Made by a program: the position numbers and the translations under genes. A DNA stretch of 64,000 nt. It comes from an uncultured Alphaproteobacteria bacterium (GTDB lineage Bacteria; Pseudomonadota; Alphaproteobacteria; HIMB59). The notes below the pieces were generated by a model that worked only from the letters and a program-made list of their open reading frames with translations, made no database searches and was not told the origin of the DNA. The DNA lies in assembly GCA_902610175.1 (NCBI GenBank), contig CACLUR010000001.1:186001-250000 (forward strand). The letters are read 5' to 3'. Shown here one piece after another: positions 1 through 64,000 of the stretch. The first letter of the stretch is position 1; every line of letters starts with the position of its first letter.

Positions 1-356
1 TTTGCAGTCCTAATGACCAATGGAATGTTGATTTGACCATCTGACATATATCTAGTTTTAGCAATTTGATTTGCCACAATATCCCAACAAACAGCTAAAA
101 AATCTGAAAACATTATTTCTGCTATTGGTCTTAAGCCTGTCATTGCTGCGCCCATAGCTGCACCTAAAATCGCCTGTTCTGAAATTGGTGCATCCATAAC
201 TCTCTCTTTACCAAACTCCTCTAAAAGACCAACCGTCGCTTTAAATACTCCACCCGCAGCACCTACGTCTTCGCCTATAAAAAAAACTTTTTGATCTTTT
301 CTCATGGATTGAGCTATAGCAAGTGAAACACTTGCTCTGTATGTTAATTGTGCCAC
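1..356 (-). CDS. 2-oxoacid/acetoin dehydrogenase E1 component, beta subunit (partial, runs off left edge)
   Basis: This is the N-terminal 118 residues of the beta subunit of a thiamine-diphosphate dehydrogenase (pyruvate or acetoin dehydrogenase E1 beta family). The subunit pairs with the E1 alpha encoded just upstream to decarboxylate a 2-oxo substrate. Visible family features are an early GEDVG segment (about residues 28-32), the ERVMDAPISE segment (about 51-60) and the following glycine/alanine-rich helix. The start I read is GTG at 356, inside the end of E1 alpha (13-base overlap), which implies translational coupling. The C-terminal half and any E2/E3 partner lie outside the window, so the substrate (pyruvate, acetoin or a branched-chain oxoacid) cannot be fixed. 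Confidence 0.9.
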   Translation of the reverse strand, partial: MAQLTYRASVSLAIAQSMRKDQKVFFIGEDVGAAGGVFKATVGLLEEFGKERVMDAPISEQAILGAAMGAAMTGLRPIAEIMFSDFLAVCWDIVANQIAKTRYMSDGQINIPLVIRTA

Positions 357-1348
357 TCAGAACCTCCATTAGCCCATACATCAGTATATATTTCTTTAAT
401 TTCTGGAATTGGAGAAGCCATGGAAATTTCAGTTGCTTTTTCAACTTGATCTTTAATTTTCTCCTCAATTTCAGAAATTATTTTTTCATTGATATTAAAA
501 TCTAATAACTTTGCTCTGTAATTTTTTATTGGGTCTTTGTTTTCCATCCAATCTTTTACTTCCTCATCAGGCCTGTACTTACCTGGGTCAGCTCTTGAAT
601 GCCCACTATGTCGATAAGTCTTGGCTTCAATTAAACTTGGACCTTTACCCTCTCTTGCTTTTGAGATAGCTTTTTCTGCTATCCTTAACATTTCATCAGC
701 ATCATTTCCGTCCACAATAACTCTGTCTAAATCGTAAGCACTTGCTCTATCAGCAGCTGGGTGCTCAACAGCAGTAACTTCATGAATTGGTGTGTATTCC
801 ATGTATAAATTATTTTCGCAAACAAACACTATGGGTAAATTCCAAATTTTTGCCATGTTCAGTGCTTCATGGAATGCTCCGATGTTTGTAGTACCATCTC
901 CAAAAAAGCAAACACTTACCTCATTTGTTTTATTATATTTTGATGCTAAGGCAGTTCCATTGGCTATAGTTAAATGAGCACCTATAATAGCATATGAACC
1001 CATAACTCCCTTATCTACATCTGTAAGATGCATTGATCCTCCTTTACCTTTCATCAAGCCACACTGTCTACCCATTAATTCTCCTAAGACTCCCTCGATT
1101 GAAGATCCTCTTGCGAGTGTATGTGCGTGCCCACGATATGTGCAAAATGTGTAATCACCCTGTTTCAGGGCGACACCGAAAGCACCTGCAATAGCTTCCT
1201 GACCGAGAGCTAAATGGCTAGTGCCCTTAATAAGGTTTTGAAGAAAAAGATCATATGCTTTTTTTTCGACTAGCCTTAATTTTAGCATCATCTCCCATAA
1301 TTGAAGTCTTTTCTTCTCTCCTATATCGTCATTTAATTTATCTACCAT
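344..1348 (-). CDS. 2-oxoacid/acetoin dehydrogenase E1 component, alpha subunit
   Basis: A 334-residue E1 alpha subunit of the pyruvate/acetoin dehydrogenase family. The thiamine-diphosphate motif is clear: GDG at about residues 150-152 followed by ENN at about 178-180. A phosphorylation-loop-like SxHxRxDPGKYR segment lies near residue 253. The length matches free-standing E1 alpha subunits. The gene starts with an ATG that overlaps the stop of the upstream M24 gene (TAATG), and it overlaps E1 beta downstream, so SDR, M24, E1 alpha and E1 beta form one tight leftward unit. Placement behind a catabolic SDR and hydrolase, rather than next to E2/lipoyl genes, suggests a dedicated catabolic dehydrogenase; acetoin-type or pyruvate-type is undecided. 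Confidence 0.88.
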   Translation of the reverse strand: MVDKLNDDIGEKKRLQLWEMMLKLRLVEKKAYDLFLQNLIKGTSHLALGQEAIAGAFGVALKQGDYTFCTYRGHAHTLARGSSIEGVLGELMGRQCGLMKGKGGSMHLTDVDKGVMGSYAIIGAHLTIANGTALASKYNKTNEVSVCFFGDGTTNIGAFHEALNMAKIWNLPIVFVCENNLYMEYTPIHEVTAVEHPAADRASAYDLDRVIVDGNDADEMLRIAEKAISKAREGKGPSLIEAKTYRHSGHSRADPGKYRPDEEVKDWMENKDPIKNYRAKLLDFNINEKIISEIEEKIKDQVEKATEISMASPIPEIKEIYTDVWANGGSEWHN

Positions 1349-2637
1349 TAATATTTATTAGCAATAGGTAGATCTTCAGCAGGGAACAAGGAAATTACTT
1401 GGCATCCTTTATCAGTAACAATTAATTCTTCTTCAATTCGCGCAGCAGAATAACCATCTTTTGCAGGACAATAGGTTTCAAGAGCAAAAACCATTCCTTC
1501 TTTAATTTCATCAGGTGAGTCCATTGAAACCAATCTACTGATTATTGGTCTTTCATGAATTGCCAAACCTAAACCATGTCCAAACTGTAATGCGAATGCT
1601 GACATTTCATTTGCAAAACCAAATTCCTCAGCCTTCGGCCATACTGATGCAATTTTATCTGTAGATACTCCAGGTTTTACAAGTTCAATGGCTTTGTCTA
1701 GCCACTCTCGACACTGCTTGTAGGCATCATTTTGAGAGTCTGATGCCCGTCCAATATTGAAGGTTCTATAATAACAGGTCCTGTAGCCCATATAAGATTG
1801 AAGTATGTCAAAGAAAGCTTGATCACCAGGTCTAAAAATTCTATCTGTAAAATTATGTGGATGCGGATTACATCTTTCACCTGAAATGGCATTTATTGCC
1901 TCGACATCATCTGAACCAAGTTCGTATAAAAGCTTATTTGCATTAGCAACTATTTGGGCTTCACTAACGCCTGGCTTCATAGTCTCATAAATTTGATGAT
2001 AAGTTGCATCAACCATCGATGCAGCCTGGTTTAATAACATTAGCTCATCTCTTGATTTTATTTCCCTGGCTTCAAGAAGAATTTGCTGTCCATCAATTAT
2101 CTCTAAACCCTCTGCTTGAAGAGCAAACATCATTGCTGGTTCAACAAGATCCACACCTACGGGCTCATTTGCTAATCCCCTCTCATTTAACATTGATTTT
2201 ATTTCTTTTGCAGCATTTTTCATTAATCCTGCATCAGGATGAACTGTACCCCTCAAGCCTACCATCCCTGCCTTCCAATTTTCTTTTGGAAGCCAAGGCG
2301 AAAATAATTGGTGATGTTTAGCCGCTGAACCGAAATCCCACAGCACGGGATCATGGTCTTGAGCTAATAGAGAATATCTACATATTTTGTCTCTTGACCA
2401 CTCTCCAATAACTGTGCTTGTGAGATATCGGATGTTGTTGTTATCAAAACAAAGGAGTGAACCGGCTTTTGAATTTTTCAGAGCCTCTCTGGCTCTTCCT
2501 AGTCGATATTTGTGAAGTCTAGGAAAATTAATTCTCTCTTCATAATCTACATTTGTCCTTCCATGAGAAGGTACTCTTCTATGCCAATCGTAATTTGGAT
2601 TAATATCTTCGGGTTTTATGATTGAAGGTTCGCTCAT
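1348..2637 (-). CDS. M24 family (creatinase/aminopeptidase P fold) hydrolase with altered metal site
   Basis: A 429-residue protein with an N-terminal creatinase-type domain and a C-terminal pita-bread fold (about residues 185-415). Known members of this superfamily include Xaa-Pro peptidases, creatinase, ectoine hydrolase and the DMSP lyase DddP. The usual five metal ligands line up as Asp277, Cys288 (normally Asp, 11 residues later), His354, Glu387 and Glu402, so one canonical ligand is replaced by Cys. That makes an ordinary dipeptidase less certain and a specialised C-N or C-S/C-O bond enzyme possible. The gene lies immediately after the SDR (adjacent bases) and overlaps E1 alpha by one base. 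The substrate is not recognisable from sequence alone. Confidence 0.8.
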   Translation of the reverse strand: MSEPSIIKPEDINPNYDWHRRVPSHGRTNVDYEERINFPRLHKYRLGRAREALKNSKAGSLLCFDNNNIRYLTSTVIGEWSRDKICRYSLLAQDHDPVLWDFGSAAKHHQLFSPWLPKENWKAGMVGLRGTVHPDAGLMKNAAKEIKSMLNERGLANEPVGVDLVEPAMMFALQAEGLEIIDGQQILLEAREIKSRDELMLLNQAASMVDATYHQIYETMKPGVSEAQIVANANKLLYELGSDDVEAINAISGERCNPHPHNFTDRIFRPGDQAFFDILQSYMGYRTCYYRTFNIGRASDSQNDAYKQCREWLDKAIELVKPGVSTDKIASVWPKAEEFGFANEMSAFALQFGHGLGLAIHERPIISRLVSMDSPDEIKEGMVFALETYCPAKDGYSAARIEEELIVTDKGCQVISLFPAEDLPIANKY

Positions 2638-3441
2638 TTATTGAATTACCATCCCACCATCAATCATGAGTATTTGTCCTGTCATGTAATCAGACTCACT
2701 AGACGCTAAAAATGATGCTGTGCCCACTACGTCTTCAGGATAGGAATACCTCTTCATCAAAATCATATTCTCTGCAATTGAGTCCATTGATTCTCCGGGT
2801 TTGTCAAATTTTCCAATTGCAACTAAATCTTTATCTAATTGCTCCCATAACTCTGTTCTAACTACGCCAGGGCCATATCCATTAACGGTAATGCCATGCT
2901 CAACTAAACTTTTTGCACCACCTTTTATTAAAGCAGCTATAGCATGTTTACTCATTCCATAAACCACAACATCATCAAAAGTTTCTCTGGATAAAATAGA
3001 AGCTACATGAATAATTTTGTAAGGTTCTTTTTGTTTACCTTGTTTAATCATTTGTCGGGCTTGTTCTTGCATACCTAAAAGAGCACCTCGAACATTTATA
3101 TCCATAATAAAATCATAATTTTCCTCAGTAATATCCATGAAGAAGAGTGGTTTGTTTACTCCAGCATTATTTATAGAAACATTTAGACTACCAAAATTTT
3201 CAACTGTTGCATTTACAGCAGCTACGTGATCTTCACGATTTCGCACGTCTACTTTACATGAAATAGCCTCACCTCCAGCTGACCTAATTCTCTCTTCAAC
3301 CTCTTTACAACCGTCAAGGTTGACATCTGTTAGACAAATTTTAGCTCCTTGGGCAGCAAAGTGCTCTCCTACCGCAGCGCCCATACCTTGAGCAGCGCCT
3401 GTAATAAGGACATTTTTCCCTTTTAGTCTCTCTTTATCCAT
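2638..3441 (-). CDS. Short-chain dehydrogenase/reductase (SDR)
   Basis: A classical 267-residue SDR, probably cytoplasmic, oxidising or reducing a hydroxyl group with NAD(P). The nucleotide-binding GAAQGMG motif lies at about residues 15-21, NNAG near 93, and the catalytic Tyr/Lys pair is in YGMSK. The C-terminus ends in the usual MTGQ...DGG segment. It is the first gene of a leftward unit (SDR, M24 hydrolase, E1 alpha, E1 beta) with its own promoter and an operator-like palindrome 54 bases upstream. The ATG has a GGAGGG ribosome site seven bases before it. It probably acts on a polyol or hydroxy acid taken up by the neighbouring importer, but the substrate is not identifiable. Confidence 0.88.
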   Translation of the reverse strand: MDKERLKGKNVLITGAAQGMGAAVGEHFAAQGAKICLTDVNLDGCKEVEERIRSAGGEAISCKVDVRNREDHVAAVNATVENFGSLNVSINNAGVNKPLFFMDITEENYDFIMDINVRGALLGMQEQARQMIKQGKQKEPYKIIHVASILSRETFDDVVVYGMSKHAIAALIKGGAKSLVEHGITVNGYGPGVVRTELWEQLDKDLVAIGKFDKPGESMDSIAENMILMKRYSYPEDVVGTASFLASSESDYMTGQILMIDGGMVIQ

Positions 3442-3463
3442 AAATTCCCTCCGAATATATTAT

Positions 3464-3492
3464 ATAATATGTAATTAAATTACTGACTTCAA
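3464..3492 (-). promoter_or_regulatory. Predicted sigma70-type promoter of the SDR-M24-E1 unit
   Basis: Reading the minus strand, a TTGAAG -35 box (3487-3492) is separated by 17 bases from a TATTAT -10 box (3464-3469). The expected start is about 3457, giving a short leader with a GGAGGG ribosome site before the SDR ATG at 3441. The palindrome at 3495-3511 ends three bases upstream of the -35 box. Confidence 0.6.
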
Positions 3493-3494
3493 AT

Positions 3495-3511
3495 ATATTC
3501 AAAATGAATAT
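3495..3511. promoter_or_regulatory. Operator-like palindrome, copy A
   Basis: The 17-mer ATATTCAAAATGAATAT is an inverted repeat of ATATTCA separated by three bases. It lies just upstream of the promoter of the SDR-M24-E1 unit, centred about 46 bases before the predicted transcription start, a position typical of an activator. The same arms occur at 8290-8306 and nearly so at 11807-11823. Its last base touches the stop codon of the upstream permease gene. Confidence 0.65.
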
Positions 3512-4545
3512 TATCTACCTAAGGCCGATCTCTTTTTTTCCAGCAAAGATGTCTTTCGTTCATCAATTGTAGCAAGCAGACTTTTCCTAGCTTGCCGCGA
3601 GTCAAATACCCTAGACATAGTTTGAAAAACAATAACGATAACCAAAAGCACTGATGTGAATAATTGAACGAAATGGACCTGAAGTGCATAAAATACGAGA
3701 CCAGTATTTAAAAAATTAACTGTTAAAGCTCCGATAGCTGCTCCCAAAACACCACCCTTTCCTCCTAGTATGCTCACACCTCCAACAAAAGCTGCAACAG
3801 TTCCTGCTAAAAGAAGGTATTGCAGTCCTAAACCTTGAGCTGTCCCTGATTTCAAACCAATTACGGTTCCAGCAAAACCGGCACAAAAACCTGACAAGGC
3901 AAAGGCTATAATCATTGGGCGTCTTAAAGGTATACCTGCAGTGAGTGCTTCTTTTCTTGCTCCACCGATCGCATATATTTCTCTTCCATATTTTGTGTAA
4001 CGCATAAAAATTCCTACACAAATGAATATGAAGATAACCGTTAGGCTAGCAGGTGAAAAATACATTAAAACTTTAGTAGTAATAAAATCAGGAACTCTAA
4101 AATCTGTTAACATAACTGTTTTTTCTTCAGCAATTAATAAAGCCACACCTCTAAGCAACATTAGCGTACCAACTGTAATCACAATCGCTCTTATTCTTAT
4201 GAAAGCTATAACAAAACCTTGCGTTGCACCGATTAAAGTTGAAACTGAAAGTCCTATAATCATCGCTAATGGGGCGCCTAAGGGGTCTGTTAATTTTACA
4301 ACTATCACAGCGCATAGGGCTGCGTTGGACCCAATTGATAAATCAATTTCTCCAGCAATTATACAAATTGTTAATGCTAAACCTACAAGACCCAAGACTG
4401 CAAACCTTTCAAGAATAGCGAAACTAATATTGTGGCTAAAGAAAACTTCAATATTAATTGCAAAGAATACGTAAACACAAAATGATAATAAGATTGCAAA
4501 AGAGAGATCTACATCTTTTGTAATCTTTTTTATAAAATTTTCCAT
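3511..4545 (-). CDS. Sugar ABC transporter permease (RbsC type), second of pair
   Basis: A 344-residue integral membrane protein of the ribose/galactose-type permease family (BPD_transp_2). It has about eight to ten hydrophobic segments and the family hallmark GEIDLSIGS near residues 65-73. It is the last gene of a four-gene importer: binding protein 7181-8224, double ATPase 5582-7090, permease 4545-5585 and this permease, whose ATG overlaps the stop of the preceding gene. Two different permeases suggest a heterodimeric channel. A positively charged C-terminal tail of about 35 residues follows the last membrane segment. The sugar or polyol imported cannot be told from the permease. Confidence 0.9.
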   Translation of the reverse strand: MENFIKKITKDVDLSFAILLSFCVYVFFAINIEVFFSHNISFAILERFAVLGLVGLALTICIIAGEIDLSIGSNAALCAVIVVKLTDPLGAPLAMIIGLSVSTLIGATQGFVIAFIRIRAIVITVGTLMLLRGVALLIAEEKTVMLTDFRVPDFITTKVLMYFSPASLTVIFIFICVGIFMRYTKYGREIYAIGGARKEALTAGIPLRRPMIIAFALSGFCAGFAGTVIGLKSGTAQGLGLQYLLLAGTVAAFVGGVSILGGKGGVLGAAIGALTVNFLNTGLVFYALQVHFVQLFTSVLLVIVIVFQTMSRVFDSRQARKSLLATIDERKTSLLEKKRSALGR

Positions 4546-5585
4546 TATTCCTGAGCCCTACTTCCTTTAGCAAATAAACCAAAAACAATGATACTAAACA
4601 CGATCATTAAGCCCACACCAACTATTCTAGGTCCACTATTAAATCCTTGTAAAACCATCATATTATCAACCATAGCAATAAAAATTGCTCCCAAACTAGT
4701 TCTTAAAGTAGATCCATAACCACCCATTATTGAATTTCCACCAACCATGACAGTTGCTATAACGAGTATTGTCATATCACCTGATGATCCAAATTCTGCA
4801 GAAAAATAATTAGATTGAGCACTATCCATTTGAGCAACAAAAGCTACTGCAACAAATGCACAACAAACAGAACAGATTGTGAAAACAATTATCGCCATGG
4901 AAAAATTTTCATGGCCAGTGGCTTTTCCAGCAGCTTTGTTTGCTCCAACTAAATAAACTTTCCTTCCAAAATTTGTATGTCTTAAAACTATCTCAGCTGC
5001 AATGGCAATTAAAATAAAAGACCATGTGATACTTGGAAGACCCAAAAAAGAACCAGTTCCTAACCATTCTGCATCATGAGGTCTAGTAAAGTTTATTACA
5101 AGGTTATCACTCCACCATGCACCAATACCATATAGGATGCCTGCTCCACCTAATGTTACTACAATTGGGTTGCCTCCCATTCCAACAAAATATCCTTGTA
5201 TTACTCCACTTACGACACCTACTGCTAAAGCAGCTAATAGTGAAACTAAAAAGTTTCCTGCAAGATCCGGTGATCCAAAACCAGTAGCCATACCCATGGC
5301 AAACGTAACACCACAAATTGATGCTGTTTCTTTTAACGACAATAAAAAAAAATTTCCTGACAAAGTTACAAATGTAAGTCCTATAGCCATAATTCCATAT
5401 AGTGCTGCATCTCTGATAATTGCTTTAAAATTTGTTATTGTTAAATAATTTTCTGTGAAAAAAATTCCATATATAAACATCACTGCAAAAAGTGACAACA
5501 AAATAGCAAGAAGTGTGCGATCTTTATAGAATTGAAGAAATTTTGCAGAAAAAGGTAATTGATTATTTTCGATGATAGCACTCAT
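4545..5585 (-). CDS. Sugar ABC transporter permease (RbsC type), first of pair
   Basis: A 346-residue RbsC-family inner-membrane permease with about nine hydrophobic segments. The usual (A/G)-x-DLS-x-G hallmark is degenerate here (LSGNFFLLSLKE, near residues 75-86). That fits a specialised heterodimer in which this subunit and the 3511-4545 permease have diverged. Its start overlaps the ATPase stop by four bases and its stop overlaps the next permease start. Function as the partner channel of the 7181-8224 binding protein follows from operon position and family; the transported compound is unknown. Confidence 0.88.
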   Translation of the reverse strand: MSAIIENNQLPFSAKFLQFYKDRTLLAILLSLFAVMFIYGIFFTENYLTITNFKAIIRDAALYGIMAIGLTFVTLSGNFFLLSLKETASICGVTFAMGMATGFGSPDLAGNFLVSLLAALAVGVVSGVIQGYFVGMGGNPIVVTLGGAGILYGIGAWWSDNLVINFTRPHDAEWLGTGSFLGLPSITWSFILIAIAAEIVLRHTNFGRKVYLVGANKAAGKATGHENFSMAIIVFTICSVCCAFVAVAFVAQMDSAQSNYFSAEFGSSGDMTILVIATVMVGGNSIMGGYGSTLRTSLGAIFIAMVDNMMVLQGFNSGPRIVGVGLMIVFSIIVFGLFAKGSRAQE

Positions 5586-7090
5586 AGGTTTGTCTCGTTA
5601 AATGGGTCAGTAATCTCTTTAAGAATAAGAGGTGTTTTAATTTTTTCTAATCGGTGTTCATCAATCATCATTCCTCTATAAAATGTAATCACCCTGTCAG
5701 GAAGATATGTGATTTCTTGGATATCAGTAGAGGCAAAAATAATTGTAATTCCCCTTGCTGCTAATTCTCTCATTCTTTGATATATCTCTGATTTAGCACC
5801 AACATCAACACCTCTTGTCGGCTCATTCACAAGCAATACATCGGGCTTAATTGAAAGCCATTTTCCTAATGCTACTTTTTGTTGATTTCCGCCACTTAAA
5901 AGACCAGACTCATCGTGCATTCTTTTGACATCAATTAAGAACTCTTTTGCTAAATTTTTGGAATAATTATCCTCAGAACTGCCAAAGTTAAAACCATATT
6001 TTGATATAGCACCAAGTGCTGGGGAGGTTAAATTCTCAAATATTGGACGTCCAAGAAAAAGACCATCTTTTTTTCTATCGGAGGAGCAATATGCGATTTT
6101 TTTCTTTATAGCATGACTTGGTGATTTTGGTAAAAAAGTTTCACCGTTCAAAGTGAGTGAACCTGATCTAGATTGAAGTGCGCCTGCTATGGAGGCTAAT
6201 ACTTCACCTGCTCCACTACCAAGTTGCCCAGAGAGTCCAAGTATCTCTCCCTTGAAGGCTGAAAAACTAACCGGCTCTAAAACGCCATCAGGCCAAAGTT
6301 CTTTTACTTCTAATTTTGGATCATCACTTATATGGTCAGCTTTTGATGGGAACATATTTGCCAATTCTCTTCCAAGCATAATTTCAACTAGTTTATTTAC
6401 ATCAATATCTTTAGTTTCTTGAATACCTTGACTTACTCCATCTCTTAATATTGTTATTCTTTTTGTAATCTTAAAAATTTCGTCCAGTCTATGACTTACA
6501 TATATTATTGATTTACCATTTGCTGCAAGACGCTCAACCATTTCTAAAATTCTTCGACTCTCTGCTTCACCCAACGCAGCTGTAGGCTCATCTAAAATTA
6601 AAATTTTTGCTTCTCTCGAAATTAATCTAGCTACTTCTACCAAATGTTGTTCACCAACAGATAATAAATTTATTCTAGTAGTTGGGTCTACTTCAGTTAA
6701 TCCAACTTCATCAAGATATGGGCGTGCCATCTTTGCCAATGTATTAAGAGTGGCAAATTTTTTTACTTTAGCTCCAGTAAGAAAAATATTTTCTGCAACT
6801 GACATATTAGGAATCAAGCTTAATTCTTGTTGAGCAATAGCTATGCCAGACTCCTCTGCTTGTGAAGGCGTTTCAAATTTTACTTCTTTACCATTGATTT
6901 GATAGCTGCCTTTAAAACCTGGGTCAAATCCACTTATAATTTTTACAAGAGTTGATTTTCCTGCTCCATTTTCTCCAACTAGTCCCATAATTTCACCTTC
7001 ATTAATCTCAAAATTTGCCTCTTTTAGAGCCTGTATTGCACCAAAAGTCCTAGAAACTTTTGAAATTTTGAGAATTGGATTTGTGGACAT
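5582..7090 (-). CDS. Sugar ABC transporter ATP-binding protein with two ATPase domains (RbsA/MglA type)
   Basis: A 502-residue tandem ATPase that energises the first importer from the cytoplasmic side. Domain 1 has Walker A GENGAGKST (39-47), an LSVGEQ signature and Walker B LILDEPTAALG. Domain 2 has a degenerate Walker A (GQLGSGAGE), an LSGGNQQ signature and Walker B LLVNEPTRG, in which the usual Asp before the catalytic Glu is Asn (codon at 5825-5827). Degenerate second domains are common in this family, but the Asn is less usual. The gene lies 90 bases behind the binding-protein gene with a stem-loop between them, and overlaps the first permease. Confidence 0.93.
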   Translation of the reverse strand: MSTNPILKISKVSRTFGAIQALKEANFEINEGEIMGLVGENGAGKSTLVKIISGFDPGFKGSYQINGKEVKFETPSQAEESGIAIAQQELSLIPNMSVAENIFLTGAKVKKFATLNTLAKMARPYLDEVGLTEVDPTTRINLLSVGEQHLVEVARLISREAKILILDEPTAALGEAESRRILEMVERLAANGKSIIYVSHRLDEIFKITKRITILRDGVSQGIQETKDIDVNKLVEIMLGRELANMFPSKADHISDDPKLEVKELWPDGVLEPVSFSAFKGEILGLSGQLGSGAGEVLASIAGALQSRSGSLTLNGETFLPKSPSHAIKKKIAYCSSDRKKDGLFLGRPIFENLTSPALGAISKYGFNFGSSEDNYSKNLAKEFLIDVKRMHDESGLLSGGNQQKVALGKWLSIKPDVLLVNEPTRGVDVGAKSEIYQRMRELAARGITIIFASTDIQEITYLPDRVITFYRGMMIDEHRLEKIKTPLILKEITDPFNETNL

Positions 7091-7127
7091 ATTAAAAGAG
7101 ATTGTACACCTTTTTTATTTATTAACT

Positions 7128-7154
7128 ACACACAGGGATGGTTCCCCTGTGTGT
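7128..7154 (-). other. Stem-loop between binding-protein and ATPase genes
   Basis: A perfect 10-bp stem (ACACACAGGG with CCCTGTGTGT) closes a 7-base loop just after the binding-protein stop. On the minus strand it is not followed by a U-run, so it looks more like an mRNA-stabilising or processing hairpin than a full terminator. Such hairpins commonly raise binding-protein expression over the membrane subunits. Confidence 0.6.
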
Positions 7155-7180
7155 AAAAATTATTATGAAGAGACTAAAGC

Positions 7181-8224
7181 TTAGTCCCAAGCACCTGAGC
7201 AAAGCTCGTTGATGCCATATAACTTACCATCAAAGCCTCTAAGTGCTGTAAAGTCCATAGTGGCACCAGTCACTGAAGGGTTAGGCGTAAAGTTAATGTA
7301 GTTTGCTAGCTTACCGTTCTCCATGTACTCTTTAACAAGAGCTATAGCTAATTGACCTTCATGAAGAGGTGATTGTAGAGTAGTACCAAATTGCTTTCCA
7401 TCAGTAATCATCTGCTTATCACCGTTACACACAGTACCAACTGTAATGACAGCATCACTATCTACACTGCCACTTTTACCAGTACCTGCATACCAGTCAA
7501 CATTATAACCAGCTTCTTCTAAAGCCTTAATACCACCAGTTAAGATCGCGTCGTCCATACCATATACAAAATGAATTCCCTGATCTTTAACTTTAGCTAT
7601 TAGCTTAGCTGCTCCTTTATAACCGTTAGCCTGTCCAAATCCCTCACCGATGTCACCGATAAGATTTAAGTCAGTTCCAGCGATAGCTTGTTTGAAAGCA
7701 TTTATTGATAAGCCATATCCACCGTAAGAATGAGGATATGATAATGCAATTACATTATATCCATCTCCACCAGCAGCTTGTTTCATCTTCATAGCTTTAA
7801 CCATCATCTCACCTGCGTTGTAAGCGCGAAGACTATCATCTGGTCCGGCATATCCAAAGATGAATGCTTTATCTTGCTCATTAGGTAACTGATTGATTTT
7901 TAAAACTGGTACTCCAGTTTTAGCAAGCTTTCTTAACGAACCTAAACCTGCAACAGCATCAGGTGGCCACCAAATAAATACATCAGGTAGTGCGCCACTT
8001 GACAAGTATTGTTCTACTTGTTGGTTTTGCTCTGCTTGGTTATAGTTGTTTTCAAAAACAGTAATATCATAGCCATATTGCTCTGCTGTAGCTTTAATAC
8101 CTTTAACGAACGCACCAACATAAGCCTCAGATGATGCAGCGTTAAAAGAAACGATTTCAACTGCTTTAGCTGAACCGAAAGAAAAGCACATTAGAACAGC
8201 TAATACTTTTATTAGTTTGTTCAT
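7181..8224 (-). CDS. Periplasmic sugar-binding protein of ABC importer 1 (RbsB/Peripla_BP_4 family)
   Basis: A 347-residue solute-binding protein with a clear Sec signal peptide (Lys-rich start, hydrophobic core, cleavage probable after AKA near residue 21). The mature part follows the RbsB-like two-lobe pattern with an early substrate-cleft segment and a late GxxxxxxDF/ELCSGAWD tail. It is the first gene of the leftward importer operon, with an AGGAGG ribosome site before its ATG. It is divergent from the regulator at 8337, with two palindromes between them. Nearby dehydrogenases point to a sugar or polyol (inositol-like compounds are one possibility), but specificity is not readable. Confidence 0.92.
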   Translation of the reverse strand: MNKLIKVLAVLMCFSFGSAKAVEIVSFNAASSEAYVGAFVKGIKATAEQYGYDITVFENNYNQAEQNQQVEQYLSSGALPDVFIWWPPDAVAGLGSLRKLAKTGVPVLKINQLPNEQDKAFIFGYAGPDDSLRAYNAGEMMVKAMKMKQAAGGDGYNVIALSYPHSYGGYGLSINAFKQAIAGTDLNLIGDIGEGFGQANGYKGAAKLIAKVKDQGIHFVYGMDDAILTGGIKALEEAGYNVDWYAGTGKSGSVDSDAVITVGTVCNGDKQMITDGKQFGTTLQSPLHEGQLAIALVKEYMENGKLANYINFTPNPSVTGATMDFTALRGFDGKLYGINELCSGAWD

Positions 8225-8271
8225 ATTGATCCTCCTAATATCCTTATCTTGAAATTATCCACGATTTATTA

Positions 8272-8286
8272 AGAGATTTAATCTCT
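8272..8286. promoter_or_regulatory. Second perfect palindrome in the importer/regulator intergenic region
   Basis: AGAGATTTAATCTCT is a perfect 7-1-7 inverted repeat lying three bases from operator copy B. It sits where the -35 region of the leftward importer promoter would be (a GATAAT -10 candidate is at 8254-8259 on the minus strand). It may be a second protein-binding site or a short leader hairpin; I did not see this sequence elsewhere in the window. Confidence 0.4.
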
Positions 8287-8289
8287 AAT

Positions 8290-8306
8290 ATATTCAAATT
8301 GAATAT
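8290..8306. promoter_or_regulatory. Operator-like palindrome, copy B
   Basis: ATATTCAAATTGAATAT is a perfect 17-base palindrome (8-1-8). It lies between the divergent importer and regulator genes and overlaps the -35 box of the regulator promoter, which suggests autoregulation. For the importer it would lie about 50 bases upstream of the start, an activator-like place. The arms are the same as in copies A and C. Confidence 0.7.
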
Positions 8307-8328
8307 TTTAATGAATTTATAATATAAT
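8299..8328 (+). promoter_or_regulatory. Predicted promoter of the regulator gene
   Basis: A TTGAAT -35 box (8299-8304, inside operator B) and a TATAAT -10 box (8323-8328) are separated by 18 bases. The start would be at about 8334, three bases before the ATG at 8337, so the mRNA would be nearly leaderless. No ribosome site is visible before this ATG. Confidence 0.5.
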
Positions 8329-8336
8329 CCCCTCAA

Positions 8337-10022
8337 ATGAATAGAAACGAGATAATCACTCTTTTAAAATTCGTAGATAAAACGAGACTTTTATTTAACA
8401 GATCTATTTCAATTAAAACAATTGACGCTGATTGGAATATTTTTTCTTATGTCATCATCAACCATCTTGACAATAAAATTACCACTACTACGAGTATCAT
8501 ACAGGCATCAGGTTTGCCATTTGCAACTGGTTTGAGAAGAGTAAAAAAACTCATTCAAGAAAAAAAATTAATTCAAAGATCAAAAACTAAGTCAGGTAAA
8601 TCTTTCTCTATTCATCCAAGTAGTAATCTTATTATAGAATTCACAGATTATTTACTTTCTATCAAAAAAGAGGTGGCCTTGAACTTAGGTTACAGCGATT
8701 TTAATGACAATTATTTTTTTGGAACATCTTTATCCGCAGGAAATATTATACCTGCACCAAATGTTATAATTAATCAAAATAAAAAATATAAAAAAATTAA
8801 CTTTCTTGCCAATGATAATCCCACATTTAAAGTAATAAATAAGAATATTGATTTTTTTGAATATATACTTGATTGTGAAATTGAACTTACTATAGAAGGT
8901 GATTTGAATAAACTACTTAATGAAATAATTAAAAATTCCTCATCAAATAAAAAGTCAAAATTTGACATTGTTGCTTTTAATATTCCATGGATTGGACAGT
9001 TAACTAAATTAAATTGCCTTCTTCCTTTAAATAATTTTGTTAAAGATGTTGGGATAAATTTAAATGACTTTCACTATTCAGGAGTAAGGTCAAGTTCTTT
9101 TAATAAAAAACTTTATGGGATACCAATCGAGGCAATTCCTGATCTATTATTTTATAGAACAGATATTTTTCAAAAATATGCTTTGAGTCCACCAAAAACA
9201 TTTCAGGATTTACTCCATGCCTGTGAAGTATTAAAAGGTGACAAACAGATAGAAAGTCCTATTTCTTGGCCAGCTAAAAAAGGACAACCACTTGCTACTA
9301 GTTTTATATTAGCTATGGCAAATTATGGAAAACCATATGTAAACCTTAGGTACATTGGAAAAAATATTTATGATTTGGACGTAGGAAAAACACTTTTAAA
9401 GGCAAATTTTTTATCTGATGCATCTTTTGAGGCAGCAAAAATGTTGAAAAAATTGACAGCATACTCACCAAACAAGCTATCTGCTCATTCCAATGATGAA
9501 TGTGTTGAATATTATAGTCAGGGTAAATCAGCAATGGTAATGAATTGGAGTAGTAGAGCACATTTGTTTGAACTAAATGAGGCATCACCCGCATACAAGA
9601 AAACTGGTTATTTACCAAGACCTGCTGGAAATTCCTCTTTTCAAGTATCTCCAATAGGTGGGTTTTCGTTGGGTATACCTTCAAATATCTCTCCTGAAAA
9701 AATACCTTTTGTTATGAAAAATATTCGAAATTTTGTCTCTCCTGAGTTTATAAAATATTATATCGAACATGGCAGTTTATCATCTCCCGTTTTTAGTGTC
9801 GTTAATGATCCTGAAGTAAGAGCTCTAAGTCCAATATTTAATGAAATTGATAAAATGGAAAAGGAGGAAAAAATTATAGAGTGGGCAAGATATCCTCTAC
9901 CGACCTATTCAAATATTATTGAAGATGTTGGTCATAAAATTTATGAGTATATTTTTTTGAATAAGGATTTGGAAGCTACACTAAAAAGTTGTCAACAAAG
10001 TGCTCAAAAATATTTAAATTAA
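8337..10022 (+). CDS. One-component regulator: winged-helix DNA-binding domain fused to a cytoplasmic solute-binding-protein domain
   Basis: A 561-residue protein with no signal peptide. Residues about 32-95 look like a MarR-type winged helix (recognition helix near 60-76, basic wing KSGKSF near 85-90). From about 153 to the C-terminus the pattern is that of family-1 extracellular solute-binding proteins: FDIVAFNIPW near 209, LLPLNNF near 228, and YGIP...LLFYRTDIF near 260-278. The solute-binding fold would thus sense a sugar inside the cell. SgrR of enterobacteria is an established precedent, but it carries a family-5 (peptide-type) domain. The sensor differs in family from the RbsB-like binding protein encoded next door, so it is not a simple copy. 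The gene is divergent from importer 1 with operator B between them; it probably controls the three palindrome-bearing promoters. Confidence 0.8.
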   Translation: MNRNEIITLLKFVDKTRLLFNRSISIKTIDADWNIFSYVIINHLDNKITTTTSIIQASGLPFATGLRRVKKLIQEKKLIQRSKTKSGKSFSIHPSSNLIIEFTDYLLSIKKEVALNLGYSDFNDNYFFGTSLSAGNIIPAPNVIINQNKKYKKINFLANDNPTFKVINKNIDFFEYILDCEIELTIEGDLNKLLNEIIKNSSSNKKSKFDIVAFNIPWIGQLTKLNCLLPLNNFVKDVGINLNDFHYSGVRSSSFNKKLYGIPIEAIPDLLFYRTDIFQKYALSPPKTFQDLLHACEVLKGDKQIESPISWPAKKGQPLATSFILAMANYGKPYVNLRYIGKNIYDLDVGKTLLKANFLSDASFEAAKMLKKLTAYSPNKLSAHSNDECVEYYSQGKSAMVMNWSSRAHLFELNEASPAYKKTGYLPRPAGNSSFQVSPIGGFSLGIPSNISPEKIPFVMKNIRNFVSPEFIKYYIEHGSLSSPVFSVVNDPEVRALSPIFNEIDKMEKEEKIIEWARYPLPTYSNIIEDVGHKIYEYIFLNKDLEATLKSCQQSAQKYLN

Positions 10023-10023
10023 A

Positions 10024-10845
10024 TTATTTTATTTCCATTTTTTCTGCAGGCTGAGGTGGTGCAAAAGGATACCCTCCCCACACCGACTGATCAAAGTTTA
10101 CAACAGAACCTGTCATCATACCTGAGTCATCAGATGCTAAAAATGTTACTGCTTTAGCTACCTCCTTTGGATCAAGCAATCTTCCAAATGGTTGAGCTTT
10201 ACCAGCATCTTCTAGCCAATTTTCTGAGGCGCCATGATATTTTGTTTGAATCTCATGCTCTCCATCCGAAGCCATCCAACCAATATTTAATTGATTAACT
10301 CTTATTTTATTTTTTAATAATGCGAATGCTGTATTTCTAGTTAATGTTGCAAGAGCCCCCTTTGATACACAATAAGTTGATATGAATGGTTGGCCAGTCA
10401 TAGCTGCTACAGATCCAATATTAATTATTGAACCTTCTATGTTTTGTTCAATCATAATTTTCACAGTATCTTGAATTAAAAAATAAGGACCTTTTAAGTT
10501 GGTACCTATCATTTTATCGAATAATTCTTCGCTCGTATTAACAATATCTCCCCTATCAGTAATACCGGCAGCGTTAACAAGAACATCCAATCTCCCAAAT
10601 TCTTGTTTGGCAACTGAAACTGCATTTCTACACTCTTGGACCTCTCCTAGGTCTGTTTTTACAAAAATTACTTTACATCTAGTTTCATCTTGAATTTTTT
10701 TTGCTACCTCATTTCCTTTATCTTCTTTTCTACCAATTGTGACAACACCTTCAGCTCCGCTATCAGCAAAATTTTTTGCGATTGCTGCCCCTAGACCTTG
10801 TGTTCCTCCAGTCACTAGTGCAAACTTTCCCTTAATACTATTCAT
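10024..10845 (-). CDS. Short-chain dehydrogenase/reductase
   Basis: A 273-residue classical SDR. It has a TGGTQGLG nucleotide-binding loop at about residues 12-19, NAAG near 90, and a Ser (NIGSV) plus YCVSK catalytic set. The C-terminus carries the MTGSVVNFDQ segment usual for sugar/polyol SDRs such as gluconate 5-dehydrogenase-like enzymes. It overlaps the 3' end of the IolE-like gene by eight bases and is probably co-transcribed with it. It is convergent with the regulator gene with almost no gap. A role in oxidising or reducing an inositol- or hexonate-like intermediate is inferred from context. Confidence 0.85.
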   Translation of the reverse strand: MNSIKGKFALVTGGTQGLGAAIAKNFADSGAEGVVTIGRKEDKGNEVAKKIQDETRCKVIFVKTDLGEVQECRNAVSVAKQEFGRLDVLVNAAGITDRGDIVNTSEELFDKMIGTNLKGPYFLIQDTVKIMIEQNIEGSIINIGSVAAMTGQPFISTYCVSKGALATLTRNTAFALLKNKIRVNQLNIGWMASDGEHEIQTKYHGASENWLEDAGKAQPFGRLLDPKEVAKAVTFLASDDSGMMTGSVVNFDQSVWGGYPFAPPQPAEKMEIK

Positions 10846-11749
10846 CTCTATAATCCTCTATATCATATCCATACATACTTAAGCACTCTACAAGTTCTTT
10901 ATTTCCAATTTTAGCGTATTCAAATGGGTTTGCTTTGGCAGGATCTTGCTCTGCCTCGACAATGAACCATCCCTCGTAGTTATTATTTGATAATGTCTCA
11001 ACAACTTCCTTAAAATTAATATTTCCATCTCCAGGTACTGTGAAAGCCCCTTCTAACACAAAATCTAAAAAACTTTTTTTTGATCGATCTAAATCATTTA
11101 CAACCTTTGAACGAATGTCTTTAGCATGAAAGTGATTTATTCTTTTTGCATATTTATTTATTACTCTCAAAGAGTTGCCTCCTGCAAAGGTCATATGGCC
11201 TGTGTCAAATAAGATTTTTACTGCCTCACCTGTGTGGTTCATTAATTTATCAAGCTCATCCTCAGTCTCAATCGCTGTACCCATGTGATGATGAAATGAA
11301 ATTGGCACACCAAAATCTGCGCAAAATTCTGCAAATAATGTTAGTTTTCTTCCATACTCTCTAAAGTCCTCACTGTGTATTTTTCTTTTTGTGTTTAAAG
11401 GAGCATTTCTAATATTTTGGATAGTTCCAGATGTTTCTCCATATGCTAAAACTGCTGCGCCTAGGTCTCTGAAGAGAGTGAGTTGTTGAAGGACTTTATC
11501 TTTTTCATTTTCTAAGTCATTATCGAGCACAGTTCCTGAATACCACCCTGATGCCAGGTATAATTTGTGATTTTTTAAAATTGGACCAAGTTTTTCAGGA
11601 GTTTTTGGAAATTTTCCACCTGTTTCCACACCTGTAAATCCAGCAAGTTTTGACTCACTAAGGCAGGTATCTAAAGAAGTCTCTCCTCCAAGTTCAGGTA
11701 AATCATCATTGGACCATGCTATAGGTGCTATTCCCAATTTTGCTTTCAT
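10838..11749 (-). CDS. iolE: IolE-like sugar dehydratase/isomerase (xylose isomerase-like TIM barrel)
   Basis: A 303-residue TIM-barrel protein closely patterned on 2-keto-myo-inositol dehydratase (IolE). It shares the GIAPIAWSNDD start, an HHHMGT metal-site segment, FDTGH, and the VPGDG...EAEQDP ending characteristic of IolE. Family members use a divalent metal to dehydrate inosose. The gene is first in a leftward pair with the SDR, has an AGGAGG ribosome site and a TATAAT -10 box at 11769-11774, and is divergent from the IolG-like gene with operator copy C between them. IolD, IolB, IolC and IolA are absent from the window, so it may serve a variant pathway instead of complete inositol breakdown. 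Confidence 0.8.
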   Translation of the reverse strand: MKAKLGIAPIAWSNDDLPELGGETSLDTCLSESKLAGFTGVETGGKFPKTPEKLGPILKNHKLYLASGWYSGTVLDNDLENEKDKVLQQLTLFRDLGAAVLAYGETSGTIQNIRNAPLNTKRKIHSEDFREYGRKLTLFAEFCADFGVPISFHHHMGTAIETEDELDKLMNHTGEAVKILFDTGHMTFAGGNSLRVINKYAKRINHFHAKDIRSKVVNDLDRSKKSFLDFVLEGAFTVPGDGNINFKEVVETLSNNNYEGWFIVEAEQDPAKANPFEYAKIGNKELVECLSMYGYDIEDYRDE

Positions 11750-11806
11750 AAACCCCTCCTCAAGAAAGATTATAAATAAATAAACCTTTTAAAGAATACT
11801 TAAATT

Positions 11807-11823
11807 TTATTCAAAATGAATTT
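11807..11823. promoter_or_regulatory. Operator-like palindrome, copy C
   Basis: This site has the central 13 bases ATTCAAAATGAAT (11809-11821) identical to copy A, with two mismatches in the outer bases of the 17-mer. It lies in the 116-base gap between the divergent iolE-like and iolG-like genes. It is about 46 bases upstream of the start predicted for iolG (-10 TACTAT at 11849-11854) and about 53 upstream of the iolE start (-10 TATAAT at 11769-11774). Both promoters have poor -35 boxes, which fits activator dependence. Confidence 0.6.
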
Positions 11824-11865
11824 TTTTTTATTTTTTAAATTAAAAGAATACTATACTTCTGTGAT

Positions 11866-12870
11866 ATGAAAAAAGTCAGTATTGCAGTTATTGGGTGCGG
11901 GCGTATTGGCCAAATGCATGCTAAGAATATTCAACTTCATGAACAGACAAATTTAGTATGCATTTATGACCCAAATGAAGAATTTGCAAAAAAAGTATCA
12001 AATGATTTAAGCGTACTTGCTGTGAAAAGTGTTGACGATATTTTTAATAATAATGATATTGATGCTGTTCTTATATCTTCCCCAACAAATACACATATTG
12101 ATTTCATAGAAAGATCCGTTGCATCAAAGAAACCTGTTTTGTGTGAGAAACCTATTGACCTCGATATAAAAAAAGTAAATGAGTTTTCAAAAAGACTTGA
12201 AGGTAATAAAGTTCCAATACAATTAGGCTTTAATAGAAGATTTGATCCTGGTCATCAGGCTGCAAAAAAATCTTATATTGATGGTGAAATTGGTGAACTT
12301 CATCAATGTCTGATTACATCTAGAGATCCTGGTCTGCCGAGTTGGGATTATTTAAAAGTGTCTGGTGGGCAATTTAGAGATATGACAATTCATGATTTTG
12401 ATTTAGCCCGTTTTATGCTTGGTGAAGAGCCAGTTAAAGTATTTGCAATTTCTAATGCTTTAATAGATCCAAAAATAAAATCTGAATTAAATGATAGTGA
12501 CACCTTGATGATTATAATGGAAACAGCGTCGGGGAAACAATGTCACATAAACAACTCTAGATCAGCAACTTATGGATACGATCAAAGAGTTGAGTTGTTT
12601 GGAAGTAAAGGGATGGTTATATCTGAAAATAGAAAGCCACATGAATTGAAAAAATATAATTCAGAGTTTGTTGATAAGAGTGAGCCCTATTTAAATTTTT
12701 TTATTGAGAGATACCAAGAGTCTTATATGAATTCTATTAGCTCATTTGTCGAAACAATTTTGGAAAAAAAGCCTGTATCTGTTGGCTTTGAGGACGGAAG
12801 AAGAGCTCTTCTCTTAGCCGAAACTGCCTATAAATCTGTCAAAAGTGGGAGGATGGAAAATATTGATTAA
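11866..12870 (+). CDS. iolG: Inositol 2-dehydrogenase-like Gfo/Idh/MocA oxidoreductase
   Basis: A 334-residue two-domain NAD(P)-dependent oxidoreductase. The Rossmann motif GCGRIG lies at about residues 10-15, the EKP dinucleotide/catalytic motif near 92-94 (CEKPIDLD), and the C-terminal half has FRDMTIHDFD, with the His and Asp used in catalysis in this family, and NSR.ATYGYDQR, a segment typical of rhizobial inositol dehydrogenases. The expected reaction is myo-inositol (or a related cyclitol) to a ketone. It is divergent from the IolE-like dehydratase and followed by the aldolase gene 75 bases later. The mRNA appears almost leaderless. Substrate identity beyond a cyclitol is inferred. Confidence 0.82.
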   Translation: MKKVSIAVIGCGRIGQMHAKNIQLHEQTNLVCIYDPNEEFAKKVSNDLSVLAVKSVDDIFNNNDIDAVLISSPTNTHIDFIERSVASKKPVLCEKPIDLDIKKVNEFSKRLEGNKVPIQLGFNRRFDPGHQAAKKSYIDGEIGELHQCLITSRDPGLPSWDYLKVSGGQFRDMTIHDFDLARFMLGEEPVKVFAISNALIDPKIKSELNDSDTLMIIMETASGKQCHINNSRSATYGYDQRVELFGSKGMVISENRKPHELKKYNSEFVDKSEPYLNFFIERYQESYMNSISSFVETILEKKPVSVGFEDGRRALLLAETAYKSVKSGRMENID

Positions 12871-12945
12871 ATTTATGCATTTATTCATGAATAATAAATA
12901 ATTGTTATAATTATATTTTTAAATAATTTTAGTATCTAACACTCA

Positions 12946-13767
12946 ATGATTGAAAACAAAGTAAAAACTAAATGGCAAAAAAAAGAAATAGTTCTAAATA
13001 GTTTTTTATCAATACCCAATACTTTTACTGCTGAAATTATGTCTGAGCAGGGTTATGACGCCCTGACCATTGACTATCAACATGGGATGATTGGCTTTAG
13101 TGATTTATTTACAATGTTGCAAAGTATTAGAAATAGTGGTGTCACTCCAATCTGTAGAGTTTCAGGACTAGATCACGCCGTAATATCTAAAGTCATGGAT
13201 GCAGGAGCGTTGGGAATAATATGTCCTATGATTAATAATAAAGAGCAAGCGCAAAAACTTGTTCAAGATTGTAAATATCCACCAGTGGGTATCAGAAGTT
13301 TTGGTCCAACGAGAGCTAACTTTTCAGTTAGTTCAAATTATTTTTACGAGTCAAATGAGGGAACCTTTTGTCTAGCTATGATAGAAACTCAAGAAGCATT
13401 TGATAATCTTGATGATATAGCATCCACACCTGGTCTTGATGGACTTTATATTGGTACAGCAGATTTAACGATAGGACTGAACAAAGGAGAGTTAACACCT
13501 GGATTTGATCGAACAGAACCTGAGATGATTGAGTCTAAAAAGAAAATTTTAGAAATTGCTCATAAACATGGGAAAGTTGCATGTCTTCATTGTGGAACTC
13601 CAGAGTATGCTGCAAAGGCTACCGAATGGGGTTTTGATCTTGTTACCATTACTAATGATGTAAGGTTGCTATCAGGCGCTGCGGCAGCTCATGTAAGAAA
13701 GTTTAAAGAGCTAACTAATCAAAAACACGATGAGTCTGATAAAGATAATAATCCTAGCTCTTACTAG
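12946..13767 (+). CDS. HpcH/HpaI family aldolase
   Basis: A 273-residue class II-type pyruvate aldolase of the HpcH/HpaI family, which reversibly splits 2-keto-3-deoxy or 4-hydroxy-2-oxo acids into pyruvate and an aldehyde using a divalent metal. Family features are the catalytic His in DYQHG near residue 45, the GIRSFGP Arg segment near 115, the metal-site Glu in MIET, and the GTADLT segment near 175. It follows the inositol-dehydrogenase-like gene on the same strand and is convergent with importer 2. An oxo-acid product of the SDR/IolE/IolG enzymes is a reasonable substrate by context only. A C-terminal tail of about 15 charged residues is extra. Confidence 0.82.
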   Translation: MIENKVKTKWQKKEIVLNSFLSIPNTFTAEIMSEQGYDALTIDYQHGMIGFSDLFTMLQSIRNSGVTPICRVSGLDHAVISKVMDAGALGIICPMINNKEQAQKLVQDCKYPPVGIRSFGPTRANFSVSSNYFYESNEGTFCLAMIETQEAFDNLDDIASTPGLDGLYIGTADLTIGLNKGELTPGFDRTEPEMIESKKKILEIAHKHGKVACLHCGTPEYAAKATEWGFDLVTITNDVRLLSGAAAAHVRKFKELTNQKHDESDKDNNPSSY

Positions 13768-13776
13768 TAAAAAATA

Positions 13777-14568
13777 CTATACGGCCTCAAGCTCTTTTGC
13801 TAGATCACCTATTTGAGCGCCGCCAGCCATTAAACGCTTAACATCATCTCCGCCTAATTCTGATGACTTTCCAGATCCTATTACTTCACCCAAGCTTAAG
13901 AATGTAAATCGATCAGCTATTAGCCTGGCATGGATTTCATTGTGAGTAATCAAAATAATTGCGATATTCCCTAATTGTTGGACTTTTTTTATAGTCTTTA
14001 ATACTTCCATTTGTTGTTTTTGTCCAAGAGCTGATGTTGGCTCATCCAAGATTAATATTTTAGCTCCAAAGTATATCGCTCTAGCAATCGCCAAAGTTTG
14101 TCTCTGTCCTCCAGACATCGTACCTACTAACTGAGTCGGATCAGAGATATTTATTCCTATCTTGCCCATCTCAGCGATAGTAATTTCATTCATATTTTTA
14201 AAATCTAATATTCCAAGAGGTCCTGGGCCTTTTTTTAACTCATTACCCAAAAAAAAGTTTCTAGTAACCGATGTAAGTGCGTTCAATGCTAAATCTTGGT
14301 AAACAGTTCCTATGCCTGCGCTTGTAGCTTCTCTTGGGGATCCAAATTTCACTTCATTTCCATCAACTTTAATCACGCCAGATGTAGGTTTGTGAACACC
14401 TGATAAAACTTTTATTAGAGTTGATTTTCCGGCACCATTATCACCAAGAAGTGCGTGAACCTCTCCAGGCAAAACATTTAAGGAGACACCGTTCAGTGCT
14501 GTGAATGTACCAAACTTTTTAACTAAATTTGTAATCTCAATAAATGGGGCTTGATTATCTTGACTCAT
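13777..14568 (-). CDS. Sugar ABC transporter ATP-binding protein, single domain (FrcA type), importer 2
   Basis: A 263-residue single ATPase that would work as a homodimer under a homodimeric permease. Walker A is GDNGAGKST (about residues 42-50), the signature MSGGQRQ, Walker B LILDEPTSALG, and the switch His in LITHN. The gene begins with an ATG overlapping the permease stop (TAATG). Order in the operon is binding protein, permease, ATPase. FrcA-type transporters carry fructose, ribose or related monosaccharides; this one's substrate is not evident. Confidence 0.92.
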   Translation of the reverse strand: MSQDNQAPFIEITNLVKKFGTFTALNGVSLNVLPGEVHALLGDNGAGKSTLIKVLSGVHKPTSGVIKVDGNEVKFGSPREATSAGIGTVYQDLALNALTSVTRNFFLGNELKKGPGPLGILDFKNMNEITIAEMGKIGINISDPTQLVGTMSGGQRQTLAIARAIYFGAKILILDEPTSALGQKQQMEVLKTIKKVQQLGNIAIILITHNEIHARLIADRFTFLSLGEVIGSGKSSELGGDDVKRLMAGGAQIGDLAKELEAV

Positions 14569-16157
14569 TATATACTACCTATAATTCTTTTTCGGATATT
14601 TTCATTTGTTAGCGCAGAGGCTATGATTACTAAACCTAAAAAGACTCTATAAAATGATCCATCGATTCCAGGGATATAGAAGAAAGCCTCTTTTGCTATT
14701 CCAAAAATAAATGCACCAACACATATACCTAAAATTGTTCCAAAGCCACCTGTTAGTACAACACCGCCAATAACAGCAGCAGCAATTGCCTCTAATTCTT
14801 TTAAATTTCCTTTAGCCGCATCTGCGGTATTAACCTCGAAAACTTGGCAAGTTGCAAATACAGTCGCACAAAAAGCAGAAAACATAAATAGAGATACTTT
14901 AACTTTATCTGTAGGCACACCATTAGCTTTTGCAGCACTTAAGTTTCCACCGGTAGAATAAATCCAGTTACCAGCCTGTGTTCTACTTAGAACAACATAA
15001 CAAATTATGGCTATAATAAGCCAAATCATTACACAAGAGTACAGCCCTGGAGCAAATTGGTTTCCAAAATTATTGGTATTCCAATCAATTGGAAAATATA
15101 GCCAATCAAATACAGGCTCTAAAATATCTCCACCAAAAAAGTTAGCGACAGGTTGAGCCGAGTATAATGAATCTATATAAACCCTTGCTATATCAACATC
15201 TGTGACAGTTTTTGCAACTACAGGATCGATTTTAAAGTTAGCAATTTTTTCTTGTATCATCCCGACCATATATTCGTTTCCAGTAGCCTGAGCATTTGCT
15301 AGAGCTTCTTGCAAAGGTTTGGTACCTTTATCCACCAAAATTTGAGTTTTGGCATCTGCTACCCTTTGATATGTATATTCGAGTCTTTCAGTTATTGCTG
15401 CTACTGTATCAGCTGGTAATGTTTGAGCTAAAGATACAAGGTCAGCTTCTGGAAGAGCTTTTGCTTTTTCACGAACCATTTCACCATGTCCGGGAACATT
15501 TACAATATTTTTAATATCTGGGATTTCTGTAACTGTTGTAGCGCCTTTAGCTTGATCTGGTCTATGATTGAAAGAGCGAAGAGAAACTTCTGTAAGTCCT
15601 CTTAAAAAAAATAATCCACCAAGTGTAACGATGAAAGAAGGTAAGCCTGATCTAACTACAATGGTACCTTGTATCCATCCAAAAAAAAGTGTGAAACATA
15701 AAGTAATAAATATCGCTAGTATTGGGGAAACATCAGCAATGTGGAAGACCGTATAAAATTCAATGTGAAAACCTCCCTCAAAAGATATATAGGGAACAAT
15801 AAATGAAAAACCCCACCTTAAAATCATTGCCATACAGGCTCCTGCGAAACCAATCATAGATCCAATAGATAAGTCAAACTCACCAGCAATTATTAAAAGC
15901 CCAGCACCAATAGCTATGATTCCAAGTTGAGAAATAACTCTTAGAAAGTTTCTAATACCTAGTGCATTAAAACCCTCACCTGTAAAAGGGTTCCAAGACA
16001 TTTCACCAGCAGGGATGGAGAAATAGCCAAGCATTCCAAATAAAAGAAGCATAACTCCAATAGGTCCAATTTCTGGTCTTGAAACCAGTGTGGTAAGCCA
16101 AGTTTTCTTTTGGTGCCTATCAGACTCTTGTCTTTGGGGAGTTGAGGTTGTAGCCAT
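14568..16157 (-). CDS. Sugar ABC transporter permease with large inserted loop, importer 2
   Basis: An RbsC-family permease of 529 residues, well over the usual 320-350. The core segments are present, including GEFDLSIGS at residues 92-100 and the ALTAGG-like region late in the protein. The extra length is mainly a hydrophilic block of roughly 130 residues (about 198-325) between the GGLFFLRG membrane segment and the next one. It is rich in Ala, Lys and Glu and likely alpha-helical. The operon partners are the ATPase (overlapping) and the binding protein upstream. The insert is unusual and may contact the binding protein or a partner; which side of the membrane it faces is uncertain. Confidence 0.9.
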   Translation of the reverse strand: MATTSTPQRQESDRHQKKTWLTTLVSRPEIGPIGVMLLLFGMLGYFSIPAGEMSWNPFTGEGFNALGIRNFLRVISQLGIIAIGAGLLIIAGEFDLSIGSMIGFAGACMAMILRWGFSFIVPYISFEGGFHIEFYTVFHIADVSPILAIFITLCFTLFFGWIQGTIVVRSGLPSFIVTLGGLFFLRGLTEVSLRSFNHRPDQAKGATTVTEIPDIKNIVNVPGHGEMVREKAKALPEADLVSLAQTLPADTVAAITERLEYTYQRVADAKTQILVDKGTKPLQEALANAQATGNEYMVGMIQEKIANFKIDPVVAKTVTDVDIARVYIDSLYSAQPVANFFGGDILEPVFDWLYFPIDWNTNNFGNQFAPGLYSCVMIWLIIAIICYVVLSRTQAGNWIYSTGGNLSAAKANGVPTDKVKVSLFMFSAFCATVFATCQVFEVNTADAAKGNLKELEAIAAAVIGGVVLTGGFGTILGICVGAFIFGIAKEAFFYIPGIDGSFYRVFLGLVIIASALTNENIRKRIIGSI

Positions 16158-16215
16158 TATTTAATTTATATAATTTTAATAAAGATCATTCAGTTTAATT
16201 TTACTTAAATATAAA

Positions 16216-16243
16216 AAAAGTGGGCAGTTTACTACCCACTTTT
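16216..16243 (-). terminator. Hairpin with U-run between binding-protein and permease genes
   Basis: The arms AAAAGTGGG and CCCACTTTT enclose a loop that can extend the stem further (AGT/ACT). On the minus strand the stem is followed by seven T residues. Placed just after the binding-protein stop, it fits a partial intrinsic terminator that sets binding protein above permease and ATPase levels. Confidence 0.75.
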
Positions 16244-16262
16244 CAAGATTTATAAGATTATT

Positions 16263-17165
16263 CTATCTATCAATACCTGCTAAAGCAGCAACTGATGAAG
16301 CATTTGACTTGTCAACAAATCCTGGACCTGATGGAATGTTTGCACCAGGTAAAAGGCCAGCACCGTTGTTGTATAAGTGTAATACTACAACAGGCATATA
16401 ACCTTGTAGACGTTGCTGTTGGTCAATTGTGAAAGCAACTTTACCCTCATTGATTAAGTCCATAACAGGTGGGCTCAAGTCAAAACAAGAGTGGTGTACT
16501 GACATACCTAACTCATCGATAGCCTGTTGAACTCCAACACAAACGTGCGGACCAACTGATAATACTGCATCAACATCTGGGTTTGCTTGTAAACCAGCAG
16601 CAGCTCTTGTTGGGATAGTAGCAGGATCGTTTGAGCTATCTACTAATTCAGTAGGAATAGCTTCACCGTAACCACCACATCTATCTGTCAAAGCTGTGTT
16701 GTAAGCTTCTTGAATCATGCAAAGAGCTTTTGTAGCACCTTCAGCTTTTGCTCTTGCACCAGCAGATTGACCAGCAAGGTATTCAGGTTGACCAACGTGC
16801 ATTAGTGCACCAAGTGAAGCAGAAGACTCAAGACCTGAGTTCATTGTGATGACTGGAATACCAGCAGCAACAGCGTCTTTAATTGCTTGACCTAAAGCTT
16901 CAGGATCTGGAAGTGAAACTACCATTCCATCAGGCTGAGTTGCTGCAGCAGCAGCAATTGATTTTGCCATGTCACCCATGTCACCTGAAGGGTTGAAGAT
17001 ATATTCAAAATCTGCACCTACGTGTCTAGCAGCATCTTCACCACCTTTTTGCACAACAGGCCAGAAAGGATCTTTACCCTCACCGTGTGTTACCATTACA
17101 TATCTTTCAGCAAATGCAGAAAGAGATAAGAATGATACAAGAATTGTAAGAATTATTTTTCTCAT
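16263..17165 (-). CDS. Periplasmic sugar-binding protein of ABC importer 2
   Basis: A 300-residue RbsB-like solute-binding protein. The signal peptide covers about the first 18 residues (cleavage probable after AFA). The mature protein opens with a strand ending in THGEGKDPFWPVVQKG, the usual first cleft loop, and has paired Cys residues that may form disulfides. It is the first gene of importer 2, with an AGGAGG ribosome site and a good promoter at 17193-17221. The hairpin and U-run after it probably limit read-through into the permease. The substrate is unknown; neighbours suggest a monosaccharide or cyclitol. Confidence 0.92.
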   Translation of the reverse strand: MRKIILTILVSFLSLSAFAERYVMVTHGEGKDPFWPVVQKGGEDAARHVGADFEYIFNPSGDMGDMAKSIAAAAATQPDGMVVSLPDPEALGQAIKDAVAAGIPVITMNSGLESSASLGALMHVGQPEYLAGQSAGARAKAEGATKALCMIQEAYNTALTDRCGGYGEAIPTELVDSSNDPATIPTRAAAGLQANPDVDAVLSVGPHVCVGVQQAIDELGMSVHHSCFDLSPPVMDLINEGKVAFTIDQQQRLQGYMPVVVLHLYNNGAGLLPGANIPSGPGFVDKSNASSVAALAGIDR

Positions 17166-17192
17166 AAATTCCTCCTTAATTATAACGAGAGC

Positions 17193-17221
17193 ATAATATT
17201 AATTTTTTCAAGCAAATCCAA
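17193..17221 (-). promoter_or_regulatory. Predicted promoter of importer 2
   Basis: Minus-strand TTGGAT (-35, 17216-17221) and TATTAT (-10, 17193-17198) are spaced by 17 bases. The start falls near 17186, about 20 bases before the binding-protein ATG. An imperfect GCAA...TTGC inverted repeat lies further upstream (17244-17260). The remainder of the gap to 17360 shows nothing I can name. Confidence 0.55.
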
Positions 17222-17360
17222 AACATTTGTTACTTAAAATCATGCAATTTGATCATTTGCGACAAAAAAAATCAGAGTAAACATCAAAAAGTTTCAATAA
17301 TCAAAAATTATAAGTATTTCTGGTGTTTTACTTATAATAAATCAAAGCAAATTAGTTAAA

Positions 17361-18764
17361 TTAACTATGAATATAAGTTTCCCAATTTAGATAATTACCA
17401 CAAGCCTCATTTAATATTTCACCCGTTTTTGAAGCATTCATCACTACATGGTGTTCATAACCGTGTCTACAAACATATTGCATTAATTTTTGAAGCTTAG
17501 GTACTTTCGCAACTGCTCTTGTACCAAAAGTGTTTAAAGGATCATCAGTTAGCTCTCCCTCTCCAAAGTAGCATTTTATTTTACCTAAATTATCATCAGT
17601 GGAAATCCTTCCATAAGTTAGAGGATTGGCTGGTGTTCTACCTTCAAGTGCACCATGGGTTTTTTCCTCACCAAAAACACTTCCCAATATAGGTGCTGTA
17701 CTTATTTTCAAATCAGGGAGGAAACTTTTAGCCCAATTTCCACAATGAAATAAAACACACTTTTCCTCGTCTTGGTCATAATTATTATTCCAATCAACTA
17801 AAGCACTAGGACTGTTCGAGGCTAATTGCATAGCATACATCGTTAAAGTTCCAGTGACATCTACTTCACAAGCACTTGGAAGCATATTTTCGCTCATCAT
17901 ACTCATTGATGTACAAACATTACATCCATAATTTTCTTGAACACTTGTCCAACATTGAATAGCAGTAGCATCGAGTTTGTTTGTTTCAACAAAATCATTT
18001 AAAACAACATCGAGCCTCGCAAGCTGTAATAATTTTTCAGATGGAGTATCAGTAGAATCTCCATAACCTGAAATTTTATTCATCGAGTCTTTAACTTTTT
18101 TGCTATCATCATTAAGTTCTTTAGCTTTACCAAGGACTTCTGATAAATCGATAGTAGTGACACTAATACCATGGCGTTCTAAAATTTTTTCACTGAACCT
18201 GACTGTATTAAAAGCTTGTGGTCTTGCTCCAACAGCTCCTATTCTGACTCTCCTCATACCTTTCACTACTTTACAAATTGAAATAAATTTATTTAGCTCA
18301 TGATCAAATTCATTTCCGGACAAACTTACAACATGGCTTTTTGTTAACGAGTACTTTATTCCATATTGATAAAGATTATTACAAACAGATATTTTACCAC
18401 AATAAGCATCTCTTCTATTTGAGGGTTGCATTTTATCTAAATCATCTGGAGTTGCTTGAACCAGAACAGGCACATCTAAACCTGATAGTCTAATTGTGTC
18501 AGCTACTCCTTTTTCATCACCAAAATTAGGTAAGACCACTAATATGCCCTCTATTTCATCTTTATGGGATTTAAAAAGATCAGCGCACTTTTGAGCTTCA
18601 AGAAATGTTTCCACTCCACCCAGCTTAGTGTCTGAGTCTTTCAAAATAATAGGTTTTAAACCTTTATTCTTAAAAATATTTAAAACTTCATTTCTAGCCT
18701 CAGTAATAAGATGATCTGGAAAAAAATCTCTATTACCTATTATTATACCTAATGTTGATGACAC
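17361..18764 (-). CDS. L-fucose/L-arabinose isomerase family protein
   Basis: A 467-residue protein of the FucI/AraA-like family: an N-terminal Rossmann-like half, then a central segment with AIQCWTSVQENYGCNVC near residue 270 and an acidic metal-site segment ACEVDVTGT near 297. Family members interconvert aldoses and ketoses with Mn2+, though several relatives act on other sugars. The length suits the shorter fucose isomerase-like group (about 450-480), not FucI itself (about 590). The start is GTG at 18764, with AGGAGG nine bases before it. It is divergent from the split transketolase genes, which could take its ketose product after phosphorylation. Confidence 0.78.
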   Translation of the reverse strand: MSSTLGIIIGNRDFFPDHLITEARNEVLNIFKNKGLKPIILKDSDTKLGGVETFLEAQKCADLFKSHKDEIEGILVVLPNFGDEKGVADTIRLSGLDVPVLVQATPDDLDKMQPSNRRDAYCGKISVCNNLYQYGIKYSLTKSHVVSLSGNEFDHELNKFISICKVVKGMRRVRIGAVGARPQAFNTVRFSEKILERHGISVTTIDLSEVLGKAKELNDDSKKVKDSMNKISGYGDSTDTPSEKLLQLARLDVVLNDFVETNKLDATAIQCWTSVQENYGCNVCTSMSMMSENMLPSACEVDVTGTLTMYAMQLASNSPSALVDWNNNYDQDEEKCVLFHCGNWAKSFLPDLKISTAPILGSVFGEEKTHGALEGRTPANPLTYGRISTDDNLGKIKCYFGEGELTDDPLNTFGTRAVAKVPKLQKLMQYVCRHGYEHHVVMNASKTGEILNEACGNYLNWETYIHS

Positions 18765-18846
18765 GTCTTATTACCTCCTACCTTACTAAATGTAATATAT
18801 AATAATTGATCAAGCCTAGAAAGGGGATATTCTTTATCTATTCACT

Positions 18847-19674
18847 ATGAATGAGAAAAATTTAAAAAAGAAATCATTAGAATATAGAAAAACTATCCTT
18901 GAAATAATTTTTCAATCTGGTGCAGGTCATACTGGGGGGAGTCTCTCTTGTATTGATATTTTGAATGTTCTTTACAATTCAGTTATGAATATTTCTCCCA
19001 AAAATTTTTCGGGCTTGGATCGTGATCATTTTATTCAAAGTAAAGGACACTCTGTGGAAGCATTATACACAGTATTATGTGATTGTGGTTTTTATTCAAA
19101 AAAAGATTTAAGTACTTTAAATCAATTTAATTCGCACTTTATTGGTCACCCTACAATAAAGGTACCTGGAATTGAACATAATACTGGAGCTCTAGGACAT
19201 GGTCTGTCAGTTGCTGTAGGTTTAGCGCTATCTAAAAAAATAGATAAAAAAACAAATAAAGTTTTTACATTGTTGGGAGACGGTGAATTATCTGAGGGTT
19301 CAGTTTGGGAGGCCTGTACCACTGCTTCTAAATATAAATTAGATAATTTAATCGTAATTATAGATAGAAATGATTTACAAATTACTGGAAAGACTGAAGA
19401 AGTTAATCCTATTGAACCCATTGATAAGAAATTTGAGTCATTTGGTTTTGAAACTATTTTGACAAATGGGAATAATATATCTGATCTCTTAAATGTATTT
19501 AAAAAAATACCTATGAAAGGTGGTAAGCCAACTGTAATAATTGCAAAAACTACTAAAGGGTCAGGTGTAAGCTTCATAGAAAACCAAATTAATTGGCACC
19601 ATAAAGTACCGAGTGAGGATGAGTATGGGATGGCAATCTCAGAGTTAAACGAGAAGTTAAATTCTTATGAATAA
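18847..19674 (+). CDS. Transketolase, N-terminal subunit
   Basis: A 275-residue thiamine-diphosphate-binding half of transketolase. It has SGAGHTGGSLS near residue 24, GHPT...PG..HNTGALGHGLS near 97, and the ThDP motif GDGELSEGS...IIDRND (about 144-172). Split transketolases are well known in bacteria and archaea and often sit in sugar catabolism operons. It overlaps the C-terminal half by eight bases. The set transketolase N, transketolase C and FGGY kinase forms a compact rightward operon. No ribosome site is obvious before the ATG, so the message may be nearly leaderless. Confidence 0.9.
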   Translation: MNEKNLKKKSLEYRKTILEIIFQSGAGHTGGSLSCIDILNVLYNSVMNISPKNFSGLDRDHFIQSKGHSVEALYTVLCDCGFYSKKDLSTLNQFNSHFIGHPTIKVPGIEHNTGALGHGLSVAVGLALSKKIDKKTNKVFTLLGDGELSEGSVWEACTTASKYKLDNLIVIIDRNDLQITGKTEEVNPIEPIDKKFESFGFETILTNGNNISDLLNVFKKIPMKGGKPTVIIAKTTKGSGVSFIENQINWHHKVPSEDEYGMAISELNEKLNSYE

Positions 19675-20608
19675 AATTGGTAAACCTAACCTTGAGATCT
19701 TTTCTGAGACATTACTATCTGAAGCGAAAAAAAATAAGGATATTATAGTTGTGACAAGTGACTCTAGGGGGTCGGGTAAATTAGTCCCTTTTGGTAAAGA
19801 GTTGCCTGACCAAATCATAGAAGTAGGTATAGCTGAACAGAATTTAGTGGGTGTTTCAGCGGGTTTAGCTGCTGGGGGAAAAATTGTATTTGGAGTATCC
19901 CCTGCAAGTTTTTTAACTGCAAGGTCGTTAGAGCAGATAAAGAATGATGTCGCCTATTCTGACCGTAATGTTGCATTAATTGGGATCAGTGCAGGGATAA
20001 GTTATGGGCAGCTTGGATCAACACATCACTCAATCCATGATTTTGCTACATTAAGGGCAATCAATAATATGACTATAGTTGCGCCTGCGGATAACTTAGA
20101 AGCATCAGAGGTAATTAAACAGGCTGTTTCTTATAACAAACCTTTATACATTAGATATGGGAAAAAACCAATGATGGATATTCATCCTGCAGGTACAAAA
20201 TTTAAAATTGGAAAATCTATTTTAGTTAAAAAGGGAGAGGACTTAACAATCATTGCAACTGGTGAAACTTTACAACGAGCCTATTTGGCTTATGAAATTT
20301 TAAAAGAAAACAACATTCATTGCTCTATTATTAGTATGCATACAATAAAGCCCTTTGATAAAGAAACATTTTTAGAATTTTCAAAAAATTCCAAAGCAAT
20401 CTTAACAATAGAAGAACATAGTATGTTTGGGGGGCTCGGAGAATGTTGTGCAAATCTAATTGCTCAAAATAATATAGATACAAAACTTAAAATACTTGGG
20501 ATACCTGATGAATATATGATTAATGGATCTCAATCTGATGTGTTAGACTACTATAATATGAGTCCAAAGAAGATAGTTGAAATATCTAAGGATTTGCTAA
20601 ATAAATGA
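19667..20608 (+). CDS. Transketolase, C-terminal subunit
   Basis: A 313-residue pyrimidine-binding and C-terminal half of transketolase. It carries the catalytic Glu in EVGIAEQNLVG (about residues 54-64), the SxxGISYGQLGSTHHSIHD segment near 112-127, and the transketolase C-domain (about 180-305). It must pair with the preceding gene product to form the active site. Together they transfer two-carbon units between ketose and aldose phosphates. It overlaps both neighbours (eight bases upstream, four downstream). Being coded among xylulose-forming genes, it probably serves pentose phosphate flow from imported sugars; a specialised substrate cannot be excluded. Confidence 0.9.
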   Translation: MNKIGKPNLEIFSETLLSEAKKNKDIIVVTSDSRGSGKLVPFGKELPDQIIEVGIAEQNLVGVSAGLAAGGKIVFGVSPASFLTARSLEQIKNDVAYSDRNVALIGISAGISYGQLGSTHHSIHDFATLRAINNMTIVAPADNLEASEVIKQAVSYNKPLYIRYGKKPMMDIHPAGTKFKIGKSILVKKGEDLTIIATGETLQRAYLAYEILKENNIHCSIISMHTIKPFDKETFLEFSKNSKAILTIEEHSMFGGLGECCANLIAQNNIDTKLKILGIPDEYMINGSQSDVLDYYNMSPKKIVEISKDLLNK

Positions 20609-22080
20609 GTTATCTGACCATAGACTCAAGCACATCTTCTACAACTGTTCTTGTATTTAATGAAAAATTAGAAGCAATAAAAAGATTTCAAAAAGAACAT
20701 CGTCAAATAATTACAAAAGAAGGATATATTGAGCACGATTTAGAGGAGATTTATCAAAACTTACTTGACTTAATTAAAAACGCATCTGAAATAGTGCCTA
20801 ATCCCAAGTTCATTAGTTTAACTAATCAGAGAGAAACATTTACTCTTTTCAATAAAAAAAACGGAAAACCAATACATAATGCAGTTGTTTGGCAATGCAC
20901 TAGAGGTCAAAAAATTTGTGAAGATATTCTGAAAGATGAGTCAAAAAGTGATGAAATTTTAAATAAAACAGGCCTAAAACCAAATACATTTTTTTCGGGA
21001 AGTAAATTTAAATGGTTATATAACAACAAATCAGAAATTAAATCGAAGATTGATGAAGGTGATATTTTATTTGGGACAATTGAGACATATCTCATTTACC
21101 GACTCACAAACTTTAGATCATATGTTACTGACACAACTAACGCATCAAGAACTTTATTATTTAATTGTTTAAATAATTCTTGGGATAATGAATTGTTAAA
21201 TATTTTTGATGGCACTAATCTCAATTTTCCAAAAATAATTAAAAGCTCAGATATATTTGGAGAAAGTGATTTTAATAAAGCTTTTAAAAATCCTATACAA
21301 ATAATTGGAGTAGCTGGTGATGCACAAGCATCACTTTTTGCTAATTTTTGTTTTGAAAAAGGTGATACGAAAATTACAACTGGGACAGGTTTTAATATTC
21401 AAACAAATATTGGCAATGAGATGATTATTGATCAAAATTCACTTACCTCACTTGCTTTCACAAATGATAAAGAAAATATTTATGCATTAGAGTGTCTGAA
21501 CTCATTTGCTGGGGGAACAATCTCATGGATAAAGAATAATTTAAAGTTAATTGAAACAGCTAGCGAAAGTGAAATCTGTTCTAAAAAAGAAAAAGATAGT
21601 AATGGGGTGTGCTTCATTCCTGCTTTCTCTGGACTGGGTCCACCATTTTGGAAATCTAACGCAAGAGCTGCTTTCTTTGGTATCAGTGCATCAACAAATA
21701 GAAATCATTTAGTTAGAGCTGGATTAGAGTCAGTTGCTTATCAAATGGTGGTATATTTAGAAACTATGAAGAAATCGAGAAATTTGGATTTAAAAAGTTT
21801 ATCTATTGATGGTGGAATGATAAAAAATAGTTTTTTTCTTCAAATTATCAGTGATCTATTAGAAATTGATTTAACTATTCCAGAAATGGAGGATATGTCT
21901 TCCTATGGAGCCTTACTTTTTGGGATGCAATATTTTCATAATTTTAAAAATTTGGACGATTTGAGAGATTTTAAAGTAAAAAGTTCAGTAATTAGACCCG
22001 GTAATAATGAGATTACAAGAAACTCCTATAACTTATGGAAAGATATCGTAGATAAAAATTTCATTAAAAATCAAGAATAA
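20605..22080 (+). CDS. FGGY-family carbohydrate kinase (glycerol kinase-like)
   Basis: A 491-residue kinase of the FGGY family with the actin-like fold. It has an N-terminal DSSTSSTTVLVF phosphate-loop segment, TNQRET near residue 75 and VVWQCTRG near 93 (as in glycerol kinase), GDAQASLF near 236, and the C-terminal DGGMIKNSFFLQ segment. It could phosphorylate glycerol, erythritol, a ketopentose or a ketose formed by the isomerase at 17361. The overlap with transketolase C (four bases) argues for a sugar acting just before transketolase. Substrate assignment is open; glycerol kinase itself is less likely in this operon. Confidence 0.8.
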   Translation: MSYLTIDSSTSSTTVLVFNEKLEAIKRFQKEHRQIITKEGYIEHDLEEIYQNLLDLIKNASEIVPNPKFISLTNQRETFTLFNKKNGKPIHNAVVWQCTRGQKICEDILKDESKSDEILNKTGLKPNTFFSGSKFKWLYNNKSEIKSKIDEGDILFGTIETYLIYRLTNFRSYVTDTTNASRTLLFNCLNNSWDNELLNIFDGTNLNFPKIIKSSDIFGESDFNKAFKNPIQIIGVAGDAQASLFANFCFEKGDTKITTGTGFNIQTNIGNEMIIDQNSLTSLAFTNDKENIYALECLNSFAGGTISWIKNNLKLIETASESEICSKKEKDSNGVCFIPAFSGLGPPFWKSNARAAFFGISASTNRNHLVRAGLESVAYQMVVYLETMKKSRNLDLKSLSIDGGMIKNSFFLQIISDLLEIDLTIPEMEDMSSYGALLFGMQYFHNFKNLDDLRDFKVKSSVIRPGNNEITRNSYNLWKDIVDKNFIKNQE

Positions 22081-22110
22081 AAATTTAAAATTTAACTAGT
22101 AAGTTAGCAT

Positions 22111-22127
22111 AACAATAAGATATTGTT
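22111..22127. promoter_or_regulatory. Perfect palindrome upstream of ABC importer 3
   Basis: AACAATAAGATATTGTT is a perfect 7-3-7 inverted repeat 29 bases before the binding-protein ATG at 22157. It is unrelated to the ATATTCA operators. A TATATA box follows at 22136-22141 and an AGGAGG ribosome site just before the gene. It is a plausible operator for a regulator encoded outside the window. Confidence 0.5.
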
Positions 22128-22156
22128 GTTGTGACTATATATAGGAGGAAATAACT

Positions 22157-23191
22157 ATGAGAAAATTATCTCTAGTTCTAGCTTCACTTATGGCAGTTGC
22201 TTTTACTTTTGCTACTATGCCAGCAAAAGCAGGGAGCCATGCTGTTGAAGCTTGCTTAATTACAAAAACAGACATCAATCCTTTCTTCGTTAAAATGAAA
22301 GAAGGTGCAGAGGCGAGAGCTAATGAATTAGGTGTCAAATTATCATTCTTTGCGGGTAAAGTTGATGGTGACCATGAGACTCAAGTAAGAGCTATTGAGA
22401 CTTGTATTGCTTCAGGTGCAAAAGGTATTTTAATTGCTGCATCTGACACAAAAGCTATTGTTACTCCATTAAAAAATGCTCAAGACAATGGTTTACTAGT
22501 CATTGCTCTTGACACACCACTAGAGCCAATTACAGCTGCAGACTCTACTTTTGCAACTGATAACTTCAAGGCAGGTGAATTAGGTGGAGCTTGGGTTGCT
22601 GCAAAGTTAGGAGCAGATGCTGCTAATGCCAAAATTGCAATGTTAGACCTTAACGAGAGTCAACCTTCTGTTGGTGTTCTTAGAGATCAGGGTTTCTTAA
22701 CTGGATTTGGAATCGATGTAAAAGATGTTTCCAGATGGGGAGATGAAGATGATCCAAGAATTATCTGTAATGAAGTTACAAACGGTAACGAAGAAGGTGG
22801 AAGAACTGCAATGGAAAAATGTCTTCAAAAAGATCCTGACATAAACGTTGTTTACACTATCAATGAGCCAGCAGCTGTTGGTGCTTATGAGGCATTAAAA
22901 GCAGTTGGTAAAGATGATGGTAGTGTTCTCATTGCTTCAGTTGACGGAGGTTGCCCAGGTGTAGCTGACGTTGATAGAGGTATCATTGGTGCTACATCTC
23001 AACAATACCCATTATTAATGGCTTCTTTAGGTGTTGAAGCTATTAAAGCTTGGGCTGAAGATGGATCAAAGCCTGAAAATACTCCAGGTCTTGACTTCTT
23101 TAACACTGGTGTGAACTTAGTTACAGATGATGCTGCTAGCGGAGTTCCATCTATTAGTGTCAAAGAAGGTATGGACAGATGTTGGGGTTAA
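22157..23191 (+). CDS. Periplasmic sugar-binding protein of ABC importer 3
   Basis: A 344-residue RbsB/FrcB-like solute-binding protein. The signal peptide ends near residue 25 (PAKA). The mature protein starts with [21 protein letters not shown], cut here as the usual first cleft loop, and has Cys pairs and a DGGCPG segment that resemble FrcB-type fructose-binding proteins. It is followed by a strong stem-loop and then the permease and single-domain ATPase. With a FrcK-like kinase convergent to the ATPase, the set recalls the rhizobial frcBCAK fructose system, so a ketose or pentose ligand is a reasonable guess. Confidence 0.92.
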
Positions 23192-23208
23192 TCCAATAAT
23201 TTTATTAT

Positions 23209-23232
23209 TCAGGGCAGATTATTCTGCCCTGA
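23209..23232 (+). other. Stem-loop between binding-protein and permease genes of importer 3
   Basis: A perfect 10-bp stem (TCAGGGCAGA with TCTGCCCTGA) closes a four-base loop, 18 bases after the binding-protein stop. No U-run follows directly, so it is probably an mRNA-stabilising element or weak attenuator. Importers 1 and 2 also have a hairpin at the same place. Confidence 0.65.
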
Positions 23233-23250
23233 AACTCTTGCATTTTTAAT

Positions 23251-24345
23251 ATGAATAAAATTTCTGATGACATTTCTAAGGATCTAAAGGATCAACCAAA
23301 ATTTACAACTGATATCGGTGAGAAAGATCAAGATCATCACTCATTTGATTTAGGTGAACAGACCACACTAAAAAAAATTCAACATTTTCTTCATGGTAAC
23401 CCAACTATAGTTCCTGTTATAATTTTGATTTTAAGCGTTATCGCTTTCGGTTTTATTGCTGGAGGAAAATTTTTCTCTGCTTTCAATTTATCTTTAATTG
23501 TTCAACAAGTTACAATCGTTGGGATACTTGCTGCTGCTCAGACGCTAATTATTCTCACTGCTGGTATTGACTTAAGTGTTGCTGCTATGATGGTTTTGGC
23601 ATCAGTTTTTATGGGTAAACTTTCTGTCGAAATGGGCATACCTACATTACCTGCTATTCTTGTTGGAATGATATCAGGTGTTGCGACAGGAGCATTCAAT
23701 GGATTATTAGTTACAAGATTAAGATTGCCTCCATTTATTGTTACATTGGGAACTTGGAACATATTCTTTGCTTTAGTAATCTTTTTTACTGGGTCTCAAT
23801 CTATTAGAAGCTCTGACATTGAAGTAAATGCTCCTCTTTTACATTTTTGGGGAGAAAGAATTAATCTTGGAGGCTTTGTATTTACTTATGGCGCTTTCCT
23901 TATGATTGGAATTTTCATTTTTTTATGGTTTTTGCTTAACAGAACAGCATGGGGCAGACATGTTTATGCAATTGGTGATGATAAAGAAGCTGCAGAACTC
24001 TCAGGTATTAGAACAGATAGAATGCTTGTTTCAATATATGCAGTGGCAGGTTTTGTAGTTGCAATTGGAGCTTGGGTTTCAATAGGCAGAGTTGGCTCAG
24101 TATCACCTACAAGTTTCTATGAAGGTAACTTAGATTCAATTACTGCTGTTGTTATAGGTGGAACCTCACTATTTGGAGGAAGGGGAACAATAATTGGTTC
24201 ACTATTTGGAGCGTTAATTGTGGGAGTCTTTAGTTCTGGATTATCAATAGCGGGCTTAGATGTTTTATGGCAGCGATTTGCTTTGGGTTGTCTTATAATA
24301 GTTGCCGTTGGAATAGATCAATGGATAAGGAAGGTGTCAAACTAA
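23251..24345 (+). CDS. Sugar ABC transporter permease, importer 3
   Basis: A 364-residue RbsC/FrcC-family permease. A hydrophilic N-terminal tail of about 45 residues precedes eight to ten hydrophobic segments. The hallmark AGIDLSVAAM lies near residues 106-115, and the late GGTSLFGGRGT segment is typical. It is followed by an ATPase gene whose ATG overlaps the permease stop (TAATG). A homodimeric permease with a single-domain ATPase is the FrcCA arrangement. The imported sugar is not determined by sequence. Confidence 0.92.
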   Translation: MNKISDDISKDLKDQPKFTTDIGEKDQDHHSFDLGEQTTLKKIQHFLHGNPTIVPVIILILSVIAFGFIAGGKFFSAFNLSLIVQQVTIVGILAAAQTLIILTAGIDLSVAAMMVLASVFMGKLSVEMGIPTLPAILVGMISGVATGAFNGLLVTRLRLPPFIVTLGTWNIFFALVIFFTGSQSIRSSDIEVNAPLLHFWGERINLGGFVFTYGAFLMIGIFIFLWFLLNRTAWGRHVYAIGDDKEAAELSGIRTDRMLVSIYAVAGFVVAIGAWVSIGRVGSVSPTSFYEGNLDSITAVVIGGTSLFGGRGTIIGSLFGALIVGVFSSGLSIAGLDVLWQRFALGCLIIVAVGIDQWIRKVSN

Positions 24346-25109
24346 TGGATCCAGTTCTTGTTGCAAAAAAACTGTCAAAAAAATACGGAAAAGTAGTAGC
24401 GTTAGATAATGCTGATCTTGAATTGTACCCAGGTGAAGTTTTAGGAGTAATTGGTGACAATGGTGCAGGAAAATCAACATTGATTAAAGCTCTTTGTGGT
24501 GCAGTAATTCCAGATAGTGGTGAAATTCAATTGGATGGAAATAAAGTATCTTTTACTTCTCCGATTGAAGCTAGAAAGTTAGGTATTGAAACTGTTTACC
24601 AAAACCTTGCACTCTCTCCAGCTTTATCAATCACAGATAATATGTTTTTAGGCAGAGAAATTAGACAAAAAGGATTTATGGGAAAGTTTTTTAAATTTCT
24701 AGATCAAAAAGCTATGGCGGAAGAAGCAAGAAAAAGACTCTCTGATCTTGGCCTTCTAACTATTCAAAACATTAATCAGCTTGTCGAAACACTCTCAGGA
24801 GGACAAAGACAAGGTGTGGCCGTTGCACGTGCTACCTCTTTTGGAACTAAAGTGGTAATTATGGATGAACCCACTGCTGCCTTGGGTGTAAAAGAAAGCA
24901 GAAGAGTATTAGAGTTAATCGGAGAAGTTAGAGCAAGAGGAATACCCATCATTTTAATTTCTCACAATATGCCCCACGTATTTGAAGTTGCAGATAGAAT
25001 TCATGTACATCGATTAGGTACTAGACTCTGTGTTATTGATCCAAAAAAATATGAAATGTCAGATGCTGTTGCGTTTATGACTGGTGCTAAAGAACCTCCA
25101 CTAAATTAA
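24345..25109 (+). CDS. Sugar ABC transporter ATP-binding protein, single domain, importer 3
   Basis: A 254-residue FrcA-type ATPase. Walker A is GDNGAGKST, the signature LSGGQRQGVAVARA, Walker B VIMDEPTAALG, and the switch His in LISHN. I chose the ATG at 24345, which overlaps the permease stop as TAATG and begins the family-typical MDPVLVAKKL; a longer in-frame reading from 24267 lies wholly inside the permease gene. The 3' end overlaps the convergent kinase gene by four bases. Confidence 0.92.
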   Translation: MDPVLVAKKLSKKYGKVVALDNADLELYPGEVLGVIGDNGAGKSTLIKALCGAVIPDSGEIQLDGNKVSFTSPIEARKLGIETVYQNLALSPALSITDNMFLGREIRQKGFMGKFFKFLDQKAMAEEARKRLSDLGLLTIQNINQLVETLSGGQRQGVAVARATSFGTKVVIMDEPTAALGVKESRRVLELIGEVRARGIPIILISHNMPHVFEVADRIHVHRLGTRLCVIDPKKYEMSDAVAFMTGAKEPPLN

Positions 25110-25735
25110 TTTTCAAGAGTATACTCAGCCCCAATACTATTTTTTAAAACATTTACACCATTAGGAAGATCGTTTTTATATACTTTTTCATCAATCTCTT
25201 TTTTTGGTAAATTGAAATTTTCCCATCGTTCAATTAGTCTTTTTTCTAAAATTTTTTTTTCACAATTAATCATTACAGTTGTATTAAAAAATTTATGTAA
25301 TTCACTCCACGGATAGGAATTTAAAAGGACATAATTTCCCTCAACTATAATTACTTTAGTATTTTTTGAAATTATAACTGCTGAGGATCTTGATAATTCT
25401 AATGATCGATCAAAAATTGGTATTACAACCTCGTCTTCTTTGTGCAATCTAGATACAAAGTTGATTAAACCCATTACGTCAAATGTTTCTGGTGCTCCTT
25501 TTTTTGATAAGAGTTTTTTCTCTTTTAAAATTAGGTCATCGTAGTGAAAACCATCCATTTGAAGAATACTAGAGTTATACCCCTTTGCACTAAGGTCTTT
25601 TGCTAAATTTTCAGATATTGTACTTTTGCCAGAGGCAGGAGGGCCAGAAAGAGCAATAAAATAACGGTTTTTATCATTTTTATCAATGTTATCTGTAACT
25701 GATATTATAAGTTGATCATAAGTTAATCCTGACAT
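25106..25735 (-). CDS. P-loop sugar/nucleoside kinase, FrcK-like (uridine kinase/pantothenate kinase fold)
   Basis: A 209-residue P-loop kinase with Walker A GPPASGKST near residues 31-39, a DGFHYDD substrate/catalytic segment near 77, and VEGNYVLL near 135. The family includes uridine kinase, phosphoribulokinase and the FrcK protein linked to rhizobial fructose transport, whose exact role is poorly known. It follows the xylulokinase gene by 17 bases on the minus strand and is convergent with importer 3. Phosphorylation of an imported ketose or nucleoside is likely; which one is open. Confidence 0.8.
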   Translation of the reverse strand: MSGLTYDQLIISVTDNIDKNDKNRYFIALSGPPASGKSTISENLAKDLSAKGYNSSILQMDGFHYDDLILKEKKLLSKKGAPETFDVMGLINFVSRLHKEDEVVIPIFDRSLELSRSSAVIISKNTKVIIVEGNYVLLNSYPWSELHKFFNTTVMINCEKKILEKRLIERWENFNLPKKEIDEKVYKNDLPNGVNVLKNSIGAEYTLEN

Positions 25736-25752
25736 TATTTTGTTAAGAAAAA

Positions 25753-27198
25753 CTATTTAACATAGAATTTCTTCCAACCATCAAAGCGATCTTCAAGTAT
25801 TGATTTTGTATTATTATTTTTTTTTATTATTTCTTTAACTAAAGGTGGCTTTAATACATCTTGATGTTTTAGATTATTAAAACCGAGATATGCCAACCTT
25901 GCAGCACCATAAGCAGCCATAGCATCTGATGCTTCTGTGATAGCCAGATCTCTGTCAAGTATTGAAGCTAACAGTTTAATCCAATATTTATTTTTGGACC
26001 CGCCACCGATTACAAATAAATTATTCAATTTGATGCCAGTTTTTGAAAGAGCTTGGTAGTTATCAAAAAGACCAAAAGAAATTCCTTCGATTAAACTATA
26101 AACAAGTGTATTTTTATCTGTTTCAATTCCCATATTATGAAAACTTGCTCGAACGTGTGGGTCATTTAATGGAGTTCTTTCTCCTGTCAAATAAGGCAAG
26201 TAATAAGGTGAGTTACTCATTGAATTATAAGAACTCATAGACTCTTTCAAACACTTTGTAATTTCATTAATTGAAGAGTCAAAAGTATTTATAAACCAAT
26301 TAATGTTTGATGTGCAGGAGAGCATTACTGACATAAGATGCCAAGTATTAGGCAAACAATGGCAAAAGGAGTGAATTGCATCATCATAATTTTTTAAGAA
26401 TTTCTTTGTTGACCCAAATATCACGCCTGAGGTACCTAATGATATTGACGCATCACCCTCTTCATACAATCCTAAACCAACAGCAGCAGCTGCATTATCT
26501 CCTGCGCCACCGTAAACTCTGCATTTCATATTGAAGCCATATTTGTCAGCTATATCCTTTTTAATAATACCAGTTTGATCAGTACCCTCACATACATTTG
26601 GCATTTGTGAAATATTCATAGAGCTTGCTTCAAGTAATTTTGCAGACCAATCTCGTTTTCCTACGTCTAGCCAATAAGTTCCAGAAGCATCAGATAAATC
26701 GCTGAAAAATTCTCCTGTTAGGTAAAATCTTAAGTAATCTTTTGGCAAAAGAACCTTATAGATTTTATTAAAATTTTCATTTTCATTTCTTTTAATCCAT
26801 AGAACTTTTGGTGCTGTAAAACCAGGCATTGCAATGTTTCCGGCTATATCCATAACAGATTTATCTGTCATTATCTCTGAACACTCTTGATGGCTTCTTG
26901 TGTCATTCCAAAGTATACAAGGTCTGATTATTTCATAATCCTTATTAATACAAGTAGCGCCATGCATATGCCCTGAAAAAGAAACTGAATTTATTTCGTT
27001 GATGTTAATTTTACTTTTTAATCTTAACATACATTGATCAAGAGCAACTATCCAAGAGGATGGATTTTGTTCAGACCATCCACTTTGAGGATTAGATAAA
27101 GGTATATCTTCACTCGAAACACTATGAATAATTTCCTGTTCTTCACCAATGACTAAGCATTTCATTGATGAAGTTCCAAGATCTATCCCTAAATACAT
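25753..27198 (-). CDS. xylB: Xylulokinase
   Basis: A 481-residue FGGY kinase matching xylulokinase in length and motifs: GIDLGTSSMKC at the start, the SGHMHG segment near residue 81 (SGQMHG in most XylB), ILWNDTR near 102, GGAGDNAAAAVG near 246, and the LTGERTP signature near 350. It would convert D-xylulose to D-xylulose 5-phosphate. The D-lyxose isomerase at 29234 makes D-xylulose, and the split transketolase uses the product, so the cluster supports a pentose route. It heads a short leftward unit with the FrcK-like kinase and is divergent from the aldolase-like gene. Confidence 0.92.
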   Translation of the reverse strand: MYLGIDLGTSSMKCLVIGEEQEIIHSVSSEDIPLSNPQSGWSEQNPSSWIVALDQCMLRLKSKININEINSVSFSGHMHGATCINKDYEIIRPCILWNDTRSHQECSEIMTDKSVMDIAGNIAMPGFTAPKVLWIKRNENENFNKIYKVLLPKDYLRFYLTGEFFSDLSDASGTYWLDVGKRDWSAKLLEASSMNISQMPNVCEGTDQTGIIKKDIADKYGFNMKCRVYGGAGDNAAAAVGLGLYEEGDASISLGTSGVIFGSTKKFLKNYDDAIHSFCHCLPNTWHLMSVMLSCTSNINWFINTFDSSINEITKCLKESMSSYNSMSNSPYYLPYLTGERTPLNDPHVRASFHNMGIETDKNTLVYSLIEGISFGLFDNYQALSKTGIKLNNLFVIGGGSKNKYWIKLLASILDRDLAITEASDAMAAYGAARLAYLGFNNLKHQDVLKPPLVKEIIKKNNNTKSILEDRFDGWKKFYVK

Positions 27199-27272
27199 AA
27201 CTATTACTATACAATCTTTAAAAAAATTTTCTATTTATACTGTGAGAAATTTGATGATAAAGTTTTAATATA

Positions 27273-28265
27273 ATGAATAAATCTTTAGAGACGAAGCTAC
27301 AAAAAATAAAAAAACAAATTTACAAACCCAAAGATTTTATTATAGCAGATGCAAAAGATGGTGATATGGCAATGGGCATTGTAACACCTGGGCCTAAAAG
27401 AGACAGTAAGGGTAAAATTTTAAAATCCTTCAAGAAGCTTAATGATTATAAGCAAGCTATGATATCTATGTCTAAATCAAATCTTGTTGATATTATGTTG
27501 ATGTCTGCATCAACTGGTGAAGAATTAATTAAAAAAAAAATATTTAATAATTCCAAAGTTACTCCTGCTATTCGAATGAATGATACTACAGATATTTGGT
27601 TAATGAGAAATGGTAATTACAGATCTACTTATCCAAGACCTTTCCGATCTGCTCGTCTAAAAAGTGTATCAAAATTTGCAAATTTAGGATTATTTTCAAT
27701 GACATTCTCTAAAAATGTAGATTTTGATTTAGCAATGTTAAATGCTTATAGAGATTTTAGAATTGAAGCTATTGAATATAAATTTAATCATTTTTTGGAG
27801 GTATTTAACCCTCCAATTAATATCGGCATAAAATCAAATAATCTGGGTGACTACATTAATGATTGCATCATTAAAGCCATTGCGGGACAAACTAAAGAAG
27901 AAAGACCCTTATTTTTGAAAATTGCATACAATGGCCCTAAAGCGATGGAGGAACTGGCAACTTATGATCCTGCAAATTTAATTGTTGGTATATTAGGCGG
28001 TAGTAAAGGAACCACTCGAGATTGTTTTGAATTAATTAAAAAAGCTAGTCATTATGGTGCAAGAGTTGCTCTTTTTGGTAGAAAAATTAATCTTGCAGAG
28101 GATCCAATCTTGTTAGTTAAGCTAATGAGGGCAGTAATAGAAAAAGATATAAAAACTATTGAAGCTGTTAAGTTATATCATAGTGAATTAAATAAAAAAA
28201 ATTTAAGACCAGATCACTCTCTTAATAAAGATCTTCAAATAACTGATCCTATTTTAAAATTATAA
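27273..28265 (+). CDS. Uncharacterised TIM-barrel protein, possibly class I aldolase-like
   Basis: A 330-residue soluble protein I do not firmly recognise. It reads as an alternating beta/alpha barrel: a late strand FLKIAYNG places a Lys at 216 where class I aldolases carry the Schiff-base lysine, and LIVGILGGSKGTTRD (236-250) followed by ARVALFGRKI resembles the phosphate-binding strands of DhnA/LacD-type aldolases. It stands alone on the plus strand, divergent from xylulokinase and overlapping the 3' end of the PfkB kinase by six bases. Neighbouring kinases suggest it acts on a phosphorylated sugar. This is a structural guess, not an assignment. Confidence 0.6.
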   Translation: MNKSLETKLQKIKKQIYKPKDFIIADAKDGDMAMGIVTPGPKRDSKGKILKSFKKLNDYKQAMISMSKSNLVDIMLMSASTGEELIKKKIFNNSKVTPAIRMNDTTDIWLMRNGNYRSTYPRPFRSARLKSVSKFANLGLFSMTFSKNVDFDLAMLNAYRDFRIEAIEYKFNHFLEVFNPPINIGIKSNNLGDYINDCIIKAIAGQTKEERPLFLKIAYNGPKAMEELATYDPANLIVGILGGSKGTTRDCFELIKKASHYGARVALFGRKINLAEDPILLVKLMRAVIEKDIKTIEAVKLYHSELNKKNLRPDHSLNKDLQITDPILKL

Positions 28266-29234
28266 TTTTTTGATATTAGGTAAATTACCTGACGATGAGT
28301 CAATTTTCATCATAGCTGATCCCGCTGCATGAGACTTCCTCAGTGTAACTTCAATATCCCAGTCTTCATGCACACCAAAAATAAATCCTGCACAAAAAGC
28401 ATCCCCTGCACCAACAGCATTTTTGATATTTTTTTTTTGAATTTTGGGAGACTGGGAGTGATAAATATCTTTTTTAGAAATATAAATTGACTCGTACGGG
28501 CTATGTATAATAAAAGCTCTTTGAAGGCCTTTTTGAAAAATTTTTCTAGACAAGTTTATAATGAGTTTTTTGTCTAATCGGTTTTTTGAGTTTATAATTT
28601 TTTTTTTAAAAAGTAATTGTGCTTCAATTTCATTTAGTAAAAGATAGTCAGTATAAGGAAGAGCACTAAAAATAATTTTCTGAAAATTTGGAATATTGTT
28701 TGATGCTAAATCAATGATATTAATAATATCTTTTTTTCTTGACTCTTTTAAAACTTTACAAAGCCTTGTTTCTTTACCACTAAATTCGTCTAATCTTCCT
28801 AAAAGGCTGAGATATCCTACATATAAAATTTTAGGATAATTGCTAAGTTTACTTAATCTAAAATGATATATGTCTAATAAATCATTTGCCCCAGAGTAGT
28901 AGAGAAAAGTTCTTTCATTTTGTTTCTCAGACATGCACAAAGAATATGAAGTTGGGATATTAGATGAAACTGAGAGATATTTTGAAATAATGCCATTACT
29001 TCGACAATGATTTTTAATAAGTTTAGAATTACCATCATTTCCTATTGATCCCATGGCAATTAAATTATATTTGAAACCAAGAGAAGATAAGTTTGTTAAT
29101 ACATTATTAGGACCACCGCCAACACATTGATATTGACCTTTGATAGACTCAAGCTTGCCTCTCTCAGGAAGGTAGTCAATTTTATAAGTTGTATCTACGC
29201 ACCATATACCTAATCCTACAACCCCACGGCGCAT
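28260..29234 (-). CDS. PfkB/ribokinase-family sugar kinase
   Basis: A 324-residue kinase of the PfkB family. The N-terminal region has a GGGPNN segment near residue 40 (substrate side). The C-terminal signature NAVGAGDAFCAGF carries the catalytic Asp and anion hole. Its ATG directly follows the lyxose isomerase stop (shared base), so the two are co-transcribed leftward. That pairing suggests it phosphorylates the ketose made by the isomerase or a related sugar, in parallel with xylulokinase. Sequence alone does not separate ribokinase, fructokinase and tagatose kinase activities. Confidence 0.83.
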   Translation of the reverse strand: MRRGVVGLGIWCVDTTYKIDYLPERGKLESIKGQYQCVGGGPNNVLTNLSSLGFKYNLIAMGSIGNDGNSKLIKNHCRSNGIISKYLSVSSNIPTSYSLCMSEKQNERTFLYYSGANDLLDIYHFRLSKLSNYPKILYVGYLSLLGRLDEFSGKETRLCKVLKESRKKDIINIIDLASNNIPNFQKIIFSALPYTDYLLLNEIEAQLLFKKKIINSKNRLDKKLIINLSRKIFQKGLQRAFIIHSPYESIYISKKDIYHSQSPKIQKKNIKNAVGAGDAFCAGFIFGVHEDWDIEVTLRKSHAAGSAMMKIDSSSGNLPNIKKL

Positions 29235-29899
29235 TAAACTTCATTCCATAAGGGATGAAGAGTTGGCTCATCTTCTTGTATCTGACTAAATCTTCCAACT
29301 TGCTCAAGAAAGTAATTGTCATTATTGTCATCATTGACTTGGGACACTTCTCCAGCCATAACCATTCCAGAACCTTTAACAGAATAAAATCTATGAAAAA
29401 TATTTCTCTCAACAGTAACGCTTTGACCCTTTTTTAAAATCAAAGGTTCATGTGGATCTAGTTCTATATTTTCTCCATCAACAAGAACAGTAATTTTTTT
29501 TGATAATTGCTTGTTATTATTATCAATTTCTAAAAACTCAATTGCTAAATCTCCACCACCTCTATTTATAATATCTTCCAATTTAATCTTATGACTATGA
29601 AAAGGGATTTCCTGGCCTTCTTGCATGAAGAGTAATTTTTCTGCATAAGGTTTATCATCAAAATTACTTTGAATGCCATTCCTTATACAAAAAAGTGTTA
29701 TACCTTGACTATTAAAATTATCTTTTCCAAAATCTGTTACATCCCAGCCCATTTGATGATCTTTGAGGTATTTAGTCATCTCGGGATTGTTGTTATAATC
29801 TTCCTTTGACCAATAACCCCATTTTGGAAGTGTCCAATTATATGTATCCATCATTTTTTTTGCTGTTTCTATAGCATTATTAATCTGTGAGCGCTTCAT
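29234..29899 (-). CDS. D-lyxose isomerase (cupin sugar isomerase)
   Basis: A 221-residue cupin of the D-lyxose ketol-isomerase family, which interconverts D-lyxose with D-xylulose (and D-mannose with D-fructose). It keeps the family start KRSQINNAI, GWDVTDFG near residue 51, KPYAEKLL near 83, and a Mn-binding set consistent with His101, His103, Glu108 and His169. The tail has GEVSQVNDDNNDN, typical of the family. It starts a leftward pair with a PfkB kinase and is divergent from the 2-hydroxyacid dehydrogenase. Its product fits the xylulokinase encoded 2 kb away. Confidence 0.86.
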   Translation of the reverse strand: MKRSQINNAIETAKKMMDTYNWTLPKWGYWSKEDYNNNPEMTKYLKDHQMGWDVTDFGKDNFNSQGITLFCIRNGIQSNFDDKPYAEKLLFMQEGQEIPFHSHKIKLEDIINRGGGDLAIEFLEIDNNNKQLSKKITVLVDGENIELDPHEPLILKKGQSVTVERNIFHRFYSVKGSGMVMAGEVSQVNDDNNDNYFLEQVGRFSQIQEDEPTLHPLWNEV

Positions 29900-29943
29900 G
29901 GAGTTAGATTATCAAAAATAAAAATAATTGATATAATCATGTA

Positions 29944-30960
29944 ATGAAAACAATTATTGTTGATCCATTTCCACGTAAAATGGAATTAATTTTTAAATCT
30001 AGTAAACTTAAACTTTTAAAAAAAAAATTTAATATTATTAATGCTCCTAAAGAAAATAAACTAAAATTTTATAAACAAAATATCCCTAATGCTGATTTTA
30101 TTATTGGCCAACCTGATCTACCAAAATCAATATTAATTTTAGGTAAAAAACTAAAAGCTATTTTCAATGTTGAAAGTAATTTTATGGATAACATGGACTA
30201 TGATTACTGCTTTAATAACAATATCTATGTTTTATCCACGGCTCCTGTTTTTGCTCAGAGTGTTGCTGAAATAGCTATTGGTTTAACTATTTCTTTGAAA
30301 AGAGAAATACATACAGCACATCTAGATTTTATACAAAAAAAGGAAAAGTATGGCTTAGAAAGTAATAAGCGAAGCAGTCTATTGCTTAATAATAAAATCG
30401 GCATTGTCGGTTTTGGAGACTTAGCTAAAAGTCTTAAACCTATGTTGGTACCTTATACTTCAGATTTTCGAGTTTATGATCCTTGGCTTCCAAATAAACT
30501 TATAGAGGACAATGGTTGCAAGCCTGCATCATTAGGTAAAATTTTCAAAAATTGTGAGACGATATACATATTATCCACAATAACAAAAAAAAATAAGAAC
30601 ATGATAGATGAAAAACTCTTAAGGTTAATGAAAAAGGATGCTTGTTTAATCATTCTGAGTAGAGCTAATGTAATTAATTTTCAAGATTTAAATAAAATTT
30701 TAAAGAAAGGTAAAATTAAAGTTGCCACTGATGTTTTTCCTCAAGAACCTGTTCCCAAAAATGACCCAATAAGAAAACAAAAGAATATTCTTTTTTCTTC
30801 TCATAGGGCGGGAGCATTAAATAGTGTTTTTTTTGAAATGGGAGAAATAGTTTATGAAGATTTAAATTTGATTACAAAAGGACTGCCTCCTAAATTATGT
30901 CGTAGAGCAGAATTAGAAACTGTCAAAAATTTAAGATCTAAGCCAGTTATCATAAATTAA
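29944..30960 (+). CDS. D-isomer-specific 2-hydroxyacid dehydrogenase
   Basis: A 338-residue NAD(P)-dependent dehydrogenase of the phosphoglycerate/glyoxylate/hydroxypyruvate reductase family. The Rossmann loop reads GFGDLA near residue 157, with the third Gly replaced by Ala. Catalytic Arg (SRANV near 239), Glu (PQEPVP near 269) and His (SSHRAG near 288) are all present. It starts a rightward run leading to FucU, ribokinase and an aldo/keto reductase. A hydroxy acid made from a sugar is a likely substrate; it could also be a detoxifying glyoxylate/hydroxypyruvate reductase. Confidence 0.82.
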   Translation: MKTIIVDPFPRKMELIFKSSKLKLLKKKFNIINAPKENKLKFYKQNIPNADFIIGQPDLPKSILILGKKLKAIFNVESNFMDNMDYDYCFNNNIYVLSTAPVFAQSVAEIAIGLTISLKREIHTAHLDFIQKKEKYGLESNKRSSLLLNNKIGIVGFGDLAKSLKPMLVPYTSDFRVYDPWLPNKLIEDNGCKPASLGKIFKNCETIYILSTITKKNKNMIDEKLLRLMKKDACLIILSRANVINFQDLNKILKKGKIKVATDVFPQEPVPKNDPIRKQKNILFSSHRAGALNSVFFEMGEIVYEDLNLITKGLPPKLCRRAELETVKNLRSKPVIIN

Positions 30961-31000
30961 TTATATTGAATATAGTTAATTTATTTAGTTCTATAGGTAT

Positions 31001-31459
31001 ATGTTAATTAATATCGATCCTATTCTCGGTCCTGAGGTTCTTCACACCCTTCGTGCTATGGGCCATGGTGACAAACTCATTTTATGTGACTCAAACTTTC
31101 CAGCTTACTCTATGAATTCACTTGTACATCGTTTAGATGGAGTTGATGCAACTAAAGCAGCGAAAGCTATATTGTCTATTTTCCCTCTGGATAGTTTTAT
31201 AGAGTTTCCCATAATAAGAATGCAAATTGATAATAAACCTGATGAGCTTAACGATGTTCATAAAGAAATTATTGAAGTAACTAAAAGTGTTGCAGGTGAA
31301 AACTGGAAAATAGGATCAATCGAAAGATTTATGTTCTATGAAGAGGCAAAAAAAGCCTTTGCAATTATTACAACTAATGAGACACGACCATTTGGTTGTT
31401 TTATTTTAACAAAAGGAGTTGTTAAACCTGATGGTACTGTTTGGGTAATAGATAAGTGA
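31001..31459 (+). CDS. fucU: L-fucose mutarotase (RbsD/FucU family)
   Basis: A 152-residue sugar mutarotase that speeds the interchange of pyranose/furanose or alpha/beta anomers. It has LGPEVLHTLRAMGHGDKL at the start with the catalytic His of GHGD, the CDSNFPA segment, and FAFYE-like (MFYEEAKKAFAI) near residue 107, all typical of FucU, not RbsD. It overlaps the ribokinase by four bases, so the anomer it makes is probably fed to that kinase. The nearest isomerase relative is the fucose/arabinose isomerase-like gene at 17361. Confidence 0.88.
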   Translation: MLINIDPILGPEVLHTLRAMGHGDKLILCDSNFPAYSMNSLVHRLDGVDATKAAKAILSIFPLDSFIEFPIIRMQIDNKPDELNDVHKEIIEVTKSVAGENWKIGSIERFMFYEEAKKAFAIITTNETRPFGCFILTKGVVKPDGTVWVIDK

Positions 31460-32361
31460 GTATTTGTGTATTTGGGATATTCGTTGCAGATCTATGTTTT
31501 TTTGCAAATGATATTCCAATACCAGGTCAAACGATATTAGGAAAAAAATACATTATCGGACCAGGTGGTAAAGGGTCTAACCAAGCAATAGCAGCAGCAA
31601 GAGCTGGAGGTAATGTATCATTTATAAGTAAAGTTGGTAATGATAGCTATGCCGATCTTGCAATCTCTTTATATGAGAGAGATAAAATAAATTATGATGG
31701 TTTGGTTATCTCTGAAAATGAATCAACTGGGGCTGCAGGTATTTTGATTAATGAAAAAACTGGGCAAAATGCAATAAATGTTGTTCCAGGAGCTGCTGGT
31801 ACAATCGATGAAAAGTTAATCGACTCAAAGTTAAAAATAATAGAGTCTTCTGATGTTTTTTTAACTCAATTAGAGACACCAAAAGAAGCAACACTCTATG
31901 CTTTAAAAAAAGCAAAAAATTTTAATTGTACAACAATTCTAAATCCAGCACCCGCCAGTGAAATAACTGATGATAACTTTCAATATTTTGATTTTTTTAC
32001 CCCAAATGAAACGGAGGCAAGTTATTATTATGGTCAATCAATTAAAAATGATGAAGACTGTAAAAAAGCAGGAAGTTTTTTTTTAGATAAAGGGATAAAA
32101 AATATAGTTATTACACTTGGAGAAAATGGTTGTTATTTTAAAAACAATAAAGAGGAGTTTATAGTACCTGCATCAAATCTAAAAAAACCAGTAGTTGACA
32201 CAACAGGTGCGGGAGATGCTTTTAATGGGGCTTTGAGTGTGGCAATCTCACAAAATAAAAACTACAAAGAAGCTATTGAGTTTGCTAATCTTGTTGCAGG
32301 TCTTTCTGTTACAAGGGAGGGAGCAGCAAATTCAATGCCATACAAGAAGGAATTATTTTAA
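31456..32361 (+). CDS. rbsK: Ribokinase
   Basis: A 301-residue PfkB-family kinase closely matching ribokinase. It carries GPGGKGSNQAIAAARAG near residues 35-51, the PAPASE segment near 173 after ILN, and DTTGAGDAFNG near 248 with the catalytic Asp. It would phosphorylate ribose at O5. I read a GTG start that overlaps the fucU stop (GTGA). With mutarotase upstream and aldo/keto reductase two bases downstream, it forms a compact rightward operon. Confidence 0.88.
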   Translation: MSICVFGIFVADLCFFANDIPIPGQTILGKKYIIGPGGKGSNQAIAAARAGGNVSFISKVGNDSYADLAISLYERDKINYDGLVISENESTGAAGILINEKTGQNAINVVPGAAGTIDEKLIDSKLKIIESSDVFLTQLETPKEATLYALKKAKNFNCTTILNPAPASEITDDNFQYFDFFTPNETEASYYYGQSIKNDEDCKKAGSFFLDKGIKNIVITLGENGCYFKNNKEEFIVPASNLKKPVVDTTGAGDAFNGALSVAISQNKNYKEAIEFANLVAGLSVTREGAANSMPYKKELF

Positions 32362-32363
32362 AA

Positions 32364-33389
32364 ATGCCATATATTTCAGACAAAAATCGCTATCAAAAAA
32401 TGTATTATAGAAACTGTGGTGATAGTGGTTTAAAACTACCTGTCTTATCAATAGGGTTATGGCATAACTTTGGTGGCAATGGAATGGCCTCAGAGTCTAA
32501 AAAAATTCTTTTTGAGTCTTTTGATGCAGGAATTACTCATTTTGATTTAGCAAATAATTATGGACCACCTTATGGCAGTGCTGAGTCTAATTTTGGAAAA
32601 GTCATGAAAAGCGATCTTGGAAAATACCGTGATGAGTTAATTATATCATCTAAAGCAGGTTACGATATGTGGGATGGACCATATGGTGAATGGGGTTCAA
32701 AAAAACATGTAATTGCTAGTTGCGATCAAAGTTTAAAAAGGATGAAACTGGATTATGTAGATATATTTTATTCTCATCGTTTTGATCCAAATACACCTCT
32801 TGAGGAAACAGCTGATGCTTTAGAAAGTATCTATAAAGCTGGTAAGGCCCTGTATATTGGTGTCTCTTCTTACTCCTCCAATAAGACAAATAAAATGATT
32901 TCAATTCTAAAGAGCAAAGGTATCAAATTATTAATTCATCAACCTTCTTATTCATTAATCAATAGATGGATTGAAAAAGATTTAACAAAAACTCTCATAA
33001 AAAAAGGAGTTGGTTGTATCGCCTTTTCTCCACTTGCCCAAGGTTTTTTATCTAATAAATATTTGAAAGGAATTCCCAAAGTTTCAAGGGTCAGTGAAAA
33101 TAGCTCTTTCAGCAAAGATTTAATAACGAAAAAAAATACTAAAATTATTAACGAGCTTAATAAAATTGCAAAAAAAAGAAATCAATCTTTATCCCAAATG
33201 GCTATTTCATGGGTATTAAATAATCGTGCAATAACTTCTGCTTTAATTGGAGCTAGAACCGTAAAACAGCTTAAAGAAAACTTAGCTGCACTTGATAATT
33301 TAGAATTTTCAAAAAAAGAAATTAAAGAAATAAATAAAACTGCCAAAGAGGGTGATATAAACATATGGGCTCCTTCTAGTGCCCATTGA
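32364..33389 (+). CDS. Aldo/keto reductase (YghZ/GpR-like, L-glyceraldehyde 3-phosphate reductase family)
   Basis: A 341-residue NADPH-dependent aldo/keto reductase. It matches the YghZ group over its length: the start SDKNRYQKMYYRNCGDSG, GLWHNFGGN, the catalytic Asp in FDLANNYGPP with Tyr next to it, SSKAGYDMWDGPYG with the catalytic Lys, and YSHRFDP with His. YghZ reduces L-glyceraldehyde 3-phosphate and other toxic aldehydes such as methylglyoxal. Directly after ribokinase (two-base gap), it may clear an aldehyde made during sugar catabolism. Confidence 0.86.
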   Translation: MPYISDKNRYQKMYYRNCGDSGLKLPVLSIGLWHNFGGNGMASESKKILFESFDAGITHFDLANNYGPPYGSAESNFGKVMKSDLGKYRDELIISSKAGYDMWDGPYGEWGSKKHVIASCDQSLKRMKLDYVDIFYSHRFDPNTPLEETADALESIYKAGKALYIGVSSYSSNKTNKMISILKSKGIKLLIHQPSYSLINRWIEKDLTKTLIKKGVGCIAFSPLAQGFLSNKYLKGIPKVSRVSENSSFSKDLITKKNTKIINELNKIAKKRNQSLSQMAISWVLNNRAITSALIGARTVKQLKENLAALDNLEFSKKEIKEINKTAKEGDINIWAPSSAH

Positions 33390-33422
33390 TTAATTCATAT
33401 TTTTTATTATCTCACTAATAAG

Positions 33423-34430
33423 TTAAATTTTAATCCACTTTTTTTTCTTGATAGACATAAAAATTGCATCTAATACCTTCATATTTTTTTTTGCATCTAA
33501 TAATCCATAATCTATTTTAGTTTTATAAATTAACTCATTAGAAAATTTTGTAACTTGATGCTCATATTGATCCGTCGCAGGAAATACTTTTATTGTATTT
33601 TCTCTTCGATAGATTGATTTTCCATTGTAGATAACAACTGTAGTTGGTTTATTTGCAATTGCGTTAAAAGGATTTTCAATAACAACTGTTTTTTTTGTGC
33701 CGAGAATTACGACTTGTTGTGAATGTGTACTTTGTGTAGCAACTGTAAAGCTTGAGAAAATATCTCCAAAATCTAACAATGCGGATGATAAGATATCTGT
33801 TTTAAATTTTTTATCATTTTTAGAAGTTGCAATAACTCTTTTTGGTTCTTTATCTAATAGAAATCTTGATATGACAGTCGGATAACATCCAATATCATAG
33901 ATGGCCCCTCCACCAAATTTTTTGATATTTCTGATATTTTTTGGATTTTTATTATTGTATGAAAACACTGTTGATATACTTGATATTGATCCGATCTTTC
34001 CTGATTTTATATATTCTTTAACCCATCGCCATTGAGGGTGATGCCTGACCATAAATGCTTCTTTAACAATAACTTTATTTTGTGAGGCAATTTTTATTAA
34101 TGGATCTATATCTTTAGATTTTAAAGATAATGGTTTCTCTAATAAGAGATTTTTTTTATTTTGACAGGCCTCAATACTTGATTTTATATGTAAGTGGTTA
34201 GGAAGAGGGTTATAAATTACATCTACATCTTTATCTTCATATAATTCTTTATAAGAACCATAGCTTTTTGGTATTTTAAATTTTTTTGTTAAGGCTGTTG
34301 CAGTGGATAAATTTCTACTAGCGAGTGCTATAACCTTACTATTTTTAGATTTTTTTATTGCAGGTATTACGTGCTCCCAACCAATTTTAGCAGTGCTTAA
34401 TATTCCCCAATTAATAATTCTATTTTTCAT
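33423..34430 (-). CDS. Gfo/Idh/MocA family sugar oxidoreductase
   Basis: A 335-residue two-domain NAD(P)-dependent oxidoreductase. The N-terminal Rossmann segment reads WGILSTAKIG, the EKP motif LLEKPLSL lies near residue 95, and GGGAIYDIGCYP near 178 is typical of the D-xylose dehydrogenase/dihydrodiol dehydrogenase-like branch. I place the start at ATG 34430, although a TTG lies just before it. It is a single leftward gene between rightward operons. Oxidation of an aldose such as xylose is plausible but not shown. Confidence 0.8.
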   Translation of the reverse strand: MKNRIINWGILSTAKIGWEHVIPAIKKSKNSKVIALASRNLSTATALTKKFKIPKSYGSYKELYEDKDVDVIYNPLPNHLHIKSSIEACQNKKNLLLEKPLSLKSKDIDPLIKIASQNKVIVKEAFMVRHHPQWRWVKEYIKSGKIGSISSISTVFSYNNKNPKNIRNIKKFGGGAIYDIGCYPTVISRFLLDKEPKRVIATSKNDKKFKTDILSSALLDFGDIFSSFTVATQSTHSQQVVILGTKKTVVIENPFNAIANKPTTVVIYNGKSIYRRENTIKVFPATDQYEHQVTKFSNELIYKTKIDYGLLDAKKNMKVLDAIFMSIKKKKWIKI

Positions 34431-34521
34431 CAAAAAAATTTAAACCTTGTTTATTACAATCCATACATTTATTTAAAAGATTTCATACATATATTTTATA
34501 ACTTATGGTATCTATTTAAAA

Positions 34522-35445
34522 ATGAGTGATTTTAAAATAGGAATTGATTACGGTGGTACCAAAATTGAGGGTATTTTAATAGACTCAAATGGTAAGGAAA
34601 TTCTTAGGAAAAGATCTACTTATGAAAAAAACTACGAAAGTGGTATAAATACCGTTAAATCTTTAGTTTCAGAATTTGATAAATTTACAGATCAACAAAA
34701 TTCTGTAGGGGTTTGCATACCAGGGTTTTCTTCTTATGAAACTGGCTTAGTAAATAACGCTAATTGTATATGGATTAATGATAAACCATTTCATAAAGAC
34801 TTAGAAAAAAGTTTAAATAGAGAAATTCGTATCATGAATGATGCTAACTGTTTTGCACTATCTGAAGCTATCGATGGCTCTGGGGCAAATTATAAATCAG
34901 TTTGGGGTGTAATTATTGGATCTGGTTTTGGTGGATCATTTGTTTATGAGAAGAAAGTTATAGAAGGCGTGAACCAAATTGCAGGAGATTGGGGACATCA
35001 ACCATTACCCTATCCTACTGAAGAGGAAATTAATTCAAATGTTCAGTGTAATGTAGGTAATTGCAAAAGACCTTTATGTGCTGAGCAATTTATATCAGGT
35101 ATAGGTTTTACAAAATTATTTAATGAGAAATATGGCACCAGTTTAAGAACAAGAGAGATAGTCGCTTTAGAAGCTAATGGAGATGAAAGAGCAAAAAAAG
35201 AATTTGAATTGTACGAAGATCGTTTTGCCAGATTGATATCTGTCATGATAGGTATAGTTGACCCTGATGTAATAATTTTCGGTGGAGGTATGTCAAACGT
35301 TGGCAGACTTTATGACAATATACCTAAATTACTTCCTAAATACACATTTAGTGATAAGATAAGAAATAAGATCTTACGGAATACTCACGGTGACTCTAGC
35401 GGTGTTAGAGGGGCTGCGTGGTTGTGGGACTCAGATAAATTTTAA
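34522..35445 (+). CDS. ROK-family sugar kinase (fructokinase-like)
   Basis: A 307-residue ROK kinase without a DNA-binding domain, so an enzyme and not a ROK repressor. It has GIDYGGTKIEG for ATP binding near residue 7, the catalytic Asp in NDANCFAL near 105, and GHQPL near 158. The zinc-site motif is CNVGNCKRPLCAEQFISG, whereas CxCGxxGCxE is usual, so one ligand position is shifted or lost. It lies directly before 6-phosphofructokinase with no gap (TAA then ATG). Fructose to fructose 6-phosphate followed by the PFK step is the simplest reading. Confidence 0.86.
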   Translation: MSDFKIGIDYGGTKIEGILIDSNGKEILRKRSTYEKNYESGINTVKSLVSEFDKFTDQQNSVGVCIPGFSSYETGLVNNANCIWINDKPFHKDLEKSLNREIRIMNDANCFALSEAIDGSGANYKSVWGVIIGSGFGGSFVYEKKVIEGVNQIAGDWGHQPLPYPTEEEINSNVQCNVGNCKRPLCAEQFISGIGFTKLFNEKYGTSLRTREIVALEANGDERAKKEFELYEDRFARLISVMIGIVDPDVIIFGGGMSNVGRLYDNIPKLLPKYTFSDKIRNKILRNTHGDSSGVRGAAWLWDSDKF

Positions 35446-36528
35446 ATGAAAAAAATTGGAATTCTTACTAGTGGTGGAGACTGTGGTGGTTTAAACGCGG
35501 CAGTTAGATCGATATTTTTTAGAGCTAAAAATACATATCAGATGGAAGTTATGGGTATTCGTGATGGCACTGTTGGTTTAATGCAAAGACCAGTGGCTTA
35601 TGTTCCATTAGACTATCAAACTTTTAGCGGTTCTCTTCTAAGACAAGGTGGGACATTTTTGGGAACAACAAGTAAAGGTAATCCTTTTAAATTTCCCATG
35701 CCAGATGGTAAATACAAAGATAGATCCCAAGACATTATTGATGGTTACAAAGAATTAGGTCTTGATGGGCTTATTGTTATAGGCGGAGATGGAAGCATGT
35801 CGATATTAACTGAAATTGCAAAAAGAGGTGACTTAAATATTGTAGCCATACCTAAAACAATTGACAATGATGTGGGAGCCACTGAAAGCTCCATAGGGTT
35901 TAATACAGCTGTAAATGTTGCTACCCAAGCACTAGATAACTTACAAACAACTGCTGCAAGTCATCAAAGAACGATGATTTTAGAAGTAATGGGTAGAGAC
36001 GCAGGACACATAGCTATTAACGCAGGCATTGCAGGTGGAGCAGATGTAATCCTAATTCCTGAATTAGATTACTCTATCAAAGGAATTGTCAATAAACTCA
36101 CTGAAATGAAAAATAGAGGAATAGTTCATTCGCTGATTGTAGTAGCAGAGGCAGTAAAAACAGAAAACGGAAAAAGTTATACTGTTGAATACGCTGATGG
36201 TCAAAAAAGATTAGGCGGAATAGGTAATTATCTTTCAGAGGAAATAATGAAAAGTACTGATATAGAGTGTAGGGTCACTTCTTTGGGACATGTTCAACGA
36301 GGTGCGCCTCCTACTCCACGTGATAGAATTTTAGCTAGTGCTTTTGGAGTTTATGCTGTTGATTTAATAGCAAAAGGAAAATTTGGAAGAATGGTTGCCT
36401 GGAGAGATAGGAAAGTTGTTGATGTTCCAATTAGTGAAGGAATTTCTACTTATAAAGTTGTAGATAGATCCGATCCTTTAATTGAAACTGCTTTAGCACT
36501 TGGGGTATATGTTGGTGATATAAAGTGA
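35446..36528 (+). CDS. pfkA: 6-phosphofructokinase
   Basis: A 360-residue phosphofructokinase that commits fructose 6-phosphate to glycolysis. GGDGS at residues 113-117 carries Gly116, the position that favours ATP, where pyrophosphate enzymes have Asp. PKTIDND at 136-142 carries Lys137, typical of pyrophosphate or mixed-group enzymes. The G/K pair suggests a group III PFK that uses ATP. MGRDAGHIA near 183 and the LGHVQRGAPPTPRDR segment near 281 complete the sugar site. It adjoins the ROK kinase upstream and the oxygenase-like gene downstream with no spacer. Many oligotrophic marine alphaproteobacteria lack PFK, so its presence matters for sugar use. Confidence 0.92.
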   Translation: MKKIGILTSGGDCGGLNAAVRSIFFRAKNTYQMEVMGIRDGTVGLMQRPVAYVPLDYQTFSGSLLRQGGTFLGTTSKGNPFKFPMPDGKYKDRSQDIIDGYKELGLDGLIVIGGDGSMSILTEIAKRGDLNIVAIPKTIDNDVGATESSIGFNTAVNVATQALDNLQTTAASHQRTMILEVMGRDAGHIAINAGIAGGADVILIPELDYSIKGIVNKLTEMKNRGIVHSLIVVAEAVKTENGKSYTVEYADGQKRLGGIGNYLSEEIMKSTDIECRVTSLGHVQRGAPPTPRDRILASAFGVYAVDLIAKGKFGRMVAWRDRKVVDVPISEGISTYKVVDRSDPLIETALALGVYVGDIK

Positions 36529-37359
36529 ATGTTTATACCAATAGAAAAAATTTCAAATCTTCAAGAATTTAAAAAAGATATTTTTAGTGGAAAAGTTTTT
36601 GTATTTCAAAAATCAAAAACTTCAAATGATTTAATAACCCAAATTAAAAATAAAATACAAAATATTTATGATGGTGAAATAGAAAAAATACACTATTTAA
36701 AAAATTCTGAGGATATAAGTAAGAATATTGTATCAAAATTAAAAAACCATGAAGATTTCAGAAAACTATTTTCAAACTTTTTATTTGAAATTGGATATAA
36801 TAAAGGTGAAACTTTTTGGGATCGATTTGTGGTAAGAGTAGCACCAGCAGAAAATAACTTACCTTACAGAGAAGCATCTAGAATAAATATTCATCGTGAT
36901 ACTTGGGGCACAAATTTGTATCAACAAGTTAATTGGTGGGCACCAGTCAGTAATGTAGAGGAAAAAAATACTATGATTTTTTATCCAGATTATTTTGATG
37001 TTCCAGTTAAAAATACTACTTCTACTTGGGACTTAAACATTTATTTAGCCAATAGAAAAAAAGGCGATTTTTCTTATCCCTCTGCTCCACAATTAAAAGA
37101 GGACTTGCCCAGCAATATTAAGAAAATACCAGTAACTATAAAACCAGGAGAAATTTTATGTTTTTCAGGTGCCCACTTACATAGCTCATCAAAAGAAAAG
37201 TCTGAGAATACAAGGATAAGCTTTGAAATTAGAACTATTTGTGAAAACGACTTAAAAAGTTCAGCTCAAGCCCCAAATGTAGACTGCGATTTGCAATGGG
37301 TCTTCCCTAAAATTTTTAAAAAAATTAATGACAATTCGCCCCTGAAAATAACTAGCTGA
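36529..37359 (+). CDS. 2-oxoglutarate/Fe(II)-dependent dioxygenase-like protein
   Basis: A 276-residue protein that reads as a double-stranded beta-helix oxygenase. The metal triad appears as His122-x-Asp124 (INIHRDTWG) and His216 (or His218) in FSGAHLHSS, with Arg229 thirteen residues later in place for 2-oxoglutarate. The overall look resembles the phytanoyl-CoA dioxygenase group. Its ATG follows the PFK stop directly, and soxB starts 31 bases after its stop, so it sits at the junction of the sugar and methylamine blocks. The substrate is unknown; hydroxylation of a sugar or a methylated amine is possible. Confidence 0.65.
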   Translation: MFIPIEKISNLQEFKKDIFSGKVFVFQKSKTSNDLITQIKNKIQNIYDGEIEKIHYLKNSEDISKNIVSKLKNHEDFRKLFSNFLFEIGYNKGETFWDRFVVRVAPAENNLPYREASRINIHRDTWGTNLYQQVNWWAPVSNVEEKNTMIFYPDYFDVPVKNTTSTWDLNIYLANRKKGDFSYPSAPQLKEDLPSNIKKIPVTIKPGEILCFSGAHLHSSSKEKSENTRISFEIRTICENDLKSSAQAPNVDCDLQWVFPKIFKKINDNSPLKITS

Positions 37360-37390
37360 TTATTTTATTTTTTGCTAATTTGCTGTTGTG

Positions 37391-38638
37391 ATGAAAAAAT
37401 ATTCAATATTTAGCCTTGCTAAAAATGCACTATCTGGCCATAAAGAGTGGCCAAAAATGTGGAGAAGCCCCGAACCTAGAGAGTTTTATGATGTCATAAT
37501 AATTGGAGGTGGGGGTCATGGACTAGGAACTGCATATTACTTAGCAAAAGAACATGGATTAAAAAATATTGCCGTAATAGAAAAAGGTTGGCTTGGTGGA
37601 GGTAACACGGGGAGAAACACCACTATCATTAGATCAAATTATTTATGGGATGATAGTGCTCATTTGTACGAACACTCTTTGAAGTTATGGGAAAACCTAT
37701 CAAGCGAATTAAATTACAATGTAATGTTTAGTCAAAGAGGGGTTATGAATTTAGCCCATAACGAACATGATATAAAAGAAATTAAAAGAAGAGTGAGTGC
37801 AAATAATTTAAATGGTATTGATTCATTTTGGTTATCTAAAGAAGAAATTCAAAAAAAGGTTCCTATAATGAATACTGACAATCTTCGATATCCAGTGCTA
37901 GGTGCATCTTACCAACCTCGCGGTGGTGTAGCAAGACATGATGCAATAGCATGGGGTTTTGCAATGCGCGCTGATGAGATGGGAGTTGATATAATTCAAA
38001 ATTGTGAGGCACATCAAATAAGGACTAAAAATGGAACAATAGAAGGTGTCGAAACTTCCAAGGGTTTTTTAAGGGCAAATAAAATTGGAGTTGTTGCTTC
38101 AGGTCATACTGGTGTTTTAGCAGAAAGTGCAGGTATCAGATTACCTTTACAAAGTAAGCCACTTCAGGCACTTGTTTCTGAACCAATCAAACCTATTATT
38201 GATACAGTGGTAATGTCCTCTGCAGTTCATGCTTATGTCAGTCAATCTGATAAAGGTGAATTAGTTATTGGAGCAGGAACCGACAGTTATAATTCTTTCA
38301 CTCAAAGAGGTGGTTTTAACATTATTGAAGATACTATTCGAGCTATGGTCGAGCTTTATCCAGTATTTGGCAAAATGAAAATGCTTCGTCAATGGGGTGG
38401 TATTGTTGACATCTGCCCAGATGCTAGTCCTATTATTAGTAAATGTGACATTGAGGGTTTATTTTTTAATTGTGGCTGGGGGACAGGTGGTTTTAAAGCT
38501 ACACCTGGAAGTGCAAATGTTTTCGCACATACCATTGCAAAAAATGAACCTCATCAAATTAATAGTGCTTTTAATCTTGATAGATTTGCAAGTGGAAGAT
38601 TAGTCGACGAACACGGTGCTGCAGCCGTAGCACATTAA
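37391..38638 (+). CDS. soxB: Sarcosine oxidase, beta subunit
   Basis: A 415-residue FAD-containing beta subunit of heterotetrameric sarcosine oxidase, which carries the demethylation site and covalent FMN. The FAD-binding motif [14 protein letters not shown] lies near residues 40-53 with the aligned EKG afterwards. [14 protein letters not shown] near 175 and the late [13 protein letters not shown] segment are typical of SoxB. I prefer the ATG at 37391 over the adjacent GTG. It begins the soxBDAG operon, six bases before soxD. Confidence 0.95.
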
Positions 38639-38643
38639 TAAAT

Positions 38644-38994
38644 ATGCTCATAATTAATTGCCCTTATTGCGGCCCGAGAGATCAATCCGAATTTTCAAAT
38701 GGAGGAGAGGCGCATGTAAAAAGACCAGATGGATCAAAAGAAATTGGTGATCGAGAGTGGGGAGAATATGTCTTTATTAGAGCAAATCCGAAAGGTTTGT
38801 TTTATGAGCGCTGGGTACACACACATGGTTGTCGCAAATGGTTTAATTGTGTAAGAGATACATCTACTGATGAAATTTTGGTGACCTACAAGCTCGATGA
38901 AAAAAAACCAAATTTAAATAATTTTAAAAGTGTTGTTAAAACGCCCTCTGGTGAACCAGAAGTTGGGTCGGGTAATTTTACGGTTGAAAAATGA
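38644..38994 (+). CDS. soxD: Sarcosine oxidase, delta subunit
   Basis: A 116-residue delta subunit that binds structural zinc in the sarcosine oxidase complex. It begins MLIINCPYCGPRD, where Cys6 and Cys9 are zinc ligands, with further candidates in the THGCRKWFNC segment near residue 60. EWGEYVFIR and GLFYERWVH are family marks. The C-terminal extension of about 25 residues is slightly longer than the usual 90-100 residue form. It overlaps soxA by four bases. Confidence 0.93.
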   Translation: MLIINCPYCGPRDQSEFSNGGEAHVKRPDGSKEIGDREWGEYVFIRANPKGLFYERWVHTHGCRKWFNCVRDTSTDEILVTYKLDEKKPNLNNFKSVVKTPSGEPEVGSGNFTVEK

Positions 38995-41969
38995 AATCTA
39001 TAAATTTAAAAGATAATCAATTTATTCAGTTTCATCAAAAAATTAGCTTCAAGTTTGATGGGGTCAAATATTTTGGTTACAAAGGCGATACTATAGCTTC
39101 AGCTCTATTAAGAAATAATATTAACCTTGTAGGAAGAAGTTTTAAGTACCATAGGCCAAGAGGAATTTATACCTGTGGTATAGAAGAACCAAATGCTCTA
39201 GTCCAAATAATTAGTGAATATTCCGAACCAAACACAAGAGCAACTATAAAAAAAATTTATGAAGGGATGGAAATTGAAAGTCAAAACAGATGGCCTTCTC
39301 TTGAAAACGATTTTGGAAGTATCAATAACTTATTTTCTCCAATTTTTACTGCTGGTTTTTACTATAAAACATTCATGGGACCACATAAGAAATTTTGGAA
39401 AAATTTATACGAACCACTTATTAGAAGAGCAGCTGGATTAGGTAAACCTCCCAAAGATTTCAAAGGCATAAGTAATCATATCCATCACAACGTCGATATT
39501 ACAATTATAGGGGGAGGATTAAATGGACTTCTCGCAGCTAAATCTTTCATCAACTCAAATTATGATGTGTTGTTAATTGACTTTGAAGAACAACTTGGTG
39601 GCATTATAAATAATTCAAACAAAATATCATTAATTGATAACAAAGAGCCTAAAGATTGGTTAAAGGAAACTATACAAGAAATAGAAGACTCTAAGAATAT
39701 AAAGATTTTAAAAAACACACTTGTTACAACTTATAATTACATAAATCATCTTATAGCCATTGAAGATAGATTTGTTGGCTCTAAACCGATAGAAGGAAAA
39801 GTTAATAGCACTTTACATAAGATACGTACAGGTCACACAATATTATGTAATGGACACATTGAGAGATTTTTATCTTTTCAAAATAACGATCTACCAGGCA
39901 TAATGCTAAGCTCTTCCTTTGAAAAATATATGTGCCGATATGGACTAGCACCTTCTAAAGAACCTGTTATTTTCAGTAATAATTCGAATTCAAACAGCTT
40001 AGTTTATTGTCTTATAAAAGCTGGTTTAAAACCAAAAGCATATATCGACTCACGATCCGGGGAAGAAATTGAGCCAAATTTGTTTGATTTGATAAGAAAA
40101 AATGATGTTCCTCTTTACACAAATTCACAAATAAAAGGAGCATTTGGAAACAAAAAAATTGAAAAAATTCTTGTTGAGGATAGTTCTGGTGCTTTAAATG
40201 AAATTAAATGTGACTGCTTATGTTTGTCAGGTGGAATAAATCCAGACGTTCACTTGTTTACTCAATCAAAAGGTTTATTAGATTGGGATGAGAAAGATTT
40301 AACCTACAAACCATCAAAACCTTTTCAACCTACCATAACTCTTGGATCTGCTTCAGGACAATTTAATTTTGATAATTTAAATTCTGATATAAATGAAAAA
40401 TTGAAAACTTTTAAAGTCAAAAAATTAGACGTAAAACTCGAATTAAATACAAACACTAAGTATAACATTGAAAAATTGTGGGAGGTCTCTCCGCAAAAGA
40501 AATCATTATGGGCTAAATCATTTATTGACTTACAAAATGATGTAACAACTAAAGATATCCGTCAAGCAATAACAGAGGGTTTCGATAGAATTGAACATTT
40601 AAAAAGATATACAACAAATAGTATGGGAACCGATCAAGGTAAAATTAGTAGTATTAACGCACTGGGAATAGTTTCTGATCTTCTGGATAAAAAAGTAAAT
40701 GAAGTTGGCACAACTATATATCGACCACCCTATGCTCCTTTAAGTTTTTCTGCAATAGCTGGAAGAAATTGCTATGAGTTTTATGACCCAGAGAGAAAAT
40801 CACCAATACATAGTTGGCACTTAAAAAATGGTGCAATTTTTGAGGATGTCGGGCAATGGAAAAGGCCATGGTATTTTCAAATTAATAAAGATGAGTCGAT
40901 GCATGATGCTGTTCAACGAGAGAGCAAAAATGTAAGAGAAAATGCAGGTATTTTAGATGGGAGTACATTAGGAAAAATTGAGATCAAAGGTGAGGATGCG
41001 TTGGAATTTATGAATTTAATTTACACAAACAGTTTTACTAAGATGAAACAAGGTTCTGCAAGATATGCTCTTATGTTGGGTGAGGATGGAATGGTAAAAG
41101 ATGACGGGATAATTTGTAAAATTTCTGATCAGCATTTTATTGCCACTACAACCACTGGAGGTGCTGCTACTGTTTTAGGTTGCATGGAGGAATATGCTCA
41201 AACCGAGTGGCCAAATTTAAAAGTTTTTATGAACTCGATTACTGAGCAATATGCAACTTTCAACATTAGTGGACCAAAAACCAGAGAAATTATGAAAAAA
41301 GCCTTTCCAAATATCAATTTTAGCAATGAGGAGTTTCCATTTATGACATTCCAATTTCATGAATTTAATGGTATTCCAATACGAATTCTAAGAGCAAGCT
41401 TTACTGGGGAGTTAGGTTACGAAATATATATTCCGTCAAATAGTGCCCCTAAAATTTGGGATAACATTCAAAGTGTTGGAAAAGAATTTTGTCTTGCTCC
41501 CTACGGCACGGAGGCAATGCATCTTTTAAGGGCAGAAAAGGGTTACATTATTGTTGGCCAAGACACAGATGGATCTATAACGCCAATAGATTTAGGACTT
41601 AGCTGGATGATTGGTAAATCAAAAAAAGATTTTTTAGGTAAAAGATCACTTACTCGGTCTGATACTATAAGAGAAGATAGGAAACAACTTGTTGGTATCA
41701 TTCCCTCGAATAAAGCCGATAAACTAGAGGAAGGACAACATATCATTCTTGATAAAGAAATTAAGTCTCCTGTTCCAATGCTTGGTCATATTACATCTTG
41801 TTATTATAGTTCTACATTAGGTCATGATTTTGCATTAGCTGTTATCAAAAATGGCCACTCTATGATTGGAACAAAAGCTTATGCTTCTACATCAAGTATG
41901 AGTACAACTGGTGTGGATATTGTTAAACCAGTTTTTTATGATGAAGATAATAAAAGGTTAGTTTCATGA
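38991..41969 (+). CDS. soxA: Sarcosine oxidase, alpha subunit
   Basis: A 992-residue alpha subunit with the usual domain order: an N-terminal ferredoxin-like fold (about 10-100, GRSFKYHRPRGIYTCG near 50), a dinucleotide-binding region (GGGLNGLLAAKS near 174), a middle oxidoreductase part with AGRNCYEFYDPERKSP near 593, and a C-terminal GcvT-like folate-binding domain (about 620-980). The GcvT domain takes the methylene group from sarcosine to tetrahydrofolate. It fits the soxBDAG order with four-base overlaps on both sides. Confidence 0.95.
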   Translation: MKSINLKDNQFIQFHQKISFKFDGVKYFGYKGDTIASALLRNNINLVGRSFKYHRPRGIYTCGIEEPNALVQIISEYSEPNTRATIKKIYEGMEIESQNRWPSLENDFGSINNLFSPIFTAGFYYKTFMGPHKKFWKNLYEPLIRRAAGLGKPPKDFKGISNHIHHNVDITIIGGGLNGLLAAKSFINSNYDVLLIDFEEQLGGIINNSNKISLIDNKEPKDWLKETIQEIEDSKNIKILKNTLVTTYNYINHLIAIEDRFVGSKPIEGKVNSTLHKIRTGHTILCNGHIERFLSFQNNDLPGIMLSSSFEKYMCRYGLAPSKEPVIFSNNSNSNSLVYCLIKAGLKPKAYIDSRSGEEIEPNLFDLIRKNDVPLYTNSQIKGAFGNKKIEKILVEDSSGALNEIKCDCLCLSGGINPDVHLFTQSKGLLDWDEKDLTYKPSKPFQPTITLGSASGQFNFDNLNSDINEKLKTFKVKKLDVKLELNTNTKYNIEKLWEVSPQKKSLWAKSFIDLQNDVTTKDIRQAITEGFDRIEHLKRYTTNSMGTDQGKISSINALGIVSDLLDKKVNEVGTTIYRPPYAPLSFSAIAGRNCYEFYDPERKSPIHSWHLKNGAIFEDVGQWKRPWYFQINKDESMHDAVQRESKNVRENAGILDGSTLGKIEIKGEDALEFMNLIYTNSFTKMKQGSARYALMLGEDGMVKDDGIICKISDQHFIATTTTGGAATVLGCMEEYAQTEWPNLKVFMNSITEQYATFNISGPKTREIMKKAFPNINFSNEEFPFMTFQFHEFNGIPIRILRASFTGELGYEIYIPSNSAPKIWDNIQSVGKEFCLAPYGTEAMHLLRAEKGYIIVGQDTDGSITPIDLGLSWMIGKSKKDFLGKRSLTRSDTIREDRKQLVGIIPSNKADKLEEGQHIILDKEIKSPVPMLGHITSCYYSSTLGHDFALAVIKNGHSMIGTKAYASTSSMSTTGVDIVKPVFYDEDNKRLVS

Positions 41970-42487
41970 CTGAAGTAATCCGATCTGATGGTGTTGAGAT
42001 TAACAAAAAAGTTATTCAACAGATCCTGTTAAGAGGATCTGGTGACTCAAAATTTAATAATCACATAAATAAATCTTTAAAACTTTTACCACCATCAGAT
42101 AATTTAAGGATAATTTCAAATGATAATTATACTTTAGCAAAAATGTCTTTTGATCAATGGAATTTGATATTTGAAAAAAAAATTGAAAATAAAAAACTCA
42201 ACAAAATCTTAGCTGACTTAAATAAATCACCCTTAATATTAGCGACAAATATTTCTGACTCACAAGTATTTTTTGAAATTCAGGGTAAAAATAGTTTTGA
42301 TATATTAAATAAATTAACGCATTTTGACTTTAGAGAAAAATCCTTTAAAAAATCCACTGCTGCACAAACATTATTAGCTAGAGTAGACTGTTCTATTTTT
42401 AATCTTAATCTTAAATTGTTACTTAGTTGTAATCGATCATTTGCTGACTATCTTGAGGATCGTCTTATTGACGCGGTTAACTATTAG
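41966..42487 (+). CDS. soxG: Sarcosine oxidase, gamma subunit
   Basis: A 173-residue gamma subunit, the least conserved part of heterotetrameric sarcosine oxidase, assigned from length, position after soxA and family-like segments (LKLLPPSDNLRI near residue 38, DLNKSPLILATNISDSQVFFEIQG in the middle, TLLARVDCSIF near 138). It has the fold of a small GcvT-like domain. The gene overlaps soxA by four bases and ends the soxBDAG unit. The next gene starts 58 bases later behind a TTGACA box (42501-42506) and an AGAGG ribosome site. Confidence 0.87.
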   Translation: MTEVIRSDGVEINKKVIQQILLRGSGDSKFNNHINKSLKLLPPSDNLRIISNDNYTLAKMSFDQWNLIFEKKIENKKLNKILADLNKSPLILATNISDSQVFFEIQGKNSFDILNKLTHFDFREKSFKKSTAAQTLLARVDCSIFNLNLKLLLSCNRSFADYLEDRLIDAVNY

Positions 42488-42545
42488 GTTTTTTTTCATA
42501 TTGACATCAAATTTTGGAACTGATTAGGTATTTTTAGAGGAATAA

Positions 42546-45020
42546 ATGGCAAGAAAATCAAGAATAATAATCGTTGGTAGTGGTATTGTTGGAGCGAGCA
42601 CCGCCTATCATTTAGCTCAATTGGGTTGGAAAGATATGGTTGTACTCGATCAAGGGCCATTGTTTGAAACTGGAGGCTCTACAAGTCATGCACCAGGAGG
42701 TGTGTTTCAAACTAATCCTTCACGAATGATGTGTAAATTTGCGCAGTACACAGTTGACTTACTTAGATCCTTATCATTTGAGGGAAAACCTTGTTTTCAT
42801 ACTGTTGGAGGAATTGAAGTATCGAAGACAAAAGAAAGACATCAAGACCTTTATCGAAAACTAGGTATAGCTCACAGTTATGGATTAACTGATGCAAAAA
42901 TAATCACTCCAGATGAAGTTTTAAAAATGAGCCCCTATATTGATCCAGAAAAAATTCACGGGGGATATTATGTTCCAACTGATGGTTTAGCAGCACCTGT
43001 AAGAGCAGTTAGAGCAATGGCAAAATATGTGACTGATTTAAAAGCAGGGGAATTCTTTGGTGATACAGCAGTTAATGGTTTTAAAATTCAAAATAATCAA
43101 ATTCGTGGTGTACAAACATCTAAGGGTGATTATGAAGCCGATATTGTACTTGTCTCAACTGGTATCTGGGCTCCAAAAATGGGAAGACTTGCGAACATAT
43201 CATTACCTCTAGTTCCCTGCGAACATCAAATGGTGTGGTTAGAACCATTTGAAGAATTGAAAGAATTTAAAGCTGATCACAAAGAAGCTTTGGTTGAACA
43301 CGCATTGATGCGTCACCAAGATTACAGTCTCTATTTCAGACAATGGAATGATACTTATGTTATTGGGAATTATCGACATGAACCAAGAATTTTAGAGTCA
43401 GAAGAATTAAAGAAACCTGAAGATGCTGAAGAAATGCCCTCTTTAGTGGACTTTAGACCTGATGATTTTGAAGGTGCACATAAAGAGTCGAATTGGTTGT
43501 TCCCAAGATTTTCAGAAAAAAAACTTACAAAAAAAATTAACGGAATTTTTTCATTTACAACAGATGGTAACCCTTTGATGGGTGAGACAAGTGTAAAAGG
43601 CTTGTGGACCGCTAATGCTGTATGGATAACACATGCGGGTGGTGTTGGAAAAGCTATGGCAGAGTGGATAGTGAATGGTGAGCCTGAACTTGATGTTCGT
43701 CAAGGAGATATCAATCGTTTTCATCAACATCATCATGTCAGGAAATATCTAAGGTCAAGAGGTAAGCAGAATTATAAAGAGGTATATGATATTATTCACC
43801 CTCTTCAACAAATGGAGCAGCCAAGACCACTAAGAAGAAGTCCATTTTATGCGAGGTTAGAAGGACAAAAAGCACATTTCTTTGAGACCATGGGCTGGGA
43901 AAGACCTCAATGGTATGAGTCAAATGCTGAATTAATGAAAGGTAAAAACTTTCCAAATAGGACAGGCTGGGCTGCAAAATATTGGTCACCAATTCAAGCA
44001 GCTGAACATCTTGTAACAAGACAAACGGGTGCCCTATTTGATATTACAGGATTTGTGAAAATTGAAGTAAGTGGAAAAGGTGCTCTAAAATTATTACAGA
44101 AAGTTTGCACAAATAATATTGATGTTGACGTAGGTAAAGTTGTTTATAGCGTAATTTCTAATATGTATGGTGGTATAAAGAGTGATCTTACTATTAGTAG
44201 ACTTGAGGAAAATAAATTTTGGGTCTTGGCAGGAGCTGGGAATGGAATGATTGATATTAGTTGGCTTCGAGCAAATGCTCCTGATGATGGAAGTGTTCAG
44301 ATCATAGATTGGACATCCGCTTTTGCAGGTATCGGCTTATGGGGGCCAAATTCAAGATCTGTTCTTGAAAAACTGTGTGATGATGATGATGTGTCTAACG
44401 AAGGTTTTCCATTTTTCCATATTAAAAAGATTTCAATCAGTAACATTCCTTGTGTTGCTGTAAGAATATCTTATATAGGTGAATTAGGTTGGGAAATATA
44501 TACACCTACTGAGTATGGGCTATCATTATGGGATGAACTTCGAGAAACCTCAAGAGAGTTCAACATGATTTGCTCAGGTGCTGGTGCTTTTGAATCACTG
44601 AGATTGGAGAAAGGCTATAGATCACTGGGTACAGATATTCATACTAATTACAACCCTTATGAGTCAGGCTTAGGCTTTACGGTAAAGCTTAAAAAAGATG
44701 ATGAGTTTATCGGTAAGAATGCACTTCAAAAAATAAAGGAAAAGCCAATTGAAAAGAGACTTACTTGTATGATTATTGATGACCCTGAAGGAATGGCCTT
44801 GGGCACAGAACCGATTTATTCAAACGGTAAAGCTGTAGGGTACGTTACAAGTACAAATTATGGCTATTTTGTTGATAAACACATTGTTTATGGATATTTA
44901 CCAACAGAATTGTCAGAAAAAGGAAATAAGTTAGAGGTTGAGTACTTTGGCAAAAGGTATCCATTAACAGTCACAGAGGAACCTTTGCTCGACCCAGAAA
45001 ATCGTAGATTAAAGTCTTAA
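42546..45020 (+). CDS. Dimethylglycine dehydrogenase-like FAD/folate oxidoreductase
   Basis: An 824-residue protein of the DMGDH/sarcosine dehydrogenase family. The FAD-binding motif VGSGIVGASTAYHLA lies at residues 10-24. STSHAPGG near 46 holds the His equivalent to the one covalently attached to FAD in the family. Residues about 5-395 form the oxidase domain, about 460-715 the GcvT folate domain, and the last 100 the GcvT C-terminal barrel. It would oxidise an N-methyl group and pass the carbon to tetrahydrofolate. Position between soxBDAG and a MetF-like gene suggests dimethylglycine to sarcosine, but the exact methylamine is inferred. Confidence 0.88.
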   Translation: MARKSRIIIVGSGIVGASTAYHLAQLGWKDMVVLDQGPLFETGGSTSHAPGGVFQTNPSRMMCKFAQYTVDLLRSLSFEGKPCFHTVGGIEVSKTKERHQDLYRKLGIAHSYGLTDAKIITPDEVLKMSPYIDPEKIHGGYYVPTDGLAAPVRAVRAMAKYVTDLKAGEFFGDTAVNGFKIQNNQIRGVQTSKGDYEADIVLVSTGIWAPKMGRLANISLPLVPCEHQMVWLEPFEELKEFKADHKEALVEHALMRHQDYSLYFRQWNDTYVIGNYRHEPRILESEELKKPEDAEEMPSLVDFRPDDFEGAHKESNWLFPRFSEKKLTKKINGIFSFTTDGNPLMGETSVKGLWTANAVWITHAGGVGKAMAEWIVNGEPELDVRQGDINRFHQHHHVRKYLRSRGKQNYKEVYDIIHPLQQMEQPRPLRRSPFYARLEGQKAHFFETMGWERPQWYESNAELMKGKNFPNRTGWAAKYWSPIQAAEHLVTRQTGALFDITGFVKIEVSGKGALKLLQKVCTNNIDVDVGKVVYSVISNMYGGIKSDLTISRLEENKFWVLAGAGNGMIDISWLRANAPDDGSVQIIDWTSAFAGIGLWGPNSRSVLEKLCDDDDVSNEGFPFFHIKKISISNIPCVAVRISYIGELGWEIYTPTEYGLSLWDELRETSREFNMICSGAGAFESLRLEKGYRSLGTDIHTNYNPYESGLGFTVKLKKDDEFIGKNALQKIKEKPIEKRLTCMIIDDPEGMALGTEPIYSNGKAVGYVTSTNYGYFVDKHIVYGYLPTELSEKGNKLEVEYFGKRYPLTVTEEPLLDPENRRLKS

Positions 45021-45038
45021 CTATTATATTTTAAAAAT

Positions 45039-45920
45039 ATGATCAAAGAAAATATTGTTTCTTTAGTTGATGGCTTTACCGTAGAGCTTAACCCAAAAGT
45101 AAGGCACAAACTAAAGTCTATCCCTCTAGATAAAAAAAATAATGTCTACATAACATATCTTCCTGATGCTACGGAAAACGACATTTTAGAGACTGTTGAT
45201 TTTGTATCTAAACAAGAATTAACTCCTATTACTCATTTGCCTGCAAGGACAATGAAAGATTTAGATCATGTTTCTGACTTTTTAAAAGAACTTAGAAATA
45301 GAACAGATAGCAAAAAAATTCTTGTAATAGGTGGAGGAGGTAATCAAAATGGATCAGTATCATCTTCTCTGGAAATACTAGAGTGTGGTTTATTAAAAGA
45401 TAATGATTTTGAGGAGATAGGAATAGCTGGACACCCAGAAGGCTCACCTGATATTGATCAAAATACTGTGAACGAATTTTTGAATAAAAAATATGAATTA
45501 TCAAAAGATAAGAATTTAAATTTAGAACTTGTTACTCAATTTTTTTTTAATGCCGAACCATTTATTAAATGGTGTAAATTTTTAGATAATTCAAATATAA
45601 AATTACCCGTCAGAGTTGGCTTTCCAGGCCCGGCGTCTTTTAAAACACTTCTTAATTTTGGCATAATGAGTGGTGTAGGAAATTCATTAAGTTTTTTGAA
45701 AAAGAACTCATCTAAAGTAACTGACCTTTTAACAAAAACTTCAAACGATGAAATGTTTATTGAATTAGCAAACTTCTCTAAAGAACAAAGTTCATTCAAA
45801 AATTTTCACTGTTTTCCTTTTGGTGGCTTCGAGAAGACCTGTCATTGGTTAAATGCTCTTCAAAATGGTGATTTTACAATGGAAAATGACAAAATAGTCC
45901 TCCACAACAAAATCTTTTAA
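45039..45920 (+). CDS. Methylenetetrahydrofolate reductase-like protein (MetF family)
   Basis: A 293-residue TIM-barrel protein of the MetF family. It has PITHLPARTMKDLD near residue 66 (family: H-x-T/ARxxN), VIGGGGNQNG near 97, EIGIAGHPEGSPD near 133, QFFFNAEPFIKWC near 167 and PVRVGFPGPA near 188. These fit an FAD enzyme interconverting 5,10-methylene- and 5-methyl-tetrahydrofolate, though it is a divergent branch and not standard MetF. It lies 18 bases after the DMGDH-like gene and 80 before the GcvT-like gene. This suggests methyl-folate formed by, or fed to, those enzymes. Confidence 0.82.
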   Translation: MIKENIVSLVDGFTVELNPKVRHKLKSIPLDKKNNVYITYLPDATENDILETVDFVSKQELTPITHLPARTMKDLDHVSDFLKELRNRTDSKKILVIGGGGNQNGSVSSSLEILECGLLKDNDFEEIGIAGHPEGSPDIDQNTVNEFLNKKYELSKDKNLNLELVTQFFFNAEPFIKWCKFLDNSNIKLPVRVGFPGPASFKTLLNFGIMSGVGNSLSFLKKNSSKVTDLLTKTSNDEMFIELANFSKEQSSFKNFHCFPFGGFEKTCHWLNALQNGDFTMENDKIVLHNKIF

Positions 45921-46000
45921 GTTCTAATTTTTCGATTGCATAGACCCTAAAAAGAAATTAATTTTCAAAAATTGCTACTGCATTTTTTATAGGAGGATAT

Positions 46001-47305
46001 ATGAAGCTTAAGCAACCAAGTTCAGTGGACCAATCTGACAGAAAAGTCCCTTTTAATTTAAGGCAATCAGGACCAACACCTCAACAAATGCTTATATCGA
46101 CTAGAGTAAGAAAAAATCCTTATTGGCATTTATCAGTGGAAGCAGGATGTTGGAGATGCACCGTATACAATAGAATGTATCATCCTAGAGGTTATGTAAA
46201 ACCTGAAGATGGTGGTGCAATGGTTGAATATGATGCATTAGTTAATCACGTAACAATGTGGAATGTAGCAGTTGAAAGACAAATTCGTGTAAAAGGACCT
46301 GATGCGTTAAAATTTACAAATTTTGTTATCACAAGAGATGCAACAAGAATTGAAGTAATGAAAGGAAAATATGTAATTCTTTGTAATGACAAAGGAGGAG
46401 TATTAAATGATCCTATATTACTCAGAATTGCAGAGGATGAATTTTGGTTTTCACTATCTGACTCTGATATTATGTTTTTTCTTCAAGGCGTAAATCACGA
46501 TAAAAAATTTAATGTAGAAATAGATGAAATAGATGTATCTCCTGTTCAAATTCAAGGACCAAAGTCAATTGATCTTATGGCAGATTTAGTTGGAGATGCT
46601 GTTAGAGACATCCCTTACTATGGATTAATGGCAGCAAAAGTTGGAGGGAGAGATTGTATTATTTCCCAAACAGGTTTTACTGGGGAAAAGGGATATGAAA
46701 TCTACCTCAGAGATGCAACTTTGTATGCAGATGATATGTGGAATGCTGTTTTAGAGGCTGGAAAGAAACATAATCTAAAAGTAATAGCACCTGCACACCA
46801 TAGAAGAATAGCTGCAGGAATTTTATCTTGGGGTCAAGATCTTGATGCTGAAACTTATCCATTTCAATGTAACCTCGGCTATCAGGTTCCAAGAAAAAAA
46901 CAAGCTGACTATATTGGTAAACAAGCTCTTGAATCAATGAGAGCAAAAATTGAAGCTGGAGAAAAACCATATAGCAATCAACTTGTCGGTTTTAGACTTG
47001 GGGGAAAGCCAATCGATGAATATGCGCCAGATTTTTGGCTAGTATCAGAGGATGGTTCTACTCCAATAGGATACCTCACATCCCCCTGGTACTCACCGGA
47101 ATTAGGAACAAATATCGCCATGGGATATGTACCTTATGAAAAAAAGGACATAGGTAATAAATTTAAATTTCATCTACCTGATGAGTATTGTGAAACACCT
47201 GGGTCGCCAGTAGATGGAGAGATAGTTGAAATACCTTTTAGGCCATCAGTTAATCCTAATGCACGAGAAATTGCAAAGGATGATGGAAGAGATGCGGCGT
47301 ACTAA
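46001..47305 (+). CDS. GcvT-family aminomethyl/methyltransferase, related to DmdA
   Basis: A 434-residue folate-dependent transferase of the GcvT superfamily. The region about 50-200 (TVYNRMYHPR, WNVAVERQIRVKGPDA, LNDPILLRIAEDEFWFS) resembles the DMSP demethylase DmdA. However, the DmdA segment GWSKQGG is replaced by GFTGEKGYEIYL as in ordinary GcvT relatives, so I do not call it DmdA. An N-terminal extension of about 30 residues adds to its length (DmdA is about 365). It has an AGGAGG ribosome site and is followed by a strong terminator. It may demethylate a methylated amine or sulfur compound, with the MetF-like protein handling methyl-folate. Confidence 0.8.
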   Translation: MKLKQPSSVDQSDRKVPFNLRQSGPTPQQMLISTRVRKNPYWHLSVEAGCWRCTVYNRMYHPRGYVKPEDGGAMVEYDALVNHVTMWNVAVERQIRVKGPDALKFTNFVITRDATRIEVMKGKYVILCNDKGGVLNDPILLRIAEDEFWFSLSDSDIMFFLQGVNHDKKFNVEIDEIDVSPVQIQGPKSIDLMADLVGDAVRDIPYYGLMAAKVGGRDCIISQTGFTGEKGYEIYLRDATLYADDMWNAVLEAGKKHNLKVIAPAHHRRIAAGILSWGQDLDAETYPFQCNLGYQVPRKKQADYIGKQALESMRAKIEAGEKPYSNQLVGFRLGGKPIDEYAPDFWLVSEDGSTPIGYLTSPWYSPELGTNIAMGYVPYEKKDIGNKFKFHLPDEYCETPGSPVDGEIVEIPFRPSVNPNAREIAKDDGRDAAY

Positions 47306-47315
47306 TTTTGTTTTT

Positions 47316-47350
47316 AAAAAGCCTAAATAGATAAGTATTTAGGCTTTTTT
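47316..47350 (+). terminator. Intrinsic terminator of the one-carbon operon
   Basis: A 14-bp stem (AAAAAGCCTAAATA with TATTTAGGCTTTTT) closes a six-base loop and is followed by T residues, 11 bases after the GcvT-like stop. It ends the rightward run of oxidase and folate genes. The A-run before the stem would allow function in either direction. Confidence 0.9.
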
Positions 47351-47365
47351 CATTTTAAAATTTCT

Positions 47366-47395
47366 TTGACATATCAAAAGTATCTAATGTAATCT
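47366..47395 (+). promoter_or_regulatory. Predicted promoter of the 47402 gene
   Basis: A perfect TTGACA -35 box (47366-47371) and TAATCT -10 box (47390-47395) are separated by 18 bases. The start would be near 47401, immediately before the ATG at 47402, implying a leaderless transcript. No ribosome site is visible. Confidence 0.5.
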
Positions 47396-47401
47396 TTCTG
47401 T

Positions 47402-47776
47402 ATGAATATTCCAAAAGTTATAAATTCCCAAAAACTTTACGATTTGTGTGATCAAATTTTTGACTATTTTAGTTTAACTGTTTATGACTTGGAGTCTAAG
47501 ATTGACACTAATTTAAATATCTCAAATATTAAAAATAAACTTGAAACTTTTTCTGATAAGCATTTTAAAAATGCACTTAATGACTTCAATCAAGAAGTAA
47601 AAAAACTAAAAAATCATATACCTGACGATTTTTTAAAAATCGAGCAAATCTCTCATGAGATTAAACAAAGTTATAATAAGTTTTTAGAACAGAATTTTTT
47701 TGATTACGAGTCTTTAGAAATATTAAAGGATAAATTAAAGAATAACATTGATAAAATTCATAAAATTTACTCTTAA
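47402..47776 (+). CDS. Small conserved-looking protein of unknown function
   Basis: A 124-residue protein that I do not recognise. It is charged, Lys/Asp/Asn-rich and probably all-helical, with heptad-like spacing between about residues 50 and 120 that could form a coiled coil. There is no signal peptide or membrane segment. A TTGACA promoter lies just upstream and a terminator separates it from the previous operon; the RmuC gene starts 18 bases downstream, so they are probably co-transcribed. The good promoter and the operon setting argue it is real; function is open. Confidence 0.6.
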   Translation: MNIPKVINSQKLYDLCDQIFDYFSLTVYDLESKIDTNLNISNIKNKLETFSDKHFKNALNDFNQEVKKLKNHIPDDFLKIEQISHEIKQSYNKFLEQNFFDYESLEILKDKLKNNIDKIHKIYS

Positions 47777-47793
47777 ATACTAACAAAACTTAT

Positions 47794-48756
47794 ATGAACT
47801 TGGATTTTTTGATTATTATTTTTTTAATTATTGTAATAATTTTATTAATTATTGTGTTGTTGAAGTCAAATACTAAAACTAGTAACAATACTGAGTCAGA
47901 TTTAAAAAAAATTAACGAAAATCTCTCAAACCTATTTAATAAAACTCTTGAACAAACAGGGTATGTTAATTCCAAAATAGATGAAATTGGCATTTTAACA
48001 AAAAAAATGACTAATGCCATGACATCAAATATTTCTGATATGGGCGATATGGGTGAAACTATTTTGGAGAATATTTTACAAGATTGTGGAATGACCAAAG
48101 ACAGAGACTACAAGACACAATTTACTGATAAAAATGAAAGTGGACAGATTTTTAGGCCAGATGTAGTAATTTTTCTTCCTGAAAAAAGAAATATTATTAT
48201 TGACTCAAAATTACCGATGAAAGATTGGTATGATTATCAAAACACTGATGATGAAAAGGCAAAAGAGGTGTCGATAAAAAATTTTATTAATTCAATGAAA
48301 GGTCATATAAATACGATTCACAAAAAAGATTACACAAGCCTTATAAAAGTGAATTCACCAGATTATGTCTTTATATTTATGCCTCATGATTATGCCTTAA
48401 TCACTGCTCAAAAATATGATCAAAGTATTTCAAACTATGCGCAGCAAAAACAAGTAATAATTGTGGGACCCTCTACACTCATTATGTGCATGAAACTCGT
48501 CGAGAGTATTTGGAGACTTGAGAAACAAAATAAAAATTCAAAAGAAATCGCAGAAATTGCAGGTAGTATGTTTGATCAGATTGCAAAAACTATAAATTTA
48601 CTAGAAAAAACAGAAGCAAGTTTAGTTAAATCAACTGAAAATATAAATCAATCTAAAAAATATATTATAGACGGCAAAGGTAGTTTGTTAAACAGAGCAA
48701 ATAAAATCAAAGATTTAGGGGCCAAAACAAAAGTTGAGTTAGATATTAATGAATGA
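47794..48756 (+). CDS. rmuC: RmuC-family DNA recombination protein
   Basis: A 320-residue RmuC protein with a single N-terminal membrane anchor (about residues 3-25, almost all Ile/Leu/Val), a short coiled segment, and the RmuC nuclease-like domain: GDMGETILENILQDCG near 88, RPDVVIFLP near 124, IIDSKLPMKDW near 138 with the catalytic-type Asp and Lys, and VGPSTLIMCMKLVE near 227. The family limits DNA inversion and rearrangement. It is somewhat shorter than the E. coli protein (about 475), lacking much of the coiled coil. It overlaps the next gene by four bases. Confidence 0.88.
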   Translation: MNLDFLIIIFLIIVIILLIIVLLKSNTKTSNNTESDLKKINENLSNLFNKTLEQTGYVNSKIDEIGILTKKMTNAMTSNISDMGDMGETILENILQDCGMTKDRDYKTQFTDKNESGQIFRPDVVIFLPEKRNIIIDSKLPMKDWYDYQNTDDEKAKEVSIKNFINSMKGHINTIHKKDYTSLIKVNSPDYVFIFMPHDYALITAQKYDQSISNYAQQKQVIIVGPSTLIMCMKLVESIWRLEKQNKNSKEIAEIAGSMFDQIAKTINLLEKTEASLVKSTENINQSKKYIIDGKGSLLNRANKIKDLGAKTKVELDINE

Positions 48757-49730
48757 ATATTCTTGTATATAGTTTTAATGATAAAATTGGAGATGGCTTA
48801 CAAAAAGTAACTTTTTTACAAACATTAAAAAACATATACCCTCAATCTAAAATTTATTACACAACTACCCACACAACAACTTTTAAAGATAAATTATATC
48901 CCTTAGTAAAAGATATAATTTTTAAAATTATTGAAAATAATGGCATACACTCATCAATATCTAACCTATTTAGAAAAAATACTAAACTTGAAAATCAATA
49001 TTTTGATTTAATTATAGATTTACAAAAAGTTGTTTTAAGAACAATAAGTCTAAAAAAGATCCCACATAAATATTTTTTTAGCTCATGTGCGAATTTTTTT
49101 TTTTCTGATATTAAAAATAAATTTAATTTGAAATTTAAAGATGTTTATATTGAGCAATTTTATTTTAATATTTTGTCAACACTTCAAAAAAAAGTTATTA
49201 GAGAAATACCTAATATAAAACTTCCAGAAAATATTAAATATTCATTTAATGATGAAGCTATTAACAAAAATATTGCGATCTCACCAGGCGCTGGAAATAA
49301 AATAAGACAATGGGATTTTGAAAAATATTTAATGATTGCTCATAAATTAAAGGAAAATGGTTATAAAATTTTCTTTTTTTTAGGTCCTGATGAAAAAGAT
49401 CTCTTAAAAATCTGTCTTAATAATGGCTTCAACTGCCCAGAATGGAAAGAAGGTAAGTTAATTTCAAACGATATAACATTCACAATGAATTTAGCAAAAC
49501 AAATGAGTTGCTTACTTTGTAATGATAGTGGCACTGCTTGGATGTTTGAATTTGTTGGAGTCAAAACACTTAAAATATTTGGGGTTACTAATGAAAAGAA
49601 ATTTTCGAGACCTGGTTTTTCAAAGACAATTCAAATAAAAGATTATGGCTTTAAAGATTTAAAAGACTTCCCGTTAACTATTTACGAAAAAATTTTACAA
49701 GAATTTCTTGAGTCTATTGGTTCTAAATAA
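48753..49730 (+). CDS. Glycosyltransferase family 9 (heptosyltransferase-like)
   Basis: A 325-residue GT9-like enzyme, probably involved in lipopolysaccharide core assembly at the inner membrane. It begins MNILVYSFNDKIGDGLQKVTFL, as family members do with a G-D switch after the first strand. The later ISPGAGNKIRQWDFEKY and LLCNDSGTAWMFEFVG segments match the donor site with the Asp/Ser/Gly core. The usual pMH following DSG is replaced by TAW. It overlaps RmuC by four bases and is convergent (eight-base overlap) with the next glycosyltransferase. Confidence 0.78.
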   Translation: MNILVYSFNDKIGDGLQKVTFLQTLKNIYPQSKIYYTTTHTTTFKDKLYPLVKDIIFKIIENNGIHSSISNLFRKNTKLENQYFDLIIDLQKVVLRTISLKKIPHKYFFSSCANFFFSDIKNKFNLKFKDVYIEQFYFNILSTLQKKVIREIPNIKLPENIKYSFNDEAINKNIAISPGAGNKIRQWDFEKYLMIAHKLKENGYKIFFFLGPDEKDLLKICLNNGFNCPEWKEGKLISNDITFTMNLAKQMSCLLCNDSGTAWMFEFVGVKTLKIFGVTNEKKFSRPGFSKTIQIKDYGFKDLKDFPLTIYEKILQEFLESIGSK

Positions 49731-50541
49731 CAATCTTTGAGTTTTTTTGATAATTATAACTGGGAACAATATAATGTCTAACATAAGAGCCCTTTAATTT
49801 AAATATGCCATTGTTGTTGAACTTTATATCTAACTCAGACATATTATAGATATCATTTTTTGAAATATAATCTCTCATTACTTTTGTATACATGCCAGGC
49901 CCAGTAAAATTTAAAATAGCTAATTTTGGATTGTCAAAAACTATATCTTTATAATATTTATAGTTTGAACAAATATTATTAATTAAGCTTTCTAAAAACA
50001 AATTTTTTGATGAAAAAGCCAGTCCCCATTGTAAAAAATGATTAAAAGGTCTTATTAACGAAAAAAGTTTTGGGTCACTTGGTGGATAAAAGCAAATTGT
50101 ATCCTCATAAGTCAATATACCGGTGTGATTTGTATCATGAAGTTGATCTAGTGGACATTTGCATCCTTTTGCTATATCGAAATAATAACCACCTAAATCA
50201 TATAACACACAATAACGAAAAATATCAGCTTTCATTGGACCAAAAATACTTTTGAAATATATTTTTGAAATATCTTCCCCTCCCCAGCTAGACTCCATAT
50301 AACTATCTCTTTTTTCCTTTTCATATAAATAGAAAGAGAAAGTTGGATTTTTTTCTCTAAATGCTTGAATTGATTTAGCGTGAGTCTTTCCAAGTGATCT
50401 GGTCTCCCATGTTTGATAAACATTCTGGGGAATCGTATTAGTTGATTTGTGATGAGTTATTCTGTCCTTAATTTCAACCAATGGGAACTCAGTGAATTTT
50501 CTTGCAAATTTTTTTAAGTTATATCCTATTGACTCATTCAT
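49723..50541 (-). CDS. GT32-like glycosyltransferase (sugar-binding DXD region)
   Basis: A 272-residue enzyme resembling the OCH1/capsular-polysaccharide glycosyltransferases. It has [19 protein letters not shown] near residue 40, [21 protein letters not shown] near 107-127 in place of the usual GGIYxDxD sugar-nucleotide site, and [10 protein letters not shown] near 212. I put the start at ATG 50541; an open reading further upstream would run through the tRNA gene and is not credible. It probably adds a sugar to surface polysaccharide. Convergent with the GT9 gene. Confidence 0.72.
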
Positions 50542-50546
50542 TTTAT

Positions 50547-50636
50547 TGGCGGAGAGAGTGGGATTCGAACCCACGATAGAGTTGCCCCTATACACGCGTT
50601 CCAGGCGTGCGCCTTAAACCACTCGGCCATCTCTCC
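50547..50636 (-). tRNA. tRNA-Ser (anticodon GGA)
   Basis: The gene folds as a class II tRNA with a long variable arm. The acceptor GGAGAGA pairs with TCTCTCC, the D-arm has TGGCCGAGTGG, the anticodon stem CACGC/GCGTG frames loop CTGGAAC with anticodon GGA, and the T-arm reads GTGGGTTCGAATCCCAC. The 3' CCA is encoded (50547-50549). It reads UCC and UCU codons. Confidence 0.97.
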
Positions 50637-50690
50637 TTAAATAGCTTTATGATTTATATGTTATAACTATATATAATAAAACAAATATAT

Positions 50691-51443
50691 ATGAGATTAC
50701 CAAATAAACTGAAGCCTAAATTTTTATATGACCTCAGTAGAATAGGTAGTAATCATGATGGTGGGTATTTAATTGAAAAAACATCACACGCTAAAAGTAA
50801 ATTTTTGTTTAGTTTTGGAGTGTCAACAAATTGGGAGTTTGAAAAAGATTTTATTAGAAATAAAAGAATTAACTTTTTAGCCTTTGATGGCTCTGTTAAT
50901 GATATTTTTTGGAAAAATCAAAAAAGTATTGCCTTAAATAGATTAAAAAAATTATCGATTAGTAAAGTTTTTGAATATATTTACTTAAAGTATTCTTTTA
51001 ATAATTTTTTTAATAAAGAAAATTTTATTCCAAAATTTATTAGTAAAACTATGAATAACTCAATAACATTGAATGAAGCTATTTTACTATCAGAAGTTAA
51101 GGATAATTTATTTTTTAAAATAGATATTGAGGGCAGTGAGTATGAAATCATAGATGATTTAATTAAATTTCAAAAATCTATAATTGGTTTAGCAATTGAG
51201 TTTCATTTTTGTGATCAAAATATTGATAAGTTGTTAAATTTTGTTGACCGTTTTGGTTTAGAGATAGTTCACGTTCATGCCAATAATTATGAAGATAATA
51301 GAAATAAAAAATTTCCAGGCACATTAGAAATATCTTTTGCGAAAAATCCAAAAATTTTAGATGATTTTAAAACATTACCTCATAAATTAGATAGCCCTAA
51401 TAGAAAAAAAAATGCAGAGATAAAATTAGAATTTTATGAGTAA
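50691..51443 (+). CDS. FkbM-family methyltransferase
   Basis: A 250-residue protein with an FkbM-type SAM-dependent methyltransferase pattern. It has SRIGSNHDGGYLIE at the N-terminus, SFGVSTNWEFEKDF near residue 41, and FFKIDIEGSEYEIIDDL near 141 (the Asp/Glu segment of the fold). FkbM enzymes methylate hydroxyls of sugars or polyketides; surrounded by glycosyltransferases, this one may methylate surface glycans. Its end overlaps the GT9 gene by eight bases. Confidence 0.78.
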   Translation: MRLPNKLKPKFLYDLSRIGSNHDGGYLIEKTSHAKSKFLFSFGVSTNWEFEKDFIRNKRINFLAFDGSVNDIFWKNQKSIALNRLKKLSISKVFEYIYLKYSFNNFFNKENFIPKFISKTMNNSITLNEAILLSEVKDNLFFKIDIEGSEYEIIDDLIKFQKSIIGLAIEFHFCDQNIDKLLNFVDRFGLEIVHVHANNYEDNRNKKFPGTLEISFAKNPKILDDFKTLPHKLDSPNRKKNAEIKLEFYE

Positions 51444-52362
51444 AAAAATATTAATAATTCAGCTGAGACCGGGTCTAGGAGATTTTTGTATGTTTTTACC
51501 AAGATGTCATGAAATAGCTATACATAATCCGAATTATGAAATAACTGTTTTAACAAAAAAAAATACAAAAGCAGATCAAATACTATTTCATGACCATCTG
51601 ATTAAAAATGTTTCATTCATAGATGACGATGAAAAAAAAATGAAACTCAAAGATTTGTTTTTATTCTTAAAGAAAAATAACTTTCATAAAGTATATTCTT
51701 ATCAATATGGACCTAAGTACTTGAAATATATTTTTCTATCAATATTAGCAGGGATAAAAGAAATTTATTTTTATGGGATATTTAAAAAAAAAGAAGATAT
51801 GGTTATGAAATCTATTAAATCTAACGAAAAATGGTTAGGAATAGATATAAAAAATTTTGAAGGAAAAATTATTACACCTTCAATTAAACCCGACCATAGG
51901 AAAATTATTATTGGACTAGGGGCCAGCGGTGATAACAAAAGATGGCCTAATAATTATTTCATAGAATTAATCAATAAACTTAATGAAAGAAATGAATATT
52001 GTTTTATTTTAGCTGGGGGTGGTTTAGAAAAAAAATATATTGATGAGATAACATCAATTTCTTTAGCTAAAAATTTTATAAGTTTAGAAAAATTAAATGT
52101 TCTTGAATCTATAGAAATTATCAAAAACTCTGACTTTTTCGTTGGGAATGATACAGGATTTATGCATGTTTCAGCCTGTTTAAACATTAAAACCTTTTGT
52201 CTATATGGAGATACTCCATCAAAAGACTCAATATACAATAAAAATATATTACCAATACTCCCACCTGGAATGAGTGAAACTTATCACAATGACCTTGCTA
52301 TGCATAAAATTAAGCCAGAATATGTATATAATATAATTAAAGAGAAAATTTTTTTTAATTAA
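51436..52362 (+). CDS. Glycosyltransferase family 9 (heptosyltransferase-like)
   Basis: A 308-residue GT9 protein. It starts KKILIIQLRPGLGDFCMFLPRCHEI, the family's acceptor region with GLGD. The donor region carries IGLGASGDNKRWPNNYFIELI near residue 156 and FVGNDTGFMHVSACL near 235, with the Asp/Thr/Gly and His expected in the ADP-heptose site. It overlaps the FkbM gene, so both belong to a small rightward cell-surface operon. The exact sugar is not known. Confidence 0.83.
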   Translation: MSKKILIIQLRPGLGDFCMFLPRCHEIAIHNPNYEITVLTKKNTKADQILFHDHLIKNVSFIDDDEKKMKLKDLFLFLKKNNFHKVYSYQYGPKYLKYIFLSILAGIKEIYFYGIFKKKEDMVMKSIKSNEKWLGIDIKNFEGKIITPSIKPDHRKIIIGLGASGDNKRWPNNYFIELINKLNERNEYCFILAGGGLEKKYIDEITSISLAKNFISLEKLNVLESIEIIKNSDFFVGNDTGFMHVSACLNIKTFCLYGDTPSKDSIYNKNILPILPPGMSETYHNDLAMHKIKPEYVYNIIKEKIFFN

Positions 52363-52372
52363 CATTATTCAA

Positions 52373-54172
52373 TTAGTCTGAGTCACCGATTTTAAGTGCC
52401 TCGAAAAAAGCTGTCTGGGGAATTTCAACATTACCAAATTGTTTCATTCTTTTCTTTCCTTTTTTTTGCTTTTCCAGGAGTTTTTTCTTTCTACTTACAT
52501 CTCCACCATAAAGCTTCGCTGTAACATCTTTTCTAAACGCTTTGATTGTTTCTCTGGCAATAATTTTTCCATAAATTGCAGCTTGAATTGGAATTTGAAA
52601 ATTTTGTCTTGGGATTAAGTCTTTTAATTTATTGCATATTCTTCGACCAATTGTTTCTGCTCTTGTTTTATGAACTATATTTGAAAATGCATCAACGGTT
52701 TCTGAGTTTACTAAAATATTAAGTTTAACTAAGTCACCTTGGAAATAATCATAAACTTGGTAATCAAAACTAGCGTAGCCTTTAGAGTAAGATTTTAATT
52801 TATCATAAAAATCAATTACAATCTCATTAAGAGGAAGTTCCATTTCTAATATTGCTCTGTTATTTTGTATATTTAAATTTTTTTGCTTACCTCTTTTTTC
52901 AATACAAAGTGTTATGACGGTTCCTAAAAAATCTTGAGGAACTATAATTGTTGATTTAACCCAAGGCTCTAAAATTTGATCAATTTCAGCAGGATCAGGA
53001 AGCTCCGAGGGATTTCTTATAACAATTTCATTTTTGTTTCTATCTATTACTTTGTAAACAACACCTGGCGCTGTTGTTATTAAATCAAGATCAAATTCTC
53101 TCCTCAGTCTTTCTGTTGTTACCTCCAAATGAAGTAAACCAAGAAAACCACACCTAAAACCGTATCCTAATGCTGCACTAGTTTCATTTTCATAAGTGAA
53201 ACTTGAGTCATTTAAGGCTAATTTTTCAAAACTTTCTTTCAATCTCTCATAATCTGAGGTATCCACTGGGTAAATACCACAGAAAACTACTGGCAATGAG
53301 GGCTTAAATCCAGGAAGTGGCTTAATTTTTTGATCGTTTAATTCTGCTATGGTGTCACCAACTTTGCAATCTGCAACTGACTTAATGCTTGCGTTAATAA
53401 AACCTATCTCTCCAGGACCGAGTTCATCACAATAATTTATATCTGGAGTAAAATATCCAATTCTATCTATATTGTACTGTTGATTATTTGATAAAAACTT
53501 TACCTTCATTCCTTTTTTCATTACACCATCAAGAATTCGAACCAGAACCGTAACTCCTAAATAATTATCATACCAACTGTCAACTAACAGAGCTTTTAGA
53601 TTATTTTCATTTGTGTGTGGAGCTGGTAGTTTTTCGATAATTTGATCTAATAAGCTATCAACACCTAATCCTGTTTTTGCAGAAACAAGTTGAGCCTCAG
53701 AAGTATCTATTCCTATTGTTTGTTCAATGTCTTCTTTTACTCTGTCTGGTTCAGATGCTGGTAAGTCGGCTTTGTTTAACACAGGTAATATTTCATGATT
53801 GACATCAATTGCCTGGTAAGCGTTTGCGAGTGTTTGGGCTTCTACACCCTGTGTACTATCAACAACTAGAACAGACCCCTCACATGCAGATAAAGATCTT
53901 GAAACTTCGTAAGAAAAATCAACATGACCTGGTGTGTCTAATATATTTAATTGATATTCATCACCATTTTTATTTTTATAATTTAATCTGACAGTTTGAG
54001 CTTTTATAGTAATGCCCCTTTCTCTTTCTATATCCATCGAGTCAAGGACTTGATCTTTTTTAGTTCTATCATCCATTCCGCCGCAAATTTCTATCATTCT
54101 ATCTGCTAATGTTGATTTACCGTGATCGATATGAGCTATAATCGAAAAATTTCTAATTTTAGAAATTTCCAT
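52373..54172 (-). CDS. lepA: Elongation factor 4 (LepA), ribosomal back-translocase GTPase
   Basis: A 599-residue translational GTPase of the normal LepA length. The G1 motif is AHIDHGKST (about 13-21), the G3 motif DTPGHVDF near 80, and the G4 motif NKADL near 134. The family C-terminal domain is present through [20 protein letters not shown] near residue 573. It acts on stalled ribosomes at the membrane. The ATG overlaps the pheT stop (TAATG), so lepA is translated with the infC-pheT cluster; this order is not the common enteric one. Confidence 0.97.
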
Positions 54173-56565
54173 TATGTTCTAATGTTTGCTTTGAATTTAT
54201 AAGATACTTTTTCTAAAATATTATTGTGAATTTGCTCTAAGTCTTTTTCATCAAGTGTTTTATCTTTTGATTGGATAGTTACTCTAAATGTAACACTTTT
54301 GCTATTTTCCCCTAAGTCTTTTGACTCATAGAGATCAAAAAATTCAACATTTTTTATAAGGTTTTTGTCAATACCATTAACGTATCTTTGTACTTCAAAA
54401 AGATTTTGCTCTTTTTCAAATACAAATGAAAAATCTTTTTCACTGAATTGAAACTGGGAGTCTAAGATGTTGGTAGAATTAATTCTACTAATAGAATCTA
54501 TTGGAAGATTTTCAAAAAATAATTCAATTGCATAACTATTTTTAAGTTTGGGGAATTCCTCTATAATTAATGGATGAACTTTTCCATACCTGGCAATTAA
54601 TTTCTTTCCCATGTTTAGTTCTGCAGATTGTCCTGGATGGAAAGTATTTGAAGTTGATCTTGATATATTAAACTGCTTTGCATCAAAATTTAACGAACTT
54701 ATTAATCTAGATACAAGATTTGATATAGAATAAAAATTGAAGTCTTCTGATTTGTAAATTGAGTTTGTATTTTCCTGAGATGACATGAGTATTGATAGAA
54801 TATTTTCTTGAGATTGAGATGTATTATAAATAGGTCCAATTTCAAATATTTGAATATTTTTATAACCTTTTTTATAGTTCATCTCTGCAGTTTCAAGATG
54901 ATTAAAAATCATCGAGTTTCTCATGAATGATTGATCATCACTGATAGCATTTGAAATTTTTAATGATTTATCGCCTGACAGAATTTCATGAGCCTTTGTT
55001 GAGTGAAAAGAGAAAGTTATAATCTCAGAAACACCATTGGATATTAATGTTTTCTTTAGTTTTTTTATTGCTTTAAATTTTTTATTTATTAATGAATTAT
55101 TAATCTTAACAATCTCATCATCTGAGGGTGATGGAATACTCTCTGTGATATTTTCATATCCGTATATTCTGATTACCTCTTCAACTACATCTATATTATT
55201 TTCAATGTCATTTCTCCATGAAGGTACGAGAAGATCACACTCTTTTTCGTTACTTTGATTGATTTGAAATTTTAAATCTTTTAATATTTTGATTTGTTTT
55301 TTTGGTTCTAATTTTATGCCAATTACTTTTTCAAAATAATCAAACTTATATTTAATTTTGCGTTCATTGGTATCTAGCTTACCAGAGTCAATATTTTTAC
55401 TTACAAATCCTCCACAAATTTTATTTATTAAGTATGATGCATAATTTAAACCCTCAATAACCATTTGCTTATCCAAACCTCTTTCAAAGCGATATCTGGC
55501 ATCAGAATTTATTCCAAGAGTTCTTCCTGTTTTTGCTACACTATCTTTTTCAAAAATAGCTACTTCAAGAAATACATTTTTTGTATCCTCTGTACATCCA
55601 CTACTTTCACCTCCGATAATTCCAGCTATAGCAAGAGCGTTATTATTATCAGCTATGACAGTTGAATTGCTATCTAAGGTGTATTCTTTGTTATCTAACG
55701 CAAGAATTTTTTCACTAGGTTTAGCTAATCTCATATGAAGTTTTTTTCCAACTTTATCAGCATCAAATACATGTAAAGGCCTACCTAAATCATGGGTTAT
55801 AAAATTTGTAATATCAACTAATGCATTAATAGGTCTTAATCCAAGACTAATAAGTTTTTTTTGTAACCATTCAGGGGATACTGTATTTTTTACATCTTTA
55901 AAATACCTACTTATTACGTACTCACAGCTATTATTATCATTTTCAATATTCCAACTGATAGGACTTTCAAAATCTAATTTTGTAATTTTTTCATATTTTA
56001 GAGGTTTTAGTTTTCCGATACCCTTAGCTGAAAGATCTCTAGCAACTCCTCTAACACCAAGGCAGTCCCCTCTGTTAGGTGTAATACCTATTTCAAAAAC
56101 AGGGTCGTTTAATTTTAGTGCATCAATCGCTGATGTTCCATTTTCAAAATTATCTGAAAGCTCAATAATGCCATCATGATCATCACTTAAATTAAGCTCT
56201 CTCTCAGATAAAAGCATACCCTCAGAAATTTCTCCACGAATTTTACCTTTTTTTAGATATATCTGTGTTCCGGGAATATACATTCCATCTTTAGCGAATA
56301 TACCTTTTAGTCCTTTCTTGACATTATTTGCACCGCATATTACTTGGTAAGTCTTGGTGCCATCATCAACGATACAGATATTCAACCTGTCTGCGTTGGG
56401 ATGTTTATGAAAATCTTTAATTGTTGCAACAACAAATTTTGAGTATGAGGAGTAATCGGTCAAACTCTCAAGTTCCAGTCCTAAATTTGTTAGCGCATCA
56501 CCTATTTCAGTTGCATTTTTATCTGTTTCTAAATGATCGCACAACCAGCTATAACTAAACTTCAC
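54172..56565 (-). CDS. pheT: Phenylalanyl-tRNA synthetase, beta subunit
   Basis: A 797-residue beta subunit with the full domain run: an N-terminal tRNA-binding domain (about 40-150), B3/B4 editing domain (about 200-375, with [12 protein letters not shown] near 346), B5 (about 400-475), the core, and a C-terminal anticodon-binding FDX-ACB domain (last 90 residues, ending FKANIRT). It forms a heterotetramer with PheS. The start is GTG at 56565, which overlaps the pheS stop (TAGTG). Confidence 0.96.
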
Positions 56566-57614
56566 TAATAATCTCCTATGCTAAAACCGTTATTAGCAAT
56601 CCAATTTAAATTTCCGCTAAAAAATGACCTGATATCTGTTAATCCATATTTTAACATTGTAATTCTGTCTAATCCCACTCCAAAAGCAAAACCTTGATAA
56701 ATTTTTGTATCCACATTGCAATTCTCTAAAACTGTAGGATTTACCATTCCACATCCTAAAATTTCAAGCCAAAGATCGCCTGTGCCTAGGTGGATCTTGT
56801 TGTTAACAATCTCATAAGCGATATCCATTTCAGCAGAGGGCTCTGTGAAAGGAAAATAACTAGGTCGAAATCTTACTTTTAAATTTTGTACATTAAAAAA
56901 TTTTTTACAAAATTCAATCAAAGTTCCTTTTAAGTCGCCCATGTTAGTATTCTCATTAATAAACAAACCCTCAACTTGATGAAACATTGGAGAATGCGTA
57001 GAGTCCGAGTCACATCTATAGGTCCTACCAGGAGCAATTACTTTAACTGGGGGTTTTTCATTTAATAAAGTTCTAATTTGAACTGGACTTGTATGTGTTC
57101 TTAGAACATATGGTTTATTATCTTTATCTGTGTCATCTATATAGAATGTATCTTGCATTTCTCGAGCAGGGTGATTTTCAGGTATATTGAGTGCAGAAAA
57201 ATTAAAATAATCAGTCTCAATATCTGGGCCTTCAGCTACAGAGTAACCCATTGATCCAAAAATACTTATGACCTCATCAAAAGTTTTTGATATCGGATGG
57301 ACCTTAGAGGGAATTGAATTTGGTGGAGGAAAACTTATATCAAGAAATTCATTTCTTAATTTAGAATTTATTTCTTTAACTTTTAAACCATTAAATTTAT
57401 TTTTGAAAAGATCATCAATATCCGTTCTCAATGAATTTAATTTAGCACCAGTGGACTTTTTTTCCTCTAATGATAAATCTTTAAGACTTTTAAGTAACTC
57501 AGTTATTTTTCCCTTTTTTCCTAAATAAGCTACTTTGACATTTTGTAATTCTTGTTGACTAGAGCATCGCTCTATCTGTTTTGTAGCTTCATTAAGGACT
57601 TTTTTAATGTCCAT
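56565..57614 (-). CDS. pheS: Phenylalanyl-tRNA synthetase, alpha subunit
   Basis: A 349-residue class II synthetase subunit carrying the aminoacylation site. An N-terminal coiled coil covers about residues 1-90. Motif 2 appears as RTHTSPVQIRTL and YRCDSDSTHSPMFHQVEG (about 169-217), and motif 3 as AFGVGLDRITMLKYG near 316-330. The gene lies eight bases after rplT. Length is close to that of the E. coli protein (327). Confidence 0.97.
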   Translation of the reverse strand: MDIKKVLNEATKQIERCSSQQELQNVKVAYLGKKGKITELLKSLKDLSLEEKKSTGAKLNSLRTDIDDLFKNKFNGLKVKEINSKLRNEFLDISFPPPNSIPSKVHPISKTFDEVISIFGSMGYSVAEGPDIETDYFNFSALNIPENHPAREMQDTFYIDDTDKDNKPYVLRTHTSPVQIRTLLNEKPPVKVIAPGRTYRCDSDSTHSPMFHQVEGLFINENTNMGDLKGTLIEFCKKFFNVQNLKVRFRPSYFPFTEPSAEMDIAYEIVNNKIHLGTGDLWLEILGCGMVNPTVLENCNVDTKIYQGFAFGVGLDRITMLKYGLTDIRSFFSGNLNWIANNGFSIGDY

Positions 57615-57621
57615 TTTTAAT

Positions 57622-57981
57622 TTAGCTGGCTAGATTAGCCTTAGCTTTCTCAACTATTGATTTAAAAGCAGCTGGTTCATGAAATGCAATTTCAGAGAGA
57701 ATTTTTCTATTAATTTCAATATTCGCTTTTTTTAGACCATCAATAAACTTTGCATAAGTTAGACCGTGTTCTCTTACACCAGCATTAATCCTTTGAATCC
57801 ATAAGCCTCTAAAATCTCTTTTCTTATTTCTTCTATCGCGATAAGCATATTGAAGTGCTTTATCCATGCTTTGTGTTGCTACTCGATAAACATTTTTTCT
57901 TCTACCACGATGACCTTTTGTAAATTCAAAAACTTTTTTATGTTTAGCTCTTGCTGTAACACCTCTTTTAACTCTTGGCAT
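57622..57981 (-). CDS. rplT: 50S ribosomal protein L20
   Basis: A 119-residue L20 with the conserved basic N-terminus ([16 protein letters not shown]) and [19 protein letters not shown] near residue 50. It binds 23S rRNA early in assembly and in many bacteria represses its own operon. The rpmI gene lies 16 bases upstream. An ATG start with a GGAGAG ribosome site fits. Confidence 0.98.
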
Positions 57982-57997
57982 AATATCTCTCCTTTAC

Positions 57998-58198
57998 CTA
58001 TTTTGAGTATGGCATCATTGAACCAATTATTATTGATGCAGATTTTGATAAGACCCTAGTACCTTTAGAATTTCTGATAAAAGAGTTTGTTCTTTTAGAC
58101 ATGCCATGGCGTTTACCAACGTTACCGACAATTAATTTTCCTGATGAGGATGTTTTGAAGCGTTTTTTTACGCTACTTTTTGTTTTTAGTTTGGGCAT
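57998..58198 (-). CDS. rpmI: 50S ribosomal protein L35
   Basis: A 66-residue L35 with the typical [15 protein letters not shown] start and the KRHGMSKR segment near 29. It is followed closely by rplT. Upstream lies a 92-base gap to infC without a clear hairpin, where an L20-responsive leader structure might reside. Confidence 0.97.
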
Positions 58199-58290
58199 TT
58201 TATCTCCTTTTGAGTAATTTAATTAAGTCTTAAGGCATACCCTTTTAAAAGCCCCTTCGACTAACTGAGATCAATTAAGTATCATATAAT

Positions 58291-58836
58291 TTATTTGGGT
58301 GCAACTACGAGGAAAGCTTGTCTTCCTTCAATTTTAGGTTCCATTTCAACTCTGATAAGTTCTCCCAAATCGGTTTTTACTCTTTTAAGCATATCAATAC
58401 CTAAATTAGAATGATCCATTTCTCTGCCCTTAAATCTCAAGCTAAATTTTACTCTGTTTCCCTCTTTTAAAAACTTCTGAGCATTTCTTATTTTAACTTG
58501 GTAGTCGTGTTCTCCGGTACCAGGTCTAATTTTAAGCTCTTTAGTTTCAATTACTTTTTGTTTCTTTTTTGCTTCGTTTTTTTTCTTCTGTTCTTGATAC
58601 TTAAATTTTCCATAGTCAACTATTTTACAAACTGGAGGATTATTATTTGGAGCTATCTCAACTAAATCCATACCTCTGCCTTTTGCTATGTCTATGGCTT
58701 CATTTTTTTTCATGACTCCTAATTGCTCTCCATCATCTAAAATAACTCTTACGTCAGCTGCAGAAATAAAATTATTTATCTTGTGAAGATCTTTTTTACC
58801 ACGAAAATTATTATTTCTTTGGAAGGGTTTAATCAA
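58291..58836 (-). CDS. infC: Translation initiation factor IF-3, with non-ATG start
   Basis: A 181-residue IF3. The N-terminal domain includes NNFISAADVRVIL and the linker is followed by KIRPGTGEHDYQVKIRNA and KFSLRFKGREMDHSNLG in the C-domain. There is no ATG at the expected place; candidates are TTG at 58836 or ATT at 58833 or 58839. AUU starts for infC are an established autoregulatory device in enterobacteria, so an ATT start is quite possible. No ribosome site is clear upstream. The gene heads the infC-rpmI-rplT-pheS-pheT-lepA run. Confidence 0.95.
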   Translation of the reverse strand: MIKPFQRNNNFRGKKDLHKINNFISAADVRVILDDGEQLGVMKKNEAIDIAKGRGMDLVEIAPNNNPPVCKIVDYGKFKYQEQKKKNEAKKKQKVIETKELKIRPGTGEHDYQVKIRNAQKFLKEGNRVKFSLRFKGREMDHSNLGIDMLKRVKTDLGELIRVEMEPKIEGRQAFLVVAPK

Positions 58837-58894
58837 AATATTATGTGTAAAAGAAAAAAAAGAAAGTTTGCAATTATAAATGCCCTAGTATTTG

Positions 58895-58900
58895 ATTATA
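58895..58900 (-). promoter_or_regulatory. Possible -10 box of the infC operon
   Basis: A minus-strand TATAAT lies at 58895-58900, about 60 bases before the infC start. A partial TTGCTA (58921-58926) is 20 bases away, longer than the ideal spacer, so the -35 is not well supported. Confidence 0.35.
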
Positions 58901-58950
58901 TAAAATCATCTTAGGATTATTAGCAAAGATAAATCAATTGTAAATATAAA

Positions 58951-59859
58951 TTATTTTAATATTTGATCTATTTTATCAATAATACTGTTGACACTAATAT
59001 TTTTTACGTTAGATGCTGTAATCTTATGTAAATTATCACCAAGTGGATAACATGAGCGTGAAATTTTGTTGTCATTTGCTATCCAAATCACGTTTTTATT
59101 TGTAAGACCGGCGATGTGAGCTGGCCCCGTATCATTTGTAAGTATTAACTCAGACGACAAGCATAATTGATAAAAATCCTCAATCTTTGACTCATTAATT
59201 TTATTTTTAGACTCTGGACATAATTTAATTATTTCATTAATTGTATTTAAATCCATGTCAGAGCCTGTCAGATAAATTTCATAGTTTCTGCTTACCAGAT
59301 ACTGTGCAACTTGAGCATATTTATCTGAAGGCCATTTTTTATATTCACCAGATTTAGATGTTCCTGGGATAAAAATTACTTTTTTTGTCTGTATTGTATT
59401 ACCTTTAAGCATCCAATTTAAATCGGGCTGTAAATAGTTATTTATTTCCAAATATTTTAACTGTTCTTGATGATTTTTGGTGATGTGTTGAACTCCAAGT
59501 TTTTTTTGCCGATACTTATAGTCCGAAAATTTTCTCGCAGACAAGATTTTACAATTAGTAAATATCTTAATGAACAGATTATAAAATTCAGTTCTAGTTG
59601 AATTTTGTAGATCAATTAATAAATCAATTTTATTTTCTTTAACTTTCTTCAAAATATTTTTTACTGATGGGAAAATTGATATCCTATTATCAACTAAAAT
59701 TTCATTCACATAAGGTAATTTATTAAAAAATTGTTTATAGTTAGATTGCGTGAGCAAGTATATTTTAGAGTTTGGATAATTGTCTCTTAGTGTTTTAATA
59801 GCCCCGAATGATAAGACTAAATCACCAAGTGATCCATGTTTAATAACTAAAATATTCAT
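58951..59859 (-). CDS. Glycosyltransferase family 9 (heptosyltransferase-like)
   Basis: A 302-residue GT9 enzyme. The start MNILVIKHGSLGDLVLSFGAIKTL is typical of lipopolysaccharide heptosyltransferases, and IFIPGTSKSGEYKKWPSDKY near residue 165 and LILTNDTGPAHIAGL near 238 form the donor site. It overlaps the GT4 gene upstream by four bases, forming a leftward two-gene glycan unit. Role: adding a core sugar to lipid A-linked oligosaccharide, by family knowledge. Confidence 0.86.
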   Translation of the reverse strand: MNILVIKHGSLGDLVLSFGAIKTLRDNYPNSKIYLLTQSNYKQFFNKLPYVNEILVDNRISIFPSVKNILKKVKENKIDLLIDLQNSTRTEFYNLFIKIFTNCKILSARKFSDYKYRQKKLGVQHITKNHQEQLKYLEINNYLQPDLNWMLKGNTIQTKKVIFIPGTSKSGEYKKWPSDKYAQVAQYLVSRNYEIYLTGSDMDLNTINEIIKLCPESKNKINESKIEDFYQLCLSSELILTNDTGPAHIAGLTNKNVIWIANDNKISRSCYPLGDNLHKITASNVKNISVNSIIDKIDQILK

Positions 59860-60950
59860 AAATTAACTAAATTGTTATAAACGCTTAGAGTTTTTCTACA
59901 CATGAGATCAGATGAATAATTTTTTTTTACATAGGATCTTCCTTTTTTTGATATTGCCTCATAATTTTTTAGAGCATATTTAAAAGTTTTTTGGAAAGAT
60001 TGAAAAGAATTTACATCAAATAACAAATTTTTATTAAAATAGAAAAGTTGCTCTTTAGTCCCGCCTTGATTAGGGGCTATTACAACTTTAGATAAGGATA
60101 ATGCCTCTGAAATACTTCTTCCAAAACCTTCAGGTCTTTTAGAGATATTTACAACTAAGTATGCCTTTTGATACAGTTTTTTGACATCTAATGAGGGTTT
60201 ATGAATTATAATCTTTTTTGATATATTTAATTTATTGATAAGCGATTGTATTTTTTTTTCTTCTTTACTTTTATTTAAAGATACTATGTGAATATTAAAT
60301 ATATCTTTGTGCTTTTGCTGTAATAATGAAAAGTAATTTAGTAATAATTCATGTCCTTTCCAACTTGAAATCCTTGATGGTATAAAAATATTTTTACCAA
60401 TAGGCTTTTTTCTTGATGGCGAAAAGTAATTGGTATCTACACCTCTTGGAATAACGTGTAGTTTAGTTTTATCATTTAAATAATTCTCATATGTTTTTTT
60501 TACAAAATTTGAGTTAAAAATTATAGCATCACCCTTAAATAAAAAACTGTTATACCAATCTTTTAAAAATGACTTAGACTCATATTTGTTGTGAACACTT
60601 GTAACAACTTTTACATTTAAATTTTTAATGAAGTTAATAAGAAAAAAAGCCGGTGCTCTTGAAGAGATATGTACTAAGTTTATTCTTTTTTTTTTAATTA
60701 ATTGTTTTATTTGCTTTTTGATTTTGTTTTGATCGAAAATGTTTTTAAATTTTGAATTATCTAATTTTATTATTTTTAGCCCTTTAATATTAAAATTTTT
60801 GTTGCTGCTTTCACATAAAATATAATTATCAATTTTTTTTTTATTAAGGTATTTTGCAATATCTCTCACACCAGTCTCAATACCTCCAATGCCCATGGTT
60901 GGAATTATTTGTAAACAAGTTATTTTTTTTGTATTTTTAATCTGTGTCAA
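59856..60950 (-). CDS. Glycosyltransferase family 4
   Basis: A 364-residue GT4 (GT-B fold) enzyme. PTMGIGGIETGVRDIAKYL near residues 17-36 is the acceptor-side start, VIPRGVDTNYFSP near 163 the linker, and KRPEGFGRSISEALSLSKVVIAPNQGGTKEQ near 271 carries the E(x7)E donor motif; I cite these in part only. The start I read is TTG at 60950, which lies inside the divergent hydrolase gene start (seven-base overlap), an odd arrangement. It works with the GT9 gene next to it on surface glycan. Confidence 0.84.
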   Translation of the reverse strand: MTQIKNTKKITCLQIIPTMGIGGIETGVRDIAKYLNKKKIDNYILCESSNKNFNIKGLKIIKLDNSKFKNIFDQNKIKKQIKQLIKKKRINLVHISSRAPAFFLINFIKNLNVKVVTSVHNKYESKSFLKDWYNSFLFKGDAIIFNSNFVKKTYENYLNDKTKLHVIPRGVDTNYFSPSRKKPIGKNIFIPSRISSWKGHELLLNYFSLLQQKHKDIFNIHIVSLNKSKEEKKIQSLINKLNISKKIIIHKPSLDVKKLYQKAYLVVNISKRPEGFGRSISEALSLSKVVIAPNQGGTKEQLFYFNKNLLFDVNSFQSFQKTFKYALKNYEAISKKGRSYVKKNYSSDLMCRKTLSVYNNLVNL

Positions 60951-61669
60951 AACTAAGCTTTTATAAAAAAGATGATGTTAAAATATCTTATAAGTATTAC
61001 AAAAGAAGTAAAAAAACTCTGATTTTTTTACATGGTTTATTATCAGATAAGAGTGGTAAAAAGTCTAATTTTTTAAATAATTATTGCAAAAAAAATAATA
61101 TTTCATATTTGTGTTTCGACTTTCAAGGACATGGCAGATCTAGTGGTGAATTCACTAACTTTGGTATCAGTGATTGGTATAATGATTTAGTCAATATTAT
61201 AAAGTACTTGAAAATAAAAAATTTCATTTTGGTTGGCAGTAGTATGGGTGGATGGGTTGCAATCATATATGCTTTGATACATCCAAGCAAAGTTACAAAA
61301 CTTATAGGTATTGCCCCTGCACCGGATTTTACTACAAAGTTAATTTGGAAAAATTTTAGTATTCTTCAGAAAAATAAAATTAAAAATAATAAGATCGTAA
61401 AACAAAAGGTTAGTTCTGATTTTGCTTATTATTACTCTCCCGCAATATTTAAAAGAAGTAAAAAATATCTCATTAAAAATATCAAGGGTAATTTTTTAGG
61501 TGAAACTATTTTCCTCCATGGGGGTCAAGACAATGCTGTTCCATATGGATATAATGATATTTTCAATTTTAATAAAAAATTTAAAAACTTAAAAAATATT
61601 TTCATTAAACATGCAGATCATAGCCTATCTGATAAAGATAGTTTAATAACCCTATCTAAATTTATTTAA
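60944..61669 (+). CDS. Alpha/beta hydrolase
   Basis: A 241-residue serine hydrolase of the alpha/beta fold. The oxyanion segment FLHGLLSD lies near residue 28, DFQGHGRSSG near 59, and the nucleophile elbow GSSMGG near 98-103 (Ser100). The acid Asp (HGGQDNAVPY) and His (KHADHSLS) complete the triad. The start is GTG at 60944, divergent from and overlapping the GT4 start by seven bases. The stop overlaps gltB by four. Substrate unknown. Confidence 0.82.
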   Translation: MSKLSFYKKDDVKISYKYYKRSKKTLIFLHGLLSDKSGKKSNFLNNYCKKNNISYLCFDFQGHGRSSGEFTNFGISDWYNDLVNIIKYLKIKNFILVGSSMGGWVAIIYALIHPSKVTKLIGIAPAPDFTTKLIWKNFSILQKNKIKNNKIVKQKVSSDFAYYYSPAIFKRSKKYLIKNIKGNFLGETIFLHGGQDNAVPYGYNDIFNFNKKFKNLKNIFIKHADHSLSDKDSLITLSKFI

Positions 61670-64000
61670 GCTATTTTTGATTTTTTGGTAACTGGAAATT
61701 CTAGTTTATCAATCACTTCATTAGGAACAACGTGAGCAAATTTTTTGATTTCAGATTCATAATTTTCAATAATAAACTCGGCTCTTTTTGATTTAGTCTC
61801 TTTATAGAAGTCTTTTAAAAGGTCTAGAAGATGGTTTTTCCAATCTTTGTTATCTATTGCATAAAGCCCTATCGTTTCCATGTTCATCAAATCAGAAATA
61901 TTCTTTTGTTCGGAATAAATAAAAGCAGAGCCACCTGTCATCCCAGCACCAAAGTTATCACCAACATCTCCTAAAATAATTGCAGAACCACCTGTCATAT
62001 ACTCACAGCCATTAGCACCACATCCTTCGACAATTGCTAGTGCACCTGAATTTCTGACACAAAATCTATCTCCTGCTTGACCAGAAGCATATAACCTTCC
62101 ATCAGTAGCTCCATAAAGGGTGACATTTCCAATGATTACATTTTCATGACTAGGTTGAGTAAATGAGTTTCTTGGTTGAACGATAATCTTTCCTCCAGAA
62201 AGGCCTTTGCCTACATAGTCATTCGCATCGCCAAACACTTTTAAAGTAAGACCCTTGACGGCGAAAGCACCTAAGGACTGTCCAGCTGAGCCTCTTAGTT
62301 TTAGAGTGACATGGTCTTCAGATAAGGTATTCATTCCATATTTTCTTGTAATTATAGATGAAATTTTAGTTCCTATTGTTCTTAATGTATTTTGTATGTT
62401 ATATGTTAATTCAATTTTTTGACCTGAGTTAATAAAGTCTTTTCCATCTTTTTCAAACTGATCATCAAGTGTTTTTGGTACCTCGTTTCGTTTTTTTATA
62501 GAATGGTAATCATAAATTTTACCATCATCAATCTTTGTTAATATAGGATTCAAGTCAAGATTATCTAAATCACTAGATCCATAATGAATTTGAGACAATA
62601 ATTCTGTTTTACCAATAATATCCTTTAAGGATTTGTAACCTAAAGATGCGAGAATTTCTCTGACTTCTTCGGCAATAAATGAAAACAAATTGACAACTTT
62701 TTCAGGGGTACCTCCAAATTTTTCACGAAGCTTTTCGTCTTGGGTACATACACCAACTGGACAAGTATTTGAGTGACATTGTCTGACCATAATACATCCC
62801 ATAGCAACTAATGAAGCTGTACCAATTCCGTATTCTTCAGCTCCTAATATTGCAGCAATAACAATATCTTTTCCTGTTTTGATACCTCCGTCTGTTCTAA
62901 GAAGAACTTTGTCTCTTAAACCATTTAAAGCTAAAATTTGGTGAACCTCACTTATTCCCAATTCCCATGGAAGGCCAACATACTTAATACTTGACTGAGG
63001 ACTTGCCCCTGTACCGCCTGAGTGTCCTGAAACTAAAATTACATCAGCTTTGGCCTTTGCAACACCAGCAGCAACAGTTCCTATTCCTGATTGCGCGACT
63101 AGTTTTACACAAACTTTTGCTATTGGATTGATTTGTTTTAAATCGTAAATAAGTTGAGCAAGATCCTCTATAGAATAAATATCATGATGTGGCGGAGGGC
63201 TAATAAGCGTTACGCCTTTTGTACTATGTCTTAATTTAGCTATTAAATCAGTAACCTTAAATCCAGGTAATTGACCACCTTCTCCAGGCTTAGCACCTTG
63301 GGCTATTTTAATTTCTAATTCTGAACAGTTATTCAAATATTCTGCGGTCACACCAAATCTTCCGCTTGCAACTTGTTTAATTGCTGAACTTGGATTATCA
63401 CCATTTTTTAATTTGGAATATCTTCTTGCATCCTCTCCTCCTTCTCCACTATCTGACTTTGAACCTATTCTGTTCATTGCAATAGCTAATGTCTCATGAG
63501 CCTCAGGGCTAAGAGCACCAAGTGAAATCCCAGGGGATACAAAGCTTTTTCTTATTTCAGAAATACTTTCTACATTATCTAAATTTAGAGAATTGCTACT
63601 TTCATTAAATTGAAGTAAATCCCTTATTTGAATTGGTTTAGAGCTATAAATTCTTGAAGTATATTTTTTATAAAGGTTATATGAGTCTCTGGTTACAGCT
63701 TCTTGAAGCATATGTATTGAAACACCCTCATAAGCGTGTGCTTCGCTATTAGCTCTAAATCTATACTCACCGCCTATATCTAAAATTACATTATCAGATT
63801 TAAATGATACCTCATGCTGTCGCCTAACTCTTTTTTCTAAACCGTCTAATCCGATACCAGAAATTCTAGAAGACATTCCTGGAAAAAAACTCTCAACCAT
63901 GCTTCTACTTAAACCAATTATTTCAAAATTTCTTCCACCGCGATATGAACTAATTACTGAAATTCCCATTTTACTGATAATTTTTCTTAGTCCTTTCTCT
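61666..64000 (-). CDS. gltB: Glutamate synthase (NADPH), large subunit, C-terminal part (partial, runs off right edge)
   Basis: About 778 residues of the C-terminal half of GltB, which makes glutamate from glutamine and 2-oxoglutarate. The FMN/synthase barrel is seen in GGEGGEDARRYS near residue 187 of the visible part and in SGHSGGTGASP near 330. The 3Fe-4S cysteines lie in CIMVRQCHSNTCPVG. The C-terminal GxGxG domain has VEGCGANGCEYMTGG. The frame is open to the window end, so the N-terminal glutaminase lies outside. It is convergent with the hydrolase gene. Confidence 0.95.
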   Translation of the reverse strand, partial: EKGLRKIISKMGISVISSYRGGRNFEIIGLSRSMVESFFPGMSSRISGIGLDGLEKRVRRQHEVSFKSDNVILDIGGEYRFRANSEAHAYEGVSIHMLQEAVTRDSYNLYKKYTSRIYSSKPIQIRDLLQFNESSNSLNLDNVESISEIRKSFVSPGISLGALSPEAHETLAIAMNRIGSKSDSGEGGEDARRYSKLKNGDNPSSAIKQVASGRFGVTAEYLNNCSELEIKIAQGAKPGEGGQLPGFKVTDLIAKLRHSTKGVTLISPPPHHDIYSIEDLAQLIYDLKQINPIAKVCVKLVAQSGIGTVAAGVAKAKADVILVSGHSGGTGASPQSSIKYVGLPWELGISEVHQILALNGLRDKVLLRTDGGIKTGKDIVIAAILGAEEYGIGTASLVAMGCIMVRQCHSNTCPVGVCTQDEKLREKFGGTPEKVVNLFSFIAEEVREILASLGYKSLKDIIGKTELLSQIHYGSSDLDNLDLNPILTKIDDGKIYDYHSIKKRNEVPKTLDDQFEKDGKDFINSGQKIELTYNIQNTLRTIGTKISSIITRKYGMNTLSEDHVTLKLRGSAGQSLGAFAVKGLTLKVFGDANDYVGKGLSGGKIIVQPRNSFTQPSHENVIIGNVTLYGATDGRLYASGQAGDRFCVRNSGALAIVEGCGANGCEYMTGGSAIILGDVGDNFGAGMTGGSAFIYSEQKNISDLMNMETIGLYAIDNKDWKNHLLDLLKDFYKETKSKRAEFIIENYESEIKKFAHVVPNEVIDKLEFPVTKKSKIA

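Follow-up and report, generated by a model that had tools for sequence, protein, structure and literature searches.

A putative one-component regulator with a winged helix and a family-1 solute-binding domain beside inositol-type genes in marine Alphaproteobacteria

Can a binding protein of the kind that serves ABC transporters be kept inside the cell and used as the sensor of a transcriptional regulator? This question is raised by a gene on a stretch of 64,000 nucleotides (hereafter the window) from an uncultured alphaproteobacterium of the HIMB59 lineage (assembly GCA_902610175.1, contig CACLUR010000001.1, positions 186,001 to 250,000). The open reading frame starts with ATG, encodes 561 amino acids and lies exactly where an earlier note on this DNA had placed it (Table 1). 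That note had read the product as a one-component regulator, and the recurrence of the fusion in many genera, together with a conserved palindrome in the divergent promoter region, supports this reading. From sequence and predicted structure, we consider it likely that the protein is a DNA-binding, ligand-sensing cytoplasmic one-component regulator of the adjacent transporter and catabolic operons, the latter being here of the inositol type.

Table 1. Positions of genes, protein domains and candidate regulatory sites (window coordinates unless a locus or genome is named)
Feature	Position	Strand	Basis
Dehydrogenase E1 alpha	344..1348	-	
M24-family protein	1348..2637	-	
Short-chain dehydrogenase (SDR; acetoin reductase/2,3-butanediol dehydrogenase-like), first gene behind second operator candidate	2638..3441	-	
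Second operator candidate, ATATTCA-AAA-TGAATAT, upstream of SDR/M24/E1 operon	3495..3511	.	one mismatch to 17-mer
ABC permease	3511..4545	-	domain match
ABC permease	4545..5585	-	domain match
Sugar-type ABC transporter ATPase	5582..7090	-	domain match
RbsB-like substrate-binding protein, divergent from regulator	7181..8224	-	Peripla_BP_4, E 5.6e-25
Primary operator candidate, ATATTCA-AAT-TGAATAT, divergent promoter region (intergenic 8225-8336)	8290..8306	.	conservation
Regulator promoter-like site (TTGAAT, 18 nt, TATAAT), weak	8299..8328	+	-35 inside operator candidate
Fusion regulator gene, winged helix and family-1 solute-binding domain	8337..10022	+	ORF, Pfam, alignment, AlphaFold
DNA-binding domain, residues 1-108 (about)	8337..8660	+	family profile, Pfam of relatives, AlphaFold
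Recognition helix, residues about 62-74	8520-8558	+	
Linker, residues about 117-150, low pLDDT	8685..8786	+	alignment, AlphaFold
Family-1 (MalE-like) solute-binding domain, residues 150-561, putative ligand sensor	8784..10019	+	Pfam, PDB profile, structure comparison
Short-chain dehydrogenase	10024..10845	-	domain match
IolE, myo-inosose-2 dehydratase	10838..11749	-	TIGR04379, 393 bits, cut-off 290
Third, weaker operator candidate, contains TATTCAAAATGAATT, between iolE and iolG	11807..11823	.	three mismatches to 17-mer
IolG, inositol 2-dehydrogenase	11866..12870	+	TIGR04380, 397.7 bits, cut-off 355
Probable inositol pathway	window 344-3441 and 10838-12870; L114 3829-6461; G000:C1:326265-328085		

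Domain layout and export signal

The C-terminal part of the protein is matched by SBP_bac_1 (residues 207-450, E 9.6e-19) and SBP_bac_8 (residues 189-492, E 8e-18); SBP_bac_1 is present in all 23 aligned members, and these two are the sole types of binding domain found there. No Pfam model matched the protein's own N-terminus, and the assignment of a winged helix therefore rests on its relatives and on structure. The NCBIfam MarR model TcaR matches residues 3-85 weakly (E 0.018). When 24 aligned N-domains (23 fusions and one stand-alone open reading frame) were scanned with Pfam at E values up to 0.1, MarR_2 matched 15 (best E 1.7e-5) and HTH_IclR and HTH_24 matched ten each, HTH_IclR giving the best single match overall (E 7.7e-9). 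At E values up to 0.01, a scan of whole proteins returned MarR_2 in six of the 23 members, the window protein not among them, and HTH_IclR in one. A search of the PDB with the N-domain profile found TubR (E 6e-5) and a MarR/SlyA protein (E 3.4e-4).

The winged helix proposed in the earlier note is also drawn by AlphaFold. The full-protein model contains helices at residues 31-44, 51-58, 62-74 and 96-116, the last being long, and a two-stranded wing (strands 78-82 and 90-94); block pLDDT is 86-90 over residues 31-80, falls to 65 over 81-90 and reaches 88 over 91-100. In most aligned rows the recognition-helix region reads P(Y/F)AT..R. Both domains named in the note are thus present, but they are not joined directly as it had stated, being separated by a stretch of about 35 residues (117-150) that is modelled poorly. 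This linker carries a family motif, YYFGGS..A..IIPPP in the majority consensus of aligned members, and both domains and the linker motif are conserved where the fusion recurs.

Stand-alone winged-helix open reading frames of about 146 amino acids, 44-51% identical, were found in two further genomes (L034 1495-1935 in G030, and G022:C5:17818-18213). They end in the linker region and resemble fusions cut short, with the DNA-binding part retained and the sensor gone. A third N-domain match (G018:C7) is located at a contig end.

Judged by the hydropathy of its first 45 residues, the fusion protein has no visible signal peptide, in agreement with the earlier note: its top 11-residue hydrophobic stretch scores 1.12, compared to 2.67 in the neighbouring RbsB-like protein. 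Two relatives (L066 and L067) score 2.25 and 2.46 on the same scale, and their stretch aligns with helix 31-44. The protein shares its SBP_bac_1 domain with family-1 solute-binding proteins but differs from them in having no visible signal peptide, which suggests that the binding domain is kept in the cytoplasm. Databases do annotate relatives as 'extracellular solute-binding protein', which would fit a normal exported binding protein whose N-terminus had been extended by chance or whose start had been misread. We consider this exceedingly improbable, because relatives down to 21% overall identity retain the N-domain and its motif and because no signal peptide is visible, unlike in three binding-protein paralogues of the same genome (L002-L004), which by eye start with a hydrophobic leader.

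The putative sensor domain, its neighbours and the candidate ligand

The best PDB relative of the window protein by phmmer is the trehalose/maltose-binding protein 1eu8 (TMBP, E 3.8e-16), and a profile of the 23 family C-domains matched 5iai (E 4.6e-52), which we take to hold ribitol, 1eu8 (E 9.1e-38) and the sorbitol-binding protein 4rya (E 3.5e-26). AlphaFold modelled the full protein with a mean pLDDT of 59 and the C-domain folded alone with 65 (pTM 0.59). In structure comparisons, the 50 matches listed for the full-protein model are binding proteins, and among the 50 listed for the C-domain model such proteins reached Z scores of 17-20. The C-domain model gave Z 20.1 with 5iai over 306 residues at an rmsd of 17.5; the high rmsd suggests that the lobes are poorly placed, and we therefore make no claims about the pocket from the model.

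The domain might work without any ligand, through contact with a protein such as the transporter or a catabolic enzyme. Consistent with this, the family residues at the TMBP ligand positions (as we presume them from the roles of these residues in TMBP) differ, and the transporter next to the regulator relies on a binding protein of RbsB type, which is unrelated. A mere contact surface, however, would not need the whole binding domain, which is kept in 23 of 23 members and includes a GG-aromatic motif, aligned with the GGW of TMBP, in 22 of the 23 rows (L076 has GGA), and we regard protein contact alone as unlikely. Under the preferred reading of a ligand sensor, the ligand is probably an imported polyol or cyclitol, here related to inositol, or a product of one, as suggested by the polyol-binding relatives and the iol genes; such a ligand fits the locus better than a sugar.

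That the adjacent ABC system employs an RbsB-like protein of another family, as the earlier note had it, agrees with the Peripla_BP_4 match. Beyond the E1 alpha gene and outside the window, the same strand continues with genes for E1 beta, a lipoyl piece, SSADH, a Gfo/Idh protein, an IolC-like kinase, a KduI/IolB family protein, a class II aldolase and an aldose epimerase, which we infer to form one operon with the SDR, M24 and E1 genes. The IolC-like kinase scores 297.7 bits with TIGR04382, just below the cut-off of 300. A protein above the cut-off of the IolD family (754 bits, cut-off 715) is encoded elsewhere in the genome, and a protein passing this cut-off occurs in eight of the nine genomes searched; among control genomes the family matched in 14 and passed the cut-off in three. 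The idea that the E1 and M24 proteins replace IolD was dropped, since the genome has this protein. Given IolE and IolG in the window, the IolC-like, KduI/IolB family and aldolase genes beyond it and IolD elsewhere, the inositol catabolic pathway is probably complete in this genome. Inositol is nowhere mentioned by that word in the main text of the paper on AEGEAN-169 genomes (PMC10308909).

Several further features of the window and its surroundings deserve mention. The M24 protein distantly matches the DddP model (113 bits, cut-off 600) and adjoins the pyruvate-dehydrogenase-like E1 subunits and SSADH, a gene set common to Roseobacter-type loci. A BPD_transp_2 permease at 14568-16157 is unusually long (529 amino acids, two matched stretches), and the binding protein beside it (16263-17165) matches the rhizopine model with 237 bits (cut-off 420). 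Transketolase is split into two adjacent genes for its N and C parts (18847-20608), and a one-mismatch palindrome at 18839 spans the start of the first.

A candidate operator in the divergent promoter region

An inverted repeat lies between the divergent genes of the RbsB-like protein and the regulator. In five divergent sequences, the window included (counted from an alignment of 11 rows), 16 of its 17 columns are invariant, compared to 26 of 95 elsewhere in the intergenic region, the sole variable column being the A/T centre. The exact motif occurs only two to three times per genome in the window's own genome and eight relatives, and one copy is always found between the two genes. This conservation makes the palindrome the likely DNA target of the fusion protein. 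Across the whole genome, nine sites lie within two mismatches versus two for the reversed pattern; when three mismatches are allowed, the window shows no enrichment of the 17-mer (4 sites against 2.42 expected).

The second site, between permease and SDR genes, recurs in six loci (L037, L051, L052, L053, L056 and L093), the L056 version, TATCCATTTTGAATA, being of the TATCCA type. The third, between iolE and iolG, recurs in the first five of these and is absent in L093. Locus L050 is rearranged, with the site kept beside its SDR gene; here two paralogous fusions (410-2110 and 8001-9695, about 41% identical) flank the same transporter operon, and an exact copy of the palindrome stands upstream of each (294 and 7949). 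Two candidates were rejected. Another intergenic palindrome, AGAGATT/AATCTCT at 8272-8286, is not conserved in more distant relatives. A regulon beyond the locus was also set aside. The third exact copy, which recurs in other contigs of the genomes searched, was judged a probable chance occurrence; in the four contigs fetched (L111-L113 and L115) it sits at the same junction of two genes, where it overlaps the start codon of the second, as read in L111.

Roseobacter-type loci carry TATCCA-NNN-TGGATA in place of TATTCA-NNN-TGAATA, and the motif was widened to TATYCA-NNN-TGRATA from the Roseobacters L061, L062 and L065. Within 350 bp upstream of the regulator gene, 12 of 23 members (the window's genus and L060-L065) have a site at two mismatches or fewer, and mononucleotide shuffling gave one as good in 0-5 of 200 trials. 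In the same 350 bp, the remaining 11 (L066-L076) show either no site or sites with three mismatches that 33-41 of 200 shuffles equal. Six freshly fetched loci yielded six sites at one mismatch or fewer, in four of the six loci, and 179 palindromes with permuted half-sites gave a mean of 0.26 and a maximum of 4, none producing as many. Each of the six sites is flanked by the matched part of the binding-protein gene on one side and that of the regulator gene on the other; loci L106 and L110 have none at this threshold. These loci are new but not evolutionarily independent, since four of the six are of Roseobacter type and related to those used for widening the motif; L109, which is from outside the class, holds two of the sites.

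Weaker results came from two more sets, scanned before but without a part in deriving the motif: 13 loci, rhizobial and other, contained four sites (3 of 179 permuted motifs gave as many) and four further loci contained seven (1 of 179). In 29 chosen intergenic regions, counted without a chance control and taken in rhizobial loci before the gene ahead of the regulator, a site lies within two mismatches in 26 and within one in 19, and L072, L074 and L076 have none within two. Scanning whole loci at one mismatch or fewer left 10 of 31 sequences without a site (L063, L069, L070, L072-L076, L090 and L092), and some matches fell at unrelated places. The motif is thus weak or missing in many rhizobial members, and where rhizobial loci have a better site it precedes the gene that stands ahead of the regulator or is found at another place in the locus. 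Two of them (L067 at 5836 and L070 at 5828) contain a perfect variant palindrome, TATCCG-AAA-CGGATA, hinting at an operator that drifts together with its regulator. Of 19 site pairs, nine have a spacing of exactly 21 bp, and these come from nine loci of Roseobacter type or G593; the next commonest spacing has two pairs.

A link between the recognition-helix motif and the operator was considered and found not to be clean. Members with PYST, PHAT and PRTS (L072, L074 and L076) have no sites, yet the site accompanies TYGT in L060, SYGT in L068 and PRAT in the L050 paralogue, and is missing from L075, which has PYAT.

The palindrome could belong to another regulator, with the fusion protein binding elsewhere, and the many members without it next to the regulator gene would fit this explanation. 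It is nevertheless quite improbable to us, as the palindrome adjoins the regulator gene both in the window's genus and in Roseobacter-type loci, and as no other DNA-binding regulator is annotated within 7 kb on either side in L060-L065, apart from transposon and recombinase genes in L060.

Taking the palindrome as the target of the fusion protein, the MarR/IclR-like winged helix would bind the TATTCA-NNN-TGAATA inverted repeat, presumably as a dimer, and the complete family-1 periplasmic-type domain would sense the imported polyol or cyclitol, or its product, in the cytoplasm. In the simplest mechanism, the protein without ligand would repress three targets, namely the transporter promoter on the divergent side, the promoter of its own gene and the operon that follows the second site; ligand binding would close the lobes, change the geometry of the dimer and release the DNA. 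We moderately favour such a repressor, because the operator is divergent and self-adjacent and contains a -35-like element, an overlap that weakly suggests occlusion given that promoter-like sites in 8100-8420 are only slightly above chance (3 found, 1.6 expected). MarR-type proteins, moreover, are mostly repressors. A smaller but appreciable likelihood goes to an activator that differs in sign only: with the same architecture, its ligand-bound form would activate transporter and catabolic operons, like SgrR on sgrS. The paired sites of Roseobacter-type loci, with their 21 bp spacing, would be suitable for an array of activators bound upstream. SgrR has the most similar architecture among characterised regulators and is an activator of its targets (PMC4021124), yet represses itself according to a preprint (PMC13060122).

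Distribution, related systems and meaning

Full-length relatives, 21-98% identical, were found in the window's genus, Roseobacters, Rhizobiaceae, Skermanella and Paraburkholderia. Within the genus, 28 of 52 genomes contain the fusion, counting fragments at contig ends, and the same search in 48 other genomes of the order gave binding-domain matches at most and no fusion. Regulator and RbsB-like protein occur together in 27 of the 52 genomes and are both missing from 23; each is found alone once (G049 and G041), in both cases at a contig end. A Fisher test of this co-occurrence takes no account of relatedness among the genomes or of their incompleteness. In an even draw of 387 genomes from the class, at least nine had full-length fusions, the window's genus contributing four; in one of 397 genomes from the phylum, at least seven did, one of which lies outside the class. 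These counts are lower bounds, since at most three candidates were scored per genome, and the draws overlap (G000 and G229 are in both); a tenth genome of the class (G152) matched over the binding domain only. Among plasmid records, 206 have a match, and in 34 of these the match extends over 80% or more of the protein, with identities of 22-34%, including Skermanella, Roseobacters, Rhizobiaceae, Aminobacter and Paraburkholderia. Of these 34 copies, 28 are annotated at the match: 26 as 'extracellular solute-binding protein', one as 'ABC-type sugar transport system, periplasmic component' and one as 'hypothetical protein'.

The neighbourhood is conserved as well. With unannotated loci labelled only by similarity to 40-odd reference proteins, parts of a sugar ABC transporter lie nearby in 24 of 29 loci outside the window's genus, and the five loci without them (L067, L070, L071, L073 and L090) have a dehydrogenase/YciI cluster in common. 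Roseobacter-type loci (L061-L065, L087-L089 and L105-L108) contain a similar set of SDR, M24, E1 alpha, E1 beta, lipoyl piece and SSADH genes. It seems slightly more probable than otherwise that these proteins constitute a coherent, undescribed family of Alphaproteobacteria, with outliers in other Pseudomonadota, in which MarR/IclR-like heads and a complete MalE-type receptor form ligand-released repressors, counted in databases as exported transporter components. An operator of the TATCCA-NNN-TGGATA type would be common to members from different genera; in Roseobacter-type loci it is often doubled at a spacing of 21 bp (two helical turns), which would set two dimers on the same face of the DNA. 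The ligands of the members, along with some operators, would have diversified with the transported substrate.

The use of a binding-protein fold as a cytoplasmic sensor is in principle already known from LacI, LysR and SgrR. LacI/GalR proteins likewise combine a DNA-binding head with a sugar-binding-protein fold used in the cytoplasm, but they have a different helix-turn-helix, and their type-I (RbsB-like) fold, which is part of the LacI regulator itself, is found here in the neighbouring transporter, whereas the fusion regulator has a MalE-like fold. LysR-type regulators also join a winged helix to a type-II binding-protein fold, with a sensor of about half the size. Neither the LacI helix-turn-helix and type-I binding fold nor HTH_1 and LysR_substrate matched the window protein or the members in Pfam. 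Members of the MarR family (PF12802, PF01047) are of winged-helix type, as predicted for the head of the fusion, and have a palindromic site in a divergent promoter region, as the candidate operator here would be; on their own they measure about 150 amino acids (140-180) and have a small ligand pocket near the dimer interface, whereas the fusion has 561, with a binding protein of 400 amino acids appended. Fusions of another helix-turn-helix, of the GntR type, to SBP_bac_1 are known from Firmicutes.

The precedent cited in the earlier note, SgrR with its family-5 domain, is borne out by the SgrR family (SgrR_N, PF12793, and SBP_bac_5), comprising E. coli SgrR and V. cholerae DsvR; the preprint describes DsvR as having an N-terminal helix-turn-helix and a C-terminal SBP_bac5 domain (PMC13060122). 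The layout is alike, but the binding domain of the fusion belongs to family 1/8, of sugar/polyol type. SgrR_N did not match the window protein and matched one of the 24 family N-domains at E 0.014, and SBP_bac_5 was not found in the 23 members scanned with Pfam. Complete periplasmic binding proteins have been fused to DNA-binding domains as engineered sensors, as reported for DBD-PBP chimeras (Juarez et al., 2018; PMC6079105). Those chimeras are synthetic, and the fusion described here appears to be a natural counterpart.

What appears to be new is that a MarR/IclR-like head is combined with a domain of family 1, an arrangement of which there was no example among the open-licence literature matches listed (titles and abstract starts), nor was any helix-turn-helix regulator with SBP_bac_1 described there. 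The fusion merits attention because it is present in many genera, is mislabelled and now comes with a predicted operator, which makes its reading as a regulator directly testable; many ligand-bound structures are available for the family of binding proteins it uses. If our reading is correct, the label 'extracellular solute-binding protein' hides a regulator and inflates counts of transporters, and a regulon of inositol-type uptake and catabolism is predicted for this marine lineage. The fusion would then represent a further natural route, beside those of LacI/LysR and SgrR, from a nutrient-binding protein to a gene switch.
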